Origin: Aurantiochytrium sp. KH105
Lineage: Eukaryota; Sar; Bigyra; Thraustochytrida; Thraustochytriidae
Length of the DNA stretch: 64,000 nt
Assembly (NCBI GenBank): GCA_003116975.1
Contig: BGKB01000072.1
Coordinates: 162,577 to 226,576, forward strand
Direction: 5' to 3'
Position 1 is the stretch's first letter. Every line of letters starts with the position of its first letter. Below, in pieces: positions 1 through 64,000 of this stretch. A model generated the notes under the pieces. It had not been told where the DNA came from. It did no database searches and was given only the letters and a program-made list of their open reading frames with translations. The position numbers were made by a program, and so were the translations under genes.

Positions 1-801
1 AGACTGCGCTTGTGCAGCACGGAGAATGCAGTGAACAACAAACGTGCGCAGCAACGATACATGAAAGAGACAAAAGACGAAACCGTTGCGGCGCCGTGCA
101 TTGGTTTGGTAGAATAAGTTCATTGCGATTTGATCAGTTCTTCTTGTTCCTTGCGCGCATCTCTTCTTTTCTCACCATGACTTACCTCAAGCTCTGCAGC
201 GACGAGTTCTCCTTGAGCGCGCCAGCCAGCGCCTTGGCGCCATTTGGGCCAATCTCGTTGAAATCAAGACTGCGCTTGTGCAGCACGGAGAATGCAGTGA
301 ACAACAAACGTGCGCAGCAACGATACATGAAAGAGACAAAAGACGAAACCGTTGCGGCGCCGTGCATTGGTTTGGTAGAATAAGTTCATTGCGATTTGAT
401 CAGTATTTCTTGTTTGTTGAGCGCATCTCTTATTTTCTCACCATGACTTACCTCAAGCTCTGCAGCGACGAGTTCTCCTTGAGCGCGCCAGCCAGCGCCT
501 TGGCGCCATCTGGGCCGATCTTGTTACCCCAGAGACTGCGCTTGTGCAGCACGGAGAATGCAGTGAACAACAAACGTGCGCAGCAACGATACATGAAAGA
601 GACAAAAGACGAGACCGTTGCGGCGCCGTGCATTGGTTTGGTAGAATAAGTTCATTGCGATTTGATCAGTTCTTCTTGTTCCTTGCGCGCATCTCTTCTT
701 TTCTCACCATGACTTACTTTAATTCCTTCAGCGACGAGTTCTCCTTGAGCGCGCCAGCCAGCGACTTAGTGCCATCGTCGCCGATGTGCTTCTCAGAGAG
801 C
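1..801 (-). CDS. Leucine-rich-repeat (ribonuclease-inhibitor type) protein, partial, multi-exon
   Basis: Read on the minus strand this is a series of 84-bp exons at 718-801, 452-535 and 186-269, plus the end of a fourth at 1-3, separated by 182-bp introns (536-717, 270-451, 4-185). Each exon encodes one 28-residue LRR of the ribonuclease-inhibitor/NLR class, with the pattern L-x-x-N-x-I-G-x-x-G-A-K-A-L-A-G-A-L-K. Every exon ends at a GTAAGT donor and begins after a GCGCAG acceptor. All introns sit in the same codon phase, so a cassette can be gained or lost without breaking the frame. The 3' part of the gene lies left of the window. The 5' end is not resolved: upstream of 801 I find no exon whose phase fits. 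Such LRR arrays are usually protein-binding surfaces; the partner is unknown. Confidence 0.75.
1..801 (-). repeat. 266-bp direct repeat array (LRR exon + intron cassette)
   Basis: About three units with an exact 266-bp period. The intron portions are nearly identical. The units at 4-185 and 536-717 are closer to each other than either is to the middle unit 270-451, which differs at several bases near the donor end. The array continues left of the window. Confidence 0.9.
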
Positions 802-2144
802 CTGCGCTTGTGCAGCACGGAGAATATAGTAGGTCGGCAAGTTCCATAATAAAATTAAGGTCGCGTCGTCGGTATACATTGCATGCAGTCGTCAGTGTCA
901 ATCAGTCTCTCTCATCGCCTTGCGCGTGAATATTCGTGGACCTACCAAAGCGAAGTTTCGCCCTCGGACATCGCCTTGACTGCGTCTGCGACTGGATCAT
1001 GTTCTTGTTCCAAGGCGGACATCGCCCTGAAAGTTTCTCTTCAGGCTTCTCTTCCTCGGTGGTGGCAGAGCGGGCGGGCAAGAGAGTTGAGGTGGCCAGT
1101 ATCTGCGCAAAGGACACCAAATGCTTGTTGGCAGGCGTTTGGCGAAGAGCACGCGCCGGGACGGACCTCGCAATGCCTTTTTCGCAAGTCCTCCGTGCGC
1201 AAGGCGTACGTTGCTCCAAACAGGGCCCTTCGTACGGCAGTACAGTAGACACGGCAGGAGGCAGACAGGCAGACGGGGCTACCTCGACTCGACGTCACCA
1301 CGAGCGGACTGTCGCTTGATTCGAGGTTTGTTGATCGATCGATCAATTGCTCGCGTGCTCGCTCTCTTGCTGAGTCCTATTCTAACCCGTCACACGCGCA
1401 GAAACTTGCTTGACTATAGAGGGAAAAAAGGGGGGGGGGGGGGGGCATAGAGAACGTTTGCACGTGCTTGCACACACCCGTGTGCATCGATAAACAGCGT
1501 AGGCCCTCCTACCAAGGTGCAGTAGTTCTGCGAAAATCGTGACACATCGCCTTGGCAGTGGTAGTCACTGTCACAGGCAACATGTTGATGACGAGATCGA
1601 TGGGCAACTTGAGCAGCCAACCATGGCAAGTCGAACACAAACGATGACTTGCTCAAGAGCGAGCAAGGTCTTTACTATTCACCAGTGGCAGCCAGCTGGT
1701 ACACATACCCCTGTCTTGCCAAAAGGTCCTTCGCAAGCACGCAGACTGGGCAGCTCGCAGTAGGCCTAGCTATCCTAGGCCGTCCAGCTTCAACACCCTC
1801 CTCGTTCATCTTCTCGCCACCGACGTCTTCCCCCAAATCGCGCCAAGCTTGCTTCGCATTCTTACCGGGCCTTGCGTCATGCATGCATGCAAAGCAAATC
1901 ACTGCAAGCCCCTTGCAGAACGTTCTCGTTCACCTGCTCCGAGTCGGCCCAGCTTCCCTTGTTCCCTCCCTTCGCGCGTCGGTCTCCTCTGTCTGCGCCT
2001 CCCGGCGGGCGAGCCTCTGGACGCAGCAGACCCGAGACCGCGCCAGGCGCAGCGCGGGCGAGCGGGCGGGCGAGCGGGCGAGCGCGAGCGCCGGAGCCGA
2101 GCTCGCAGAGGCCTGGCGCGCGAGAGAGAGGAGAAGCGGCGAGG
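802..2144. other. Intergenic, no supported gene
   Basis: Holds the unresolved upstream part of the LRR gene and the promoter of the ABC1-like gene. It contains a run of about 15 G near 1432-1446 and a GA/CG-rich leader just before 2145. Open frames here overlap on both strands and show no recognisable protein. Confidence 0.5.
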
Positions 2145-3986
2145 ATGCTGCGCGCTCTCACGTCGACCGCCGTGGGCGTCAGCGGCCTGGGCGTGGCCTA
2201 TGTGGGTGCCACGGACGCAGACGCGCGCGAGGCCGTGCGCGTGGCCTCGCAGGGGAGCGACGGCCTCGTGCGGTTTGGGCGCACGTGCTTCAATGCCTTT
2301 GTCACCGCCGTCGACTGGAAAGTGACCATGTACGGCAAGGACAAGGATATCGACAAGGACGCCTACAAGGAGGCCCTTCATGCCTTTAGCCTTCGCGCTG
2401 CCGCACGCCTCTACAAAGTGTGCAACAGAAACGGAGGTCTGTACACAAAATACGGGCAGGGTGTGGCCAGCATGAACCACGTCCTTCCTCAAGAAATTAC
2501 CGATACTCTTGCACCTCTCCAAGATCGTGCAAAGTCGATGAGCAGCGAGATGGCTCGCGAGACCGTAGCTGCTGAGCTCGGTCCCCTCGCCCTGGAAGAT
2601 GTCTTTGCCAGCTTTGACCCCGAGCCCATCGCATCTGCTTCTCTCGCCCAGGTCCATCGTGCCGTGCTCAGAGAGACGGGCGAAACTGTTGCCGTCAAGG
2701 TTCAATACCCATATCTCAGAGAGCAGACACGCGGCGACCTTGCAACCTTGCGCATGCTCACCGATTTCGTCGGGTACTGGTTTCCTGACTTTTCCTATTC
2801 GTGGCTCACCCCCGCGTTTGCTGATAACATGACCCTCGAGCTCGATTTCATCCAAGAAGGGCGCAACAGCGAACGTTTGGGCCAAATGTTCGCGAACCGT
2901 GCCGACGTATACGTGCCAAAAATCATTTGGAAGCACTCTTCGCGACGCATGCTCATCATGGAATACGTTGAGGGCGTCAAAATCAGCAAGGTGGACGAAT
3001 TTGCTGCGCAAGGAATCCACCCTCTCGAGGTTGCCACCACGGTCTCGTCGCTCTTTGGTGACATGATTCACGTTCACGGCTTTGTGCACTGCGACCCGCA
3101 TCCAGGCAATCTCTTCGTGCGCAAGGCACCCGAGCGCTCCGTCTGGTCCAACTTTGGCTTCGTCTCGACAGTCTCCTTGTTCGTTGCTGGCGCATCGACG
3201 ATGTATGCGGCGCCGCTGATCGGTCCCGCGGCGCCTCTTGCTGCTCTAGCCCTCATGTCTGCTGGGGGACTTTCGTCTCTGGTAGCCGCATACAAACCTC
3301 AGCGCGTCAAGACTTTTGGGGGCAAACAGGGCGTCCCGTATCAGGTTGTTGTATTGGACCATGGCATGTACAGGAGATTAGATCCTTCCTTCCGTAAGAA
3401 CTACTGCATGCTCTGGAAAGCGCTTCTGCTCCGCGACGCAAACCTTGGCCGCACTGCAGCCATGAACCTCGGCGTGTCCAAGGACGCCTACGACGTTCTC
3501 TCGCTCATCTTCACATATCGGCCCGCAGACTCGATGACCAAAACAGGGGCCCGCATCTCCAAGGAGGAGCGCGCTAAACTCAAGGACAAGTACAAGGACG
3601 TCAACGCCGGTGACATTAATAAGTTCTTAGAGAGCTTGCCTCGCGACTTGCTCTTTGTCATGCGTTCCACCAACATTGTTCGTGGCATCAATCTTGCGCT
3701 CGGAGGAACGAGTCGTCTTCGGTTCCGCATCATGGGCGAGTCCGCCGTACGCGGTCTCCTGGTGCAGGAGCCATCCAAGGCTCAATACGAGAAGCGCATC
3801 CGTCAGGACACTGAAACGCCTCTCTTTGGGCCATTTGCCATCAATCTCCCCGTGGCCTCAGAGATTGTTGATACCGACTACATCACGTACCGCCAGAGCT
3901 TTGAAATGTGGCGCCTGCGCACCTACCTCGAGCTCATCGACGCCTCATGGGGCATTCTCGCCACCCTTGTTCAGCACATGCCTTAG
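2145..3986 (+). CDS. ABC1/ADCK/UbiB family atypical kinase (ADCK1-like)
   Basis: 613 residues. Family hallmarks occur in order: the KxGQ motif in YTKYGQG (about residue 100), the alanine-rich nucleotide loop SASLAQVH (about 163), the lysine strand VAVKVQYP (about 185), the catalytic loop HCDPHPGN (about 315) and the metal-binding LDHGMY (about 404). Family members act in mitochondria or plastids on coenzyme Q or lipid homeostasis; that role here is inferred. The ATG at 2145 follows a GC-rich leader and matches where homologs begin; the frame stays open upstream but looks like leader. The roughly 75 residues between the catalytic loop and LDHG are much longer than usual and include two hydrophobic stretches (about residues 335-375). 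No stop or clear splice sites suggest an intron there. Confidence 0.9.
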   Translation: MLRALTSTAVGVSGLGVAYVGATDADAREAVRVASQGSDGLVRFGRTCFNAFVTAVDWKVTMYGKDKDIDKDAYKEALHAFSLRAAARLYKVCNRNGGLYTKYGQGVASMNHVLPQEITDTLAPLQDRAKSMSSEMARETVAAELGPLALEDVFASFDPEPIASASLAQVHRAVLRETGETVAVKVQYPYLREQTRGDLATLRMLTDFVGYWFPDFSYSWLTPAFADNMTLELDFIQEGRNSERLGQMFANRADVYVPKIIWKHSSRRMLIMEYVEGVKISKVDEFAAQGIHPLEVATTVSSLFGDMIHVHGFVHCDPHPGNLFVRKAPERSVWSNFGFVSTVSLFVAGASTMYAAPLIGPAAPLAALALMSAGGLSSLVAAYKPQRVKTFGGKQGVPYQVVVLDHGMYRRLDPSFRKNYCMLWKALLLRDANLGRTAAMNLGVSKDAYDVLSLIFTYRPADSMTKTGARISKEERAKLKDKYKDVNAGDINKFLESLPRDLLFVMRSTNIVRGINLALGGTSRLRFRIMGESAVRGLLVQEPSKAQYEKRIRQDTETPLFGPFAINLPVASEIVDTDYITYRQSFEMWRLRTYLELIDASWGILATLVQHMP

Positions 3987-4159
3987 CGCGCGTTTTCTTT
4001 TCTTTTCTTTTCTTTTCTTCCTTTTTGGGTGGTGGTCGTTGGGCGGCGAGAAAATGGAAAATGGGACGGGAGGCTTTCTTTCATGTCAGGACGAGGAGCT
4101 TGTGTCTCGCATGTCATGTGCTCAAACTTGGTGCTTTGGCGATGAAACCAAAGATGGCT
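3987..4159. other. Convergent 3' region with TTTTC repeats
   Basis: Short gap between two convergent genes. A TTTTC pentamer repeat (about 3994-4019) directly follows the upstream stop codon. Confidence 0.5.
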
Positions 4160-5161
4160 TCATGGTTCCCGCTGGCTTTGTCCCCGATCTTGGCCTTTCC
4201 CCGGCCCAGAGCATTTTCGGCACCAACACGTGCAAAGTGTCGTGTCGCTGCTACCCTGCGCAGCGTCAAAGAGGGCACCGAGTTCTGTGTGGTGTTTGAG
4301 AAGCGCGTTGTCTCGCTCGTACTTGCGGGTCATGTCAATTTTGTCCTTCTTCCTCTCATCCTTGACTTGCCACAGACTTGATTGCAGACTGACGGCTCTT
4401 TTTTGCATATCGTCGAAACGGTCTGCCAAGGATGATTTCTCTTCTTGTGCTTGAACGAGTCCACGCTGCACCTGGCCTAGCTCCGCGGCCTGTGCCTGTG
4501 TTTCTTGCCGATGACGTTCGCCCTTTTGTTCCGCTGCCTCGAGGTCGGCCTCGAGCTGTTCGGATCGCAGGCGCTCTGCATGAAGCTCGCGTTGCAGCTG
4601 CGTGATACGAGTGCTTTGCTCCTCAAAGGCTTGTCGAAGCGACGACATGGGTGACGCGCTCGCAAGTCCTCGCAACGCTGAGTTGGCTTGTCTCGCAAAC
4701 GAGCGGCTGGGCAAGGCTGTCTGGTTCTGGTTCTGGTCCGCATACACTACGAGGCTTTCATCTTGATCATCATCAAGAGCTGAAGAGTTTGCACGATCAG
4801 CAAATCGCACGCGACGTTTCTGCTGAAGGCGATGTTGTTGTTGCTGCTGCTGATGTTGCTGCAGCTGTTGGCGTGGCTGCTCCCCTTGCTGCTGCTGCGG
4901 CTGCTGCTGTTGATGTTGCTGTCTCTGATACTCATGTTCCGTTTCCTGTCGTCCAAGCTCGTCATCCCGTCTCGCAACATCCTCCCGGCGACGACTCGGC
5001 GTCGGGTCAAAGCGATGCGGCGGAAGACGGAATCCTTGCTGCTCTTGCCGCTGATGCCACTGCTCAGCCTGCGACCTCCCTTTCCCGCGTTGGTCGTCCT
5101 CCGCGCCTTCCACCCTGTCCTCGCCGTCGATCTCGCGCACGACGAGGCGAAAAGGTTTCAT
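4160..5161 (-). CDS. Glutamine-rich coiled-coil protein with an RVxF-like motif
   Basis: 333 residues, no recognised family. The N-terminal third is charged. Residues about 75-112 are dominated by Gln/His. KRRVRFAD (about 115) matches the protein phosphatase 1 docking pattern (basic residues, then R/K-V-x-F). A long heptad-rich coiled coil spans about 165-290, and a short Cys-containing tail (CTCWCRKC) follows. The ATG at 5161 is the first in frame; the 5' flank is GC-rich. A PP1-associated scaffold is possible but rests on one short motif. Confidence 0.6.
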   Translation of the reverse strand: MKPFRLVVREIDGEDRVEGAEDDQRGKGRSQAEQWHQRQEQQGFRLPPHRFDPTPSRRREDVARRDDELGRQETEHEYQRQQHQQQQPQQQQGEQPRQQLQQHQQQQQQHRLQQKRRVRFADRANSSALDDDQDESLVVYADQNQNQTALPSRSFARQANSALRGLASASPMSSLRQAFEEQSTRITQLQRELHAERLRSEQLEADLEAAEQKGERHRQETQAQAAELGQVQRGLVQAQEEKSSLADRFDDMQKRAVSLQSSLWQVKDERKKDKIDMTRKYERDNALLKHHTELGALFDAAQGSSDTTLCTCWCRKCSGPGKGQDRGQSQREP

Positions 5162-5680
5162 CTTGCTCGCGCTCCAAGTTCAAAACCCGAGCCCGAACCC
5201 GCTCTGCGCTACCCAGCCTCAATTCCTCTTCTCTTGTCTCCCCGCGCTGCAGCCAAGGCGCGCGCGCGGGCGGTGCTGCGTCCGTCGCGGAGTCGCTTCA
5301 CGGAGTCGCGTCGCGTCGCGGGCGACGGATGGGGTTCTGGCGGCGGCCTGTGCCTCCGGCCGTTCTGGGCCGAGGGGGCAGGCTGGGGCGGTCGGGGCCC
5401 TTTTCGAAACCTCGTCTCATCACACACGGAACATAATTTCAAAACATGGGGAAATACTTGCGCCGCGCCCCCCGGGGGACGCCGGCGCCGCAGAGCGTGG
5501 ATCGTAAACGCGCATCGCCGGCGCGGCCGAGGACGGCGACGACGGCGACGACGGCAAGGCCGGCGGCGCAGGCAGCGTCGCGGCCGGGAGAGAGGCGCGG
5601 TCATGTCACTGCTGTCTGCCTGCGTCTTGCGAAAGCCGAGCGGGACGCGATGGAGAGCAAGCTTGACCCGCTGGAGGACA
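5162..5680. other. Intergenic between two minus-strand genes
   Basis: GC-rich, with alternating CGACGG-type repeats around 5520-5580. It probably holds the promoter of the coiled-coil gene and the 3' end of the repeat-protein gene. No supported coding region. Confidence 0.4.
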
Positions 5681-8600
5681 TCAAGAGTCGCGGAGTCGCC
5701 GCGCCCGCGGAGACGCCGCCGCGCGGCTCGCAGAAAGCTCTGGGGGCGCGTCGGGTCTGCGCGGGGCCCGTGGCTCGCTTGAGACCTTGTTCTGCTGCGG
5801 TCCGAGCTGGCGTCGCAGCACGGCCGGGATGAATCGATCGTTCATCGCGCGAGAGCCCTCGTATCCGGCCTGCATCATGGCCATGCGACTCTCCCGCGAC
5901 TGCGCAATGTCAGTTGAGGCGCCAAAAATGATATCTCGCGGTCCTGAACCCGTTGGTGAAACAACTGACGTCCCCGCGATACTCGGCAGCTCACCTTCCA
6001 TCTTTAGCTGCGCGAGCTTCAGATTCAGGCCTTCCGTCTTGGTGAGCACGCTCGAATCTTGTTTCGGTCTTTCAATCCCGCCACAAGAGCTCTGCTGTTG
6101 CTGCTGTTGCTGCTGCTGCTTCTCCGTATGCAAATGACGAGCACTAGAGGATTTTGCTTCGTGGTTGGCCTTCTTCTTGGGTGATTTCGCTGGAAAGAGC
6201 TGTCGCTGCGAGGTCTGTGACCAGGCATCTTGATGATGAGCGGCATGGTCCGCTGTACCAGTCAACGAGACTTGCACCGCAGCTTCAGATGAAATGAAAG
6301 CAGGCTGCCGATGCGAACTACTTGTTTTGCTTGTAGCAGAGCCTGCATTTCTTTGAGACTTCTCTCCTTCTTCTTCAGTAACGGGCGCTGTCTTCTGGGT
6401 GCGCGAAACCTTGGGTTTCATCTCAAGTAGCATTTGAGAAACAGATTCTTGCCGCTGAAAACCCTTTGAGCTCGATGGTGGTGCAAAAGGGTCGTCGTCG
6501 TCACCGTTGTCGTCGTTGCCATCGTCGTCGTCATCACTAAGCGAGCCCGCGACAACACGAGGCTGTTCAGACATAGGTTTTCCTGGCGTAAAGTCCAGAA
6601 GCATCTGTGCAACGGATTCTTGCCTTTCATAGCCTGGTGATGCTGGCGCAAAGGATACCGAGGTTGGCTCATTGTGGTGATGCCCATTCTTCTGTTTCGT
6701 CGCAGAATTTGACTCTATGTTATTGGTAGGCGTGAAGTCCAGCAGCATTTGTGACACAGACTCTTGGCGATCAAATCCTCGGTTTTTCTCTCCAGATACA
6801 AAGGGATCGTCGTCATCGTCATCAAAAGATCCAGGTACAACTTGTTCTGCCCTTTGTTGTTGCTGTTGTTGTTTGGTAGGCGTGAAGTCTAGCAGCATTT
6901 GTGACACAGACTCTTGGCGATCAAATCCTCGGTTTTTCTCTCCAGATACAAAGGGATCGTCGTCATCGTCATCAAAAGATCCAGGTACAACTTGTTCTGC
7001 CCTTTGTTGTTGCTGTTGTTTTTTGGTGGGAGTAAAGTCTAGCAGCATCTGCGAGACAGACTCTTGGCGGTCGAATCCTCGATTCACTTGGCCAGACGCA
7101 AAGGGATCATCGTCATCATCATCATCATCAAAGGATCCAGGTACAACTTGTTCCACCCTTTGTTTCTGTTGTTGTTGTTTGGTCGGCGTAAAGTCTAGCA
7201 GCATTTGTGACACAGACTCTTGGCGATCAAATCCTCGGATTTTCTCTCCAGATGCAAAGGGATCATCGTCATCATCATCATCATCAAAAGATCCACGAAC
7301 AACTTGTTCTGCCCTTTGTTGTTGCTGTTGTTGTTTGGTCGGCGTAAAGTCCAGCAGCATTTGTGACACAGACTCTTGGCGATCAAATCCTCGGCTTTTC
7401 TCTCCAGATGCAAAGGGATCATCGTCATCATCATCAGCATCAAAAGATCCACGTACAACTTGTTCTGCCCTTTGTTTCTGCTGTTGTTGTTTGGTGGGAG
7501 TAAAATCTAGCAGCATCTGCGAGACAGACTCTTGGCGGTCAAATCCTCGATTCACTTGTCTAGACGCAAAAGGGTCGTCATCGTCATCATCATTGTCATC
7601 AAAAGATCCAGGTACAACTTGTTCTGCCCTTTGTTGTTGCTGTTGTTGTTTGGCAGGAGCAAAGTCCAACAGCATCTGCGAGACAGACTCTTGGCGGTCA
7701 AATCCTCGATTCACTTCTCCAGACGCAAAAGGGTCGTCATCGTCATGAAAAGATCCAGGTACAATCTGGTCTTTCTTGTATTTTTGCTGGGTAGGCGTAA
7801 AGTCCAAGAGCATCTGTGAAACTGATCCCTGGCGATCAAATCCTGGAGAGCCAAACATGTCATGTTCCGTGTCATCTTCCTCGAGGCTGGCGACGCTGGA
7901 GCTGCCTTGCTCGACTGGCACAGGAACTGTTCTACGCGTGGGATCAAAACTCATCAGCATCTGCGAGACAGACTCTTGACGATCAAAGCCAGGTGGCGGC
8001 GAACCGAAGGGATCATCTTCGGTATCTTGTTCTTCACCAATGCGCATAATGTCGCCTTCGTCCTTCACACCTGCAGACATGCTATGCGCCAACATATCTT
8101 GAGACGGATCGTCAGTCCCAAGCTCCAGAAAGACTGAAACGGACTGTGCTCTCGCAATAGGTCCTGACTGCGGAGTCCTGCGCTTGTTAGCCCCTGCACG
8201 TTTTGCAACAGCCTCATTCGGCGTTGCAAGACCCATTTGTTCCGATGCACTTGCCATTGCGCTGCAAGGGTCGAAAAGGTTCGACCGACTCATTCCAAAT
8301 GCGCTCTTGGACATCTCTCGGCGGAGACCAACAGGCTGACTTGCATTCGACGAGGCAGCTGCGATGGGAGGCTGTGCTATGGGAGCAGAAAGACCCATTT
8401 GCTCGGAAGCCGAAGGCATGCAGCTTGCTGGGTCGAAGAGGTTCGCGCGCGAAGCACCAAAGTGCGACTTTGAGAGCTGCTTCTCCATTGCTATGGGCTT
8501 GGAAAGCGTTGAGCCACTTGAGGTCTTCTTTGCCGAGGATGATGGCGGGAGAGCAGAAGTGTTGTTGGCAATAACGCCCATCTGGTCCGCTGCCGAGGGA

Positions 8601-10231
8601 ATTATGCTTGTTGCGTCAAAAAGATTCGCACGTGAGGCGCCAAATGCACTCTGCGACATGGACTTTTGCAGTTTGACTGGCTTGCTAATAGAGCTCGTCG
8701 CAGATGTGTTGGAATGAGAAGACGCAATGCCAGAGCTCTGAGAACCTTTGCGCTCTGGCGGAAGAGCATGTGTTGAATTGACAACAACACCCATCTGATC
8801 CGCTGCCGAGGGGATAATGCTTGATGCGTCAAATAGATTAGCCCGTGAGGCGCCAAACGCACTCTGTGACATAGTCTTTTGTAGTTTTACTGGCTTGCTT
8901 ATCGAGCTTGTCGTAGATGTGTTGGAATGAGAAGACACAATGCCAGAGCTCTGAGAACCTTTGCGCTCTGGCGGAAGAGCATGTGTTGAATTGACAATAA
9001 CACCCATCTGGTCCGCTGCCGAGGGGATTATGCTTGATGCGTCAAATAGATTAGCCCGTGAGGCGCCAAATGCACTCTGCGACATAGTCTTTTGCAGTTT
9101 GATTGGCTTGCTTATCGAGCTTGTCGTAGATGTGTTCGAGATCGATGAGGCAATGCCAGAGTTCTGGGAACCTTTGCGCTCCGGGGGGAGAGCATGCGTT
9201 GCATTGCCGACAACTCCCATTTGATCTGCAGCAGAGGGGATGACGCTGTTCACATCAAAGAGATTTGCGCGGGATGCGCCAAAGGCACTGTGCGACATGG
9301 ACTTTTGTAGCTTGGTTGGCTTTGAAACAGGTCTGGTTGCAACGGCGTCCCTCGAAATAGTGTCTGCATCAACTACTTCATGCAATCCCATTTGGTCAAC
9401 TGCAGATGGGATGACGGAGCTAGCATCGAAAAGATTGGATCTTGAAGCTCCAAAGCGAGACTGCGACATATGACGCTGCAGGACGACGGGTACATCGCCT
9501 GTACGCGGACGCTTAACGCCCGAAGCGGACTCATTTGCCGGCATGACGCCCATTTGTTCCGAGGCAGAAGAGACGACTGAATTTGGGTCAAACAGATTCG
9601 CGCGCGAAGCCCCAAAGGCGCTTTGAGACAAGGCACGGCTGAGCGCAACTGGTGGTGAATTTCCTGACCAGGACGAAGGTTTGTTCTCCTTTGCTGGAGA
9701 CTCGGGCATGCTCGGATCGATATGACCGTGCTGCTCGGCGGCGCTCGGCACGACCGTGCTGGCGTCGAATAGGTTTGCGCGAGAGGCCCCAAACTGACTT
9801 GTTGACATGCTGCGCTTTAGAGCAACTGGATTTTTGCCCATGTTTATGTTTGGTGAAGAGCCATTGTTTGAGGAAGAGGATGTTTGTGCGCTGCCATACA
9901 TTGAGTCTGCGCCAGTGGATACCACGCTCGAAGGATCAAAGAGATTTGACCGAGACTGGCAAAAGCCGGCGTTTGTCATGCTCCGTTGCAAGACGACAGG
10001 TCTTGGCGGTTCTTTGCCAGTGTTGTCTCCACCTACGACGCTAATCTCGGAGGCTTTGCTCTCATTGCTCGTTTCCGCGCAGAGCTGCTGGTCAGCACCT
10101 GCACCCGAAAACTCGTTGATGGCGCAAAGCTTGAATTTCGTCTTTTTCCACATGGACTTGCCCTTGGTGAACATATTTTTGGCGTCCTTTCGGATGCCGA
10201 GTGCGCCGACCTCGGCAGAAGTCGAGCTCAT
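5681..10231 (-). CDS. Giant disordered protein built from two peptide-repeat families
   Basis: 1516 residues, no recognised fold. The N-terminal half has ten copies of a ~38-residue unit with core FGASRANLFD and a following I/V-P-S-A-x-x-Q-M-G. The C-terminal half has eleven copies of a ~50-residue unit: GFDRQESVSQMLLDF, then T-P-T, a glutamine run, E-Q-V-V-P-G-S-F, an aspartate run and D-P-F. A lysine-rich, Gln-run-containing tail follows, then a conserved-looking segment (DIIFGASTDIAQSRES). Each second-type unit offers an R-x-x-S site typical of basophilic kinases. Nine D-P-F tripeptides match the motif that binds the AP-2 appendage. A multivalent phospho-regulated scaffold, perhaps endocytic, is inference. 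The poly-Cys frame on the opposite strand is its shadow. Confidence 0.85.
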   Translation of the reverse strand: MSSTSAEVGALGIRKDAKNMFTKGKSMWKKTKFKLCAINEFSGAGADQQLCAETSNESKASEISVVGGDNTGKEPPRPVVLQRSMTNAGFCQSRSNLFDPSSVVSTGADSMYGSAQTSSSSNNGSSPNINMGKNPVALKRSMSTSQFGASRANLFDASTVVPSAAEQHGHIDPSMPESPAKENKPSSWSGNSPPVALSRALSQSAFGASRANLFDPNSVVSSASEQMGVMPANESASGVKRPRTGDVPVVLQRHMSQSRFGASRSNLFDASSVIPSAVDQMGLHEVVDADTISRDAVATRPVSKPTKLQKSMSHSAFGASRANLFDVNSVIPSAADQMGVVGNATHALPPERKGSQNSGIASSISNTSTTSSISKPIKLQKTMSQSAFGASRANLFDASSIIPSAADQMGVIVNSTHALPPERKGSQSSGIVSSHSNTSTTSSISKPVKLQKTMSQSAFGASRANLFDASSIIPSAADQMGVVVNSTHALPPERKGSQSSGIASSHSNTSATSSISKPVKLQKSMSQSAFGASRANLFDATSIIPSAADQMGVIANNTSALPPSSSAKKTSSGSTLSKPIAMEKQLSKSHFGASRANLFDPASCMPSASEQMGLSAPIAQPPIAAASSNASQPVGLRREMSKSAFGMSRSNLFDPCSAMASASEQMGLATPNEAVAKRAGANKRRTPQSGPIARAQSVSVFLELGTDDPSQDMLAHSMSAGVKDEGDIMRIGEEQDTEDDPFGSPPPGFDRQESVSQMLMSFDPTRRTVPVPVEQGSSSVASLEEDDTEHDMFGSPGFDRQGSVSQMLLDFTPTQQKYKKDQIVPGSFHDDDDPFASGEVNRGFDRQESVSQMLLDFAPAKQQQQQQRAEQVVPGSFDDNDDDDDDPFASRQVNRGFDRQESVSQMLLDFTPTKQQQQKQRAEQVVRGSFDADDDDDDPFASGEKSRGFDRQESVSQMLLDFTPTKQQQQQQRAEQVVRGSFDDDDDDDDPFASGEKIRGFDRQESVSQMLLDFTPTKQQQQKQRVEQVVPGSFDDDDDDDDPFASGQVNRGFDRQESVSQMLLDFTPTKKQQQQQRAEQVVPGSFDDDDDDPFVSGEKNRGFDRQESVSQMLLDFTPTKQQQQQQRAEQVVPGSFDDDDDDPFVSGEKNRGFDRQESVSQMLLDFTPTNNIESNSATKQKNGHHHNEPTSVSFAPASPGYERQESVAQMLLDFTPGKPMSEQPRVVAGSLSDDDDDGNDDNGDDDDPFAPPSSSKGFQRQESVSQMLLEMKPKVSRTQKTAPVTEEEGEKSQRNAGSATSKTSSSHRQPAFISSEAAVQVSLTGTADHAAHHQDAWSQTSQRQLFPAKSPKKKANHEAKSSSARHLHTEKQQQQQQQQQSSCGGIERPKQDSSVLTKTEGLNLKLAQLKMEGELPSIAGTSVVSPTGSGPRDIIFGASTDIAQSRESRMAMMQAGYEGSRAMNDRFIPAVLRRQLGPQQNKVSSEPRAPRRPDAPPELSASRAAASPRARRLRDS
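6420..8010 (-). repeat. About 150-bp intragenic tandem repeats (RQESVSQMLLDF units)
   Basis: Eleven units. Neighbours near 6723-6872 and 6873-7022 are almost identical at DNA level. Differences concentrate in the Asp-codon (TCATCATC) and Gln-codon (TTGTTGCTG) tracts, whose lengths vary between units, as expected from replication slippage or unequal exchange. Confidence 0.85.
8225..10010 (-). repeat. Intragenic repeats (FGASRANLFD units)
   Basis: Ten units of a ~38-residue motif. The three between about 8580 and 9230 form a roughly 213-bp tandem with near-identical spacers. The outer units are more diverged, so the inner ones are the youngest. Confidence 0.8.
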
Positions 10232-11255
10232 CTCCCAAGGCAGGATGCCGCACGAGCGTCACTATCGCTCAGAGACTCTGCTGCACGTACGGCGTCCGCC
10301 TGTGCGAGCGCTCGCGCTGAGCGCAAGGATGCGCAATGTCTGTCCGTCGACAGCCTTTGCTTGTCAGTCAGTGAGGTTCGTCCCCAGACCGAGCAGGTGT
10401 GCCGCCGATTTTCTTTGCAATCTTTTTATAGTTGTATACGGGGAAGCCCGCCATCAGCATTAACTGTATGATTAACTTGGACTTGGATGTCTCGGCATAT
10501 CTCTGGCTCTATGCATGAGATGAGGACAACCATGGTCCACATGTTTGTTTCTAGTTATTTCCTTTTTCTCTTTTTCGGATGAATGATGATAAGTTCAAGT
10601 TTTGATCAGCGTCAACGGATCGTAAATATCCGGCGCAGAAATGCGCCGAAGAATTACTTGACTAAAATCCTTTAAAGGAGCTTACCCGTCGATGCGAAAA
10701 GCAAGATGACATGCCTGATGACTGGGCTGGATGCGAGCAAAAAGAATTGTGAAATGAGGTGAGGCAGCGCTGTCAACGATGGTCATATACTTAATTTCTT
10801 CGATTGCCATGCGCAGAAAGCCGAGAGAAGAGGGAACGGGCGCTCCTCAAGAAACTTGCTGCATTTTAGCAAAGCCAGGCAACGATACAATTACTCCTTA
10901 GGCTCAAATTTATTTGCAGACGACACGAGGAGGCAACTCGAGGGCAATGACGACTGCTTCGTGGTCCTCTTTGCGAACGGTGTTGTCACAGCAAATCTTA
11001 TCAAGGCGCACGGCGCGAAATTGAAGTGTTTCTCTGCTGTTTGGCGCAATGACTGGCGCCAAGGCACCATAAGAACTGAACATGAGGAAGAAAAGAGCTC
11101 TGCAAAGAATGGTACGTATCACCTGACTGTGAACATTTTTTCGGTTTTCGCTCGAGTTCACGCAGATGTGCTATTACAACACGTTTTCAGCTCGATTCTG
11201 TGGCTGGCAGCTTCGCAGCAGCGCTCTTGCAAAGCGCTCAGAGAGGTTCGCGTCA
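10232..11255. other. Intergenic, possible undetected small exon
   Basis: AT-richer than the flanking genes. It separates two minus-strand genes, so it holds the promoter of the giant repeat protein and the 3' region of the J-like gene. Overlapping short frames exist on both strands around 10856-11317 (for example minus 10910-11161), but neither is recognisable. Confidence 0.4.
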
Positions 11256-12344
11256 TCAACTGGACTTCTTGCTCAAGGCCGCCTCTAGTCTGTCCAAATG
11301 CTTTTGTTTCGTCTTGAATTTGGGGCCCAAATTCCCGATCAGACGTAGTAGATCTGCTGGTTCCTTTGATGACGTAAACGTTCTGTTGAACTTGATATTA
11401 GGACCGTGTGTCTTGTAAAGTTCTTCCGCCGTCGTGGTGGTTGGCCTAGACGCAAACCTGACGTCACCCTGAAGGACCCATTTCTGGTTGCGACTCGTAA
11501 ATGTGACGGTAAGATTGATGTGATCCATCTTTTCATGCTGCGCAATGTCGCGCGCAACCTCGAGTGGATCCTCGCTTGGTTCTTTTTTCTCCTTGCTCGC
11601 TTTCTTTTGGGGGGGATCGGAGCCTCTGCGAGACGATGCTGCGGCTGAAGTACGTTGACGTTGCCGATGAGGCTGTACTTGTGACGGGTCACCTGCAAAT
11701 GCTCTCTTGGGACCTCGCCGAGAGCATCTTTTCAAGGAAGGACGATCATCGTTCGAGAGATCTTCAGCTTTGGGGTCAATAGCTGCGAGCGAATCATTGG
11801 CGTGCCTGGCGGTTTGCTGCCTCACCCGAGTTATGGGCCGCATTTCAGGCCGAGATGTTACAGTATTTTCGCCGTCTCCCTGATCTTTTTGCAACCCGCC
11901 AGTTTGGACCAGCTCGTTTTCTGCTGCTAGTCTAGAGTACCATAGGAGTCCTTTATCCCTTCGCTGATGACGTTGTTCGAGCCAAGCCTTGTACCGTTCT
12001 TGCCATGTCGCGTGGTAGTCAACGTACTGGAGGAAATTTGGCCAGTGAGCATTGCCCAGAGTATCAATGATAAGCTCGACCGCAGCCTTTGTGGCATCAA
12101 AAGTATGGTCGGCGCCGCAGCTGCTCGCTGCGACCTTGTCTGGGTGCCGTTCGCGCAGGCAGTATTTGCGAAAGAGACTCTGCTTCCCGCGGCTCAGATC
12201 AAAGAGCTCGCGTATCCTTTTCTCTCCTATATGCTCTACAAGAACCCCGAGCCCGCCCTGAACGAGGCGCTCCTCGTGCAGCATCTTGATCGTCCTCTCC
12301 GAGTCTTTTTCCTGGACGCACCCTCTCATCCTTGGCGCAAACAT
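11256..12344 (-). CDS. Protein with an N-terminal J-domain-like region
   Basis: 362 residues from the ATG at 12344. Residues about 45-100 resemble a DnaJ J domain: a helix with LFRKYCLRE is followed by the hallmark R-H-P-D-K-V and a second helix (KAAVELIIDTLG). The middle is basic and disordered (lysine, arginine and serine clusters, probable nuclear localisation). The C-terminal ~90 residues (from MDHINLTVTF) look folded but are unfamiliar. The frame stays open upstream to 13277, but that part is low-complexity DNA of the divergent promoter. J proteins recruit Hsp70; whether this one does is inference, since the first J helix is not clear. Confidence 0.65.
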   Translation of the reverse strand: MFAPRMRGCVQEKDSERTIKMLHEERLVQGGLGVLVEHIGEKRIRELFDLSRGKQSLFRKYCLRERHPDKVAASSCGADHTFDATKAAVELIIDTLGNAHWPNFLQYVDYHATWQERYKAWLEQRHQRRDKGLLWYSRLAAENELVQTGGLQKDQGDGENTVTSRPEMRPITRVRQQTARHANDSLAAIDPKAEDLSNDDRPSLKRCSRRGPKRAFAGDPSQVQPHRQRQRTSAAASSRRGSDPPQKKASKEKKEPSEDPLEVARDIAQHEKMDHINLTVTFTSRNQKWVLQGDVRFASRPTTTTAEELYKTHGPNIKFNRTFTSSKEPADLLRLIGNLGPKFKTKQKHLDRLEAALSKKSS

Positions 12345-12992
12345 CTCGTGGACCTGCGCTCCCGCCGTGGCCACCTTGCTCGTGCGCTCTGCTGCAGGCT
12401 GCCGGCGCCAACGCAAGCGCAGGCGCAGGCGCGGACTACGCGCGAGCGAGACGCTGCGCCGTCCTGGGCCGCGGCCTTGCCGAGTATAGCGGTCTGCAGG
12501 CCTGGCCTCGCCAAGCAAGCGCGGCCCGAGTTCTACTTCGCCAAACCGCGGCGACGACGACGACGCCCACCCCGAGCAGGCCGCGCCGGCGACAGGCGGC
12601 AGGAGGGAGGCCTTGGCGCTGGCGTCGGCGCGAGAGCGGGGCGGGCCTGGGCCCAGCCAAGCCAGCGCGAGAGCGAGAGCGAGAGCGAGAGCGAGAGCGA
12701 ACAGACGACCTCGGCAGAAACGAGAGCGATTGCGAATTTGAGAGCGCCCCGCCATCGAGCCGTGACACGAAAAGGGAAAACGTGAGAGCGCCGCGAGAGC
12801 GCCGCGAGAGCGCCGCGAGAGCGCGGCTGAGAAGGCACTTCGCGGGCGCGAGCGGCGACAGAGGCCGCGCAGGCGAAGCAAACCCGTAACGCCCGAGGAG
12901 GAGAAGAAGAAGAAGAAGAAGAAGAAGAAGAAGAAGAAGGTGACGAGAAGCGAGACCAGCAACCAAGAGCAAGCAAGACCCGAGGCAGCAGC
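12345..12992. other. Divergent promoter region with purine repeats
   Basis: Lies between divergent genes. It holds GAGAGC-type hexamer repeats (about 12660-12700), repeated GCGCCGCGAGA units (about 12785-12825) and a GAA trinucleotide run (12903-12939) just upstream of the plus-strand start. Long open frames on both strands come from these repeats. Confidence 0.5.
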
Positions 12993-14201
12993 ATGGCGCC
13001 CACGGGCAAGCGCTCTGCCAGGACCGCCTTGGCGGAGGACCCGACAGGAGGACGTTCTCGTGGCAGCGCGAGAAATGAGGACGACGAAGTGGCTTCGGCC
13101 AGCACCGTCGGAGAAGGCTTTGATCTCACCGGAGAGGTCATGAAGGCCATGCCAAAAGCAACGAACAGTGATCGAGAAAGAGTCGAGCGGGCGTACAAGA
13201 AGACCAAGCTGCCGCAGAACTTTAGGAACCAGGACGAAATTCAGGACAAGATGGAGGCGGTAGCCGATGAACAACAAAGGTTGCTGCGGGAGATGCGCGA
13301 AAACACCTTGCGGATCAGGAAGGAGACCCTGCGTGAATTTGCCAAGCTTCAGGTAGAACGGTCCACTCTCACAGCACAGCTCAACTCAGCGAACGAATCT
13401 CGTGCGAGTCACCAATCTCGGATCGAGAGCCTCGAAAACAATCTCACGAGAAAGAAAAAGGCTCTCCAGTCCAAGATGGATCAAATGTCGATCAACGACG
13501 ACACAGGCAACCGGAGTTCCTCACGCGAGATGGAAGAGTACAAATCCAGGATCGACCAGCTCGAAAAGAAACTCATGACTGAGAAGAGTCTCGTCGCAGA
13601 GAAGAACGAGGAAATTACTCGCTGCAACAAGGAGATTGCCGATCTCAACGCTGCGATTGCCGACAAGTCCACTGACTTCAAGGATCTTCACGAAGTGCAC
13701 GCGGCAAAGCAGCGCGACATGGAAAATTTTCTACTCGAGTCGCACGCGGCATGGCAGATCAGAGAGTCCCAGTACAATCGCTTTGCGACGAACGCTGTGA
13801 AGGCTCTCATCGACGATACCACCGACATTTTCCTTGAGCGTCACGAGAAGGAACAGCTGAAGAAGGATGCTAGAGTCGGCTTAAACAAGCCTGGGCCTAT
13901 GGGAAAGCTTTTGGGCGATATCATCGCGCGCAATGGTCTCGCGCCTGGCGGCGCTGGCTATGCGAGCGTCTTCAAGTATCAAAACAACAACCAAGGTGCC
14001 ACCAGTAAGTGGATCGCCGATCGCATCAGCCGTGGTCTCGGACCAGATCAGAAAGACTTGTCCAAGCAAGTCTCTGTTGTTCTGGAGCTCATGAGCAACA
14101 AGTCTCCCCTCCTCATCAAGGATCATGCTACGGGCTCACTCCCCATGCCTCCTTCTCCTTCTCCTTCTCCTTCTTCTTCTTCTTCTTCTTCTTCTGCGTA
14201 A
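12993..14201 (+). CDS. Coiled-coil protein of unknown function
   Basis: 402 residues. A charged N-terminus (1-50) precedes long heptad-rich helices (about 80-250) with Glu/Lys/Arg and Leu spacing typical of coiled coils. A compact region (about 255-370) includes GKLLGDIIARNGLAPGG and a GLGPDQKDLSKQVSVVLELM helix. The protein ends in a Pro-Ser tail followed by a serine run encoded by a TTCT/CTT microsatellite. The ATG at 12993 lies in an AGCAGC leader typical of genes here. I do not recognise a family; a cytoskeletal or tethering role would be guesswork. Confidence 0.75.
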   Translation: MAPTGKRSARTALAEDPTGGRSRGSARNEDDEVASASTVGEGFDLTGEVMKAMPKATNSDRERVERAYKKTKLPQNFRNQDEIQDKMEAVADEQQRLLREMRENTLRIRKETLREFAKLQVERSTLTAQLNSANESRASHQSRIESLENNLTRKKKALQSKMDQMSINDDTGNRSSSREMEEYKSRIDQLEKKLMTEKSLVAEKNEEITRCNKEIADLNAAIADKSTDFKDLHEVHAAKQRDMENFLLESHAAWQIRESQYNRFATNAVKALIDDTTDIFLERHEKEQLKKDARVGLNKPGPMGKLLGDIIARNGLAPGGAGYASVFKYQNNNQGATSKWIADRISRGLGPDQKDLSKQVSVVLELMSNKSPLLIKDHATGSLPMPPSPSPSPSSSSSSSSA

Positions 14202-14767
14202 GACCATCGTCTTTGAGCAAGAATAGACCCAGCACTTTGCAGGGTATACCTAACACTCTTACTGTTTTTTCTTTTTCTCTCTCTCATCATCATCTTGTCC
14301 TCCCGATCGATTGTACCTGTTCTTGTCACTCCCTATAAAGCTCGCTTGACGTGAGGCATCACGTTTCCCCCAGCATTCAACAGTTTCATCGCTCTCATCA
14401 CCCACCATGGAGACGATGATTTGCAAAGCGAGCGATGAAGACGGACAACCAGAGTCCAAGTGGTACCAATTCTCCCTCGATTGGATCCGCATCACGGATC
14501 GACGCAGAATCGTTGCGTCTGTGCGTGCGTACGTGCGAGCGAGAGAGCGCGCGAGGGCGTGCGAGCGAGCGAGCGGGTGCGCGCGCACGCGTGTTTGCGT
14601 GGCACCGCACGACTTGTCAACGTCGATTGGACGGTGGGTCGGGTCGGTCGTTCATCTTAAGAGCTTCGCCTCGTGTGCGCGGACGCCTGGGCAGCCGCGA
14701 AGCGCAGCGCAAGGCAGAGCGAGGGGACGCAGCATAGCGCAGCTCGATAGAGCACATTCCAGCCAGG
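14202..14767. other. Intergenic with GAGCGAGCGA-type repeats
   Basis: Region between two same-strand genes. Pyrimidine-rich just after the upstream stop, then a GAGCGAGC/GCGTGCG repeat block (about 14530-14590) before the SH3 gene. No supported coding sequence. Confidence 0.4.
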
Positions 14768-15988
14768 ATGTACCTGCTCAAACAGAGGCTTATCGGCGGT
14801 GGCGACAAGGAGCCCGCTGATTTTAAGCCCAAGAAGAAGGAATGCCTCGCGATGCGCGATGGCCTGAAGAAATGCGAAAAGACAATCAAGGCTTGGATGG
14901 ACGGCGCGGAAAAAATGAGCAGCGCAGCATCCAACATGGCCGAGCTTGCCAAAGATGGTGACGCAGATCTCGAGAGGCTCGGCAAAGAAATTTCCGACGA
15001 ACTTGGACCTGAAAACTCTCTCAAGATCTGCAAGGAGGCGATTGAGTCGATCCAGCAAAAGATCAAGCTCATCGACAAGCTGAAGAAAGAATGCGCAGAC
15101 CTCGACGAGAAGCGACTCATCATGAACCGTCTCAAACGCAAAGCAGACGAGGCGCAAAAGAAAGATGACCCCGCCCTATCCGAAAAAGCCACGCGCGAAC
15201 ACGAAGAGGCTGTCCACGCGCACGCGTTCCTTTTCGCGGGAATTGACGGCAGCTTCGAATTCTTGATGGAGGCCGACTCAAACTCGGGTGGCGTCGGGCT
15301 TGCCAAGCCGGAGATGGCAGTTTTCAAAAGGAGTACAGTGCAGTTTTTCCAAAAGTGCAACTCGATTTGCGATGGCGTCGACCAATCCACGCTGGAAAAT
15401 GTCGATCTCGTGACAGAGTGGAAAAAATTCAATGATCTTAAAGATGACAAGGTGGACGCCCTTCGCGACGACAAGATGACGAAGCTCAGTTCGCGCACCT
15501 TGGGCGAGGCCGAGAGCAATTCCGCGGGCTCTGCCTCGCGATTGGGAACAAACGAGAGCTATCACACTGCAGAATCGAGCTCGGGGTCTGCTGCGCCTCC
15601 TCCCCCGCCTCCGCCGCCGCCGTCTATGGGAACATCAACGGCGTCTGCGCCCCCTCCCCCGCCCCCTTCAGCAGGTGTGGCGTCTGGACAGGCGCGCCCT
15701 CCCCCGCCTCCTGCGCCTTCGAGCATGGGATCGCAGGCGGCACGTCCGCCTCCTCCGCCCAAGCCCACGGGTCCACAGGCCACCGCCATGTACGCCTATG
15801 CCCCGCAAAATCCTGATGAGCTGGCCCTTAACGTTGGAGACGTCATTACAGTCACCAAGCAGGAGGAGGATGGATGGTGGGAAGGTGTTCTTGCTAATGG
15901 CTCGCGGGGTGTGTTCCCAAGCAACTATGTGCAGCTTGCTGGAGACGACGACGATGAGATCGACTCTGACTACGAGGGCAATGTTTGA
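14768..15988 (+). CDS. BAR-like coiled-coil, proline-rich, SH3 domain protein
   Basis: 406 residues. Residues 1-230 form long charged helices (KKKECLAMRDGLKKCEKTIK, then KLIDKLKKECADLDEKR) whose length and pattern fit a BAR-type dimer. Residues about 275-340 are proline runs (PPPPPPPPP and PPPPPKP) able to bind SH3 or profilin. Residues about 342-395 are a complete SH3 domain: AMYAYAP (ALYDY position), ELALNVGD, the DGWWEG tryptophan pair and GVFPSNYVQL. The protein ends in an acidic tail. BAR-SH3 proteins couple membrane curvature to actin and dynamin in endocytosis. SH3 is certain; the BAR fold is inferred from helix pattern and architecture. Confidence 0.85.
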   Translation: MYLLKQRLIGGGDKEPADFKPKKKECLAMRDGLKKCEKTIKAWMDGAEKMSSAASNMAELAKDGDADLERLGKEISDELGPENSLKICKEAIESIQQKIKLIDKLKKECADLDEKRLIMNRLKRKADEAQKKDDPALSEKATREHEEAVHAHAFLFAGIDGSFEFLMEADSNSGGVGLAKPEMAVFKRSTVQFFQKCNSICDGVDQSTLENVDLVTEWKKFNDLKDDKVDALRDDKMTKLSSRTLGEAESNSAGSASRLGTNESYHTAESSSGSAAPPPPPPPPPSMGTSTASAPPPPPPSAGVASGQARPPPPPAPSSMGSQAARPPPPPKPTGPQATAMYAYAPQNPDELALNVGDVITVTKQEEDGWWEGVLANGSRGVFPSNYVQLAGDDDDEIDSDYEGNV

Positions 15989-16239
15989 TCTTAGCGGCAG
16001 TTCACGTGCTGACATCAACGACAACATCTGAAATCAAACGAAATAAGAAAAAAAGAACGTAAGGTGATCAAGATTTGCCACATTCTTCTAATCCAAGAAA
16101 CAAGAAGAATCCAAGCAAACTCGACGCATAGTAAGGTACCTTGTTCATTGTCCATGCAGTAGCTTGCTGCCCCCGCCAACCCAGAGGCCCGCCTAAATTT
16201 GTCAAGAAATGACATGAGGGCGAGTTTAAGATGTTAATC
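15989..16239. other. Short convergent intergenic region
   Basis: AT-richer gap between a plus gene ending at 15988 and a minus gene ending at 16240; probably both 3' UTRs. Confidence 0.4.
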
Positions 16240-17100
16240 TCACAACGTTGGTGATGGCTTACGCAGCAGAAAAACCGTTCGATTGAGTATGGGCGAGGTG
16301 AACGCCCGGCTTGTCTGTACTTCCCAACCTTGGAGCAAGAGCGGAAGACGGTGCTCCCCATAGATGCGATGCGCGTTCCACACGACGGCATCGCGACCTG
16401 TCGGCACGCTGACGAGCGCGTATGAGGCTCGCTGCAGAACATGATCCATGGTGAGCAGGTCGGCGTCTGGACACACCGGATCCCCGTATCTTCCAAGTCC
16501 ATCATGTTGCAAGGCATCGACGAGCACAGCTAGTCTTACGCGGCCCACATCTTCAGGTAAGCGATTGCCCTGCACAGTGCGTATTCGCGGATGGTCTAGC
16601 GTCAGGGCATTGTACTCGACCGTGACGATCTTGGTCGCTCCTAAGCTTAGCAACAGACCCTCAATGACTGGCTTTTGCGAACCAAAGACGGCGACCTTGG
16701 TGATAAGGCGCTTATTCTCGGCCAGCAGAGCTGCGACGACAGGTTCAAGCGTCTCGGCCTCTTTGCCGTACGCAGCAATGTCTGCCGCCGTGTACGCATA
16801 ATGCGAGCCCTTGCCATTAAAAGTGTCGTCCACGAAATCTTGTTCATCTTCGAAAATCTCGATCTCTCCAAAGCGTGAGAACGCTTCCCTGCACTTCCGT
16901 GGCACCCGTCTTGGCGGCGTGCCTGCATGTTCTATCCTCGCTTCCTCATCTTGGTCGATTTGTTCGCAAGGTTCTGCAAAGAGAATTCTCGGGCTATTCG
17001 TGCACGTCTCCATCGCGCCCGACCCTCCCGTGGCCGCCGTGCCAATCGCCACGACCACAGCCACGGCCAGCGCCATGCGACCCCGCCATCTTGCGCGCAT
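16240..17100 (-). CDS. Secreted DUF268-like protein
   Basis: 286 residues. An N-terminal signal peptide is visible: basic RARWRGR, a hydrophobic AVAVVVAIGTAA core, then small residues to about 29. The body matches the DUF268 pattern: KVAVFGSQKPVIEGLLLSLG followed by IVTVEYN (about 135-165), QHDGLGRYGDPV with D-A-D-L-L-T-M-D-H (about 210-230), and VSVPTGRDAVVWNAHRIYG. DUF268 proteins are thought to have a methyltransferase-like fold; activity is unknown. The G-x-x-x-P-x-I/V-E segment sits where a cofactor loop would be. The ATG at 17100 gives a good signal peptide. Confidence 0.85.
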   Translation of the reverse strand: MRARWRGRMALAVAVVVAIGTAATGGSGAMETCTNSPRILFAEPCEQIDQDEEARIEHAGTPPRRVPRKCREAFSRFGEIEIFEDEQDFVDDTFNGKGSHYAYTAADIAAYGKEAETLEPVVAALLAENKRLITKVAVFGSQKPVIEGLLLSLGATKIVTVEYNALTLDHPRIRTVQGNRLPEDVGRVRLAVLVDALQHDGLGRYGDPVCPDADLLTMDHVLQRASYALVSVPTGRDAVVWNAHRIYGEHRLPLLLQGWEVQTSRAFTSPILNRTVFLLRKPSPTL

Positions 17101-17199
17101 CGTTTATTAGACTCGCTCTGCTGCTCAGAATCCTCTTCGTGCTCGAATATACAGTCCATACTATATATACGTCCGAGGCGCCATCACATCCAACCGGAA

Positions 17200-17271
17200 A
17201 GCGGGTTAGCTCAGAGGTAGAGTGTGGGGCCCATAACCCCAAAGTCGGCGGATCGAAACCGCCACCCGCTA
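17200..17271 (+). tRNA. Initiator tRNA-Met (CAT), copy 1, intronless
   Basis: 72 nt folding into a perfect cloverleaf. The 7-bp acceptor stem starts with A1:T72, and the anticodon stem TGGGG/CCCCA holds three G:C pairs. The loop CCCATAA has anticodon CAT and C at position 33. The T loop is ATCGAAA with A54 and A60. Together these identify the eukaryotic initiator. A TATA-like stretch lies at 17162-17170. A trailer with weak dyad symmetry (17286-17311) leads into a T run, the probable Pol III terminator. Confidence 0.96.
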
Positions 17272-17549
17272 CTAATAAAGGAATAGGAGTTCGAGGCCCA
17301 TCTTGAGCATCTGATTTTTTTTATCTTTTTTTTTTCAAATTCTGCTGCAAAATTTGTGTGGCTCTCGACAGAGGCTACGTGTACGACATCGTCTTCACGC
17401 GGCAGCGGCTTCTGGCTTGCTTTTTTTTTTGCTTTGCTTGGTCACTGGATGAGCGAGCAGCTGGCGCGCGACAGACGAGGCGTCTGGCATGAGCAGGAAG
17501 TCACACCAAGAGGCAAAACCAACCATGGCGCCGTCACGTCCCATCGGAA

Positions 17550-17621
17550 AGCGGGTTAGCTCAGAGGTAGAGTGTGGGGCCCATAACCCCAAAGTCGGCG
17601 GATCGAAACCGCCACCCGCTA
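17550..17621 (+). tRNA. Initiator tRNA-Met (CAT), copy 2, intronless
   Basis: Sequence identical to copy 1. Its ~24-bp 5' flank (GGCGCC-T/A-TCAC... CGGAA) and its trailer are also alike, so the duplicated unit was larger than the tRNA. The trailer forms a strong hairpin (17636-17645 with 17651-17660) followed by a T run at 17664-17669. Confidence 0.96.
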
Positions 17622-17635
17622 CTGTGATAGGATCC

Positions 17636-17669
17636 GGAGTTCGAGTTCCGCTCGAGCTCCTGATTTTTT
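17636..17669 (+). terminator. Hairpin plus T run after tRNA copy 2
   Basis: Ten-base arms GGAGTTCGAG and CTCGAGCTCC pair with one G:T wobble around a 5-base loop, then TTTTTT. The T run alone suffices for RNA polymerase III. The hairpin is shared in weaker form with copy 1 but is absent from copies 3 and 4. Confidence 0.6.
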
Positions 17670-17963
17670 ATTTTTTCCCATTTTGGCGACTGAAGAGATT
17701 CACGGTCAAGCTTGCAACAAAAATGCTCTTGGTTTTTTTTTTTTGAAGGGAGGTGTTGAGTCAGAAGGAAGGACTGCAAAGGATCCGCCGTGGATCACGA
17801 TGCAAGGCACGAGTGAAGCGATTGGTCGTTATATTGTTCTGTGGACCCATTTACATTCATCGGCGGTGATTAGCGTTCATTCATTCTTACTTTCTTTCGA
17901 GTTTAGGATCTCCACCACTCGAAGCGAGACGTATACAATACCCTCGTGCGGAGTTGCCGAGAA

Positions 17964-18074
17964 AGCGGGTTAGCTCAGAGGTAGAGTGTGGGGCCCATAC
18001 TTTCCAATTTGCCCTAGGGGGGCATTTACGGAAAAGGTACCCCAAAGTCGGCGGATCGAAACCGCCACCCGCTA
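17964..18074 (+). tRNA. Initiator tRNA-Met (CAT), copy 3, with 39-nt intron
   Basis: Same mature sequence as copies 1 and 2, interrupted at 18000-18038, directly after position 37, the canonical nuclear tRNA intron site. The intron can form a TGCCC/GGGCA hairpin flanked by TTCC/GGAA. A T run follows about 15 bases after the 3' end. Confidence 0.93.
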
Positions 18075-18537
18075 AACGACTATAACGCTCTTTTTTTTTT
18101 TGTCTCTTTATTAGGCAGGGAATTGGGTGGTTCGACTCATCGACCGAGCAAAGCTCTTCGGAAAAAAACGCTGCCAGCAAACTTTTTTTTTCTTTCTAGA
18201 AGGGGGCGGAGCACCATCGATCAAAGCCTGGTTGAAAGAAAGCGCATCAAGCTTGTCTTTTTGCAAATCGTAGTCCAAGTCGCAGTCGCAGTTGCAGACA
18301 CGCAAGTAATAACAAGGCAAAGAAAAGTAGAGCGGAGCCAAGCAAGCAGACAACCACAAAGCAACTCACAGTGGCAAATCAAGTCAGCCAGTAGAGTACT
18401 TCTGCTATCCCAAGTCAACTCTAGAATCGGCATCCTGGCGGGGTCATTCAGGTAGTAAGCGAGGGTGACTATGATGATGAACGCTTATTGGTGTTCAAAC
18501 CAAACTTGCAGACCACCCCCCGAGGAACAGCCGGTGG

Positions 18538-18644
18538 AGCGGGTTAGCTCAGAGGTAGAGTGTGGGGCCCATAATTCCCGTTTGCCCGTGAGGGCATTTC
18601 GGAAAGGCACCCCAAAGTCGGCGGATCGAAACCGCCACCCGCTA
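18538..18644 (+). tRNA. Initiator tRNA-Met (CAT), copy 4, with 35-nt intron
   Basis: Same mature sequence, intron at 18574-18608 after position 37. The intron is related to that of copy 3: it shares the TTTGCCC...GGGCATTT hairpin core and a TTCC/GGAA outer pairing but differs in the loop and ends. A T run begins about 5 bases downstream. Confidence 0.93.
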
Positions 18645-19213
18645 GAATATTTTTTTTTGATTTTTCTTTCTTGGAAGTGCTTGCCGGTGCTGTGAGGCAC
18701 GCGCTGGAAAAACCATCTTCCAGCCGAACATCGTACGCACTACGCTGTCTAGGGTGCATACACCGCTGTCGCCACCTCGAGCCTTTCAATGTGGCGATGG
18801 TGATGAAAAGGTCAAAACACGGTAGACACCAGCAAGCCTAAAAGGCGATGACGGCGTTGGCCAGGGTCGACTTTCTGTACCTTCAACCCCGATTCGCGCC
18901 GTAGCTCTCTCCTTTCCTTTCCTTTCCTTTCCTTTGTCGCGATCGCGTGCCAATGGATGACGTGGACAAAAGCTGAGAGAGAAGCGCAACGTGGTATACA
19001 AAAGTATCGTTCCCGCACTCGTCCGGCCGGCCCATGTTTAGGTGGAGCGAGTTGCGCCGTTCTCGAAAGCTTCCGCACCAGCATAATCGATCATTTCAAG
19101 AAAGAGAATGCAATGTTACTACCCTCCACCGGCAATAAGCGAGCAGTCATCGGGCCGCTGCGTTGCAAACCCCGAACATCATCGAAGGCGATCGCATCCT
19201 GCCAAGAAGCAAC
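18645..19213. other. Intergenic with CTTTC repeats
   Basis: Region between tRNA copy 4 and the first aminotransferase. It has a TTTCC pentamer run (about 18908-18934). No gene supported. Confidence 0.4.
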
Positions 19214-20488
19214 ATGACGTCAAGTATTCCCTGGGAGGAGCACACCGCTCGCGCGGAAAAGGCGCGAGCGCTCTTCTTCTTTGACGAGGAAGACGAAGAA
19301 AACGAGAAGAGTGGCACGACGACGCCACTCGCGTACTTGAATGGCTCGTTCATGATTCCTCTGCTCCGGGCCACCGCGGAAGCAGCGGAGAAGGGCATGA
19401 AAGTGCAAAAGCATCCTTGGAAAATGACTTTTCCTGCGTCCTTCAACGATCCCGTCGAGCGTCTTCGAGAAGCCTTTGGCCGCATCATCAACGCACATCC
19501 CCGTAACATTGCAATCGTGCCGTCGGTCGCCTATGCGGCATCCACTGTCGCACTCCAGGTTGGGCCGACCCTCGAGAGTGGTGACACCATTGTCGCGCTC
19601 AAGGACCAGTACAAGAGCAATGCGCTTCGCTGGCAGCATCTCGCTGAGGAGCGCGGGGCTGAGGTGGTCTTTGTTGGGGCCGACGATGGCCTCGACCTGA
19701 CTCAGGCCGTTCTCAAAACGCTCGAGGCTGAAAAGCCTCCAAAGCTTGTGGTGCTGCCGGTGGCCTGCCATTGGTGCGACGGATCGAGAATCGATACGGC
19801 CAAGATCACCGCGCGCGCCCACGAAGTTGGCGCGCTCGTCTTCCTTGACGGCACACAGTCCATTGGTGTCGAGCCCTTTGACATCGCCGCGGTGAAGCCA
19901 GATTTCCTCGCTGTAGCCAGCTACAAATGGTGCCTCTGTCCATTCGGCCTGTCCTTCATGTACGTTGCAGATCAGCATTGCGTTGGCGATCCTCTTGAAC
20001 ACCATGCATTTGCACGCAAAAACGGAGGTATGCTCGCCGACGGTTCTTATGACGTGGAGTGGCTCTATGCGAATCGCGAAAGCGACTACATTGACGGCGC
20101 GCGTCGATTTGACGCGGGTCAGCGCTCCAACTTTGTCTTGATCGAAATGGCCCTTGCGTCGACAAATCAGGCGTATGAGTGGCTCCAAGAGGGCCTCGTC
20201 GCGAAGCATACGCGACAACTCCTGGAGTATCTGACCGACGAGGCCTCCCAACTCGGTCTTGTCTGCCCCCCTTCTCACGCGCACGTTTCGCATATCGTTG
20301 GAATTCGCATCCCTAACTCAACGCCGGAGGAGCTTTCGCGTCTCGTACAAACTCTCAAGGAGGCGCGCATCATTGTCTCGCTGCGTGGCGATTCCCTCCG
20401 CGTTGCTCCACACTTGTGGTCTACCAAGGCTGACATTGACCGTCTTCTCGAAGTTCTGCGCTCCTTCATGGAGGCTCGTCGCAAGTAA
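19214..20488 (+). CDS. Class V PLP-dependent aminotransferase, copy 1
   Basis: 424 residues from the ATG at 19214, which aligns with the start of its tandem paralog. Fold type I / class V motifs: VLPVACHWCDG (cofactor ring stacking region), FLDGTQSIGVEPFD (Asp contacting the pyridine N) and LAVASYKWCLCPFG, whose Lys is the predicted PLP Schiff base. The C-terminus has SLRGDSLRVAPHLW, usual for the small domain. The family includes isopenicillin-N epimerase-like proteins, cysteine desulfurases and kynureninases. No cysteine-bearing desulfurase loop stands out, so an aminotransferase/epimerase-like role is likelier; the substrate is unknown. The 5' end carries an acidic insert (DEEDEENEKS) absent from the paralog. 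Confidence 0.88.
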   Translation: MTSSIPWEEHTARAEKARALFFFDEEDEENEKSGTTTPLAYLNGSFMIPLLRATAEAAEKGMKVQKHPWKMTFPASFNDPVERLREAFGRIINAHPRNIAIVPSVAYAASTVALQVGPTLESGDTIVALKDQYKSNALRWQHLAEERGAEVVFVGADDGLDLTQAVLKTLEAEKPPKLVVLPVACHWCDGSRIDTAKITARAHEVGALVFLDGTQSIGVEPFDIAAVKPDFLAVASYKWCLCPFGLSFMYVADQHCVGDPLEHHAFARKNGGMLADGSYDVEWLYANRESDYIDGARRFDAGQRSNFVLIEMALASTNQAYEWLQEGLVAKHTRQLLEYLTDEASQLGLVCPPSHAHVSHIVGIRIPNSTPEELSRLVQTLKEARIIVSLRGDSLRVAPHLWSTKADIDRLLEVLRSFMEARRK

Positions 20489-20532
20489 GAATTCCTGGAA
20501 AAAGTAAATAAATACAGCCAATGAGTTCGAAT

Positions 20533-21033
20533 TCAAGCCCTCACTTTTATTATAAATGTCATGTCACACCATCGCATCTTTTCTCCCTTTCTGCTCTTCT
20601 TATTTTGCTGCTCTCGCCGGCCATTTTTCTTTCCCTCCAAATGACCTTCTACGGCGACTAATGGGAATCGAACATAATTCCTCCTGGACCAGCCTTCATG
20701 AAGAAGCTGAGTGAGCATCTCAAACATCCCACGGTCAAGAACGTAGCCTGGCCTCGCCTCCATCTGCAGCTGCCGCCGCAAATGGTGCCAAGTACTTTTC
20801 TCGAAGGCCATCGCCGTCGCGTCATCCATCCTCCACGCCGACGGTCCTTCGACCAGGTTTCCTTCTCGAAGATCCCAAAATCTCGCTTCCCTCTCTCCGT
20901 CAGCCGCCATCGTCGCGTTCCGTGGGGAAAGAAAAGTCCGCAACGGTCGCCTCGTCCCGCGCTCGTCGCCGCTGCCGCTGCCGCCATGCGTCATTCCGAG
21001 GCCGCCGAGGGTCCTTTTCGCCATGCTCGACAT
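20533..21033 (-). CDS. Hypothetical protein
   Basis: 166 residues, no recognised family. The central part (about 42-135: MAADGEREARFWDLREG, then EKSTWHHLRRQLQ and MFEMLTQLLHEG) reads like a small folded helical protein. The C-terminus is basic and low-complexity. It lies between the tandem aminotransferases in opposite orientation, ending 45 bp from the stop of copy 1. The start could be 21033 or the later Met at about residue 42. It could still be a chance open frame. Confidence 0.45.
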   Translation of the reverse strand: MSSMAKRTLGGLGMTHGGSGSGDERGTRRPLRTFLSPRNATMAADGEREARFWDLREGNLVEGPSAWRMDDATAMAFEKSTWHHLRRQLQMEARPGYVLDRGMFEMLTQLLHEGWSRRNYVRFPLVAVEGHLEGKKNGRREQQNKKSRKGEKMRWCDMTFIIKVRA

Positions 21034-21475
21034 CCCCTCACCTCACCTCACCACAGCTATCTACTATACACTACACAGCCCGAGCGGGCGATGCGAATTC
21101 GCCTTTGTGCTGCTGCAAGCGCGCCGTTCGCGCGCCGCCGCGCGAGGGCACGGGCCCGGCCACTCCAAGTCGCGACCACTGCTGGAGGGCCACTGCCACG
21201 GCCCTCCGCTGCAGCTCCAGCGTGGCCGGGAAGCCGCCTCGCTCCGGAAACCCCGCGGAGGGGCGACAGTGAGAGCAGACATCGACGGCGCCATCGCGGC
21301 GCGGGCGGCAGCGGAGCTGCAGCTGCAGACCCGGAACTGTCTACGAGCTAGAAGTCGCCTCCGAGAAAGCAAGCAAGTGCAGGCACGCAAGAAAGAAAGA
21401 AAGCAAGCAAGCAAGCAAACAAGCAAGTTTACGCGCACGCAGAGCTGGTGAGTTGAACTATACGCCGCGAAGAAG
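21034..21475. other. Upstream region of aminotransferase copy 2
   Basis: GC-rich, ending in a GAAAGAAAGAAAGCAAGCAAGCAAGC tetranucleotide block (about 21389-21427) shortly before the start codon, the same kind of leader repeat seen before several other genes in this window. Confidence 0.5.
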
Positions 21476-22723
21476 ATGACGACGGAGACGAGCTGGGAAG
21501 AGCATACGGCCCGCGCCGAAAATGCACGCGAGCTCTTCTTCTTTGAAGATGACAAGGAGGACCGCGCGTACCTCAACGGAGCGTACATGGCGCCGCTCCT
21601 TCGGGCGACTGCCGCAGCGGCCGAGAAAGGCATGCTCGTGCAAAAGCATCCGTGGGAGATGACCTTTCCAGGATCCTTTAATGATCCTATCGAGCGTCTT
21701 CGCGAGGCGCTCGGCCGCATTGTCAATGCGCCCGCGCGCAACATTGCCATCGTGCCGTCCATCGCATATGCGGCTGCCACGATCGCGATTCAAGTCGGGC
21801 CGATGCTCAAAGAGGGCGACACTGTCATTGCGCTAAAGGATCAGTACAACAGCAATGCCCTTCGCTGGCAACACCTTGCGGCCGAAAATGGCGCCAAAGC
21901 CATCTTTGTTGGCGCGTCCGAAGACGGAGACCTCACTCGCGCCGTTCTCGAGGCGCTCGAGACCGAAAATTCCCCCAAGCTCGTCGTTCTGCCCGCTCAT
22001 TGCCACTGGTGCGACGGAGCCTCCATCGACACCGCAAAGGTCACTGCTCGCGCGCACGAACTCGGGGCCCTCGTTTTTCTCGATGGCACGCAGTCCATTG
22101 GCGTCGAGCCGTTCGACGTTGCCGAAATCCAGCCCGACTTCCTCGCGGTTGCCGGATACAAGTGGTGCCTTTGCCCTTATGGTGTGTCCATGCTCTACGT
22201 TGCCGACAAGTTCTGTGTTGGAGATCCGCTCGAGCATCATGGATTCTCGCGCGAAAACGCGGGCATGCTTGCCGACGGCTCGTATGACGTCGAGTGGCTT
22301 TACACCAATCGCGAGAGCGACTACCGCGATGGTGCGCGTCGCTTCGACATGGGTGAGCGGTCGAATTTTATCACCATTGAGATGGCCCTCACTTCCCTCA
22401 AACAGGTGTATGACTGGCTGCAAGAGGACCTCGTTGGTACTCATACCCGCCAGCTTTTGGCATACCTGACGGAGGAGGCCGCGAAACTCGGTTTTGTCTG
22501 CCCCCCTTCACATTTGCATAGCTCACACATTGTCGGCATTCGTGTTCCCGACTCTACACCGGAAGAGCTTTCACGCCTCATTGCGTTTTTTAAGGAGGCG
22601 CGCATCATTGTCTCGCTCCGTGGCGATGCCGTTCGCGTCTCGCCGCATCTCTGGTCCACCAAGGCTGACGTCGATCGTCTTTTGGACTCTATGCGTGCCT
22701 TCAAGGAAGCGCGCGGTAAGTAA
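21476..22723 (+). CDS. Class V PLP-dependent aminotransferase, copy 2
   Basis: 415 residues, collinear paralog of the gene at 19214. Key elements are kept: LDGTQSIGVEPFD, LAVAGYKWCLCPYG with the predicted PLP lysine, HCHWCDG, and SLRGDAVRVSPHLW. It lacks the acidic insert near the N-terminus of copy 1. Synonymous and conservative changes are spread through its length, so this is an older duplication rather than a recent copy. Same reaction class as copy 1; substrate unknown. Confidence 0.88.
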   Translation: MTTETSWEEHTARAENARELFFFEDDKEDRAYLNGAYMAPLLRATAAAAEKGMLVQKHPWEMTFPGSFNDPIERLREALGRIVNAPARNIAIVPSIAYAAATIAIQVGPMLKEGDTVIALKDQYNSNALRWQHLAAENGAKAIFVGASEDGDLTRAVLEALETENSPKLVVLPAHCHWCDGASIDTAKVTARAHELGALVFLDGTQSIGVEPFDVAEIQPDFLAVAGYKWCLCPYGVSMLYVADKFCVGDPLEHHGFSRENAGMLADGSYDVEWLYTNRESDYRDGARRFDMGERSNFITIEMALTSLKQVYDWLQEDLVGTHTRQLLAYLTEEAAKLGFVCPPSHLHSSHIVGIRVPDSTPEELSRLIAFFKEARIIVSLRGDAVRVSPHLWSTKADVDRLLDSMRAFKEARGK

Positions 22724-22940
22724 GACTTAATCTTTTAGCATCGCTGAGATGAGACGCAATTTTTTCCCTCTTGATGCCACTTTACATTCGATGACAAGCT
22801 GTGCAAAAAATCCAAAAAGACCCCATAGCGATCCGGCGATGGGTCCAAGCTCAAGGCCAATCATTCTCCTTAGTATCGTCGTGCCAAAGAGGGGTAAAAA
22901 AAAATTGTTTGACTCGTGCAATTGATAGCAAGAAGAGAGA
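22724..22940. other. Short convergent intergenic region
   Basis: Gap between copy 2 and the XRN gene; includes short A and T runs. No gene. Confidence 0.4.
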
Positions 22941-25700
22941 CTAGCGAAAGCGCAATAGGCGAGAGAGACCTCGAGCCATGGTCACGAGCTGACGACGGTG
23001 CGAAGGAAGATTCCAGTTGTCCATTCGTGGTGAAAAATTGGCGCGAAGAAGATGCGGGCCATGGCCCCGCACATTCGAAATTTTTCCTTGAAAGAGTGAG
23101 CCCATCGCGGGCTCTACCGAAAGACCGGCGGACGAAGTGTCACCTTCTTTAGGTTGATCCTTCGTCGAGGCCTCAGCGCTCGATGCGCTAAGCAGCTTCG
23201 ACTGGACAATGAGCGTCGACGGCGTTCTGCCATCGCGGCGAAGAGTCTCGGGAGACCAGGAGCCGCGAGAGGCGTCAACAACTTCCTTGATGATATTGCG
23301 GTCAAGCGGCGGCATGCGAGCCACCCACTGGTATCGGAAGCGACGACCGTTTGGGTCGAGATGGATATCTGCCGGATCCGGGAACATGCTCTTGACAGGC
23401 GAGTCCGGATCCACCATCTTCTCAGCCAAGTTCTCCGGAAGAGCCCAGCTTGACTTTTGCGGGAGGACGGTCATGAGTTGCTCGATCGGCGTCGCTGGCT
23501 CGGAAGGAGGCCACGAGTCGTACTGGTTCTCTTTGATCATGGTTGGGATGGTAGCGCAGATATCGCGCGCAAGAGGCGCGTAGTGATGTGTGTACTCCCA
23601 ATCCCAGTGTGGAAGACGATGCAAATAGTATCGTGTCACGAACTGCATGCCATGAACGAAGTCCTTGGCAAGTTCCTTCACCTTGGCTTTGCCGCTCTCC
23701 TCCTCAATGTCCACGCCGAATTTGGCGAGATAATACTCGCGAGCGCCATAAAAATCGTTTTCGTCCCCGGAAAAGAGTTCGCGGTGGTCTCTGCCAGCAA
23801 TCGAGGTGATCGCGTCGCCGTGCTCTTCGACCATGAGGCTCACGTCATCTTCGTAGGCGCGCTGAAGGACTTCGCGGATGTGAGCCCGCTTCGGTTCTGA
23901 TGCGTAATCCTTTGGCTTCAAGTTGCGATACTCCTTGTGCAGGAGTACCTTAATCGTGCGCTTCTTCTCGTCTGAATGGGCGTGAAGGACGCCCAAAGCC
24001 TTGGCAGTCTTTCGGATGTGTTCTTCGTCGCGCGGAAACTGAATATTGGAGAATACAAGACTCGGCGTCACGCGCTTGTTGAAGAGGGTCATCTCGAGCT
24101 TGACTTTTCCGGACACCAGACTTTCGATACGCTTCTTCTCTGCGTTCAGGGCATTCCATTCCTTGCCCTCCTCTGCAAGCTTGACAATTGCCGCAGCAAA
24201 TTCCAAAACCGCGGTGCGCAGCTCCTGGAGATGATGCGTGTGCGGCACGTGGTCCTCATGAAGGTTGGGGCAGTACTCACCCCGTGGGCAAGATCCGTCG
24301 CGGCTGAAATCCCCGCACTGCGTCATAGTCTTTGGGGGTCTCCAGGACTTGTTTTTCGCGACGGTCCCAGAGGGATAATGGACGTTTGAACGTGGTTTCG
24401 TCGGTTCTTCAAAGCGCGCCAGCGCCCCAAAGAAGGCGTCAAGACTCTCTAGATTGAGCGAGTAGTCTTTGTTCACAATGAAAGAAGGCCCATCAACAGC
24501 GTTGTCCCTCGGTGCCAGAATGCTCTTGCTGTAGGTGGCAATGATCCTACTGAGAGCATCGCGACGTACGTCAAGGGTAGGCATGTGGGGCAAAAAGTCG
24601 TTGCCACCGAGCATAAAGAGGATAATGATGTCATCGAGCGCGCGTTCCTTTTCTTCAGGGGTGAGGTCGTGCTTTTGCAAGTACTTTGACAGGAAATGGT
24701 AGCGCATCAGGTCAATATCGATCGCAGCGTAATCGTTTCGCATCTTTCGCACCTTGGATGTCTGATTCTTCTGCTTCTTCTTTTTGTTCGCTCCGCCCAG
24801 GTTTCCGCCCACTAGCTTGGTGTACTGAGGCGCGTAGAATCGAGAACGGCTGACATTGGTTATGATCAGTTTCTCCAAGCGGCTCGTGTTTCTCAGAATG
24901 ATGCAACGCTTTGTGTGCAGGGCCACGCCCAACATTGCCAAGTCTGCGTCGTCGCCTACAATACAGTGGTTATTGACAGCGCGGGACTTCTTTCTTCTAC
25001 TTTTTCCGTCTTTTTTCGTCTTCTTCTCTTCTTTTGTTTCCTCCACAATCGTTTGCGCCTCCGCATCCGCGTTGACCTGCTTGGCACTTGCTCCAGTATC
25101 ATCATCGAAGGACTCCTGCGACCGAATGAATTCTAGAATCTTGTGCTCGCCCTCACCGGGAACATTCGCGTCGGCAATAACGACCGTAAGGTTCTCCCAG
25201 CCCGGAGTTCCAGAGGCTACCCTCTTGGCCGTAGTCTTTTTCAGATACTCACTCAGCTTCTCCATGAAGACTGTTCCAGGAGTAATCACGTTGGAGTCCC
25301 ATCGGTTGTCGTCATAGACTCTCGACTCTGGCACAAAGATGCCCCGCTTGGCGCGTTCCAGGCGATGCTCGTCCTCCACAGCGAGACGCTCCTCGTGGTC
25401 CCGAATTGAGCGCAGGCGGCGTTCTCGCTGCTGGACCATCTTGGCGGCCGGTGCCACGCCATCAATGGCAAGGTACAGCAGCTTGCGAGGTTTTGTAAGA
25501 CTCACCAAGGCATCGAGCTCGTCCATGACGGCCTCGAACATGTCTTCCTCGCTACGGCCCAAGCTGCTCCCGTCAGCGTGGCAGCAAGGATGGATCACGC
25601 TGTTCATATCAATGTAAACATTTTCGCTGTCACCAATCTGGCCGCGGAGCACCTCGGGCACCTGGCGCAGCAACCAACCGTAGAATGCCGGGACGCCCAT
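22941..25700 (-). CDS. XRN-family 5'-3' exoribonuclease with an inserted CCCH zinc finger
   Basis: 919 residues. Collinear XRN motifs: MGVPAFYGWLL at the start, IDMNSVIHPC, AIDGVAPAAKMVQQRERR, ITPGTVFMEKL, ADANVPGEGEHKILEFIR, IVGDDADLAML, LGGNDFLPHMPTLDVR and, in the second half, HWDWEYTHHYAPLARDI and QLMTVLP. Acidic residues of the Mg-binding centre (DMN, ANVPGEGE, DDAD, GNDF) are present. Length and the short C-terminus suit the nuclear Rat1/XRN2 branch better than the long cytoplasmic XRN1. XRN enzymes degrade 5'-monophosphate RNA and help terminate transcription. Unusual: a C-x8-C-x5-C-x3-H finger (CGDFSRDGSCPRGEYCPNLH) at about residues 461-481, between the two conserved halves. Confidence 0.95.
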   Translation of the reverse strand: MGVPAFYGWLLRQVPEVLRGQIGDSENVYIDMNSVIHPCCHADGSSLGRSEEDMFEAVMDELDALVSLTKPRKLLYLAIDGVAPAAKMVQQRERRLRSIRDHEERLAVEDEHRLERAKRGIFVPESRVYDDNRWDSNVITPGTVFMEKLSEYLKKTTAKRVASGTPGWENLTVVIADANVPGEGEHKILEFIRSQESFDDDTGASAKQVNADAEAQTIVEETKEEKKTKKDGKSRRKKSRAVNNHCIVGDDADLAMLGVALHTKRCIILRNTSRLEKLIITNVSRSRFYAPQYTKLVGGNLGGANKKKKQKNQTSKVRKMRNDYAAIDIDLMRYHFLSKYLQKHDLTPEEKERALDDIIILFMLGGNDFLPHMPTLDVRRDALSRIIATYSKSILAPRDNAVDGPSFIVNKDYSLNLESLDAFFGALARFEEPTKPRSNVHYPSGTVAKNKSWRPPKTMTQCGDFSRDGSCPRGEYCPNLHEDHVPHTHHLQELRTAVLEFAAAIVKLAEEGKEWNALNAEKKRIESLVSGKVKLEMTLFNKRVTPSLVFSNIQFPRDEEHIRKTAKALGVLHAHSDEKKRTIKVLLHKEYRNLKPKDYASEPKRAHIREVLQRAYEDDVSLMVEEHGDAITSIAGRDHRELFSGDENDFYGAREYYLAKFGVDIEEESGKAKVKELAKDFVHGMQFVTRYYLHRLPHWDWEYTHHYAPLARDICATIPTMIKENQYDSWPPSEPATPIEQLMTVLPQKSSWALPENLAEKMVDPDSPVKSMFPDPADIHLDPNGRRFRYQWVARMPPLDRNIIKEVVDASRGSWSPETLRRDGRTPSTLIVQSKLLSASSAEASTKDQPKEGDTSSAGLSVEPAMGSLFQGKISNVRGHGPHLLRANFSPRMDNWNLPSHRRQLVTMARGLSRLLRFR

Positions 25701-26446
25701 TTCCTACGGAATTGAGTTTTCCCTATACACGTTTGCACTACGAGCGACGATAACCGGCTTGTTCTCCACGTGTCAACGCGCGAAGAAAGCCTCCCTCCAC
25801 GTCTTTGTCGACGGACGGCAAAGGGTTGAGCCCGGGCCTCGCGGTGTTGTCTGCCCGGCTGGTCTCTCGACGAGCGGACGCTCTTCTTGCTTGAGTTCTT
25901 TCTGCAACGTCCACGCAACCGCGCTCGTGCGAGCAAATCCCTCCTCGCAGAGCAGCTCGCTGCTCTCCCCAGGTCCGTGACGTCCGCAGACCCCAGCTCT
26001 TCCCGCTCGCGAGCTCGACTCTCGCGGTCCGGGTCTGCGCCAGCCACTCCTCCTCCGCCCAGCCGCGAAGGCCAGTCGCGGCCAGCCCCGCGCGCACCCC
26101 CCTCGCGCGCACCCCCTTGCGCGCACAGGTGTGCACCCTCGCGCCCCCGGTGTGTACCCTGCCATCCTCGCGCGGCAGGAAATTTCTCCGGGGAAATAGT
26201 TTAGCGAGAATATCCTCGATTTGAAGGCTGCAAAGCGAGGATAAGACTGCCCAACGGGCCTCGACGCGCGGCGATCCTGGACAGTCGAGGATCCGCGGGC
26301 CCGCCACGCGCCTCGCGACGCGACGCAGAGCAGCAGCGCCTGCCTGCCTGTGAAGCAAGGCTCTGCAGCTGGCTGCTGCAGCGCGCGCTCGGGCGGGCAG
26401 AGCGCGATCACCACGGCGCGCGGCGCGGGCGCGGGGCGGGGGCGCG
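25701..26446. other. Divergent promoter region
   Basis: Separates the divergent XRN gene and the gene at 26447. Very GC-rich, with repeated CGCGCGCACCCCC units (about 26085-26125). Open frames on both strands are compositional. Confidence 0.45.
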
Positions 26447-27352
26447 ATGGTGCTCAAGGCGGGACGCGGGCGGCTCGCCCGCAATGGCGGCAAGGCGGAT
26501 CGGTTCACGCGCTTCCACCTCGAGACGGACTTCCACGGCCCCAGCGAGACGTGGCTCGCGCGCCAGGGCGCCGTGCGTCGCGCGAGCGCGGCGCCCGCGC
26601 AGGGACGTAGGATGGCGGGGGCCGACGCGGACAAGGCCAACGCCTCTGCGATGGTCTGGGCGAGTCTCGTCCGCGAGGCCCAGGCGGCAAGTGAGAACGC
26701 GAAGCAAGGGTCCTTTGGTACGACCGACCTTTCTAAAGTTCCGCTTGACGACCCCGGTCATTGGCCTGTGCTTGTTGCACCTCGGGCCACGCGTCTCTCC
26801 GATGGAAGCGGGACCCCGGACGCCCTCGAGAACTTGTACATGAGTGCGAACAGCGACGAGGATGGCATCAGCCTTTGCACCACGCCACCTTGCGTCTTCG
26901 AATCGTGCATGGAGGGCGATCTACACGATAAACGCGAGTGGATCTGCCTCTCCAACAAGAGATATGCTGAGGCGGTCAAAGATATGGACGCAGATGCGGA
27001 TGAAGCCGAGTCCGCCGCCTCTGTCGCCGCTGCTGCTTCTGCTGCTGCTCTGGATTCTGCTCTGGATCCTCCTCCTGCCGTGGGCACGCCTTTGGCGGCG
27101 ACTTTGGGGCCGGGACTTGTTGATGCCTCCGACGCTGCTGATTGGCTTATTGTAGATATGTGCGCCGAAGCGGGCATCGAATCCTGCAGCAGTGGCGCCT
27201 CCGACACCTCGACTTTGCTCGAAGAAGAGGTCGATGACATTGACGTAGTCGAACCCGCTCCCGTCTTCCAAGCCGTCACGACCAGCGATGACCGAGACGA
27301 TGCGACTTCAACGGGAACTCACTCTGCAAGCGAATCCTTGCTCGCACTGTAA
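26447..27352 (+). CDS. Acidic protein of unknown function
   Basis: 301 residues, not recognised. The first ~55 residues are basic and could be a targeting region; a second ATG at 26612 (MAGADADKANAS) is an alternative start. The body is acidic with an Ala-rich stretch (about 183-205), two Asp/Glu clusters, and short hydrophobic segments (DAADWLIVDMCAEAG, REWICLSNKRYAEA). Mostly disordered by composition. No domain seen. Confidence 0.6.
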   Translation: MVLKAGRGRLARNGGKADRFTRFHLETDFHGPSETWLARQGAVRRASAAPAQGRRMAGADADKANASAMVWASLVREAQAASENAKQGSFGTTDLSKVPLDDPGHWPVLVAPRATRLSDGSGTPDALENLYMSANSDEDGISLCTTPPCVFESCMEGDLHDKREWICLSNKRYAEAVKDMDADADEAESAASVAAAASAAALDSALDPPPAVGTPLAATLGPGLVDASDAADWLIVDMCAEAGIESCSSGASDTSTLLEEEVDDIDVVEPAPVFQAVTTSDDRDDATSTGTHSASESLLAL

Positions 27353-27871
27353 GGACTGCCGAGTTGGGTCGTACCCGGCTTTTTCTTCGGGCGAGTCCTT
27401 CTTCTCCGCCTCTTGCTGCGCTACGTAGGTGTCGACATTTTTCTTTTTGACTCTGGTAGTGCTGTCATCTCAAGTGATGACAACTTTTCTTCTTTTCTCA
27501 TTTCCGAGCCGGACTTGCGGCGAGGTACTCATTCTTCTCGCCTTTTTGCTGGTTCATTAATTTCCCAAAACACTTTCATCTTCTTTCCACGAAAACTGTT
27601 GAACAACGCTGTGGCGGTGGCGGCACGTGCCCATCTTTGTTGAATCAGGTTGATTTTCTTTTTGAAAAAAAATCGAACCATCTTTGCTCTCATGCAATGT
27701 GGTCTGAGCGAAACGTTTCCGTTCTTCGTTCGCACATGCATTTTTTTTTCAGCGCCCCATCTTTTACTTCGAAGCACGAGCAAACATACGCCAAGAAACT
27801 ATAAAAAATTCAACTTGCTTTCATACATTCATTCATTCACTGATTTGTGTCAAGGGTGGCTGAGAATCATT
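27353..27871. other. Convergent intergenic region
   Basis: T-rich stretch between convergent genes with several T/A runs and an ATTCATTCATTC block (about 27827-27840). Probably both 3' UTRs. Confidence 0.4.
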
Positions 27872-29206
27872 TCAGGTTTGCTCATGGTTAAAGACAACCT
27901 CGGTCCAATGCTCGCGATCTTGGCTCAGCATCGGAGACGCGGCGTTGTCCACGTTAACAGGGTCGATCGAAGGGTTCACCTGGGCCCAAAAGTCGCACAT
28001 GGCTTGCGCATCGCGAGGCGTGTTAAAGAGAGAATCGACGCGTGCGTCAGGAAACACAAGATTAAGAGTGTCGCGTAAGAGCTCCTGCTTGATGGCCAGC
28101 TGATCACGCGTGTAGCACGTCATGTCTGGAAACCGATTGACCTCGAGTAGATAAGGCTTAAGATCTGCATCAAACAGAACGTCGAAACCAAGAATCATAA
28201 GATGGCGCCCATACGTGTACCGCGGCGTGTTGGGCAGCGCAGGATCGGTCTGTTGAGAAGCCACACGAAAGGTCGCGCCCAAAGCATCGCGAATCAACTC
28301 ATCCACGCTACGCTTAGCAGCATCAATCTGATTGAGAGAAAAGTTCCGCTGGAGCTCTTCCCAAGCCTGAGAAAGTCGCATCGTGACGGGAAGTTGCTCC
28401 TTTGTGGCCTCTTTGCCGGCCTCATCGCCCGAGGCCTCGGAAGCCTCGGATGAGGTCACCGACGCTCTCTCCTCAGCAGCTCTTTCCTCGTCCTGAAGCG
28501 CGAACTTTCCCAAAGCAGCGACAATGTCCTCTTCGTCCATGAGAACAGACGGGTACAGCGCGTGCTCCGTCTCGTCAAGTCCACGGAGCGCCTGAAGAAG
28601 CGTGAGCGAGTACTCGAGCAGCCCGCGGTCTCCGTCTGAGTTGTTCACAGACGTATTGGTGAGGTGCGCGCGGCGATCATTCACGGCCATTTGGTACTTG
28701 TTTGTGCAGCGCCGCGCAAAGCCCTCGTGGTAGCGAAAGGCCCGAGGCTCGCGCGTGGCACCAGCAACAGTGACGAGTACATAGACGCGCATGTCCCACT
28801 TGTGACCCTGCAGCAGACACGGACGGTCCACGTACGACTGGGCCACGCAGCTTGACTGCATGAGGCGGTAGCGAAGTTGCGGCGAAAGGTCGTCGCGCCG
28901 TGACACAATGTGCACGCCTCGACCTCGCGAGGTGTTGTCAACCTTGACGACGAATTTGCGTTCGCCGCCTTGCGCATCGACGAGGGCCCAGAAACGCTCC
29001 CATTCCTCGCGCGAGGCGTTCTCATCCAGCTCGCCCGTGACTGGGTTCCACATAAAAGTCCCAGGCAGATGTTTGGCGAGCGCCGCATCTTTGCGTGCAA
29101 GGCTCGCGAGGCCCGTCTTGGTTCCGATACGCTTCGACAGCGGCCCCGGCAGGCTGTACACCTCCATGTGCCGCAGCGCGCGGCAGTACACAGGCGGAAG
29201 GTCCAT
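27872..29206 (-). CDS. Tubulin-tyrosine-ligase-like (TTLL) ATP-grasp enzyme
   Basis: 444 residues. TTL-domain motifs: LARKDAALAKHLP near the N-terminus, KVDNTSRGRGVHIV (ATP-binding loop, about 82), QSYVDRPCLLQGHKWDMRVYV (about 117-138), HLTNTSVN (about 182), LGFDVLFDADLKPYLLEVN (about 345-365) with the metal-binding E-x-N. TTLLs add Tyr, Glu or Gly to tubulin tails using ATP. The subfamily is not decided by the sequence alone. An acidic insert (about 245-275) splits the domain. It is a compact, domain-only form with no long C-terminal microtubule-binding extension. The ATG at 29206 is close to the normal domain start. Confidence 0.9.
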   Translation of the reverse strand: MDLPPVYCRALRHMEVYSLPGPLSKRIGTKTGLASLARKDAALAKHLPGTFMWNPVTGELDENASREEWERFWALVDAQGGERKFVVKVDNTSRGRGVHIVSRRDDLSPQLRYRLMQSSCVAQSYVDRPCLLQGHKWDMRVYVLVTVAGATREPRAFRYHEGFARRCTNKYQMAVNDRRAHLTNTSVNNSDGDRGLLEYSLTLLQALRGLDETEHALYPSVLMDEEDIVAALGKFALQDEERAAEERASVTSSEASEASGDEAGKEATKEQLPVTMRLSQAWEELQRNFSLNQIDAAKRSVDELIRDALGATFRVASQQTDPALPNTPRYTYGRHLMILGFDVLFDADLKPYLLEVNRFPDMTCYTRDQLAIKQELLRDTLNLVFPDARVDSLFNTPRDAQAMCDFWAQVNPSIDPVNVDNAASPMLSQDREHWTEVVFNHEQT

Positions 29207-30395
29207 TCTCCTCCAACTGCTTCTTCCTCCCCTCCTCGGTCTTCTTCTCGTTCAGGTTTTGCGCCACGGGCTCCAGCTCCTACAGCCCCTGCCAAGCACA
29301 GGCGTTTGCCTGTTTGCCTGTTCGTTCGTTTGTTTGTTTGTTGGTTTTCTCAGCGAGGTCCTGGTCCACGTCCTCCCTCCCGCGTTCCCTTCGATTCGCG
29401 CGCGGCCGTGCTCTGCGCTGCGCGGCAGCTGGCTGGCTGGCGGCTGGCGACGAGGGTCTGGCCGCTAGCAGCCTCGCGTGCGGGCTTCGGCTCTTCACGC
29501 CAGCGTCCTCATCCTGCCGCGCGCCGCCCGAGGCCGGCTTTCGAGGTCTGCCTTCTGCCACTGTCGGGAGATGCGATCGGGGCACCCGAATTCGGGGGCC
29601 CCGCCTCCGACGAGCCAGCCGCGTCAGCCACACCACTGCCAGCTCTTTGCGGCGATTCTCGACTTGCGCGGCCGGGGACAAGGGCTCTATCGACGCGCTG
29701 CGAGTGCGTCATCGCGAGCTGCAGCGACATAAGCTGAAGCTGCAGCTGCAGCTGCTGTGTGGGGCGGGCGAGCGTTGACTTCAGGGGAGGGGCTGGAGGG
29801 CGCAGAAGTTCTAGAGGTGACAAGCGATGTAGAAGGGATGAAGATGCTAAAAGTGTGAGGAACCTGAAAGAGATCATCATGAGGGGTGGGACACTTTCCC
29901 TCGATGGGTTGGCCGGGTTGGCGGCGGCAGCAGCAGCAGCAGCAACATGAAGAACTGACGCTGCTATGTGTAGGCTAAAGCTTATGTTATTATGAAGCAG
30001 GATTGTTTGTTTGCCAGGGAAGTCATTATCATCGCTTGATCGCAAGAGGAACGGATAAGCAAGCGCATGGACGACACGTAGACGCGCATTTGTTCATAAA
30101 CGGTCATGCCTTCATGGTAATCCCTGTTAGGAAATACCGAGCCCGCAGGACTTTGATCAATGGTCTGACACAAGTAAAACTCCGCTCTGCTCGCAGCAGA
30201 CCTGACCGTGTCATGGTTCCGCATTTCATCGAAATGGGACCAGGAATCGCCCAACAGCTTCTTTTCGCGTCTCTCATTCAGGCTTCTGACGCGCGCATTT
30301 ACTTTTTTCATCATGTACTGGCGCGAATATCGATGCAACACGAGGCACGGTCCAAATGCACCGTCCCATTTCCTATCTCTCTCTCCCGCAAGATT
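29207..30395. other. Divergent intergenic region
   Basis: Between the TTLL gene and the plus-strand gene downstream. It includes TTCGTTTGTTTGTTTG repeats (about 29325-29343) and a GCAGCAGCAGCA run (about 29925-29945). Short open frames are not supported. Confidence 0.4.
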
Positions 30396-32606
30396 ATGAA
30401 ACCCATGCATGCATCCCTTGCTCTCGCAGCGGCACCCCCCAAGCTACTTGCCGTGGCAGTCGGCTTCTGCAATGCAGCTTCTCCTCGCTTTCTTTGCCAT
30501 CATCGTCTCTCTCTCCATATCTCTCGCTCAGATCGATTCGATCCACGTTCGTTCGTTCGCTCGTTCGTTCGTTCGTTCACTCGTTTCATTCGCGCTTCGA
30601 GTTCTCCCGCAATCGAAACCCGCAATCCCAAATCTGAGCCTCCGCATCGCCAGCTAGCCCGCCCGCCCGCCCGCCAGGTCGAGCTCGATCGCGAGGCGCG
30701 AGCAGGCCTGCGCGCGAGTCCCGCAAGCCTCTGCGCCGCGCGCAGGACCCGCGCGCGCGCCCCCGCTCCCCGCGGCCGCCCGCGCGCACGCGGCCGCGCG
30801 AGGTCCCGACGCACGAGCTCAAGAAGAATTGGGAACCAGGCCGCGGGCCCGGCGGCACCGACGCCGCCGGCGGCCGAGGGCGACGCGGCGGCAGCGGCCG
30901 GCGGCGACCGCGTCTCCTGCGCCGCCGAGACCGCGCGCGAAGCATGCCCAGGCCCGCGGACCACGGCGCCGCGCGGCGCTTCGGTCCTCGAGAAACACGT
31001 GCGCGAGGACGACCTGCTCCTAGGGGACCTGGGAGAGGAGGAGGACGAGGCGGACGAGGGCGAGAACCTGGAGAACGCGCCGGAAAAGACGCCTCTGACG
31101 CACATGCGATCGGAGAAATTCGACTCCGTCAACGAATCGGAGAGAGCGATGCTGCGCGCCGTCCATATGGAGCTCATGAACCGCTGGCGCGGGCGCTGGA
31201 CGAGCGACGAGCTTGCCTCGCTGCGGGTCTTGCAAAATATCTGGGAAGCCAAACGCACCTTCGAACCCGCCTTGACTGCAGAGGTCTTCCGCACGATTGC
31301 TAGCAAGTCTCAGGCGCACTTTCTCACCGACTTTATGGAGCACATTGGGAGCTCGATTATTAAAGAAATCCTGGCTCATCCTGCAGACACGACACCTGCC
31401 GGACAAGAAGTGCTCGGGTTTCACACAAGCGTGCTGGTCTGCGCGGCGCAGTACATGTCGAGTGTCATCTTTGAAACTTCCGAGCTACCATTGGAGCTCC
31501 TCGAAACCTTTTACGAGCTTGTCAGCTGCGGAGCGCCCTTCTATCGCACGGTTTGGCCGTTCGTGTACGGACGAGGCCCTTCTGTCGGTGAAAATGAAAT
31601 GGAAAACAACCAGAGCCGGAAGGCAAGCAGCGCAAAATCGAAGAAATCGGGGAACGACCTTGATGATGACCATGACGATGATGAGGGAAGCCGAGCCTTT
31701 CAATTTCTTGACATTCTGGCGGCCTTCCCAACATGGCAGGCTCGTTTGGAGATTTGCGACCTTGTTCACGGGTACAATTATAAGTCCTCATATCACTTCT
31801 CATTGGATCCAATGTTTGAAATTGCTTCTAATGCGACGCGTCAATACAAATCGGTGAGGCTCGAAGAAGAGCTGCGGGTGAAACGAATTGGCGAAACAGC
31901 CAAACGGCCTCAAGTGGCGCTGGCCAAGTTGCAGCATCTTAGCGAGTTGCTCGCGTTGTACGGGATTGCGGGCATGTCACTCGAGGAAATTGGCGAGCTG
32001 CTGTCAAGGTGCCGCTACAACGATCTGCGCACGTGCTTTGAATTGCGCGCATTTACGGAGTATTGGGCAGAACCTCTCATCGCTGCCGTCGCCCAAGTCG
32101 AAGTGGATGAAACATGCCGTTACGTACATCGCATTGTAGAATGGTGCGCTTCATATCTCATTGAGGAAATATCCACGCAAGTACGCGTGCGACACTTGGT
32201 ACTTTTGACGCGTCTGCTTAGCACCTCGGCACAATGTCCTGCCTCTTTCGAGCTCTACACAACGCAGAAAGAAATCGTGCGCCTTGCCGAGTACGGAAAC
32301 TTCTTCTTTATAATCGACGCGCTTCTCTCGGGCAATGCGGACCTGTACGACGAGAATGACAGCGTATTGGATCCTACCTCGCGAGAAATGCAGGCGATTC
32401 TTCTTTCGCCTCTTTTTTACGCTTGGGATTGGATTTCACCTCCTCGTTCCAAGGCAGTCTTGTTGCACTTTCGCACGAGCGATCATCAAAGGTTGCAGCT
32501 TGGTCGTAAACGAAGATCCAAATATGAAGCATCGGCCAAAAGGCAAGAGGAAAAATCACGAAAGGAGAAAGGTCTCATCGGTCGCATTCGGTCCAATTGG
32601 AAATGA
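30396..32606 (+). CDS. Large protein of unknown function, start uncertain
   Basis: 736 residues from the ATG at 30396. Clear coding character (GC-rich third positions, acidic EEEDEADEGENLE) starts only near 30,880, while 30,530-30,680 is TTCG and GCCC repeat DNA that looks like leader. The next in-frame ATG is 31104, which would cut off obvious coding sequence. The real start may therefore use a missed upstream exon or a non-ATG codon. The body is an all-helical protein of about 500 residues with segments such as FQFLDILAAFPTWQARLEIC and FELRAFTEYWAEPLIAAVAQ, an acidic insert (DLDDDHDDDEGS) and a basic C-terminus (KRRSKYEASAKRQEEKSRKE). Family not recognised. Confidence 0.6.
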   Translation: MKPMHASLALAAAPPKLLAVAVGFCNAASPRFLCHHRLSLHISRSDRFDPRSFVRSFVRSFTRFIRASSSPAIETRNPKSEPPHRQLARPPARQVELDREARAGLRASPASLCAARRTRARAPAPRGRPRARGRARSRRTSSRRIGNQAAGPAAPTPPAAEGDAAAAAGGDRVSCAAETAREACPGPRTTAPRGASVLEKHVREDDLLLGDLGEEEDEADEGENLENAPEKTPLTHMRSEKFDSVNESERAMLRAVHMELMNRWRGRWTSDELASLRVLQNIWEAKRTFEPALTAEVFRTIASKSQAHFLTDFMEHIGSSIIKEILAHPADTTPAGQEVLGFHTSVLVCAAQYMSSVIFETSELPLELLETFYELVSCGAPFYRTVWPFVYGRGPSVGENEMENNQSRKASSAKSKKSGNDLDDDHDDDEGSRAFQFLDILAAFPTWQARLEICDLVHGYNYKSSYHFSLDPMFEIASNATRQYKSVRLEEELRVKRIGETAKRPQVALAKLQHLSELLALYGIAGMSLEEIGELLSRCRYNDLRTCFELRAFTEYWAEPLIAAVAQVEVDETCRYVHRIVEWCASYLIEEISTQVRVRHLVLLTRLLSTSAQCPASFELYTTQKEIVRLAEYGNFFFIIDALLSGNADLYDENDSVLDPTSREMQAILLSPLFYAWDWISPPRSKAVLLHFRTSDHQRLQLGRKRRSKYEASAKRQEEKSRKEKGLIGRIRSNWK

Positions 32607-32825
32607 AATGATACACGTTAGCCGACAGGCGATGTACTCTATCTATAGACAAGCAAATCAAATCAAAATACAATCAAGCACTGTAAAGGTCGACATTTTG
32701 TATGATTTTGGCCGAACAAAGGTGAAACATGGCAATGAAGGAACAGAACAAGAGAGCAAAAGGTACAAAATCGATCAACGTAAAAGAAGGGGGGGGGGGG
32801 AAGAAGATACGGATGGCCCGATACA
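32607..32825. other. Convergent intergenic region with a G tract
   Basis: Short gap between convergent genes. A run of about 11 G (about 32790-32800) lies close to the 3' end of the WDR74-like gene. Confidence 0.4.
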
Positions 32826-34256
32826 TTACCGTCGTCGCTTCTTGGGGGGCTGCGAAGACCCCGTTTTTGCACCGGTTTTTGATTGCCTTGAGCGTGTGTC
32901 TTTGGCTTTGCTACCCTTCTTCTCGTCGGCGTCTTCGTCTTCATCTTCGTCTTCGTCGCTATCACCGACAAGGTCGTCTTCATCAAAGTCACCAACCACG
33001 TCACTCTCATCGGGAATGGGCTCAAGATGCCTCTTCTTTTCGGTGCTTTCATCAGCACTCGGAGGCTGGGGCGGTGCCTGCGAACTAAAGAGCATTGACG
33101 TGAGCTGCTGGCGCGCGTAAATCCGGGACTTAACAAGGCCAGTCTCGAGGTCTCCGATCACAAGGTGGCGGTCAAGGCCGCCGGCGCAAATCAATGGCAA
33201 TGTCGGGTGCTTGACCACTGAGCGAATGGAACCATTGAGGGATTTGAAGCTCTTTACCACCTTGCCCTGGCGAAAGTCCACGCATCGCAGACCGCCAACC
33301 GCATCACCGACAGCAACAGTATGCTCGTCAATCGTGTCGATCGAGGTAAGGTGTCGCGACTCAGCGGAAACGTTCTTTTGATACAGCTCCGTGGCCGTCT
33401 TGAGCTCTACGCTTGCAACAGCGCGGCGCTGCGCGCGCGTGTCGTACAGGCGCACGTAGCCATGGCCTGTGCAGGTTGCCACCCGCTCGGGCGTTCCGCC
33501 CCCAATGGCTTGTTTGGGGCCCTTCTCTGCATTCTCAACGGGGCCCATAAAGCAAATTCCAGTGACCCAGACCGGGATGCGCATATCGAGGTAGTCATGC
33601 GCGACGTTTTTCGCGTGAAAGCAGCGTTGCCATTTTTCCGTGTCCCAGAGCGAGAGAAGCGTTTCCTTCCCGCCGGCGGCCAGGAGGCCACTCGTCGGGC
33701 TGAGGCGCATGCGCGAAAAGGCCTCGCCAGTCAATTTGTGACTACTGATAAGGCTCGAGCCAAAAACGTCTTCATTTTTGCTCGCGTCGGGGTCAAAGCC
33801 TGCGATTTGAACCGTACCGTCAGCACTTGAAACGATCACGCGATCCGGAAGCACATCGAGCCCTGTGCACGGACTCCCGGGTTTGACAGACTTGCATTGG
33901 ATTGGTGCAGGCGCTTCGAGAAAGACAGTCTTGTCGGCGTCCTCCTTTTCCTCGTCGCCCTTGCCTTTGCCCTTGCCTTTGCCCTTGCCCTTGCCCTTGC
34001 CCTCGGTCGTCGAGGGGCCAGTCGCGCCAAGCGCCAGAGGCAGTCGGATCAGGCGCAGTCCCGACTCGCGGAGGACAGCGAGCACGCCTGCGTCTTCTTG
34101 CGTTTCCCGAGCCCACGCGAGCGCCTCGATGCTGTCGAGGCGGCGAGGTTTGCCGCTCCGCACAAGAGTCTTGCCGCTCGTGGGCGCCCAGACCTTGACG
34201 AGGCCCAGGATGTCGCCCGTCACCACGCGAAAGGGGTCTTCTTCTTTGCTAGTCAT
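32826..34256 (-). CDS. WDR74/Nsa1-like WD-repeat ribosome biogenesis protein
   Basis: 476 residues. A seven-bladed WD40 layout is recognisable: GDILGLVKVWAP at the start, GLLAAGGKETLLSLWDTEKW, CTGHGYVRLYDTRAQRR, VGDAVGGLRCVDFRQGKVVK, then SIRSVVKHPTLPLICAGGLD, RHLVIGDLETG and KSRIYARQQLTSMLF. The G-x-V-R-x-Y-D-T-R-x-x-R-R block and the S-I-R-S-V-x-x-H-P...G-L-D-R segment are typical of WDR74/Nsa1, a nucleolar 60S assembly factor linked to an AAA ATPase. A (Gly-Lys)x7-8 run interrupts blade 2 (about residues 87-100). The C-terminus is acidic then basic, ending PPKKRRR, a nuclear signal. Confidence 0.88.
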   Translation of the reverse strand: MTSKEEDPFRVVTGDILGLVKVWAPTSGKTLVRSGKPRRLDSIEALAWARETQEDAGVLAVLRESGLRLIRLPLALGATGPSTTEGKGKGKGKGKGKGKGDEEKEDADKTVFLEAPAPIQCKSVKPGSPCTGLDVLPDRVIVSSADGTVQIAGFDPDASKNEDVFGSSLISSHKLTGEAFSRMRLSPTSGLLAAGGKETLLSLWDTEKWQRCFHAKNVAHDYLDMRIPVWVTGICFMGPVENAEKGPKQAIGGGTPERVATCTGHGYVRLYDTRAQRRAVASVELKTATELYQKNVSAESRHLTSIDTIDEHTVAVGDAVGGLRCVDFRQGKVVKSFKSLNGSIRSVVKHPTLPLICAGGLDRHLVIGDLETGLVKSRIYARQQLTSMLFSSQAPPQPPSADESTEKKRHLEPIPDESDVVGDFDEDDLVGDSDEDEDEDEDADEKKGSKAKDTRSRQSKTGAKTGSSQPPKKRRR

Positions 34257-35376
34257 GGTTTGTGCGGTCTCCTAGATCCTCGTGCTGGCCTCGTGTCCTC
34301 TCGGCCCGTCTCGTCTCGTCTCTTCTCGTCGCGCAGCCCCCGCGAGCCGGGCGAGAGAGAGCAAGAGGGAGAAAGGGTCGTCGATCCCGTTTTGCGTGCA
34401 ATGACCACTGGCCAAGACCTGCCGTCCCCGCGAGGACCCCTCCCCGTAAGGTGTGTACTTTTGTGGAGAAGATTTGCGTTGCGATGCGAGGCAGGCGAGA
34501 ACAAGCACAAGACAGCCGCCAGCCCTCTGACGACGACAAAGTACAGCTTGGCTGGTTGGCGCTATACCAAGGAACTTGAAGAAGACCTTTTGCTTTGTCT
34601 TCAGTGGCAGCCAAAGCCCGCCGCCAAGGAGTGAAAGGCAAGAACATTTGGGTAATATTGCTGATGACACTGACAAGACAAGGGGCCAAAAGCAAGCAAA
34701 CACGAGTTGAGCTCGCACGCATTGCACAGCACGCAGCGCAGCTGACAGACATCGCTCCCGACGCTTTCCTCGGCCGACGGCGGCTCGACCCGCGCCCCGT
34801 TCTCTGTTCCACGTTCGGAAGCGCCTCGCTGCGCATCGATCGGCGTGAGCTTGTCTTTTCCCCGTCCAATGGGAAGCTAGCTCTGTTGCGCAGGCCACAC
34901 CCTCCCGCACAAACTCCACTCGCCTCAGCTCCGTCGCTGCCTTTGCCTTGCATCTATCTGCCCCGGCGGGGGTCCCGTGCGGCGCTCGCTGGCCGATGCT
35001 CACAGGTCGCCTTGCCATCGTCCCGTGCGCTCTCTGGCAGCTGGCTGCAGGTAATAACAAGGCCCAGACAGCACTTGGATAGCAGTCTCGAAATCCAAGG
35101 CCCGAGCCAGCAAGCGAGCAAGCGAGCAAGCGAGCAAGCAAGCAAGCACGCGCTGCAGCTGCTGCAGCCCCGCACGGCACGTGCACGCGCGAGGCGTGCG
35201 GGAGGTGCCACGCTAGCTGGCGAAAGAAAGCAGGCGCGCGAGCGGGCGGGCGGGCGAGCGAGCGAGGAGGACGCAGACGCCGAAGCAGACGCGGAACTCG
35301 ACCCCGAGACCGCCCGCGACGCGGAGACCACTGCAACAGCAGCAGCGGCAGCACGAGCGGCGGCGAGGACGGCAAG
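34257..35376. other. Divergent promoter region with AGCAAGCG repeats
   Basis: Between WDR74 (minus) and the first CDF transporter (plus). Contains AGCA/AGCGAGCA repeats (about 35107-35150), GAGCGGGCGGGCGGGC, then a GC-rich leader. A long plus frame here (34595-35584) is compositional and overlaps the CDF gene out of frame. Confidence 0.45.
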
Positions 35377-36264
35377 ATGGCGGCCGTGTCGCGAGGCGCA
35401 GAGGACGGCGGCGACGCGGTGCGGCGGTCGCACCACGCGCGGAACGTGGCGCTCCTCGCGGTGGTCTTCGTGCTCTTTGGCGGCTTCGCGCTCGCGGAGA
35501 TCTTTGCGGCGTTTGCAAGCTCAAGTCTTTCGCTCCTGGGAGATGCAGCAAGCATGGTCGTTGACTCGCTCACGTACGCGCTAAACATGCTCGCCGAGCG
35601 CCGCAAGGGTCTCGGCATCTCGGAGCGCACGCGCATCAAGCTCGAGCTCTTCATCCCGCTCGCCAGCGTGACTGCGCTCTTTGCCACGAGCGTCTACGTC
35701 CTCGAGCAAGCCATCACCACCATTCTCAACCCGCCGGCCTCGAGTCAAACTGGTGACACCACCATGCTCGTCTTTAGCACGGTCAATCTCGTCATCGACG
35801 TCATTAGCGTTTTCAACTTTGCTCGGGTCAACCGCTTGCTTGGCTATGCCGTCACGGACGTGCTTGAGGCCGAGGCTGGGCAAGGCGTGGAGGACGACGA
35901 CGTGGAGGACGACGAAGCTGACGGCGACCTCGGCTACAGCGTGAATGGTAATGAAGGCGGCGCGATGCTCGTCGCAGACAGCGACATGGAGCAGAGTTTG
36001 CTCGCCCCAGAACGCGCCTCCATTGCTTTGCAGCACAAATCCAACACAAACATGTGCAGCGCCTACACGCACGTTATTGCTGACACGATGCGTAGCATTG
36101 CGGTCATGATTGCAGCCGCGCTCTCTCTCTCCTTCGACTCTATCAATGCCGACGTTGCCGATGCTTGGGCCGCTGTCGCGGTTTCGGTCATCATTTTTCT
36201 TTCGCTCTTTCCCCTGCTCAGGGGCCTGGTGCAAAAATACCGCCAGCTCAAGCACCACCAATGA
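35377..36264 (+). CDS. Cation diffusion facilitator (CDF) family transporter, paralog 1
   Basis: 295 residues, about six membrane segments (roughly 24-44, 46-66, 84-104, 118-140, 229-250, 262-285). TM2 is SLSLLGDAASMVVD and TM5 region is MCSAYTHVIADTMRS. CDF carriers export Zn, Mn, Fe or similar divalent cations against protons. TM5 keeps the H-x-x-x-D metal pair, but the TM2 position that is His (Zn type) or Asp (Fe/Mn type) is Ser here, followed by the conserved Asp. The TM4-TM5 loop is acidic rather than His-rich. The protein stops about 10 residues after TM6, so the usual cytoplasmic metal-sensing domain is missing. First of three tandem copies. Confidence 0.88.
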   Translation: MAAVSRGAEDGGDAVRRSHHARNVALLAVVFVLFGGFALAEIFAAFASSSLSLLGDAASMVVDSLTYALNMLAERRKGLGISERTRIKLELFIPLASVTALFATSVYVLEQAITTILNPPASSQTGDTTMLVFSTVNLVIDVISVFNFARVNRLLGYAVTDVLEAEAGQGVEDDDVEDDEADGDLGYSVNGNEGGAMLVADSDMEQSLLAPERASIALQHKSNTNMCSAYTHVIADTMRSIAVMIAAALSLSFDSINADVADAWAAVAVSVIIFLSLFPLLRGLVQKYRQLKHHQ

Positions 36265-37543
36265 TAATGACAAGAGAGAGAGAAAGAGAGATAGAGACGT
36301 GCCGTCGATGGCGCGACTTCATGCAAAGAGTATACTAACCCCGTTAAAACCTCCGAGTCTGGACTGTGCTTTTCTCATCGCTTGCTGCTGGTTGTGACTG
36401 CCGCCCGTGCGGGATCGTGGCGTGTGGCATGCCTTAGCTGACACAGACAGTGAGTAAGGAAAAAAGCGTGGTGAAGGAAAGATGCCATTCCTTCCTTCCT
36501 TCCTTCCTTCCTCTCACGATGAAGCAGCCAGTCAGTGAGTTGTTCACCGACCCTGGCGACTGAGCCCCAGCCCCCCTCCCCCATTGCTTCGATCCTAATC
36601 ACGTTGCAAGACGCTTCCATTCATTCATTCATTCATCCATCCATCCATTTATCCATCCATTTGGTCACCCCAGGCGTGGGTCCTGCAACCACGTCTAAGA
36701 ATACAGCAAGAGCGCCGCCATTTAGCGCGCTGTCTGATGATCATCTGCACAGCAACACCCTCACACTCATCGAGATTTCGATGATCTTTTGCCCCGCATC
36801 GTAGTCTCACGCCATTCCTACGATCCCCACCCACCTCCCTGCCTGCCCCTGCGCTGGCAGCTGCCTGCCTGAAAGTGATTCCTGCCCTGGTCTCGACGAT
36901 CCTTGCCTCCTGAGCCCGCGAATCTCCTTCTCGCGGCAGGCTCAGAGACGTGCTCGACGTCGGTGACGGCCATGAAGATGGCGCCTTTCTCCACCTTGGT
37001 GCTTGCCTGCTTGCTTGCTAACTACTTGCTTGTGCTTGGCACGTCTGCGGACTGCCAAATGCCAGATAGCGCAGGCCATTGACCGAACCCGATCCAACAG
37101 CCGCACACGCCGCCGCCAGACCCTGCGGGGCGTCTTCGGCGCGCCCGCGCTGCCGCGCTGCTTGCGCAGATCCCGCCCCGCCCCCGCCGCGCGCGCGGGT
37201 GCCGAGAGCGCGCGTGCGCCGGCACACAGCGCGTACGCGGCGCGCCCGAACCCCATGGGGGCCGCCATGCCGAACCCGCGCGGCCTCGTCTCGGCGCCGC
37301 GAAGAAGGAGGACGTCTCGCACACCGCGGCTTCCACGGCGCCCGGGTTCGGCTGCGCCCGCCAACGGACGGCCTGCCTCGCGCGGCGCAGCCAGGACCTA
37401 GCGGACGAGCCTCGCCGGCAGGCGCGAGACGGCTGTGCAGAACTCCAAGGGCAGGGCAGAGCAGGGCAGGGCAAAACGCTATCGCAGCTTTCTCGAGCCT
37501 TGGTCGCGACGAGGCGAAGGGAGGCGAGCCCTGAGGCGCCAGG
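36265..37543. other. Intergenic between CDF paralogs 1 and 2
   Basis: Contains CTTCCTTCCTTCCTTC (about 36491-36511), ATTCATTCATTC/ATCCATCCATCC blocks (about 36617-36660) and a GC-rich leader before 37544. No supported gene. Confidence 0.45.
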
Positions 37544-38470
37544 ATGCTCGCGGAGCAGCCCCAGTATGAGCAAGGGCCGCAGCAGACGCAGGCTTGCCCG
37601 AAAAATGGTGGCGACGACGGCGACAGACGGCCTGAGATGAGCGCGACGAGCGGCGATCTCGAAGAAGTCATCGTGGAGGCCGTGGAATTTCCTCAAGACA
37701 CGGGGAGATGCCCGCCATCGGGATCCGACAAGGAGTGCAAGTCGAATGACGAGGCCGCTGTGCATCGTGTCAACATGTTCTTGCTTTTGCTGGTCTGTAT
37801 TCTTTTTGGAGGATTTGCTATTGCGCAAATGATCTTTGCCATCGCGGGCAACAGTCTCTCGCTTATCGGAGACTCGTCGTGCATGATTGTCGATGCAGTG
37901 ACATATGGCTTGAACATGATTGCTGAACGGCTCAAGGTGCGCGGCGTGACAGAGCGCACGCGTCTCCGTCTGGAGCTTTTCATCCCCGTTGTGAGCATGT
38001 GTGGCCTTATCGCCACAAGCATATATATCATCGATGATGCTTCCGCAACGATTTCTGCAGGCCCTCTGGCTGACGAGTCAACAGACGATATCATCATGAT
38101 TATCTTTAGCAGCATTAATCTGGGCATCGATGTGGTGAGCATGTTCTTCTTTGTGCGTGCTAGGGGCTGCTGCGGCTTTCGCACGGTCGATGAAGTGACT
38201 CCGCCTGACGCGGAGCCTAGCTCGATTCGAAACCGTAGCAACATGAACATGTGCTCTGCTTACACGCACGTCACGGCAGACACGATGCGCAGCTCTGCTG
38301 TGGTTGTCGCTGCCATCGTTTCCATCAAAGGTGAAAATGTCCATGCGGGCATTGCCGATGCTTGGGCTGCCGTTGCGGTCTCGATCATCATCTTTTTGTC
38401 CATGATTCCTCTTGTGCGCGGCATGGTGCAAAAGACCCGTCAACTTCGTAAGCTCGACACTCAGTCATAG
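37544..38470 (+). CDS. Cation diffusion facilitator (CDF) family transporter, paralog 2
   Basis: 308 residues with a ~75-residue acidic cytoplasmic N-terminus, then six membrane segments. TM2 is SLSLIGDSSCMIVD: the metal-site His/Asp position is Cys. TM5 is MCSAYTHVTADTMRS with H-x-x-x-D intact. The TM4-TM5 loop is shorter than in paralog 1 and lacks the acid-rich insert. Ends shortly after TM6 (RGMVQKTRQLRK), with no cytoplasmic C-terminal domain. Located between the other two copies on the same strand. Confidence 0.88.
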   Translation: MLAEQPQYEQGPQQTQACPKNGGDDGDRRPEMSATSGDLEEVIVEAVEFPQDTGRCPPSGSDKECKSNDEAAVHRVNMFLLLLVCILFGGFAIAQMIFAIAGNSLSLIGDSSCMIVDAVTYGLNMIAERLKVRGVTERTRLRLELFIPVVSMCGLIATSIYIIDDASATISAGPLADESTDDIIMIIFSSINLGIDVVSMFFFVRARGCCGFRTVDEVTPPDAEPSSIRNRSNMNMCSAYTHVTADTMRSSAVVVAAIVSIKGENVHAGIADAWAAVAVSIIIFLSMIPLVRGMVQKTRQLRKLDTQS

Positions 38471-39129
38471 GATGGACTTCTTTCTTACTCTTATTTTCAC
38501 TTTTGCTTTTTACTTTACATATACCCTTTTGCAGCCGACCAAGCATTTCGGCAACATTTGCATTCCTTTCGCTCTGACATGGTCATGCCACTCACTGTCC
38601 CCACCCGATTACAATCGATCAATCATTCATGGATGGCCATCGAACGCACTCATTCTGCCAGTAGGCTGAACGAACGACAGTTCCTCCATCGATGCAGCCA
38701 CGCTTCTTTCTGCACCTTTGATGCATAGCTCGCCCGAACCGGGACCTTTGGCTACGTATAGATGGATGCGGCCGCCGCGGTGATTTTTTGCACATAGCTG
38801 CCCCCGCGCTGAAAAGTGCGCGCGCCGCCATTCTTTTCAAGCTTGACGCAGGAGTTCAGCCTGTGAACCACGTGGTCAACTTGGAAGTGCTTCCCCCGGC
38901 CGCGGCTGCTGCCTGGCGGCCATGCCGACAGCAAGAGGGCCCGCCCACCTCGCCGGTCACAGGCATCACAGTAGGGAATGGCTAGGCTGGCACTAACGAA
39001 GGCAGGCAAACTGCCTGCCGCCAATGCCGGGAACTTGATGAAGGGAAGCTCAAGTGTTCTCGTACATTATGATCGCAAAATGTTCCATCGCACTTCGCTG
39101 CAAGGCTGCAGCAAAACACGAACGTCGCG
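38471..39129. other. Intergenic between CDF paralogs 2 and 3
   Basis: T-rich 3' flank after 38470 and a GC-rich section (about 38760-38960). No gene supported. Confidence 0.4.
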
Positions 39130-40068
39130 ATGCTCGTTCACGAGGTAGACCAAGACGAGGGGGAAAAGGGCGATGGTCGTGACGCGAGGCCTGAGACGGT
39201 CGACCTTGAAGGCTCGGACTCTTCTTCAAAGGCGCCCACAAAGCTACACCACGCCTCTTCGTCCCCGTCGCCAACTTCATCACCACCAACTCCAGCGTTT
39301 CAAGTCGATGACTGCGATGATGCGCCGCCGCCACATGAGCGCAACATGAAGCTGCTCGCCCTCGAACTTGTCCTGTTCGGGTGCTTTGCGGCCGCTCAGC
39401 TCGCCATGTCTCTTGCAGGCGACAGTCTGTCGCTTCTTGGTGACGCGGCGTGTATGGTTGTCGACACAGCCACGTATGGCATGAATCTAGTTGCCGAGAA
39501 TTGCAAACGTCGCGGCATCCGCGAGCGCACAAGATTCCGATTGGAATTCTATATTCCTCTCGTGAGTGTGGCCGGCCTCGTGGCAACTAGCATTTATATT
39601 ATTGATCAGGCTGTAGAGGTCATTTCCGCACAAATTCCTTCTGGGCCCACCGACGACAAAGTGATGCTCATCTTTAGTAGCGTCAATCTAGGTATTGACG
39701 CGCTGAGTGTCTTCTGTTTTGTCCGCATCAAGGGATTTTTAGGATTTGAGACTGTCGATCGCGACGACGACGACGACGAGAATACAAAGGGAGGCAAGGC
39801 TGAACAGTCCAACACCAACATGTGCTCGGCGTACACGCACGTACTCGCTGACACAATGCGCAGCGTCGCTGTGATCGTCGCGGCCGTGGTATCCATGACT
39901 GTATCTGGCGTCGACGGTGGGCTCGCCGATGCCTGGGCTGCCGTCGTTGTGGCGGCCATCATCTTTGCCACGCTCATTCCACTTTTGCGCGGAATCGTTC
40001 AAAAGTACAACCAATTGCAGCACTATGTCGAGCATACTGGCAACACAGCAAACGAAAACAAGGAATAG
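39130..40068 (+). CDS. Cation diffusion facilitator (CDF) family transporter, paralog 3
   Basis: 312 residues: a ~70-residue disordered N-terminus (DSSSKAPTK, then PSPTSSPPTP), six membrane segments, SLSLLGDAACMVVD in TM2 (Cys at the metal position, as in paralog 2), MCSAYTHVLADTMRS in TM5. The TM4-TM5 loop has a short DDDDDE acidic stretch. No C-terminal cytoplasmic domain beyond about 30 polar residues. Closer in motif detail to paralog 2 at the TM2 site. Confidence 0.88.
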   Translation: MLVHEVDQDEGEKGDGRDARPETVDLEGSDSSSKAPTKLHHASSSPSPTSSPPTPAFQVDDCDDAPPPHERNMKLLALELVLFGCFAAAQLAMSLAGDSLSLLGDAACMVVDTATYGMNLVAENCKRRGIRERTRFRLEFYIPLVSVAGLVATSIYIIDQAVEVISAQIPSGPTDDKVMLIFSSVNLGIDALSVFCFVRIKGFLGFETVDRDDDDDENTKGGKAEQSNTNMCSAYTHVLADTMRSVAVIVAAVVSMTVSGVDGGLADAWAAVVVAAIIFATLIPLLRGIVQKYNQLQHYVEHTGNTANENKE

Positions 40069-40740
40069 CGGCTCGAGGTGTCATGGTCCGGTACGACTAT
40101 TACCTTCACCGTCCCTGAGCTCGACACGCAAGTCATTGCAAGGTCTGGGTTGTGTGGCAGAATCAGAGAAGAACTTCGGAACCGAAAAATAGACGCGGGC
40201 GTCAATGGCATGTCAAAGCAGGAAAATGTGGATGTGGCGGGAGAAAATAAGACATTGAAAGGTTAGGAGAGAAAGAAAGTGCTTGTCGAAGTATTGCAAA
40301 TTCTGTGCAGGATCAGCAGCCGTCGCCTTGGTGATAGCGTTCCGGAAACGGGTCTGGCGAGTGTCCCCGCTGTCCCTCATCACAAAGTTCTGGGTCAGGC
40401 CACCTGGATCGTTCTCACGGAGAGTGACACCGAGTACATGCACCGCAATGAAAGTCTCGCGCGTCTTGTCTACCACGGACTTTAGGTACCTGCTAGGATC
40501 ACCGTCACAGAGCCTGATTTAGAACTTTTAAAATCTCTGGTTGAACTAACATTTCTTCGTAACTTATATCAATGTCATACTCCGTGTCTACTTCACATGA
40601 ATCGTATTATTGATCCAAGCAAAAGAAAGGTAAAAAAGAAAGAAATGAAAAACAAAAACAAAACAGTGATCGATCGATTGGTGACTCGATTGATCATTCG
40701 CTCGATCGTTTCTTCGTCCGTTGGTCGACAACTTATTGAC
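40069..40740. other. Convergent intergenic region with orphan coding-like segments
   Basis: Short open segments occur on both strands, notably plus 40078-40266 and minus 40213-40476. About 35 bases near 40090 (GGTACGACTATTACC...) resemble about 33 bases near 40487 (GGTACCTGCTAGGAT...). This could be a degraded gene or duplicated 3' sequence. Confidence 0.35.
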
Positions 40741-41568
40741 CTAGGCCATGGCGATTCCATCGTCCTCCTCCCCCTTGCTGCGCAAAAATTGCAATGCAGG
40801 CTCGCGCTCAGCAGCGTAGATCGCAGCCCCCGCCGCGTTCGCGAACATGAAAAAGGTGCCCACGCCAAAGGGGATCGTCTCGAGAAACATTGAGGTCGTG
40901 CCAAAGGATGTGTAAAAGGCGTGACGACGTACGATGCGGTGCTGATCATGATAGTTGGTGATGCCGTGCAGCATAAAGTAGTCCTCGTGCAACGACCACG
41001 CGTAAAAGTTGCCATTGATGAGTGACCAGACCCACTGACCCAAAAGCGGGACAATGTTGAGCGGCGATGTGACAATGAGGAGAGTGATGCGTAGGACAAG
41101 CAGATAGTTGCAGCCCGAGCAGCATGGACAGCAGCGCTCGCGGCGCTGCTGGCTCATGGACGCCTCTGTGGACTTGCGCATGTCGTACGTCTTGTCAAAG
41201 ACGCGCTGCTGGAGATCAGCAAAGATCGCAACAAAGACGATCGTCACGATGAGCGCCGTCTCGGCAATGGTCACGATGAACGAGACGAACCAAGACCACG
41301 GCATACTCATCCGCGTCCCGTTGTGCATTGCGTGTGCCTGCGCAGGGAACACGGTGGCCATGAGCACGATGAAGATGACAATCGACGAGATCACCGCCAT
41401 AATGATGGGACAAATGATCATTCTCCAAAGCGACGGCGTCTTGAGCATGGCTGTCATGCCGCGCATCGAGTACGTCGTGTTCCAAATCGTCGAAAATGCA
41501 GCCGTGCGGTCCGTCGTCCCGGGCGCGAACCCTCTCGCAGCCGTAGCGGCAGCCGCTGCGCTGTTCAT
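40741..41568 (-). CDS. EI24/Rrt8-like multi-pass membrane protein
   Basis: 275 residues from the ATG at 41568. Hydrophobic segments: about 45-68 (ICPIIMAVISSIVIFIVLMA), 88-112, 157-185 and 235-255. The middle carries SPLNIVPLLGQWVWSLINGN followed by A-W-S-L-H-E-D-Y-F, and further on FLETIPFGVGTFFMFANAAG. These match the EI24/CysZ-like group that includes fungal Rrt8/Lds proteins. Members are linked to lipid droplets or ER; function here is unknown. Two Cys pairs (RCCPCCSGC) sit on a cytoplasmic-looking loop. The upstream frame extension is Arg-rich leader. Confidence 0.8.
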   Translation of the reverse strand: MNSAAAAATAARGFAPGTTDRTAAFSTIWNTTYSMRGMTAMLKTPSLWRMIICPIIMAVISSIVIFIVLMATVFPAQAHAMHNGTRMSMPWSWFVSFIVTIAETALIVTIVFVAIFADLQQRVFDKTYDMRKSTEASMSQQRRERCCPCCSGCNYLLVLRITLLIVTSPLNIVPLLGQWVWSLINGNFYAWSLHEDYFMLHGITNYHDQHRIVRRHAFYTSFGTTSMFLETIPFGVGTFFMFANAAGAAIYAAEREPALQFLRSKGEEDDGIAMA

Positions 41569-43075
41569 CTTTCCAAGAGGCTCAGCTCCGCTCCTCGCTG
41601 GACCTCCCGGAGACCCTTCTCGCTCGCTCGCTCGCTCGTTCCCGCGTCGTCGCGCGGACCGCAAGCTCTTGCTCGCTCTCCGTCTGCCGCTGTACGCAGG
41701 CTCGCGCTGCGCCGCGACCCCCCTCGCGCGCAAGGCGGCCAGACTTTGGGTTCCGGACTTGCCAAGCTCTCTCTCTCCCTCGCCGTGTGCGAGGCCTAGT
41801 AGTACTACGCCCCCAGGTTACTCGTAGGCAAACAAGGAGCTGTCGAAAGCACGGGTTGGCTGCTGTTGGTCGGTCAGCTTGCGAGCCCCGAACTCCAGAG
41901 ACCCCGAACGCGGAGTTCGACGCCGCAACGGCGAACGACAGGTCGGCTATCGCGCCGCGACTTGCCGCGCCGCATGCAGCAGATGCGAGCGAAAGCGATG
42001 GTTGTGTCATTGATATAGGGTTTGCGCAATGCGGTCGGTGGTGGTGGTGGTGAGAGAGAACAAGCGAGTGAGTGATCTCTCCATAAGATGTGTGGACCAT
42101 CATCTCCTCTGGCCTAATGCGGCGATGATACCCCTTGCTGGACGGCTTTGATGCGGAGAGTCAAGGCGTTGCTGGATTGTTTGAGAAGTATTGCTTTGCA
42201 AAAGCTCCCCGTGGCCGTGGAAACAGCTTTGTTTGTGTGCATTGCATCGTGTAGAACCTTGACCGTCTTGCACTTGAAGGCGCATGGACTTTTCACTCTT
42301 TGTCGAGCATGTCTCTTGTTTCGTGAGAGCTGGCGCAGTGGCGTCATAGACCTGTCTGTCTCTTTGGTGCAATAGCTGTCAATCTGACTCTTGCACCACA
42401 TTTCGCTTCTCATGAAAATATACACCTTGCCTCTCCGTGGAGTGTGGACGAATGGCGCGAACTGTGCTAAGAATGAATGCCTTCAAAGCATTCGCTTTCT
42501 TTGCCTCCAACTCGATTGAAAGAACTCATGACTGACATTGCCATTTCTCTGCCCCATTCATTGCAAGTCAAGTCAAGTCAAGTCAGAACACCACGTTCTC
42601 TCGCAAGCCCAAGTCTCCATCCATTGCTTCCGCAAGCTCTTCCTGTGTCTGTGTGCTGCACGAGGCATACTACGTACACGAGCCTCGCCTGTCGCCACCG
42701 CGGCACTGCACTGGCACTGGCAGCACATGCGCGTCTCACCGGTCATTTCTCGCATCATCATCCCGCTGGCCGGGTCCTGCTTCGGGTCGTAGCAGTAGAG
42801 GTAGTAAGCGGCTAGCAGCCAAGCCGCAGCAAAAGTGCGAGCGCGGCACGGGCCTCGGTCGAGGACCGCGGCGCGCGGCAGACGGGCGTCGCGTGCCGCG
42901 GCCAGACCCGAGTCGAGTCGCCGCGAGGGAGTGCGTCGCGCAGGGCCCTCCGGCGTGCCTGCGTGCGCTGGCCGCCTGCCTGCCTGCCTGCCCGCCCGCC
43001 CGCCTGCCTGCCGGCCTGCCGAGGAGGAGCGAGCTGGGGAAGTGGCACTTGCTTCGCGACCGGCCGCTGGCGAAG
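41569..43075. other. Divergent intergenic region
   Basis: Promoter space between the EI24-like gene (minus) and the BTB-GTPase gene (plus). Holds CGCTCGCTCGCTCGCTCGTT (about 41620-41640), GGTGGTGGTGG (about 42040-42052), an AAGTCAAGTCAAGTC block (about 42567-42582), and GCCTGCCTGCCTGCCCGCCC (about 42975-43015). No supported gene. Confidence 0.45.
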
Positions 43076-45364
43076 ATGGCGGACGCCGTCGCGGTCGCGG
43101 CCTCGGACGCCACGGCGCAGCGGGAGACCGCCGCAGTGGACGTCGCGGGCTTTAGCGGCAAGGCCAATGCGGAGGCCGCGAAGCTTGTTGAGAAAGACGT
43201 CGGCATCGAGGTCCCCGAGCGCGGGGGCCTCAGCAAGCCGGCCCAGCCTCTCAACGACAAGAACGGCAAGGGCGAGAAGAACGATTCCCACGAACCTAGC
43301 AAAGACGATGCCGCCGCAGCGCTGCTCGCGCAGTTTCGCGAGACCGCGGCCGAGGAATGGGACGTGGCTGTGGACCCATCCGAGATTGAACTCTCTACCA
43401 AAACCCTCGACTCGGAGGCGGTTCTGGAGCGCTTCCGCGAAGCCGTCGCGAGCGAGAATGGCCTCACTGGTGAGGACGCTCAGGATGAAGACTGGGGAGA
43501 CATTGAGCTTTCTGAAAAGACCATCGAGCTCAACTCGGGAAAGACTACTCTCATGTCTTCTGACGTTCCGGGACTGGACGAAGATGATAAAGACGAGGCC
43601 GACTGGGACGCTGAGAGCGCTGACTTCGCCAACAAGGAATCGAGCAGCGAAAGCGACATCAAACAAATCGCTCTTCGACCCACCGAGCCCCCTGCTGCGC
43701 TCGCCGACACAGAGAACCAAAAGACCGCAGGCAACTCACAAAGCACCACTAGCCCGCTATCCAGCATCAAGCGCAAGCTTGAAAACAACGTGGAAAAGGT
43801 CATTCACTTTAACATTGGAGGCAAGATGATCGCGTCGACAATGGAGACCATCGGTCGTGTGGATTGGTTGCTCGCAGCATACGCGCGAGGCGAAGAGACT
43901 TGTCTTCGTGACAAGGATGGCCATATGTTTGTGGACCAGAATCCTGAATTTGCACAAGTCTGCATGCGCATCTTGCGATCTTCGCGCAAGGACCTCATCG
44001 AGGCTACACGAGCGACACTTCCCAAGATTCCCGACTATGGTTCCGAGGCTTTCCAGGAAATGCTAGATTCCGCGCGCCATCTTCGCTTCGAGCCCGTCTT
44101 GGTTGTTTTGCGCGAGGAAGCTCTGGCAAATGTAGACCAGGACACTGCGAACGTGGTCCGCGCTCTTGAGGCAGAAAAGGAAAGCCTCCTCAAGAAAATG
44201 AGCAAAGCTGGCAAAATGAAAGAAAAGATGCGCATCGAGGTGCGTCGTATCGAGCTCGAAATCAGCAAAGCGCTCATCCTCAACAAAGACCGCAAGAGTC
44301 ACTGGAGCGACCCTGCGCATGCCCCCGAGCTCAGCTTCAATCTAATCATCGTCGGCAACAGCGGCGCAGGCAAGTCTTCGACGATGCAAACCATTCTCAA
44401 CTCTGCAGACGTGTGCAAGGTGTCGGGTGGCCAAGCTCAGGGTACTAGAGGAACTTATCTTCGCGATGGCCGCGTAGATGGACACCTCATGTCGTACATT
44501 GACACGCAGGGCCTTGGCGCGGATACATGTGTCACGGATGTCGAGCTTCTCGAGCAGATTATGCTGTCCACCAACGCCATCAACCGCATGCAGGTGATTA
44601 GTAACGTGCTCATGGCCATGGACCTGCGCGAACGCGCCACGCCCGCCATCGTAGGGAACTACCTCACCTTTACAGAACTCTTTCAAGAGCTGCAGAGTAC
44701 GTGTTTTCTGTGCTTCACCAAGTGGAACTCGAACAACGTCATGGCAGAGTGGAACAAGCCACTGTACAAGTGGCGACGAAGGTGGAGAAAAGCGAGTTCG
44801 ATCGAGGAAATCACAGAGGAACCGCCCTCGTACGCTGAGCTTTACGAGGCGTACACAGTGTACTTAACAGATGCACTCGCAGGCGATAGCGAGGATACGG
44901 CTTTTGCCAAGCTTGTCTCAGTCTTGGCCTTTTTCGACTCGCGCATCGTGTGGGCTTTCAATCTCGACGCCGAGCAGCAGGAACAACGCGCAGAGGGCAC
45001 ACTCGAGCCCTATATTGAGGTCATGTACCGCTATTACCGCACGGAAGCCATTGGTGTGCTCGAAAAGGGTCGTCACGTCGTTCCTACTGTGGAGATGCAA
45101 TTCTTGCGCCACGATCGCGACACGCTCAAGAAGCTGGCCTTTGATCTCATCCAGCATCGCAATGAACACCTTGGTTTGCTCGAGGATGCCGCGCGCGACC
45201 GTCAGCGACGACAGCGTCTGGGACGCATCTTGACAGAAATGTCCAAGAAGGTGACACACAAGCTTGCTCGACGGAATTATAGCGACAGCGAGTACGTCCA
45301 GCAGGTCGCTGGGGTCGTTGGCGTGGCGCGCAAGACTATGAGCTTTGGATGTTCTCTGTCGTAG
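43076..45364 (+). CDS. BTB/T1-domain protein fused to a GIMAP-like P-loop GTPase
   Basis: 762 residues from the ATG at 43076 (the frame is open upstream, but that is GC-rich leader). N-terminal ~235 residues are acidic and disordered with a repeated ELS-x-K-T motif. Residues about 240-330 resemble a KCTD/potassium-channel T1 BTB: VIHFNIGGKMIASTMETI, then W-L-L-A-A-Y and a D-G-H-M-F-V-D-Q-N-P stretch. A coiled coil spans about 355-405. From about 420 a GTPase follows: NLIIVGNSGAGKSST (P-loop), YIDTQGLGAD (D-x-x-G switch) and CFTKWNSN where the base-specificity motif would be. The AIG1/GIMAP-type septin-related GTPase group fits best. The C-terminal ~250 residues are helical with a basic end. 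Substrate-adaptor plus GTPase function is inferred. Confidence 0.85.
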   Translation: MADAVAVAASDATAQRETAAVDVAGFSGKANAEAAKLVEKDVGIEVPERGGLSKPAQPLNDKNGKGEKNDSHEPSKDDAAAALLAQFRETAAEEWDVAVDPSEIELSTKTLDSEAVLERFREAVASENGLTGEDAQDEDWGDIELSEKTIELNSGKTTLMSSDVPGLDEDDKDEADWDAESADFANKESSSESDIKQIALRPTEPPAALADTENQKTAGNSQSTTSPLSSIKRKLENNVEKVIHFNIGGKMIASTMETIGRVDWLLAAYARGEETCLRDKDGHMFVDQNPEFAQVCMRILRSSRKDLIEATRATLPKIPDYGSEAFQEMLDSARHLRFEPVLVVLREEALANVDQDTANVVRALEAEKESLLKKMSKAGKMKEKMRIEVRRIELEISKALILNKDRKSHWSDPAHAPELSFNLIIVGNSGAGKSSTMQTILNSADVCKVSGGQAQGTRGTYLRDGRVDGHLMSYIDTQGLGADTCVTDVELLEQIMLSTNAINRMQVISNVLMAMDLRERATPAIVGNYLTFTELFQELQSTCFLCFTKWNSNNVMAEWNKPLYKWRRRWRKASSIEEITEEPPSYAELYEAYTVYLTDALAGDSEDTAFAKLVSVLAFFDSRIVWAFNLDAEQQEQRAEGTLEPYIEVMYRYYRTEAIGVLEKGRHVVPTVEMQFLRHDRDTLKKLAFDLIQHRNEHLGLLEDAARDRQRRQRLGRILTEMSKKVTHKLARRNYSDSEYVQQVAGVVGVARKTMSFGCSLS

Positions 45365-45530
45365 AGAGGAAAGGGAGAAAGGAAAGGATGGGAGATGCAG
45401 CGTTGCTGCCATTCCACGTGTCTTCCTTCTTCGTTGATAATTATGTTTTGTTTTCGAATTCCGTATTGCATTGTTGCGTCATTTTGGTTCTTCTTTAGGT
45501 CCAAGGCAGAAAAGGGGAAAATATTCCATG
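45365..45530. other. Short convergent intergenic region
   Basis: AT-richer gap between convergent genes; likely both 3' UTRs. Confidence 0.4.
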
Positions 45531-46277
45531 TTACATGAGGTTAAGCTGTATAGAAGGAAACTCGTAGGCTGGGACGCCGTCTTTTGTCTGCTTGTCGACC
45601 CAGGTCATGCCCTGTGCTTGGAGAGCGTCCAGGACGCGTGCAGCCCGTTCCTGCGACCAACCGAGATCGCGCTGCACTACGGGTATGGAAAGAACACCAG
45701 CGTGCGTTTGCGCAGCCTCAAGAACGGTCGTATGGTCCGGAGAGAGCTCCATCGGCACGGAGACGAGCATTTGGCGCGGCCCCACCTTGACCGTGCGAAG
45801 ACCGTTGCCAAGGGGCTCGAGCGAGGCGATGGCGCGCTGGACGTCCTCTTCGGAGATCTGTTGCGTCTCGCGGCCGGCCCGCTGCCTGATTTTTCGTAGG
45901 TATTGGAGCAGGTCTTCAAACTGGATGATGCCGCCATTGGCGTCGCGCGTGGCGAGGCAAACGTGAATGATCTGCACGCCGAGCTCGTAAAAGAAGCTTC
46001 CGACGCCAAGGACCTCGGCCCAGAAGCCCTTGTTGCTGGCGAGTGGGTCAACGCCGACCTTGCTGCACATGTTTTGGAATTTGTTGCGGAACTCGGGGTC
46101 CTTGTTGATCTGCTTCTTGTGCTTGACGGCAAAGTTTTCCAGCTCCCTCTTGAAGGCGGCCATTTGCGTTTGAAAGTGCTCCAAGTTGGCGCGGTTCAGC
46201 TCCGCGCCCTTGCCTTGGTACGCATCGCGCTCCTTGCGGGCGCGCACCGCGCGCGCCACGCCTACGTTGCGCCGCAT
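45531..46277 (-). CDS. SNF8: ESCRT-II subunit SNF8/VPS22
   Basis: 248 residues, the usual SNF8 length. It begins MRRNVGVARAV like homologs, continues with an N-terminal helical region, then the strongly conserved block EFRNKFQNMCSKVGVDPLAS, N-K-G-F-W-A-E-V-L-G-V-G, FFYELGVQIIHVCLATRDANGG, and two winged-helix domains (VQRAIASLEPLG; SQERAARVLDALQAQGMTWVD). SNF8, with VPS25 and VPS36, forms ESCRT-II, sorting ubiquitinated cargo into multivesicular bodies. Complete and intron-free; no oddities. Confidence 0.96.
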   Translation of the reverse strand: MRRNVGVARAVRARKERDAYQGKGAELNRANLEHFQTQMAAFKRELENFAVKHKKQINKDPEFRNKFQNMCSKVGVDPLASNKGFWAEVLGVGSFFYELGVQIIHVCLATRDANGGIIQFEDLLQYLRKIRQRAGRETQQISEEDVQRAIASLEPLGNGLRTVKVGPRQMLVSVPMELSPDHTTVLEAAQTHAGVLSIPVVQRDLGWSQERAARVLDALQAQGMTWVDKQTKDGVPAYEFPSIQLNLM

Positions 46278-48657
46278 CGTCGCGCGAGGCCGGCAGCGCG
46301 AAGAATGAACGAGACTGACTTTCTATGCAGAAACAGAGAAGCAAAAGAAAAAAGAACGAACGAAAGATCATCGTTGCCGTCCGAGTCTTGTTTTCACTAA
46401 AGTTTTCTACGCATCCGAGGCGGGTGGTGCGGCCCTTTTTTTCTACCAGACCAAGAGAGGTCGCGCTCGAACCCGCCCGACTTGCATGCAAGCAAGTTGT
46501 GCCAAGTTGACCATGGCGACAGACAGCGGCCGGCACGGCGCGGCGATGGCGAACGTGAGTGATGGTCGCAGTCGCCATCAATCGATGTATCGATGGATCC
46601 ATCGATCCATTGATCCATCGATCGATCCGAGTGACGAGTCGCGCGTGGCTCAGTAGTGCGCGGTGGTCGCAGTCGCTAGCAAAGGGGAGAAAGCTCTAGT
46701 ATTATAGCTCTCCAGAGCACGCCGACGATTGCGCTCCGCGAGCTGGCAGCTGACCGGGCCGACAACCCTTCGTTTGCTTGGTCATCATCGGTTGTTTATG
46801 CTTCCTACTTGGCTGCTGCTGACAGTGCCGGCTGCTGCTGCTGCTGCTGCTGCTTGGCTGGTTGCGGTGCGGAAGCACTCGCGCTCTCATTACTTCCGCG
46901 TCCCGGGGCTTTCGCTTCGCACTGCATTGCACTGCAGCACGCTCGACTCGACGGCCACGTCACAGTGCAGCAGCGCGTGAGTCTCAGAGGCGCTTACTGT
47001 TAGGCCACGCGCCTTGTGAATGAATGGCGTCATTTTGCAAGACTGTTGCTTGCCTTACCTTGCCGGCAGGCATCATGATGGGCTGCACTCTCGGCAGCTC
47101 GCTCGCTTGCTCCGCGTCCGTTCCGTCCCGTCTCGCGAGCGCTTTATCCTCCAACCCGCCGGCAGTCAGGAACTCGCGCACCGGCAGCTGCTGCTGCAGC
47201 ACGCACAGCACGGTTTTTCGTGCTCGAGGTCCCCGACTCCACGGGTCTGCCGCGTGCACTTGGACGATGCTGCTGCGGCTTCGTCTTCATTCCACCTCCG
47301 CCGCCTGCCATCCGCGCTGCCTTGCGCATGTTCCGCCCTGGCCGGCCGGCGCCTCCGTCTCCATCTGCAGCGCCATCGCCGCCGCCCTCCGCCAGCAGCC
47401 GCGCTCGCGCGACTCGTCGTCCTCCTCGGCGCTCGCCATGGCCATCATGCAATGCCATCCATGCTCCCAAGTCAACCGTGCTTGAGCCCCTCGCCGTCCT
47501 GGAGGCGCCGCGCGGCCGTCCGCCGCCGCTCGCGCGCCTTTCCCCCGCCGCTGCCGCGCCGCGCGCCGCGCTCTCCCCGGGCGCGCCGCGTGCTCGCCGT
47601 CTTCTGCTCCGCGTGCTCGCGCGCCGTGTCCGCGTGCTCGCGCGCCGTGTCCGTCTCTGCGGCTCGGCTTGGCTTGGCTTGGGCCGCCTTTGCCCCCCGT
47701 TCCCCGGAGGGCCGGCCTTGTTTCCCAGTTTCCACTCTTCACTGTCGGCAAGTTCTCCTTTTTGACTCCCTGCTTTCTTTCGTTCACTCGTTCACTCGTT
47801 GGTTCGTTCTCTCCCTTGATTTACAGTTAGTCGAGGCGGCGGGCCTAGGCGGGGCTAGGCCGCCGCTACTGCGTCACGCCGCCGCCGCGGGCGGGCGCGC
47901 ACTTGCGGCGTGCATTCTGCACTTGCATTCTGCACTTGCGCCGCCGCCATTTCCGACTTGCGCGCGCGGCCGCCCGCATTCCGCACTTGCGCGCCGCGCC
48001 GCAAGTGGGCTATCGCCGCTGCGCAAGTGCGCCCTGCCTTTCTTCCGCTGTGTCTCTCTCCGCGCCTCCTCTGCGTCTGTCTCTCTCTGCGTCTGTCTCT
48101 CTGCGTCTGTCTGTCTGTCTGTGTGTCTGTCTGTCTGTCTGTCTGTCGCGGCGGCAGACCCGAGCAGAGACCGCGGCGCGCGGCGCGGGGTTGCGCGCGG
48201 CCGCTGCGTCCGGCGCGGCTGCCGGCATCCGCGCGGGCGACCGTCGCCCGCCCGCCCGCCCGCCCGCCCGCCCCGGCAGGGCCTGGCCACTGGCCTGCGC
48301 GGCCGACGCGGCGCGGATTGGATCGGAGTGGAGCTGCCTGGCGCGAGGACGCTCGCTCGCTTCGCCAGCCCGCCCGTGCGCGAGCCCGCTCGTGCGCGCG
48401 CGCGAGCCCGCGGCGGCGCGAGCCCGCCCGCTCCGACGACCTCCCTACCGCCCGCCCCGCGCGCGCGGCCGTCGAGGCGCCGGCGCGAGCGAAGCCCGAA
48501 AGGGATCGCGACGCGAGCGAGCGCGCCACCAAGGCGCACCTCGCGGCGCTCGAGGGCGCCTGCAGAGCGCGCGAGGCGGCCTGGTGTAGCGTGGCGTGGC
48601 GTAGCGTAGCGCGGAGGGAAAGAAGGCTGCGAGGTCCGGCCTCGCGGCGGCGAGAGG
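46278..48657. other. Large divergent intergenic region
   Basis: 2.4 kb between SNF8 and the kinase gene. Contains an ATCGATCC repeat patch (about 46575-46628), a GCTGCTGCTGCT run (about 46830-46853), a cluster of CACTTGCG motifs (47899-48031), CTGTCTGTCTGTC (about 48103-48147) and GCCCGCCCGCCC (about 48247-48275). A 1.6-kb plus-strand open frame (47020-48609) is compositional and not supported. Confidence 0.5.
47899..48031. promoter_or_regulatory. Cluster of CACTTGCG-type motifs upstream of the kinase gene
   Basis: Seven copies of a motif close to (G)CACTTGCG, five in one orientation (for example about 47899, 47919, 47932, 47955 and 47983) and two in the other (about 48000 and 48022), within about 130 bp. 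Could be repeated transcription-factor sites or a degraded minisatellite. Confidence 0.35.
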
Positions 48658-50247
48658 ATGCAGCAGGGAGGGATGAATCTGCGATTGAACCGCGAGAATC
48701 TGGATCCCGATGTGATGACCATCACGCAGGGCAACCTCGAGGAGGTCCGCGAGCTCGTCCCACGCGTCATGGAGCAGCTCGAGTCGGATCGAGAAAACGT
48801 GACGCGTAGCGGCGGACACTCGCAGATGCAACTTATCGCGTCCGAGACCGAGCGATATTTGCACGACCTCCAGGCATGGGCTAGTCGTGCCGAGGACCTC
48901 CTCGAGCAGCAGGCTGCCGAGCAGGCGCGAGGCGTGAGCTCTGGCGGCGGTGGCGTCGACGACGACGATGACGATGACGACGACGACGACGACGACGACG
49001 ACGATGCCATGATGGGCGGTAGTGATTCCGACGGCGATGCAATGGGCCATCACCACCACAACAACAACAACAACAGCAATAACAACAACAACAACAACCA
49101 AGGAGGGAGTAACGCAGGCCGCACCGGCGCTGGACCTGGGACGTCAGCCGGCAGCGTGGGGGCGCAAGGCCACGCGTTCGGCCATCAAATTCATCAAAAC
49201 GATGGCGCGAGCATCGCCGCGGCCGCCGCGGCTGGCGGCGAGCTGCAGCGCCTGCTCGTCAGCCGTGGCCGCTTTCCCGTGTTCACCCCTCAGGGTGACC
49301 GCCTCATGGAGGGGCTCAACTACGGCAGAGACTTCTTCCTCTTTGAGCGTGTGATCCGCGATACAATCTACGGCAACATCATCCGCTCCGTGCGGGCGGA
49401 ACGTAAAGGCGACGCAAATAAACTGGTCGCGACCGAACAGCAGGTGGCAATCAAGGTGTTTCAGCGACAACTTGTCGCAGATGGGCGCGCCCGGGGTGGG
49501 CAGCCTGTGCAGGAGAATCCGCTCGATGAGCTCTCGTTCCAGCAGCGCCTCAGCCAACCCGGTCACCCCAACGTACTTGGACTGCTCGGGTGCTTTGAGG
49601 ATAACGACTACCTCTACGCCGTGCTACCTCTCGCAGGCGCCGAGCTTTTTGAAATTATTGCTACGCGCGGGCCCTTTTCGGAAGCCCAGGCGCGACCATT
49701 ATTCCGGGACATGCTCAGCTCCCTGGTCTATGTGCACGAGCACGGCATCGCACACCGCGACGTCTCGCCAGAGAACTTCCTCATGGACCTGGGCACCGGG
49801 AGACACCCGATCCTCATCGACTTTGGCCTCGCGGTACGAATGTCGCGCGCCCCCACTCACATGGCTGGTCAGGACCTCGATCGTCCACAAGTGTGGGCGC
49901 CGATCCGGCACACGGGCTTTGTTGGCAAAGTTCTTTATGCAGCGCCGGAAATGTGGGGCGACCAGCCTTACGATGGGCCTTCTGTTGATCTATGGAGCGC
50001 CGCCGTGACTCTCTTTGTGTGCATTTTCCAGGCGCCGCCCTGGGAACGAGCGCGGGCGTCGCGCCGCCGAGACGGATACGTAAATATTGTTCTGCAACAT
50101 CAGCTCCGAGCGGTGCTGCGCACGTGGAACTTTCCGGCCTCGGACAGTCTCATCGATTTGCTACAAGGGATCTTTCGTGAGAATCCTAAAGAACGATTCT
50201 CCTTGCAGACCGTCTTGCAGCACCCATGGCTGCATGAAGACAGCTGA
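48658..50247 (+). CDS. Divergent protein kinase with an HRDxSxEN catalytic loop
   Basis: 529 residues. N-terminus (1-100) is helical, then a 16-residue Asp run, a His/Asn run and a Gly-rich linker, all encoded by microsatellites (48957-49100). The kinase domain spans about 218-527: VAIKVF (lysine strand), an alpha-C region, AHRDVSPENFLMD, LIDFGLAV, GKVLYAAPE, and DLWSAAVTLFVCIF. The usual Gly-rich loop is not clear (FERVIRDTIYGNII). The catalytic loop reads HRDVSPEN where most Ser/Thr kinases have HRDLKxxN, so the Lys contacting ATP gamma-phosphate is replaced by Ser. The Asp, Asn and DFG are intact, so activity is possible. Substrate unknown. Confidence 0.88.
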   Translation: MQQGGMNLRLNRENLDPDVMTITQGNLEEVRELVPRVMEQLESDRENVTRSGGHSQMQLIASETERYLHDLQAWASRAEDLLEQQAAEQARGVSSGGGGVDDDDDDDDDDDDDDDDAMMGGSDSDGDAMGHHHHNNNNNSNNNNNNNQGGSNAGRTGAGPGTSAGSVGAQGHAFGHQIHQNDGASIAAAAAAGGELQRLLVSRGRFPVFTPQGDRLMEGLNYGRDFFLFERVIRDTIYGNIIRSVRAERKGDANKLVATEQQVAIKVFQRQLVADGRARGGQPVQENPLDELSFQQRLSQPGHPNVLGLLGCFEDNDYLYAVLPLAGAELFEIIATRGPFSEAQARPLFRDMLSSLVYVHEHGIAHRDVSPENFLMDLGTGRHPILIDFGLAVRMSRAPTHMAGQDLDRPQVWAPIRHTGFVGKVLYAAPEMWGDQPYDGPSVDLWSAAVTLFVCIFQAPPWERARASRRRDGYVNIVLQHQLRAVLRTWNFPASDSLIDLLQGIFRENPKERFSLQTVLQHPWLHEDS

Positions 50248-51145
50248 AAAAGATGTTATCAACACCACCACCACCACCCCCACCCCCACAGTGGGAGGGG
50301 GAGCTCCTTTGCACCTTGTTTCCTCTGGCCTTTCGTTGCCGGGATGTCAGAGAAACTGAGCACGTTGCCCCCCCTCTGTGGTGTGCGCACTTTGGCGAAG
50401 AAAAATTGAAACGCTGCTAGGGCAAATTTGTTTGCGATTGGCTGCTTCGATCACCTCATCTCCTCCCCTCTTTTCAGAAAGGAGGGTCTTTTCTCATGTC
50501 TCACAGAATGACTTTTCCTTTTTTCTCTCTCGGCGGCAAGGAATACGAAGAAGAACAAGAAACAGCAAAACAGCCCTGTGTTGTATGATGCAAGAGCATA
50601 GACAGGCTCATACGCGCATCACCATGCCCCTCGATCCACCTCCTTTTCTTCCAAATCATGCCCACATCCTTTGGCACGAAACGCAGCATGAAAACATCAT
50701 CGATTAAGCGATAGAAAAGAGCATCATCAACAGCAACGTCCACAACGTAATCGAGACAAAAGTTTTCTTTTACCCATCTTTTTATACTCGCACAAGTATT
50801 CCAGGGGTGCCAAGAGCAAAAGCAAAAGCAGCAGTAGTACGACAACATCAAGAAGAATCGTTTATAAGCTCGCAGCAACGAAAATCACCGCATCAATGCT
50901 TTCAGCATCGTGTCCGAACTGGTTCCTTCTTGTCGTTATCATTGCGCTGTGCAGTATGCCTCCTTTTTTGTCCCATGAGCCAAAAATTCCTTGGTAGTCT
51001 TGCTTGCTTGCTTGTTTGATTGGATGCTCACATCAACATCAACAACAACATCAATAACAACATCAACAACAACAACATTTGGAAATTTAGAAAACGACCT
51101 TTCCCCTGAGGAAAAAAAGAAGAACAAAAAAAAGCACCAACACCT
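50248..51145. other. Convergent intergenic region
   Basis: Contains ACCACCACC (about 50260-50282) and an AACATCAACATCAACAAC block (about 51028-51077). The region lies between the kinase and the first fibro-slime gene. No gene supported. Confidence 0.4.
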
Positions 51146-53986
51146 TCAAAGACTCTCGTCCTCAACAGCGAATTGCTTGCGCCCAGTCGCAGGCTTGCTC
51201 TTGAAAAATCGCGAAAACCGATTCGTTGCCTGTGGAGCAGCAAGCTGACGAGTTTGCTTGTGAAGACGAATTTGCTCCTGCAGATCCTGATTCTCTTCCG
51301 ACAGCTTGGCAATGGAACCGGAGCCGTCGAGCTCCGCAGCCCGCGCGCGCTCGCGCTGAAGCGCCGCACTCGAGGACATGACCATCTTCGTCACCACATT
51401 GTACTCTGAGTTCGGGTCGTAATGAATCTCCCGCTCCATGTTGTAGAGCTTACCCTGCTCGATAAACTCCTTATCGCGCTGCCAGCGACGTCGTACGAAG
51501 AGAAGTGCGCAGGCAATAAACACGAACAGGGCAAAGGCTCCACCGCCTGCGGCTCCTGCATACAAGGGCACCTTGCTGGGAGCGGCCTCCGTGGTGGGGG
51601 CAAACGGAATCGGGGACGCGGTCGGGCGAGCGGTAAGCGGGACCATGCGCACCGATCGAGCCGCTGATGCGGTCCACGCATAACCCATTGGTGTCACCGT
51701 CGCGCTCATGGTCCCATTCACGTCAAGCGGGTCGGTGAGACTCAGGTCGACGTCAAAGTAGCACCCGACACCGGCACAGACATACACATCAAACGTGCCT
51801 GGGACATCGGTCACAAGTGCTGCAGTGTACGTGCCGTCGCGATTATCAACAATCGTCGCATTAATCACCGCAGGCTCAAGTGCACCTCCGTAGTATGTCA
51901 GCTCCTCTTCGTCCTCCTCCAGCACGCGGCGCAGGCTCAACGTCTCATTAGGCAGGGGCATTGCCTCAAGTCGTTCCACAAAGAACGCGTGAAGTACGTC
52001 TCCATCACCGCCGTAGGTGATCGAATTATTGCATGCATCCCGCAAGCGCAGCGTCGGGCCACCGTACGATGTGCCATCCGCAGGCACGAGGACGGGGTCC
52101 GCTTCCTCCCCATCTTCAAAGTCAACAGACAACGTTTGCGAAGGCTCCACAGACACAGTCTCGACGGTTAAGTTCTTGATCGAGAGCGGCGACACGCTGG
52201 AACCCGAGGACGACGCGGTCGTGAATCCCACGTACGCGTTGCGATTGCCAATTATATCCTCCACCACAAAATTATCCTGGCGGAGGTACAGCGAGTCATC
52301 AATGTAGACCTGGACCCAAGACGGCGTCTCGAGATACTCGACACGGATCGTGTGGGTTTCGTCATCCCGGCGAAGCGTGCGCATAATGCCATCAAAGACG
52401 TGCTGGCTCCCAAAGTTCGGGCCAATCGAATCTCCGAGCTCATCCGCAAAGTGAATGCTCACTTGCTGCGACGTGCAGCTACCCTCGGCGCGGTCAGTGC
52501 AGAGATCAAAGACAATCGCCATAGCATGCGTGAGATACTGATAGCCAAGGCCTCCGCCCGTCGAAACGGGAAGATCCTCCAAACCATTTTCGCGGTCGTG
52601 CAGAACAAGCGCAAAACCCTCGCTCTCGCCTGCTGAGGCGAGTTGGACCTCGAACTCGATGACGAAGCCCGCGCCAACGTTTTGCTGTTTTGTTAGATAC
52701 GCAAACGACTGAATTCCATTCGGTGTGTCGGCGTCAATGAGAGCGAGCTCTGGCGACGACCCACCAAGGTTCCACGATCCTGCCCCCGGGCTCAGAAACC
52801 AGTCTGCAGCGGTGTTCTGGGTGGCCCAAGAAAACGATTTTGATCCAGATCGGACCACGTTACAATTCGAGGCGAGCGAGGTAGTGATCTTGAAGTTAGA
52901 CTTATCCGTGTGGCGCTCGGCATGAAATACGCTTAAGGGGTAAGTCTCATTCAAAGTGAGGTTGCACAAAGTCTGAACGGAGTCGACGTCGACCGAGCCT
53001 GATAACGAACCGTGCAGGCCTCCGAGGTCGACAACAAGTACATTGTTGATAAATACCCAGACATCGTCATCTCCAGTGAATTCGAACGTCTCCCCGCCGG
53101 AGTACTGGAAGTAGGTGTGAATCTCACTGGTAAACCAAAACTTGGCGTGGTACGACGTAGTCCCCGTCGACACGGTATAGCTGTGAGGCCAGGCAGGAGC
53201 CTCTTCCATCGAATAAGTCTCTTGCAAGAGACCATTGTATTCCTTAAGAGGTACAAAGTAAGGATGGTCACTGTTGGAGAGTGAGCCATCACCGTCGTAG
53301 TCGGCTTCAGAGGCGTCAAACTCGTACCAATCTTCGGCGTCGCGGTACGTGAGAATCATCTTGCGCCCTACTCGTTTGTTATATTTTGGATCATCATTGA
53401 ACCAAGATGCAAAGTACGTGGCATTCGTCGTCGTGTAAAGCCCGCTGGTCTCATGCTGACCGCACCGATCAGAGCTACAGTATTGGACCTTTGGGAGCCC
53501 CGAGTCGGATATTGCAGCAGTCTCGTTCACAGTTGCTGACATTTCCGAATCATCCGACGAGCAGCCAATTTGGCAACTTGGACCATTTACGTAGATGCTA
53601 CCTTGCCCATATGCTTCAAAGTCAGGATGACCACCAATTTCTCCCGTGCGCTGGTGTTCCCAGTACGGGCAATAGGTTCCGAGGCTGGTTTGCGAATTAG
53701 AAGCCGGAACGGTGAAGCCGGTGATTGCTGGGTCGGAGGGATCTTCGTAGTCGTACCATTCCCGTTTAACGCCTCTGAACAAGTTGCATGTAGACTCATC
53801 TGTGACCCCCCAAGCGCTGCAGTACTCGTCCTTGGGCACGCATCCTGAGGGCATAAAATCTCGGAACGTCACCGAGTACACGATCTGCTCTGCTTGAGAA
53901 TCTACAGCGCCCAGCAGGATTTGGGTCAGCACTATTGCGAGTGCAGCCAGGTCCTTTGATGACGACGACGTCATCTTCGAGTTCAT
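51146..53986 (-). CDS. Surface protein: fibro-slime + L-type-lectin-like + filamin-like domains, copy 1
   Basis: 946 residues from the ATG at 53986 (53974 is an alternative). Signal peptide: AALAIVLTQILLGAVDSQA. Order: a fibro-slime/PA14-like domain (about 20-390) with GDDDVWVFIN and VVDLGGLHG; an L-type-lectin-like domain (about 430-612) with QNVGAGFVIEFEVQLAS, EGFALVLHD and AIVFDLCTD; an Ig/filamin-like segment with VDNRDGTYTAALVTDVPGT (about 712); a Thr/Pro stalk; one membrane helix (about 809-830); a ~115-residue cytoplasmic tail starting RRRWQRDKEFIEQGKLYN, with YDPNSEYNVVTKMVMSSSA, a short coiled coil and a basic end. Such domains bind carbohydrates or Ca. A cell-surface adhesin or receptor is inferred. 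Confidence 0.9.
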   Translation of the reverse strand: MNSKMTSSSSKDLAALAIVLTQILLGAVDSQAEQIVYSVTFRDFMPSGCVPKDEYCSAWGVTDESTCNLFRGVKREWYDYEDPSDPAITGFTVPASNSQTSLGTYCPYWEHQRTGEIGGHPDFEAYGQGSIYVNGPSCQIGCSSDDSEMSATVNETAAISDSGLPKVQYCSSDRCGQHETSGLYTTTNATYFASWFNDDPKYNKRVGRKMILTYRDAEDWYEFDASEADYDGDGSLSNSDHPYFVPLKEYNGLLQETYSMEEAPAWPHSYTVSTGTTSYHAKFWFTSEIHTYFQYSGGETFEFTGDDDVWVFINNVLVVDLGGLHGSLSGSVDVDSVQTLCNLTLNETYPLSVFHAERHTDKSNFKITTSLASNCNVVRSGSKSFSWATQNTAADWFLSPGAGSWNLGGSSPELALIDADTPNGIQSFAYLTKQQNVGAGFVIEFEVQLASAGESEGFALVLHDRENGLEDLPVSTGGGLGYQYLTHAMAIVFDLCTDRAEGSCTSQQVSIHFADELGDSIGPNFGSQHVFDGIMRTLRRDDETHTIRVEYLETPSWVQVYIDDSLYLRQDNFVVEDIIGNRNAYVGFTTASSSGSSVSPLSIKNLTVETVSVEPSQTLSVDFEDGEEADPVLVPADGTSYGGPTLRLRDACNNSITYGGDGDVLHAFFVERLEAMPLPNETLSLRRVLEEDEEELTYYGGALEPAVINATIVDNRDGTYTAALVTDVPGTFDVYVCAGVGCYFDVDLSLTDPLDVNGTMSATVTPMGYAWTASAARSVRMVPLTARPTASPIPFAPTTEAAPSKVPLYAGAAGGGAFALFVFIACALLFVRRRWQRDKEFIEQGKLYNMEREIHYDPNSEYNVVTKMVMSSSAALQRERARAAELDGSGSIAKLSEENQDLQEQIRLHKQTRQLAAPQATNRFSRFFKSKPATGRKQFAVEDESL

Positions 53987-55003
53987 AAAGAATAGAACTC
54001 TTTCCGCGCAACTCAAGCAAAACGAACGAGAGCGAATTTATCCAAGCAAGGCGAATTGAAGCAGTTCAGTTGGTCCCTTCGCGCGTGTGCAGAAACGCAG
54101 CCTGTTTACCTTGTCCGGCCCCGCTCGCGGCCTTCTCGTGCCCACCTCGCGGTCTTCGGCGTTTCTTCCCGCGCTAATGCTGATCTCGTTCCCCTTCGTC
54201 GTCTCCGTCTTTCTCCCCTTTCCACCTCTCGTTCCGCGTGCCTTGCGCGCGCGCGCTCTTGTGCTTTTCGCGCTTGTGGTTTTCGCCCTTGTGCGCTTTG
54301 CTCGCTTTTCACGCGCTCCTTCCCCGCGGCCCTCGCCGCTCCCGGTCCGTCTGCGCACCGCGCGGCGCCGCGCTCGGGCCGCCTGCACCGTCGGCCGCCC
54401 CGCTTGTCTTGCGCGAGCGCGCGAGCTCTCGAGCGAGGGATTCCGAGCACGCCGCAGGCTGCAGCGTTGTGGTTTTACGCCTCCGAGTCGTCGCGCGAAA
54501 AGGGCGCGCGCGCTCCAACGATAGTAGGATACTTACCTCGCCGCACCCGAGCGGCACGTGCACAGCTAAACCTGACCAAACCTAACCGAGGTGGTAATTG
54601 CCCCGGCCTCTCTTCTGCTGCTGATGTGAGGCCATTGTGGCTGGCCAAACTTGGAACTAACTACGAACAAGGGGAGAAGCGAAGGTGACTGAACGGGGGA
54701 GGAGCGGAGGATGAAGAAGGATGTTGATGGAGGATTGGGAGAGAAGCCAAAGAGGACGTGGCTCTCCACATCTGCCGGGTCGGCTGGAAAAGGCCATGGG
54801 CGAAAAGAGATTCTGCAGGCGAGAGTCCAGGAGAATTCTGCATCGAAACCCTTGCGAGTAGATCATAGCACGCCAGATCACACAGTGCACAAGCAGCTTC
54901 AGCAGCACAGGCGGCATCAGATCGGAACGCAAATCACAACAAAGACAAAACAATAAGGTTTCTGAGCGTCCCGGGCGCGCGTCTTCGCAACGCTGGGATC
55001 AGG
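53987..55003. other. Intergenic between fibro-slime copies 1 and 2
   Basis: Pyrimidine-rich promoter of copy 1, then a GC-rich stretch. No supported gene. Confidence 0.4.
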
Positions 55004-57850
55004 TTACAACGAAAAACGATCGCCGGAGAACTCCTTTCGGCCGGCCGCGGGCTTGGAGCGGAAAAAGCGCGAGAAACGGTCCGTTCCGCGAGGCGCCGCG
55101 AGTTGATGCCTCTGTTTCTCGAGACGAACCTGCTCTTGCAGCTCCTGGTTCTCGTTCTGCAGCTGCGCGATTGGCATGGTGCCGTCGAGAGCTGCCGCGC
55201 GGGCGCGCTCGCGCTGGATCGCGGCGCTCGATGACATGACCATCTTTGTAACTACGTTGTATTCTGAGTTCGGATCGTACTGAACTTCTCGCTCCAAGTT
55301 GTACAGCTTGCCTTGCTCAATAAACTCCTTGTCGCGCTGCCAGCGACGACGGAATCTCCAGAGCACAAAGGCTGCCAGCATCAAAAGAAGAAAGGCGCCG
55401 CCGCCTGCACTCCCTGCATACACTGGTGTCATATCGTTCGAACCATCAGAAGTCGGCGCAAACGGAATGGGCGAAGCCGTTGGACGCGCTGTTAGCGGAA
55501 TCATGCGTACAGCTCGACTCGCAGACGCCGACCACTCAGAGTCCACCGTCGTCACCGTCGCGTTCATCAGCGTATTGTTTACATCCGAAGGATCCGCAGC
55601 TACAAAGTTCACCTCAAAGTAGCACCCGATTCCTGCGCACACATACACATCGTACGTTCCTGGGATCTCTGTCACAAGCGCAGCCACATACGAGCCGTCG
55701 CGATTGTCCACGACCGTCCCGTTCACCACCGCAGGCATTGAAGCACCGCCATAATACGACGCCTCCGCAAGAGCCCGCCGCAGACCCATCGTCTCGTTTG
55801 GCAATGGCGTCGCCTCGAGTCTCTCGATAAAGACAGCATTGAGCACGTCATCGTCGCCGCCATACGTGATCGAGTTGTTGCACGCGTCGCGCAGCTGCAC
55901 ACTAGGACCTCCGTACGTCTCGCCATCGGCCGGGACCAGAACGGAGTCCATTTCTTCTCCATCGTCAAAGTCAACAGCAAGCGTTGAGGCAGCGTTGACA
56001 GACACCGTTTCAATGGTCAAGTTCTTGATGGTTAGTGGCGATGCAGACGACGAGGTTGCCGTGGTGAAGCCGACGTATGCGTTGCGGTTGCCCAGAATGT
56101 TCTCGACGACAAAGTCTTTTTGACGAAGATACAGCGAGTCGTCCACATAGACCTGAAGCCACGCCGGTGTCTCGAGGTACTCGACGCGAATGGTGTGCGT
56201 CTCGTCATCGCGGCGAAGCGTACGCATGATGCCATCATATACGCGTTTGGACCCGAAACCGGATCCGACATACGCTCCAAGCTCACTGGCAAAGTGGACA
56301 GCCACTTCTTGCTTGCTGCAGGAGCCTTGAGCACGGTCCGTGCACAGATCAAAGGCGATGGCGACGGCATTGGTGAGAAAGCGGTATCCGAGGCCCTCAC
56401 CGGTCGACACAGGCAGATCGTCGAGGCCATCCTCGCGATCATGCAGAACGAGTGCAAAACCTTCGCTGAGACCCGTCGAGGCGAGCTGGACCTCGAACTC
56501 AATGACAAAGCCCGCCCCAACATTCTGCTGTTTTGTCAAGTAGGCGTATGACGGCGTTGCAAGGTACGATCCTGACGATATTAGCGTGAGCTCGGGGGAT
56601 GATCCAGACGTGTCCCAAGAAGCTGCTGGCGCGAGGAACCAATTCGCGGCAAGGTCTTGAGACCCCCAGTCAAAAGAGCTGGATCCTGATTGTACTACGT
56701 TGCAGGTAGAAGCAAGTGTAGTAGTAATTTTGAAGTTGGATGCGTCCGTGTGACGCTCCGCATGAAACATACTAAAGGAGTAGGTCTCGCCAAGCGTGAG
56801 ATTTGCCTGATCTTTGATGTCATCGACGTCGACATAGCCCGTATCGGAGGGATGATAGCCCCCAAGGTCAACGACGAGGTAATCATTGATGAATACCCAT
56901 ACGTCGTCATCGCCATCAAAGCGAAATCTCTCTCCACCCCGATACTCAAAGTAGGTTTGTATCTCGGTCGTGTACCAGAACTTGGCATGGTATGTGGACG
57001 TAGATGTTCCGGATATAAAATAGCTGTGAGGCCATGCCGGTGCCTCTTCCATAGAGTATGCTGTCTGATCGAGATGATCATAGTCTTGAAGAGGAGTGAA
57101 CTTAGGCTGGCTGCTCTCGGGGTTTGAAAGGCTTCCATCACCATCGTATTCAGAATCCGCCGCGTCATACTCGTACCAATCGTCGGTGTCGCGGTACGTG
57201 AGGACGAGTTTGCGCCCGAGTCGCTTGTTGTACTTTGCATTGTCATTGTACCATGAATCAAAGTAAGAAACATTGGAAAGTGTGTAGTAGCTGCCCGATA
57301 AAGCCTTTCCGCATCGATCATTGCCGCAAGGTTGCACCTTTGGCAGGCCTGACGATGCCGTCGCTGTTGTGCTCGAAACTGTGGCGGAGACGAGAGGGGT
57401 ACAACCTCCGACTTGGCAACTGGGTCCATTGCCGTAGACAGTACCGAACCCGTACGAGTCAGCCTCAAAATCTGGATGCCCACTAATTTTCCCCGTGCGG
57501 AGATCATCCCAGTACGGGCAGTACTGCGACAACTTTGTGTACGAATTCCAGCTCGAGACGCCGAAACCGGTGATCCTTGAGTCATTAGGATCGTCGTAGG
57601 CAAACCACGCACTTTGGATCCCGCGAAACCGACTGCTGCAGTCCGCATCGGACACACCCCATGCGCCGCAGTATTCCTCGGCTGTGACGCATGGCGCCGG
57701 CAAGAAGTCGCGAAATGTCACCGAGTACGTCACTTGTTGGCCGTGTACTTGCGCCAAGCCCACGACTGTCGCAACGACCGCAACGGCACTGACAACGGCG
57801 CCGACGAGCGCAGTTCCAGCGGCCGCCACGCCGCGTCTTGCGCCGGGCAT
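55004..57850 (-). CDS. Surface protein: fibro-slime + L-type-lectin-like + filamin-like domains, copy 2
   Basis: 948 residues from the ATG at 57850 (signal peptide: a long small-hydrophobic AVVSAVAVVATVVGLAQVHG core). The architecture is the same as copy 1: FDGDDDVWVFIN with VVDLGGYHP (about 312), lectin-like region (about 435-607), VDNRDGSYVAALVTEIPGT (about 712), Thr/Pro stalk, membrane helix (about 810-830) and tail RRRWQRDKEFIEQGKLYN, with YDPNSEYNVVTKMVMSSSA. The filamin-like part and the end of the lectin-like part (55496-56237) are nearly identical in DNA to copy 3, while the N-terminal third is much more diverged. The frame stays open upstream of 57850 over a repeat-rich leader that I exclude. 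Confidence 0.9.
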   Translation of the reverse strand: MPGARRGVAAAGTALVGAVVSAVAVVATVVGLAQVHGQQVTYSVTFRDFLPAPCVTAEEYCGAWGVSDADCSSRFRGIQSAWFAYDDPNDSRITGFGVSSWNSYTKLSQYCPYWDDLRTGKISGHPDFEADSYGFGTVYGNGPSCQVGGCTPLVSATVSSTTATASSGLPKVQPCGNDRCGKALSGSYYTLSNVSYFDSWYNDNAKYNKRLGRKLVLTYRDTDDWYEYDAADSEYDGDGSLSNPESSQPKFTPLQDYDHLDQTAYSMEEAPAWPHSYFISGTSTSTYHAKFWYTTEIQTYFEYRGGERFRFDGDDDVWVFINDYLVVDLGGYHPSDTGYVDVDDIKDQANLTLGETYSFSMFHAERHTDASNFKITTTLASTCNVVQSGSSSFDWGSQDLAANWFLAPAASWDTSGSSPELTLISSGSYLATPSYAYLTKQQNVGAGFVIEFEVQLASTGLSEGFALVLHDREDGLDDLPVSTGEGLGYRFLTNAVAIAFDLCTDRAQGSCSKQEVAVHFASELGAYVGSGFGSKRVYDGIMRTLRRDDETHTIRVEYLETPAWLQVYVDDSLYLRQKDFVVENILGNRNAYVGFTTATSSSASPLTIKNLTIETVSVNAASTLAVDFDDGEEMDSVLVPADGETYGGPSVQLRDACNNSITYGGDDDVLNAVFIERLEATPLPNETMGLRRALAEASYYGGASMPAVVNGTVVDNRDGSYVAALVTEIPGTYDVYVCAGIGCYFEVNFVAADPSDVNNTLMNATVTTVDSEWSASASRAVRMIPLTARPTASPIPFAPTSDGSNDMTPVYAGSAGGGAFLLLMLAAFVLWRFRRRWQRDKEFIEQGKLYNLEREVQYDPNSEYNVVTKMVMSSSAAIQRERARAAALDGTMPIAQLQNENQELQEQVRLEKQRHQLAAPRGTDRFSRFFRSKPAAGRKEFSGDRFSL
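55496..56237 (-). repeat. Near-identity tract shared with copy 3 (partner 59690-60431)
   Basis: 742 bp aligned at a constant offset of 4194 with no gaps and six mismatches by eye; the first 422 bp (55496-55917) are identical. Both edges are sharp on the stalk side and more gradual toward the lectin N-terminal half. Confidence 0.9.
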
Positions 57851-58455
57851 ATTTCGCCCAGAGCAAAAAGCCCAGAGCAACGCAGCGCAAGGCCACGCAA
57901 GGCAGCACAACGCAAGGCCACACAACGCAAGGCCACGCAAGGCAGCGTGCAGCGTGCAGCGTGCAGCGTGCACGCCCGCGCTCGCGTTGGCGGTCTGCTC
58001 GTCTGCTCGCCTCTGCTTACCTTCCTTCGCGCCTGCCTCTCCATACCTTCACTGCGCGCACGCGCAGCATCATGGACGCAGGCCTGGAAGCATAGACACG
58101 TCCTTTCCTCGACCGTCCTTTCCTGGTCTTCCTTCCTTCCCTCGCTCGCTCGCGCCGCCCACTCTCTCGCCCTTGCTCTCTGCGCCGTCGCTCTTGCCGT
58201 CGCTCTTGCCGTCGCTCTGACACCGCGCTCCTTGAACCGGGCGCTGCACGCGCGGTCCGCGTGCGGCGCTGCTGCAGCTGCAGCTACTGCTGCTGCTGCT
58301 CGCGCCCGGCGCGGCGACGGCGGTGCGGCAGGGAGCGACGCTCCGTGTCGACCGCGCTGCGGATTCTCAAGCTGCCGAGGCGAGGCAGGTCGATTGGGCC
58401 GGGGTGCGGCACGCGCGGCATTTATCCTTTCTCCTATCTGGCCGTTATCGTGCGG

Positions 58456-58495
58456 CTCGAGCTGGGCGGGCGAAGAGTCGCCTGCCCAGCTCGAG
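58456..58495. repeat. Long inverted repeat (18-bp arms, 4-bp loop)
   Basis: CTCGAGCTGGGCGGGCGA and TCGCCTGCCCAGCTCGAG pair with one mismatch around the loop AGAG. It lies upstream of copy 2. Confidence 0.85.
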
Positions 58496-58915
58496 TCGCG
58501 CCGGCCCTGGCGCCCTCGCGCAGCACCGCGCGGCGCGCAGGGCGAAAGCGGGGGCGTCGCGTCGCGCGGCGCTGCGCCGCTGACGCTGCGCCGCCGACGC
58601 TGCGCTGCTGCTGCGAGCGCGGGCGGCGGCGCCTGGCGCGTGCGGGTGCCCTTGCGCGCGCGGTCTGTGATGACAGGCGCGCGGTGTCTTCGGGAAGCTG
58701 CGTGGCCGTGAACCTTGCTTGCGCCACGCACAGTCATGAAGTGCGCAGAGTTCTGCAATGTGCGTGAGTGCGTGCAGCAGCAGCTGCAGCAGCCAGGCGC
58801 CGAGATTCGAGCGCGCGCCGCTTTCGCACGACCGGCGGGCGGGGGAAGGAAGGAAGGGAGGAAGGAAGCGGAGCTGGAAGGAGATGAGGAGGGATGGATG
58901 GATGGATGAACTGAT

Positions 58916-58983
58916 GGAAGGAAGGAAGGAAGGAAGGAAGGAAGGAAGGAAGGAAGGAAGGAAGGAAGGAAGGAAGGAAGGAA
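58916..58983 (+). repeat. GGAA tetranucleotide microsatellite
   Basis: Seventeen uninterrupted GGAA copies, preceded by imperfect GGAT/GGAA units from about 58845. Confidence 0.95.
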
Positions 58984-59194
58984 TCTTGCTCATTACGCTG
59001 GTGAGCATGCATGGAGGGTCGCCCGAGGGGATCGAGATGGGATCTCGACTAGGCTAGGTATGACAGCGAAAATGATGTGATGCAAAATTGACTTTGACGT
59101 TCGGAAATTTGTTATGGCCTACCTTGCTAGCTAGCCACAATGTGACATCGAGGCTGCCTGCCTGGGGGATATGGTAAGTGAAAGAGCCACGTCA

Positions 59195-62050
59195 TCACGG
59201 TGCCTCGGTCTCATCGATGGGGAACTGCCGACGATCGCGGACAGGGACGCGGAACTTTTGCGATAGGCGGTTCATACCCCCACGCAGTAAACCACGTTGG
59301 CGATCCTGCTTTGCGAAGCGCACCTGGTCCTGAAGCTCCTGCCTCTCGGAGTGCAGTTGTGAAATCGTTGTGGCATGTGTACCCTCGCCAAGTCGAGCAC
59401 GCTCGCGCTGGATCGCAGCGCTCGTTGACATGACCATGCGCGTGACAAGATTATACTCTGTATTAGGGTCGTAGTGGACCTCACGCTCCAAGTTGTACAG
59501 CTTGCCCTGCTCAATAAACTCTTTATCGCGCTGCCAGCGACGACGATACACCAACATTGCAATTGCGAATACACTCGCCGTCAAGAACGCGCCTCCACCT
59601 CCATATGTCGCATACTTCAATACCTTCGTATCTTGGTTCTCGACGGCCCCAGGGTTCGCCTCCTCGGCTATTGTGGGTCGCGGGGTTATCGGAATCATGC
59701 GTACAGCTCGACTCGCAGACGCCGACCACTCAGAGTCCACCGTCGTCACCGTCGCGTTCATCAGCGTATTGTTTACATCCGAAGGATCCGCAGCTACAAA
59801 GTTCACCTCAAAGTAGCACCCGATTCCTGCGCACACATACACATCGTACGTTCCTGGGATCTCTGTCACAAGCGCAGCCACATACGAGCCGTCGCGATTG
59901 TCCACGACCGTCCCGTTCACCACCGCAGGCATTGAAGCACCGCCATAATACGACGCCTCCGCAAGAGCCCGCCGCAGACCCATCGTCTCGTTTGGCAATG
60001 GCGTCGCCTCGAGTCTCTCGATAAAGACAGCATTGAGCACGTCATCGTCGCCGCCATACGTGATCGAGTTGTTGCACGCGTCGCGCAGCTGCACACTAGG
60101 ACCTCCGTACGCCTCGCCATCGGCCGGGACCAGAACGGAGTCCATTTCTTCTCCATCATCAAAGTCAACAGCAAGCGTTGAGGCAGCGTTGACAGACACC
60201 GTTTCAATGGTCAAGTTCTTGATGGTTAGTGGCGATGCAGATGACGAGGTTGCCGTGGTGAAGCCGACGTATGCGTTGCGGTTGCCCAGAATGTTCTCGA
60301 CGACAAAGTCTTTTTGACGGAGATACAGCGAGTCATCTACATAGACCTGAAGCCACGCCGGTGTCTCGAGGTACTCGACGCGAATGGTGTGCGTCTCGTC
60401 ATCGCGGCGAAGCGTACGCATGATGCCATCGTATACACGCTTGGTGTCAAAGCCTGACCCGACAAAGCTCCCAAGCTCGTCCGCATATTGAACGCTTACC
60501 TCTTGCACTGTACAGTGCCCTTCGGCACGGTCCGTGCACAGATCAAAGGCGACAGCGACAGCGTTGGTGAGAAAGCGGTATCCGAGGCCTTGGCCCGTCG
60601 ACACGGGCAGATCGTCGAGGCCATCCTCACGATCATGCAGCACGAGTGCAAAACCTTCGCTGAGACCCGCCGAGGCGAGCTGGACCTCGAACTCAATGAC
60701 AAAGCCCGCCCCAACATTCTGCTGTTTCGTCAAGTAGGCGTATGACGGCGTGCCAATCTTTGTGTCTGACGATATTAGCGCGAGCTCGGGGGATGATCCA
60801 GGCGTATCCCAAGAAGCTGCTGGTGCGAGGAACCAGTTGGCGGCAATGTCCTGAGACTCCCATGTAAAAGAGCTGGACCCTGATTGCACTACGTTGCAAG
60901 TGGACGCAAGTGTGGTGGTAATCTTGAAGTTGGATGCGTCCGTGTGCCGCTCGGCATGAAAAAAACTAATCGAGTAGGTCTCGCCAAGTGTGAGATTTGC
61001 CAGGTCTGCTACATCATCCACATTCACTGCACCCGACAAACGACTGTGCAGACCGCCAAGGTCGACGACAAGCTCATCGTTGATAAAGACCCAAAAGTCA
61101 TCGTCACCGGTGAACTGAAAGTATTCGCCACCGCGGTACTCAAAGTACGAATGTATCTCTGTGGTAAATCCCATCTTGGACTTGCGCACGTTGTCGTCAC
61201 CAGTATACCCGTAATAGCTGTGCGGCCACGCCGGTGCTTCAGCCACGGAGTACGATGTCTGCGAAAGACTGACAAACGCCTTGAGTGGTACGAAATAGGG
61301 GACGTTATCGTTGGTGATCTCAGTGGAAGCCGCGTCCTCAGCTGCGTCAAAGACATAGTACCCGCTTTGCTCGCGATACGTGAGAGTCATCTTCCTTCCG
61401 ACACGTTTGTTGTACTTGGGATCGTCATTGTACCACGATGCAAAGTATGTGGCATTCGTTGTTGTGTACAGACCGGAAGCCTCATGATACCCGCATCTTC
61501 GTGCGTTACAGTATTGAATTTTAGGGAGACCCGAAACCGCGGTCTTGGTCTGATTGAGAACCGTCTCTTTAATATTGGGTGTGCATCCTTCGCCACGCAC
61601 GCAACTTGGCCCGTTCTGGTAATGCGTGAACCAAAACCCATACGCCTCAAAGTCTGGGTGCCCGCTTATGGTCCCGGATCGAAGATCAGACCAATAAGGA
61701 CAATATGTACCTAGCTCGACCGCTCCTTTTTCGAAAAAGGGCCATGGCGTCCAGAAATTACTTGCCGCGGCAAAGGAGGTCGTACGGTGATCAAACCAGC
61801 CGTCTTGAACGCCTCCATACTTGCCCCAGTCACCCTGACTCGCGAGATCAACCTCCCAAGCAGACGCATAGACATGAGACTCCAAGCACCCTGCCGGCAA
61901 GAAATCTCGCACCGTCACAGCGTACACAATTGAGTCCCTATGAGCGTGTGCGACGCTCGCCGCGATGGCCAACACCAGCACAAGCATCGCAGCGGTCGGG
62001 ACTCGTGTCACCGCGATGCCCATCTTGCGCATCTTGCTCATCTCCGGCAT
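59195..62050 (-). CDS. Surface protein: fibro-slime + L-type-lectin-like + filamin-like domains, copy 3
   Basis: 951 residues with signal peptide (AAMLVLVLAIAASVAHA). Same order as copies 1 and 2: FTGDDDFWVFIN and VVDLGGLHS (about 317), lectin-like region (about 437-607), VDNRDGSYVAALVTEIPGT (about 713), stalk, membrane helix (about 813-836), tail RRRWQRDKEFIEQGKLYN and YDPNTEYNLVTRMVMSTSA. Distinct features: its N-terminal region is the most diverged (for example the early Cys in the E-Y-C-S/G-A-W position is Ala), and the stalk differs (EEANPGAVENQD). The filamin-like part is almost identical to copy 2. The tail end differs (RRQFPIDETEAP). Confidence 0.9.
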   Translation of the reverse strand: MPEMSKMRKMGIAVTRVPTAAMLVLVLAIAASVAHAHRDSIVYAVTVRDFLPAGCLESHVYASAWEVDLASQGDWGKYGGVQDGWFDHRTTSFAAASNFWTPWPFFEKGAVELGTYCPYWSDLRSGTISGHPDFEAYGFWFTHYQNGPSCVRGEGCTPNIKETVLNQTKTAVSGLPKIQYCNARRCGYHEASGLYTTTNATYFASWYNDDPKYNKRVGRKMTLTYREQSGYYVFDAAEDAASTEITNDNVPYFVPLKAFVSLSQTSYSVAEAPAWPHSYYGYTGDDNVRKSKMGFTTEIHSYFEYRGGEYFQFTGDDDFWVFINDELVVDLGGLHSRLSGAVNVDDVADLANLTLGETYSISFFHAERHTDASNFKITTTLASTCNVVQSGSSSFTWESQDIAANWFLAPAASWDTPGSSPELALISSDTKIGTPSYAYLTKQQNVGAGFVIEFEVQLASAGLSEGFALVLHDREDGLDDLPVSTGQGLGYRFLTNAVAVAFDLCTDRAEGHCTVQEVSVQYADELGSFVGSGFDTKRVYDGIMRTLRRDDETHTIRVEYLETPAWLQVYVDDSLYLRQKDFVVENILGNRNAYVGFTTATSSSASPLTIKNLTIETVSVNAASTLAVDFDDGEEMDSVLVPADGEAYGGPSVQLRDACNNSITYGGDDDVLNAVFIERLEATPLPNETMGLRRALAEASYYGGASMPAVVNGTVVDNRDGSYVAALVTEIPGTYDVYVCAGIGCYFEVNFVAADPSDVNNTLMNATVTTVDSEWSASASRAVRMIPITPRPTIAEEANPGAVENQDTKVLKYATYGGGGAFLTASVFAIAMLVYRRRWQRDKEFIEQGKLYNLEREVHYDPNTEYNLVTRMVMSTSAAIQRERARLGEGTHATTISQLHSERQELQDQVRFAKQDRQRGLLRGGMNRLSQKFRVPVRDRRQFPIDETEAP
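59690..60431 (-). repeat. Near-identity tract shared with copy 2 (partner 55496-56237)
   Basis: Partner of the copy 2 tract; the 422 bp at 59690-60111 are identical to 55496-55917. The sequence immediately outside on the membrane-anchor side (below 59690) is clearly different between copies. Confidence 0.9.
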
Positions 62051-62589
62051 CCTTCGACCTCATTCAGTTTTGCTCGTGCATGCAGCAGTATCATGTGGTA
62101 CCATCGGGTACCACCCAAAAGACGGCGAGATTGGATTCTCGTACGACATACGGCGGAGGGAAGGAGGGCAGGAGGGAAGGAGGGAAGGAGGGAAGGAGGG
62201 AAGGAAGGAGGGGGCCGGCAGGCAAAGCCGGGTTACCCTGCGGTAGACAGGTAGGTGGGAAAACGGGCGCGCGCAGCTGTCCATTTGAATGTAATGATGG
62301 GCGGAAAAAAAGCCAAAGTCCATCTTTCTGGGGCCAGGACGGTCCATTTTTTTTATAATTATTTTTACCATTTTGATTTTCTGAGGAATGGCTGCATACG
62401 TGCAGGGAGAAGAGAGCCCGCGCAAGAGAATCACAATATACAAAAAGATCCTTTTACAAAAATTCGCCACAAATATCAATCACTCTCTCCTTACCTCCTT
62501 CCCTCGCTCGCTCGCTCGCTCAGGCCAATCAATCCAACCCGTGGCCGGGGCCCCGCCCTCCCCGCCCGGTTCGAGAACTCGCCAACTCT
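62051..62589. other. Intergenic with GGGAA repeats
   Basis: Promoter side of copy 3 and the 3' flank of the MAPKK-like kinase. Holds a GGAGGGAAGGAGGGAAGG-type array (about 62160-62212) and CTCGCTCGCTCGCTCG (about 62505-62521). Confidence 0.45.
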
Positions 62590-64000
62590 CTACTTTTGCT
62601 TGGTCAGAGAAATGCTCGACGAAGCAGACGAGGACGAAGACACGAGCGGGCGCCGCTTCGGTTGATGTGCTGCAGCCGCTACATTAAAGGAACGCTTGAC
62701 AACTTGAGCAGGGAGCATGATTTGCGCAGCGAGGTTGTTGATCTTGGCGTCAGAGATGGACATTTCCACGATGCCATGACTGTCTGCGCGAGATTCGCCA
62801 ATCTTGGCACGCGTTCGCGGATTGCGCGCCGCCTTGGACATGACGCCAAAAGCAATATCCTGGAGGGTCGCACGCGAGCTCTCTGCACTTGCCATGACCA
62901 GTGTATCGTCCTTGCTCGTCGAGAGGTCCAGATCAAGCTTGCTATTATGCAAACGCAACCAGGGATGTTCCAAAAGTTCTGCCGCAGTTGGTCGGGCCTC
63001 CGGATCCAGAGCAAGCATCAGGCTCAGAAAATTACGCAGCTCCGGCGAGGGCGTAATGGATCTTTGCATCTGTTCGAGCAGTGGCGAAAAATGCACAAGC
63101 TCCGTGGGTATCTCGACGGCCCGCCCCGATCCCCAACGCTCCAAGAGCTTCCAGTACACGGAAGATCCCTGCCCGGGCTCGGCGCCATTGACCTCCTCGC
63201 TGCTCATTCCAGACAACGAGGCGAGCGAGGCTTGCCGCGTCTTGCCGTCTGATCCGATTGTCTGCAGCTGTTGTGAAGCGACGGTCCTCTCCGATCCTTC
63301 CTCGATGAGATACATGGGAAAGTCGCCAAGCAATACGGTCAGGAGTGTGAGTCCCAGCGACCAGATGTCACTGGGAAAAGAGTACTTTTCGCCGCGGAGT
63401 CGCTCGGGCGACATGTACTTCATCGTGCCAGCAAAAGTATTGGCCATGCTGTCCTTCTCGAGCTGTTTCGATAAACCAAAGTCAGCAAGCTTGACCTGCG
63501 ACCGGGAGTTGATCAGAACATTCGCGGGTTTGATGTCGAGGTGCACAAAGTTTTGTTCGTGCAAATACGCCAACGCGCGGAGCACGCTGCGCGAAATCAG
63601 CGCCAGCATCAGCTCGTCTACGACCCCTGTGCTCGAAGCGACGCCTCCCTGCGGCGCTGGAGGCGAACCTGTCGATACCATCGCTGTCGATGACGATGCC
63701 AAGAGATCTTGCTGGCGATGCTGGAGCGGCCCTGGTGGCGGCGGCGGCGATGGGGACATAGCATGGGCATGATGATTCATCATGTGCTTGACGCTCGAGG
63801 TGCCAGACCCATGCGTGGCGACCGTGTCGTTCGAGGACTGGCGTGACCGCAGACGATTGAAGCCACGCACAGCCTTGCGCGACGAGGCAAGAAGCGACCG
63901 GGAAAGCATATCCGCCTGATTGTTTGCCGCCTGCCGAGCAGCCTGCTTGAAGCGCGAGAGCAAATCCTGCAGACTACCGCCATCCATGAGCTCCATGACA
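62590..64000 (-). CDS. MAPKK-like (STE7-type) protein kinase, 5' end outside window
   Basis: At least 469 residues. The window edge cuts the protein just before the hinge (VMELMDGGSLQDLL), so the N-lobe is missing here. Visible: a long low-complexity insert (about residues 15-125) between hinge and catalytic loop; VHLDIKPANVL (HRD replaced by HLD); KLADFGLSKQL; an activation segment S-M-A-N-T-F-A-G-T-M-K-Y-M-S-P-E-R-L like MAPKKs; Y-S-F-P-S-D-I-W-S-L-G-L-T-L-L; another insert (about 213-285); and the C-lobe ending LEHPWLRLHNSK. A ~130-residue tail ends in a serine run. The Ser and Thr in the activation loop sit where MAP3Ks phosphorylate. It may act in a MAPK cascade. Confidence 0.88.
   Translation of the reverse strand, partial: VMELMDGGSLQDLLSRFKQAARQAANNQADMLSRSLLASSRKAVRGFNRLRSRQSSNDTVATHGSGTSSVKHMMNHHAHAMSPSPPPPPGPLQHRQQDLLASSSTAMVSTGSPPAPQGGVASSTGVVDELMLALISRSVLRALAYLHEQNFVHLDIKPANVLINSRSQVKLADFGLSKQLEKDSMANTFAGTMKYMSPERLRGEKYSFPSDIWSLGLTLLTVLLGDFPMYLIEEGSERTVASQQLQTIGSDGKTRQASLASLSGMSSEEVNGAEPGQGSSVYWKLLERWGSGRAVEIPTELVHFSPLLEQMQRSITPSPELRNFLSLMLALDPEARPTAAELLEHPWLRLHNSKLDLDLSTSKDDTLVMASAESSRATLQDIAFGVMSKAARNPRTRAKIGESRADSHGIVEMSISDAKINNLAAQIMLPAQVVKRSFNVAAAAHQPKRRPLVSSSSSASSSISLTKQK

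Follow-up and report, generated by a model that had tools for sequence, protein, structure and literature searches.

In PA14 lectins, as described in the available text of two reports, the sugar-binding calcium is held by a pair of consecutive Asp residues, to which the fungal proteins add an Asn from a later loop (PMC8092209, PMC6218569). The fungal PA14/Flo5-type flocculins, which have both, are GPI-anchored wall proteins, and the lectin MpPA14, which has the Asp pair, belongs to a giant adhesin of bacterial origin. Fibro-slime domains (TIGR02148) occur in bacterial proteins of Fibrobacter, Myxococcota and others. In Dictyostelium, psi is the name of the prespore-inducing factors in the part of the literature available (PMC6830349), and the proteins of this psi/DicA family are described as having a PA14 domain with PF00526 cysteine repeats after it (PMC3325183). 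Dictyostelium DPF, in the accessible portion of its description, is a single-pass surface protein with a released ectodomain, and its transmembrane segment and tail affect adhesion (PMC6889452). The gamete adhesion proteins GEX2 of plants and FUS1 of Chlamydomonas have filamin-like or Ig-like domains, and FUS1 is single-pass with its N-terminal part extracellular, according to the passages available (PMC9187738, PMC8777248). Thraustochytrids settle on surfaces by means of an ectoplasmic net, for which a 2025 proteomic study lists untested candidate proteins only; no PA14, fibro-slime or lectin protein is named in its main text, as far as that text is available (PMC12221091).

The window analysed here, a 64 kb stretch of thraustochytrid DNA, contains 3 uninterrupted ORFs (g1, g2, and g3) arranged head to tail on the minus strand. 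The following features are referred to below.

51146..53986, minus strand: g1, 946 aa, predicted type I membrane protein (fibro-slime E 1.1e-31)
51149..51493, minus strand: g1 predicted cytoplasmic tail, residues 832-946, C-terminal RKQF
55004..57850, minus strand: g2, 948 aa, predicted type I membrane protein (fibro-slime E 2.3e-30)
55007..55351, minus strand: g2 predicted cytoplasmic tail, residues 834-948, C-terminal RKEF
55491..56813, minus strand: g2 side of the g2/g3 homogenised tract
59195..62050, minus strand: g3, 951 aa, predicted type I membrane protein (fibro-slime E 8.1e-31)
61937..62050, minus strand: g3 putative signal peptide region, residues 1-38, hydrophobic segment 12-30
60893..61936, minus strand: g3 head, residues 39-386, from domain-model matches and conserved residues
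60908-61177, minus strand: g3 fibro-slime/PA14 core, residues 292-381, with GDDD at 315-318 and SNF at 373-375
60233..60892, minus strand: g3 L-type-lectin-like domain, residues 387-606 (fold matches cover 390-622)
59693..60232, minus strand: g3 linker and filamin-like Ig domain, predicted extracellular, residues 607-786
59606..59692, minus strand: g3 Thr/Pro stalk, residues 787-815, from the sequence, with low model confidence at 791-813
59546..59605, minus strand: g3 predicted transmembrane helix, residues 816-835
59198..59545, minus strand: g3 predicted cytoplasmic tail, residues 836-951, juxtamembrane RRRWQRDK and C-terminal RRQF
59685..61007, minus strand: g3 side of the g2/g3 homogenised tract

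The ATG of g1 lies at 53986 and that of g2 at 57850; the starts in the ORF list are an upstream TTG (54016) and a GTG (57973), respectively. The three adjacent genes of about 950 residues named in a preliminary description of this DNA are thus borne out, and the domain order and single-pass topology that it claimed hold up in the tests made. All 3 proteins have the same order: a putative signal peptide, a head of about 350 residues that ends in the fibro-slime/PA14 domain, an L-type-lectin fold, a filamin-like Ig fold, a short Thr/Pro stalk, 1 transmembrane helix, and a tail of about 115 residues. A fourth copy was not found in the 64 kb window by tblastn. The cluster is bordered on both sides by protein kinase ORFs (48658-50247, plus strand; 62590-63996, minus strand). 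Other neighboring pairs in the window are class-V aminotransferase ORFs (19214-20488 and 21476-22723, plus strand), cation-efflux ORFs (37544-38470 and 39130-40068, plus strand), and tRNA-Met genes (17200-17272 and 17550-17622). Judged from the annotation of these pairs, tandem duplication may be frequent in this window.

The first protein search gave 65 matches at E<=0.001 among 7994 scored candidates, and a profile search gave 444, of which 120 were listed; in both lists, the matches that rank after the family proper reach a coverage of only 9-29% of the query. The family rows examined from these 65 and 444 matches were P0001-P0020 and P0066-P0073. Left out of the family alignments were P0015, whose second half is out of frame, P0066, in which two genes are fused, and P0070 and P0071, models without lectin and Ig domains; P0003, P0072, and P0073, having no usable tail, were also left out of the tail counts. 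Among the matches listed, the members with the full architecture that bear an organism name belong to Hondaea fermentalgiana, where they are labelled psiA, psiG, psiQ, and psiR. These are close relatives of the same kind as the trio: two of the Hondaea proteins, P0066 (in its second half) and P0003, show 96.8% identity to g1 and 94.6% to g2, respectively, so that the window comes from a close relative or strain. At least 7 heads can be counted there, in P0003 and P0066 (which holds two) on a contig of 58,023 bases, in P0008, P0070, and P0071 on one of 117,783, and in P0005 on one of 115,439, models on contigs of equal size being taken to share one contig. The public Hondaea models differ from the trio in that P0066 is fused, P0003 is partial, and P0070 and P0071 lack the lectin and Ig domains, their head passing straight into the tail. 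The models of P0066, P0070, and P0071 look faulty, and the gap in the last two possibly comes from false introns. The psi label itself is misleading: the Dictyostelium psi proteins, from which the Hondaea gene names derive, share a PA14-type head with the trio and carry PF00526 repeats after it, whereas a search of the trio for these repeats, up to E 1, found none. The name should therefore be dropped for this family.

The head is identified by sequence models. The trio scores 109.2, 104.9, and 106.3 bits against TIGR02148, above the curated cut-off of 45 bits, and this model matches all 27 rows of the family alignment at E<=0.001. PF07691 PA14 scores 42, 26.3, and 31.5 bits in g1, g2, and g3, above the Pfam gathering score of 24, and is matched at E<=0.01 in 25 of the 27 rows. 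Both the consecutive Asp pair and the later-loop Asn of a PA14/Flo5-type calcium lectin are present in the family, GDDD being kept in 25/25 rows that have data there and N374, the Asn in SNF, in 26/27; the sites were equated by the order of motifs in the sequence, not by structural superposition. A sequence search of the PA14 core against the PDB gave only 2 weak matches (E 0.016 and 1.3), and the matches listed in the fold search of the full-length protein were all taken up by the lectin domain. Of the expectation that each region has its claimed fold, the lectin and Ig parts were confirmed by fold search, and the head stands on sequence models only. The likeness to bacterial fibro-slime proteins is a likeness of heads. 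All 79 listed prokaryote loci match the query within residues 79-462, and 2 or 3 of them run on into the start of the lectin region (462 at the furthest), the rest being confined to the head; most of the lectin domain, the Ig domain, the transmembrane helix, and the tail are unmatched in this comparison, which rests on the best 80 of at least 509 confirmed prokaryote loci. Two loci on viral contigs matched as well, both in the head only. In contrast to flocculins and MpPA14, the trio adds a lectin domain, an Ig domain, a transmembrane helix, and a 115-residue tail, and the GPI anchor of the fungal proteins is replaced in 3/3 by a transmembrane helix followed by a tail of 115-116 residues.

The legume-lectin beta sandwich (L-type lectin fold) and the filamin-type Ig sandwich (filamin repeat fold) were both recovered by fold searches on predicted structures, made for the full-length protein and for residues 600-792 as a separate piece. 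By profile the lectin domain is remote, with 35.2-36.0 bits for PF18483 Lectin_L-type_dom (E about 1e-8) against a gathering score of 78.3. Its chemistry also departs from that of known L-type lectins such as the legume lectin domain of M. jannaschii (7elv), ERGIC-53, VIP36, and the legume lectins. At the Asp before Gly of the sugar loop, which with the 7elv alignment we take to be the legume sugar-site position, g1, g2, and g3 all have Glu; over 26 rows the position holds Glu in 19, Asp in 1, and other residues in 6, which does not agree with a canonical legume-type sugar site. The metal-loop region contains a Cys pair (505 in 24/24 rows with data, 513 in 23/26), and position 503, presumably the place of a legume metal ligand by the same alignment, is Asp in 24/26 and Glu in 2/26. 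Because the sugar-Asp position is mostly Glu and the metal-loop region holds the Cys pair, the lectin-fold domain may bind no sugar. Since the calcium-site residues of the PA14 head are conserved and the lectin site is altered, we infer that the head is the likelier sugar reader. As to the Ig domain, the filamin profile match spans only about 32 residues, and the actin-binding CH domains carried by the actin cross-linkers of the filamin family found no Pfam match in the trio at E<=1, which does not fit membership in that family. The suggested link from surface carbohydrate to the cell cortex draws no support from the filamin-like domain, because this domain is positioned outside the cell.

The topology follows from sequence rules, under which the trio are probably single-pass surface proteins. 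In each protein, one hydrophobic segment lies at the N terminus and another directly before RRRWQRDK, all 9 N-glycosylation sequons are N-terminal of the transmembrane helix, and the tail is without Cys. The 24 family tails together hold 6 sequons and 3 Cys, compared with 234 and 281 in the ectodomains. The positive charges after the helix, the trio tails free of sequons and Cys, and the rarity of both in the family tails agree with a cytoplasmic tail, as had been proposed; in g3 it has 2 further predicted helices, 865-887 and 893-923.

The tail had been described as kept almost residue for residue. This is true of its first 40 residues only (836-875), with pairwise identities of 88, 90, and 92% in the trio; over the whole tail the values fall to 57, 61, and 77%, against 66, 75, and 67% for the ectodomain, so that the tail is the lower in 2 of 3 pairs. 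Among the 21 near-full-length rows of the 27, compared all against all, mean pairwise identity is 52.5% for the PA14 core, 40.5% for the first 40 tail residues, 37.5% for the ectodomain, and 34.2% for the tail. The contrast of a diverging ectodomain with a conserved tail accordingly fails for the most part; divergence sits in most of the head, in the stalk and transmembrane region, and in the C-terminal tail, and the lectin and Ig domains of g2 and g3 have been homogenised. YDPN-E-Y is confined to the nearer relatives, but W839, G849, and F943 are invariant across 24/24 tails. F943 is the last residue of a C-terminal [RK][RK]xF, a motif noticed before it was counted, which is present in 21/24 tails against 3.3 expected from shuffling. 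Given these invariant positions a common cytosolic partner is still plausible, and W839, G849, and F943 with [RK][RK]xF are plausibly the best candidates for docking it. When the g2 tail (residues 831-950 of the translated piece) was searched at E<=0.001 for use on other ectodomains, the 2 matches, P0005 and P0006, had the same architecture; this is a weak negative, since the 567 candidates were restricted to 0.55-1.75 times the query length and other known family tails were missed. Likeness of the tail to the B-cell receptor alpha chain (E 0.0099) and syndecan-2 (E 0.58), and a match to an ErbB1 transmembrane model (E 0.021), were rejected as look-alikes of a transmembrane segment with a basic juxtamembrane region.

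The middle of g2 and g3 has a history different from that of their ends. A tract of 93.2% identity over 1327 columns starts shortly before the head ends, around residue 348, past GDDD and ahead of SNF. The nucleotide difference between the two genes is 30-67% over residues 1-360, 3-13% over 361-510, 0-3% over 541-780, and 20-52% in the stalk, transmembrane region, and tail. A run of 419 identical compared columns, lying within residues 647-787, closes the tract. Inside it lies one divergent island (39% different; g3 residues 511-540, 60431-60520). The island sits where the altered metal-loop region of the lectin domain ends; it could be held apart by selection or could be the edge between two conversion events. 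At sites variable among the three genes, the longest run shared by g2 and g3 is 130, compared with a maximum of 16 in 2000 shuffles; the longest g1-g2 run is 9 (reached by 4/2000 shuffles) and the longest g1-g3 run is 5 (392/2000). Trees of 10 rows each for head, body, and tail were also compared, with p values that are nominal because the groups were picked after the identities and a first tree were known. The head tree joins g1 and g2 (100/99) and rejects g2+g3 (nominal p-AU 4.3e-5), and the tree of lectin and Ig domains joins g2 and g3 (100/100) and rejects both g1+g2 (nominal p-AU 0.0099) and g3+P0001 (nominal p-AU 0.00012). The two trees conflict; the tail trees are too weak and resolve nothing. 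A pairing of g3 with P0001 by head (93/91 in the first tree, unresolved in the 10-row tree) is not claimed, since the head data do not reject the trio as one clade (nominal p-AU 0.25).

The simplest cause of the homogenised middle is gene conversion or ectopic recombination. Similar low-complexity repeats, 80-88% identical, lie at 58844-58983, about 1 kb upstream of g2, and at 62155-62212, about 0.1 kb upstream of g3, and could help mispairing between copies. The near-identity across lectin and Ig domains might instead have been produced by the assembly, and the 419 identical columns at the end of the tract would suit such an origin. In the Hondaea model P0066 a g3-type head is combined with a g2-type tail, and another g2-type head, likewise on a contig of 58,023 bases, breaks off inside the tract; recombination and a collapsed repeat could each produce such a pattern. 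A simple collapse, however, would leave one identical block, whereas g2 and g3 keep distinct heads and distinct tails, and the identity between them grades from 87-88% over residues 361-450 to 97-100% over 541-780 and is broken by the island at 511-540. An assembly artefact is on this evidence unlikely.

The general idea of surface receptors or adhesins survives the tests made. With a little better than even confidence, we regard the trio as a tandemly duplicated, thraustochytrid-type family of type I adhesins or receptors, with a calcium-dependent glycan-binding head, a common cytosolic partner, and a gene-converted body. The head would bind glycans, most likely through the PA14 calcium site that GDDD forms together with the Asn in SNF. 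It would be held away from the membrane by the lectin-fold and filamin-like domains, which may also provide a second, non-canonical contact, and the stalk and single transmembrane helix would lead to the tail. There, the invariant juxtamembrane Trp/Gly and the C-terminal [RK][RK]xF would bind the common partner. Such proteins might serve to attach the cell to a substrate, to prey, or to other cells. Each duplicate would retain a head of its own, and the lectin and Ig domains would be homogenised by ectopic recombination or gene conversion, a pattern that implies that heads can diverge on shared bodies.

Other functions can be envisaged for proteins of this form. The large ectodomain might be cut off as a diffusible signal or density factor, leaving a transmembrane and tail stub, in the manner of DPF; the Hondaea copies bear the psi name of the Dictyostelium prespore-inducing factors, and the stalk before the helix, poorly ordered in the predicted model, could serve as a cleavage site. 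On the other side, no PF00526 repeats were found in the trio at E<=1, and the DPF tail, of about 30 residues in the available text of its report, compares with about 115 here with invariant positions; a shed signal is quite unlikely. Distinctly unlikely also is a cargo receptor inside the secretory pathway, like ERGIC-53, VIP36, or Emp46/47. The C termini of the trio (DESL, RFSL, and TEAP) are without the KKxx-type motif that serves as a sorting signal in cargo receptors, receptors of that type are not known to have a PA14 head or an Ig domain, and tandem copies with diverging heads would better match a role at the surface. Adhesins for mating or cell-cell recognition would place a filamin-like fold on the outer side of the cell, as is found in the trio and has a precedent in GEX2 and FUS1. 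The resemblance is one of fold and topology alone: the trio has one Ig domain together with lectin and PA14 domains, and neither of the latter is mentioned in the available parts of the GEX2 and FUS1 descriptions (PMC9187738, PMC8777248); a mating role is very unlikely.

As far as the open-licence literature was available, no description of a fibro-slime, lectin, and filamin architecture was found in it. The modules are all known; their combination, the invariant tail positions, and the homogenisation of the middle alone were not found described in the same literature. The preferred reading, an adhesin or receptor family, offers thraustochytrid research a concrete, taggable set of proteins, whose head is predicted to read glycans and whose conserved internal motif could serve as bait. 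The 'psi' gene names in Hondaea are shown to be misleading, and g2 and g3 provide a clear case of homogenisation confined to the middle of a surface protein. A more far-reaching interpretation, which is unlikely on present evidence, is that the tandem genes form a recognition array, in which different glycan-reading PA14 heads stand on conversion-matched bodies and act through one cytosolic partner by way of the Trp/Gly juxtamembrane helix and [RK][RK]xF. Recombination in the body would then swap heads and tails between loci, and the Hondaea model with a g3-type head and a g2-type tail would have arisen by a real swap of this kind. If this were true, the thraustochytrid would gain a renewable set of receptors for substrate, prey, or self/non-self.
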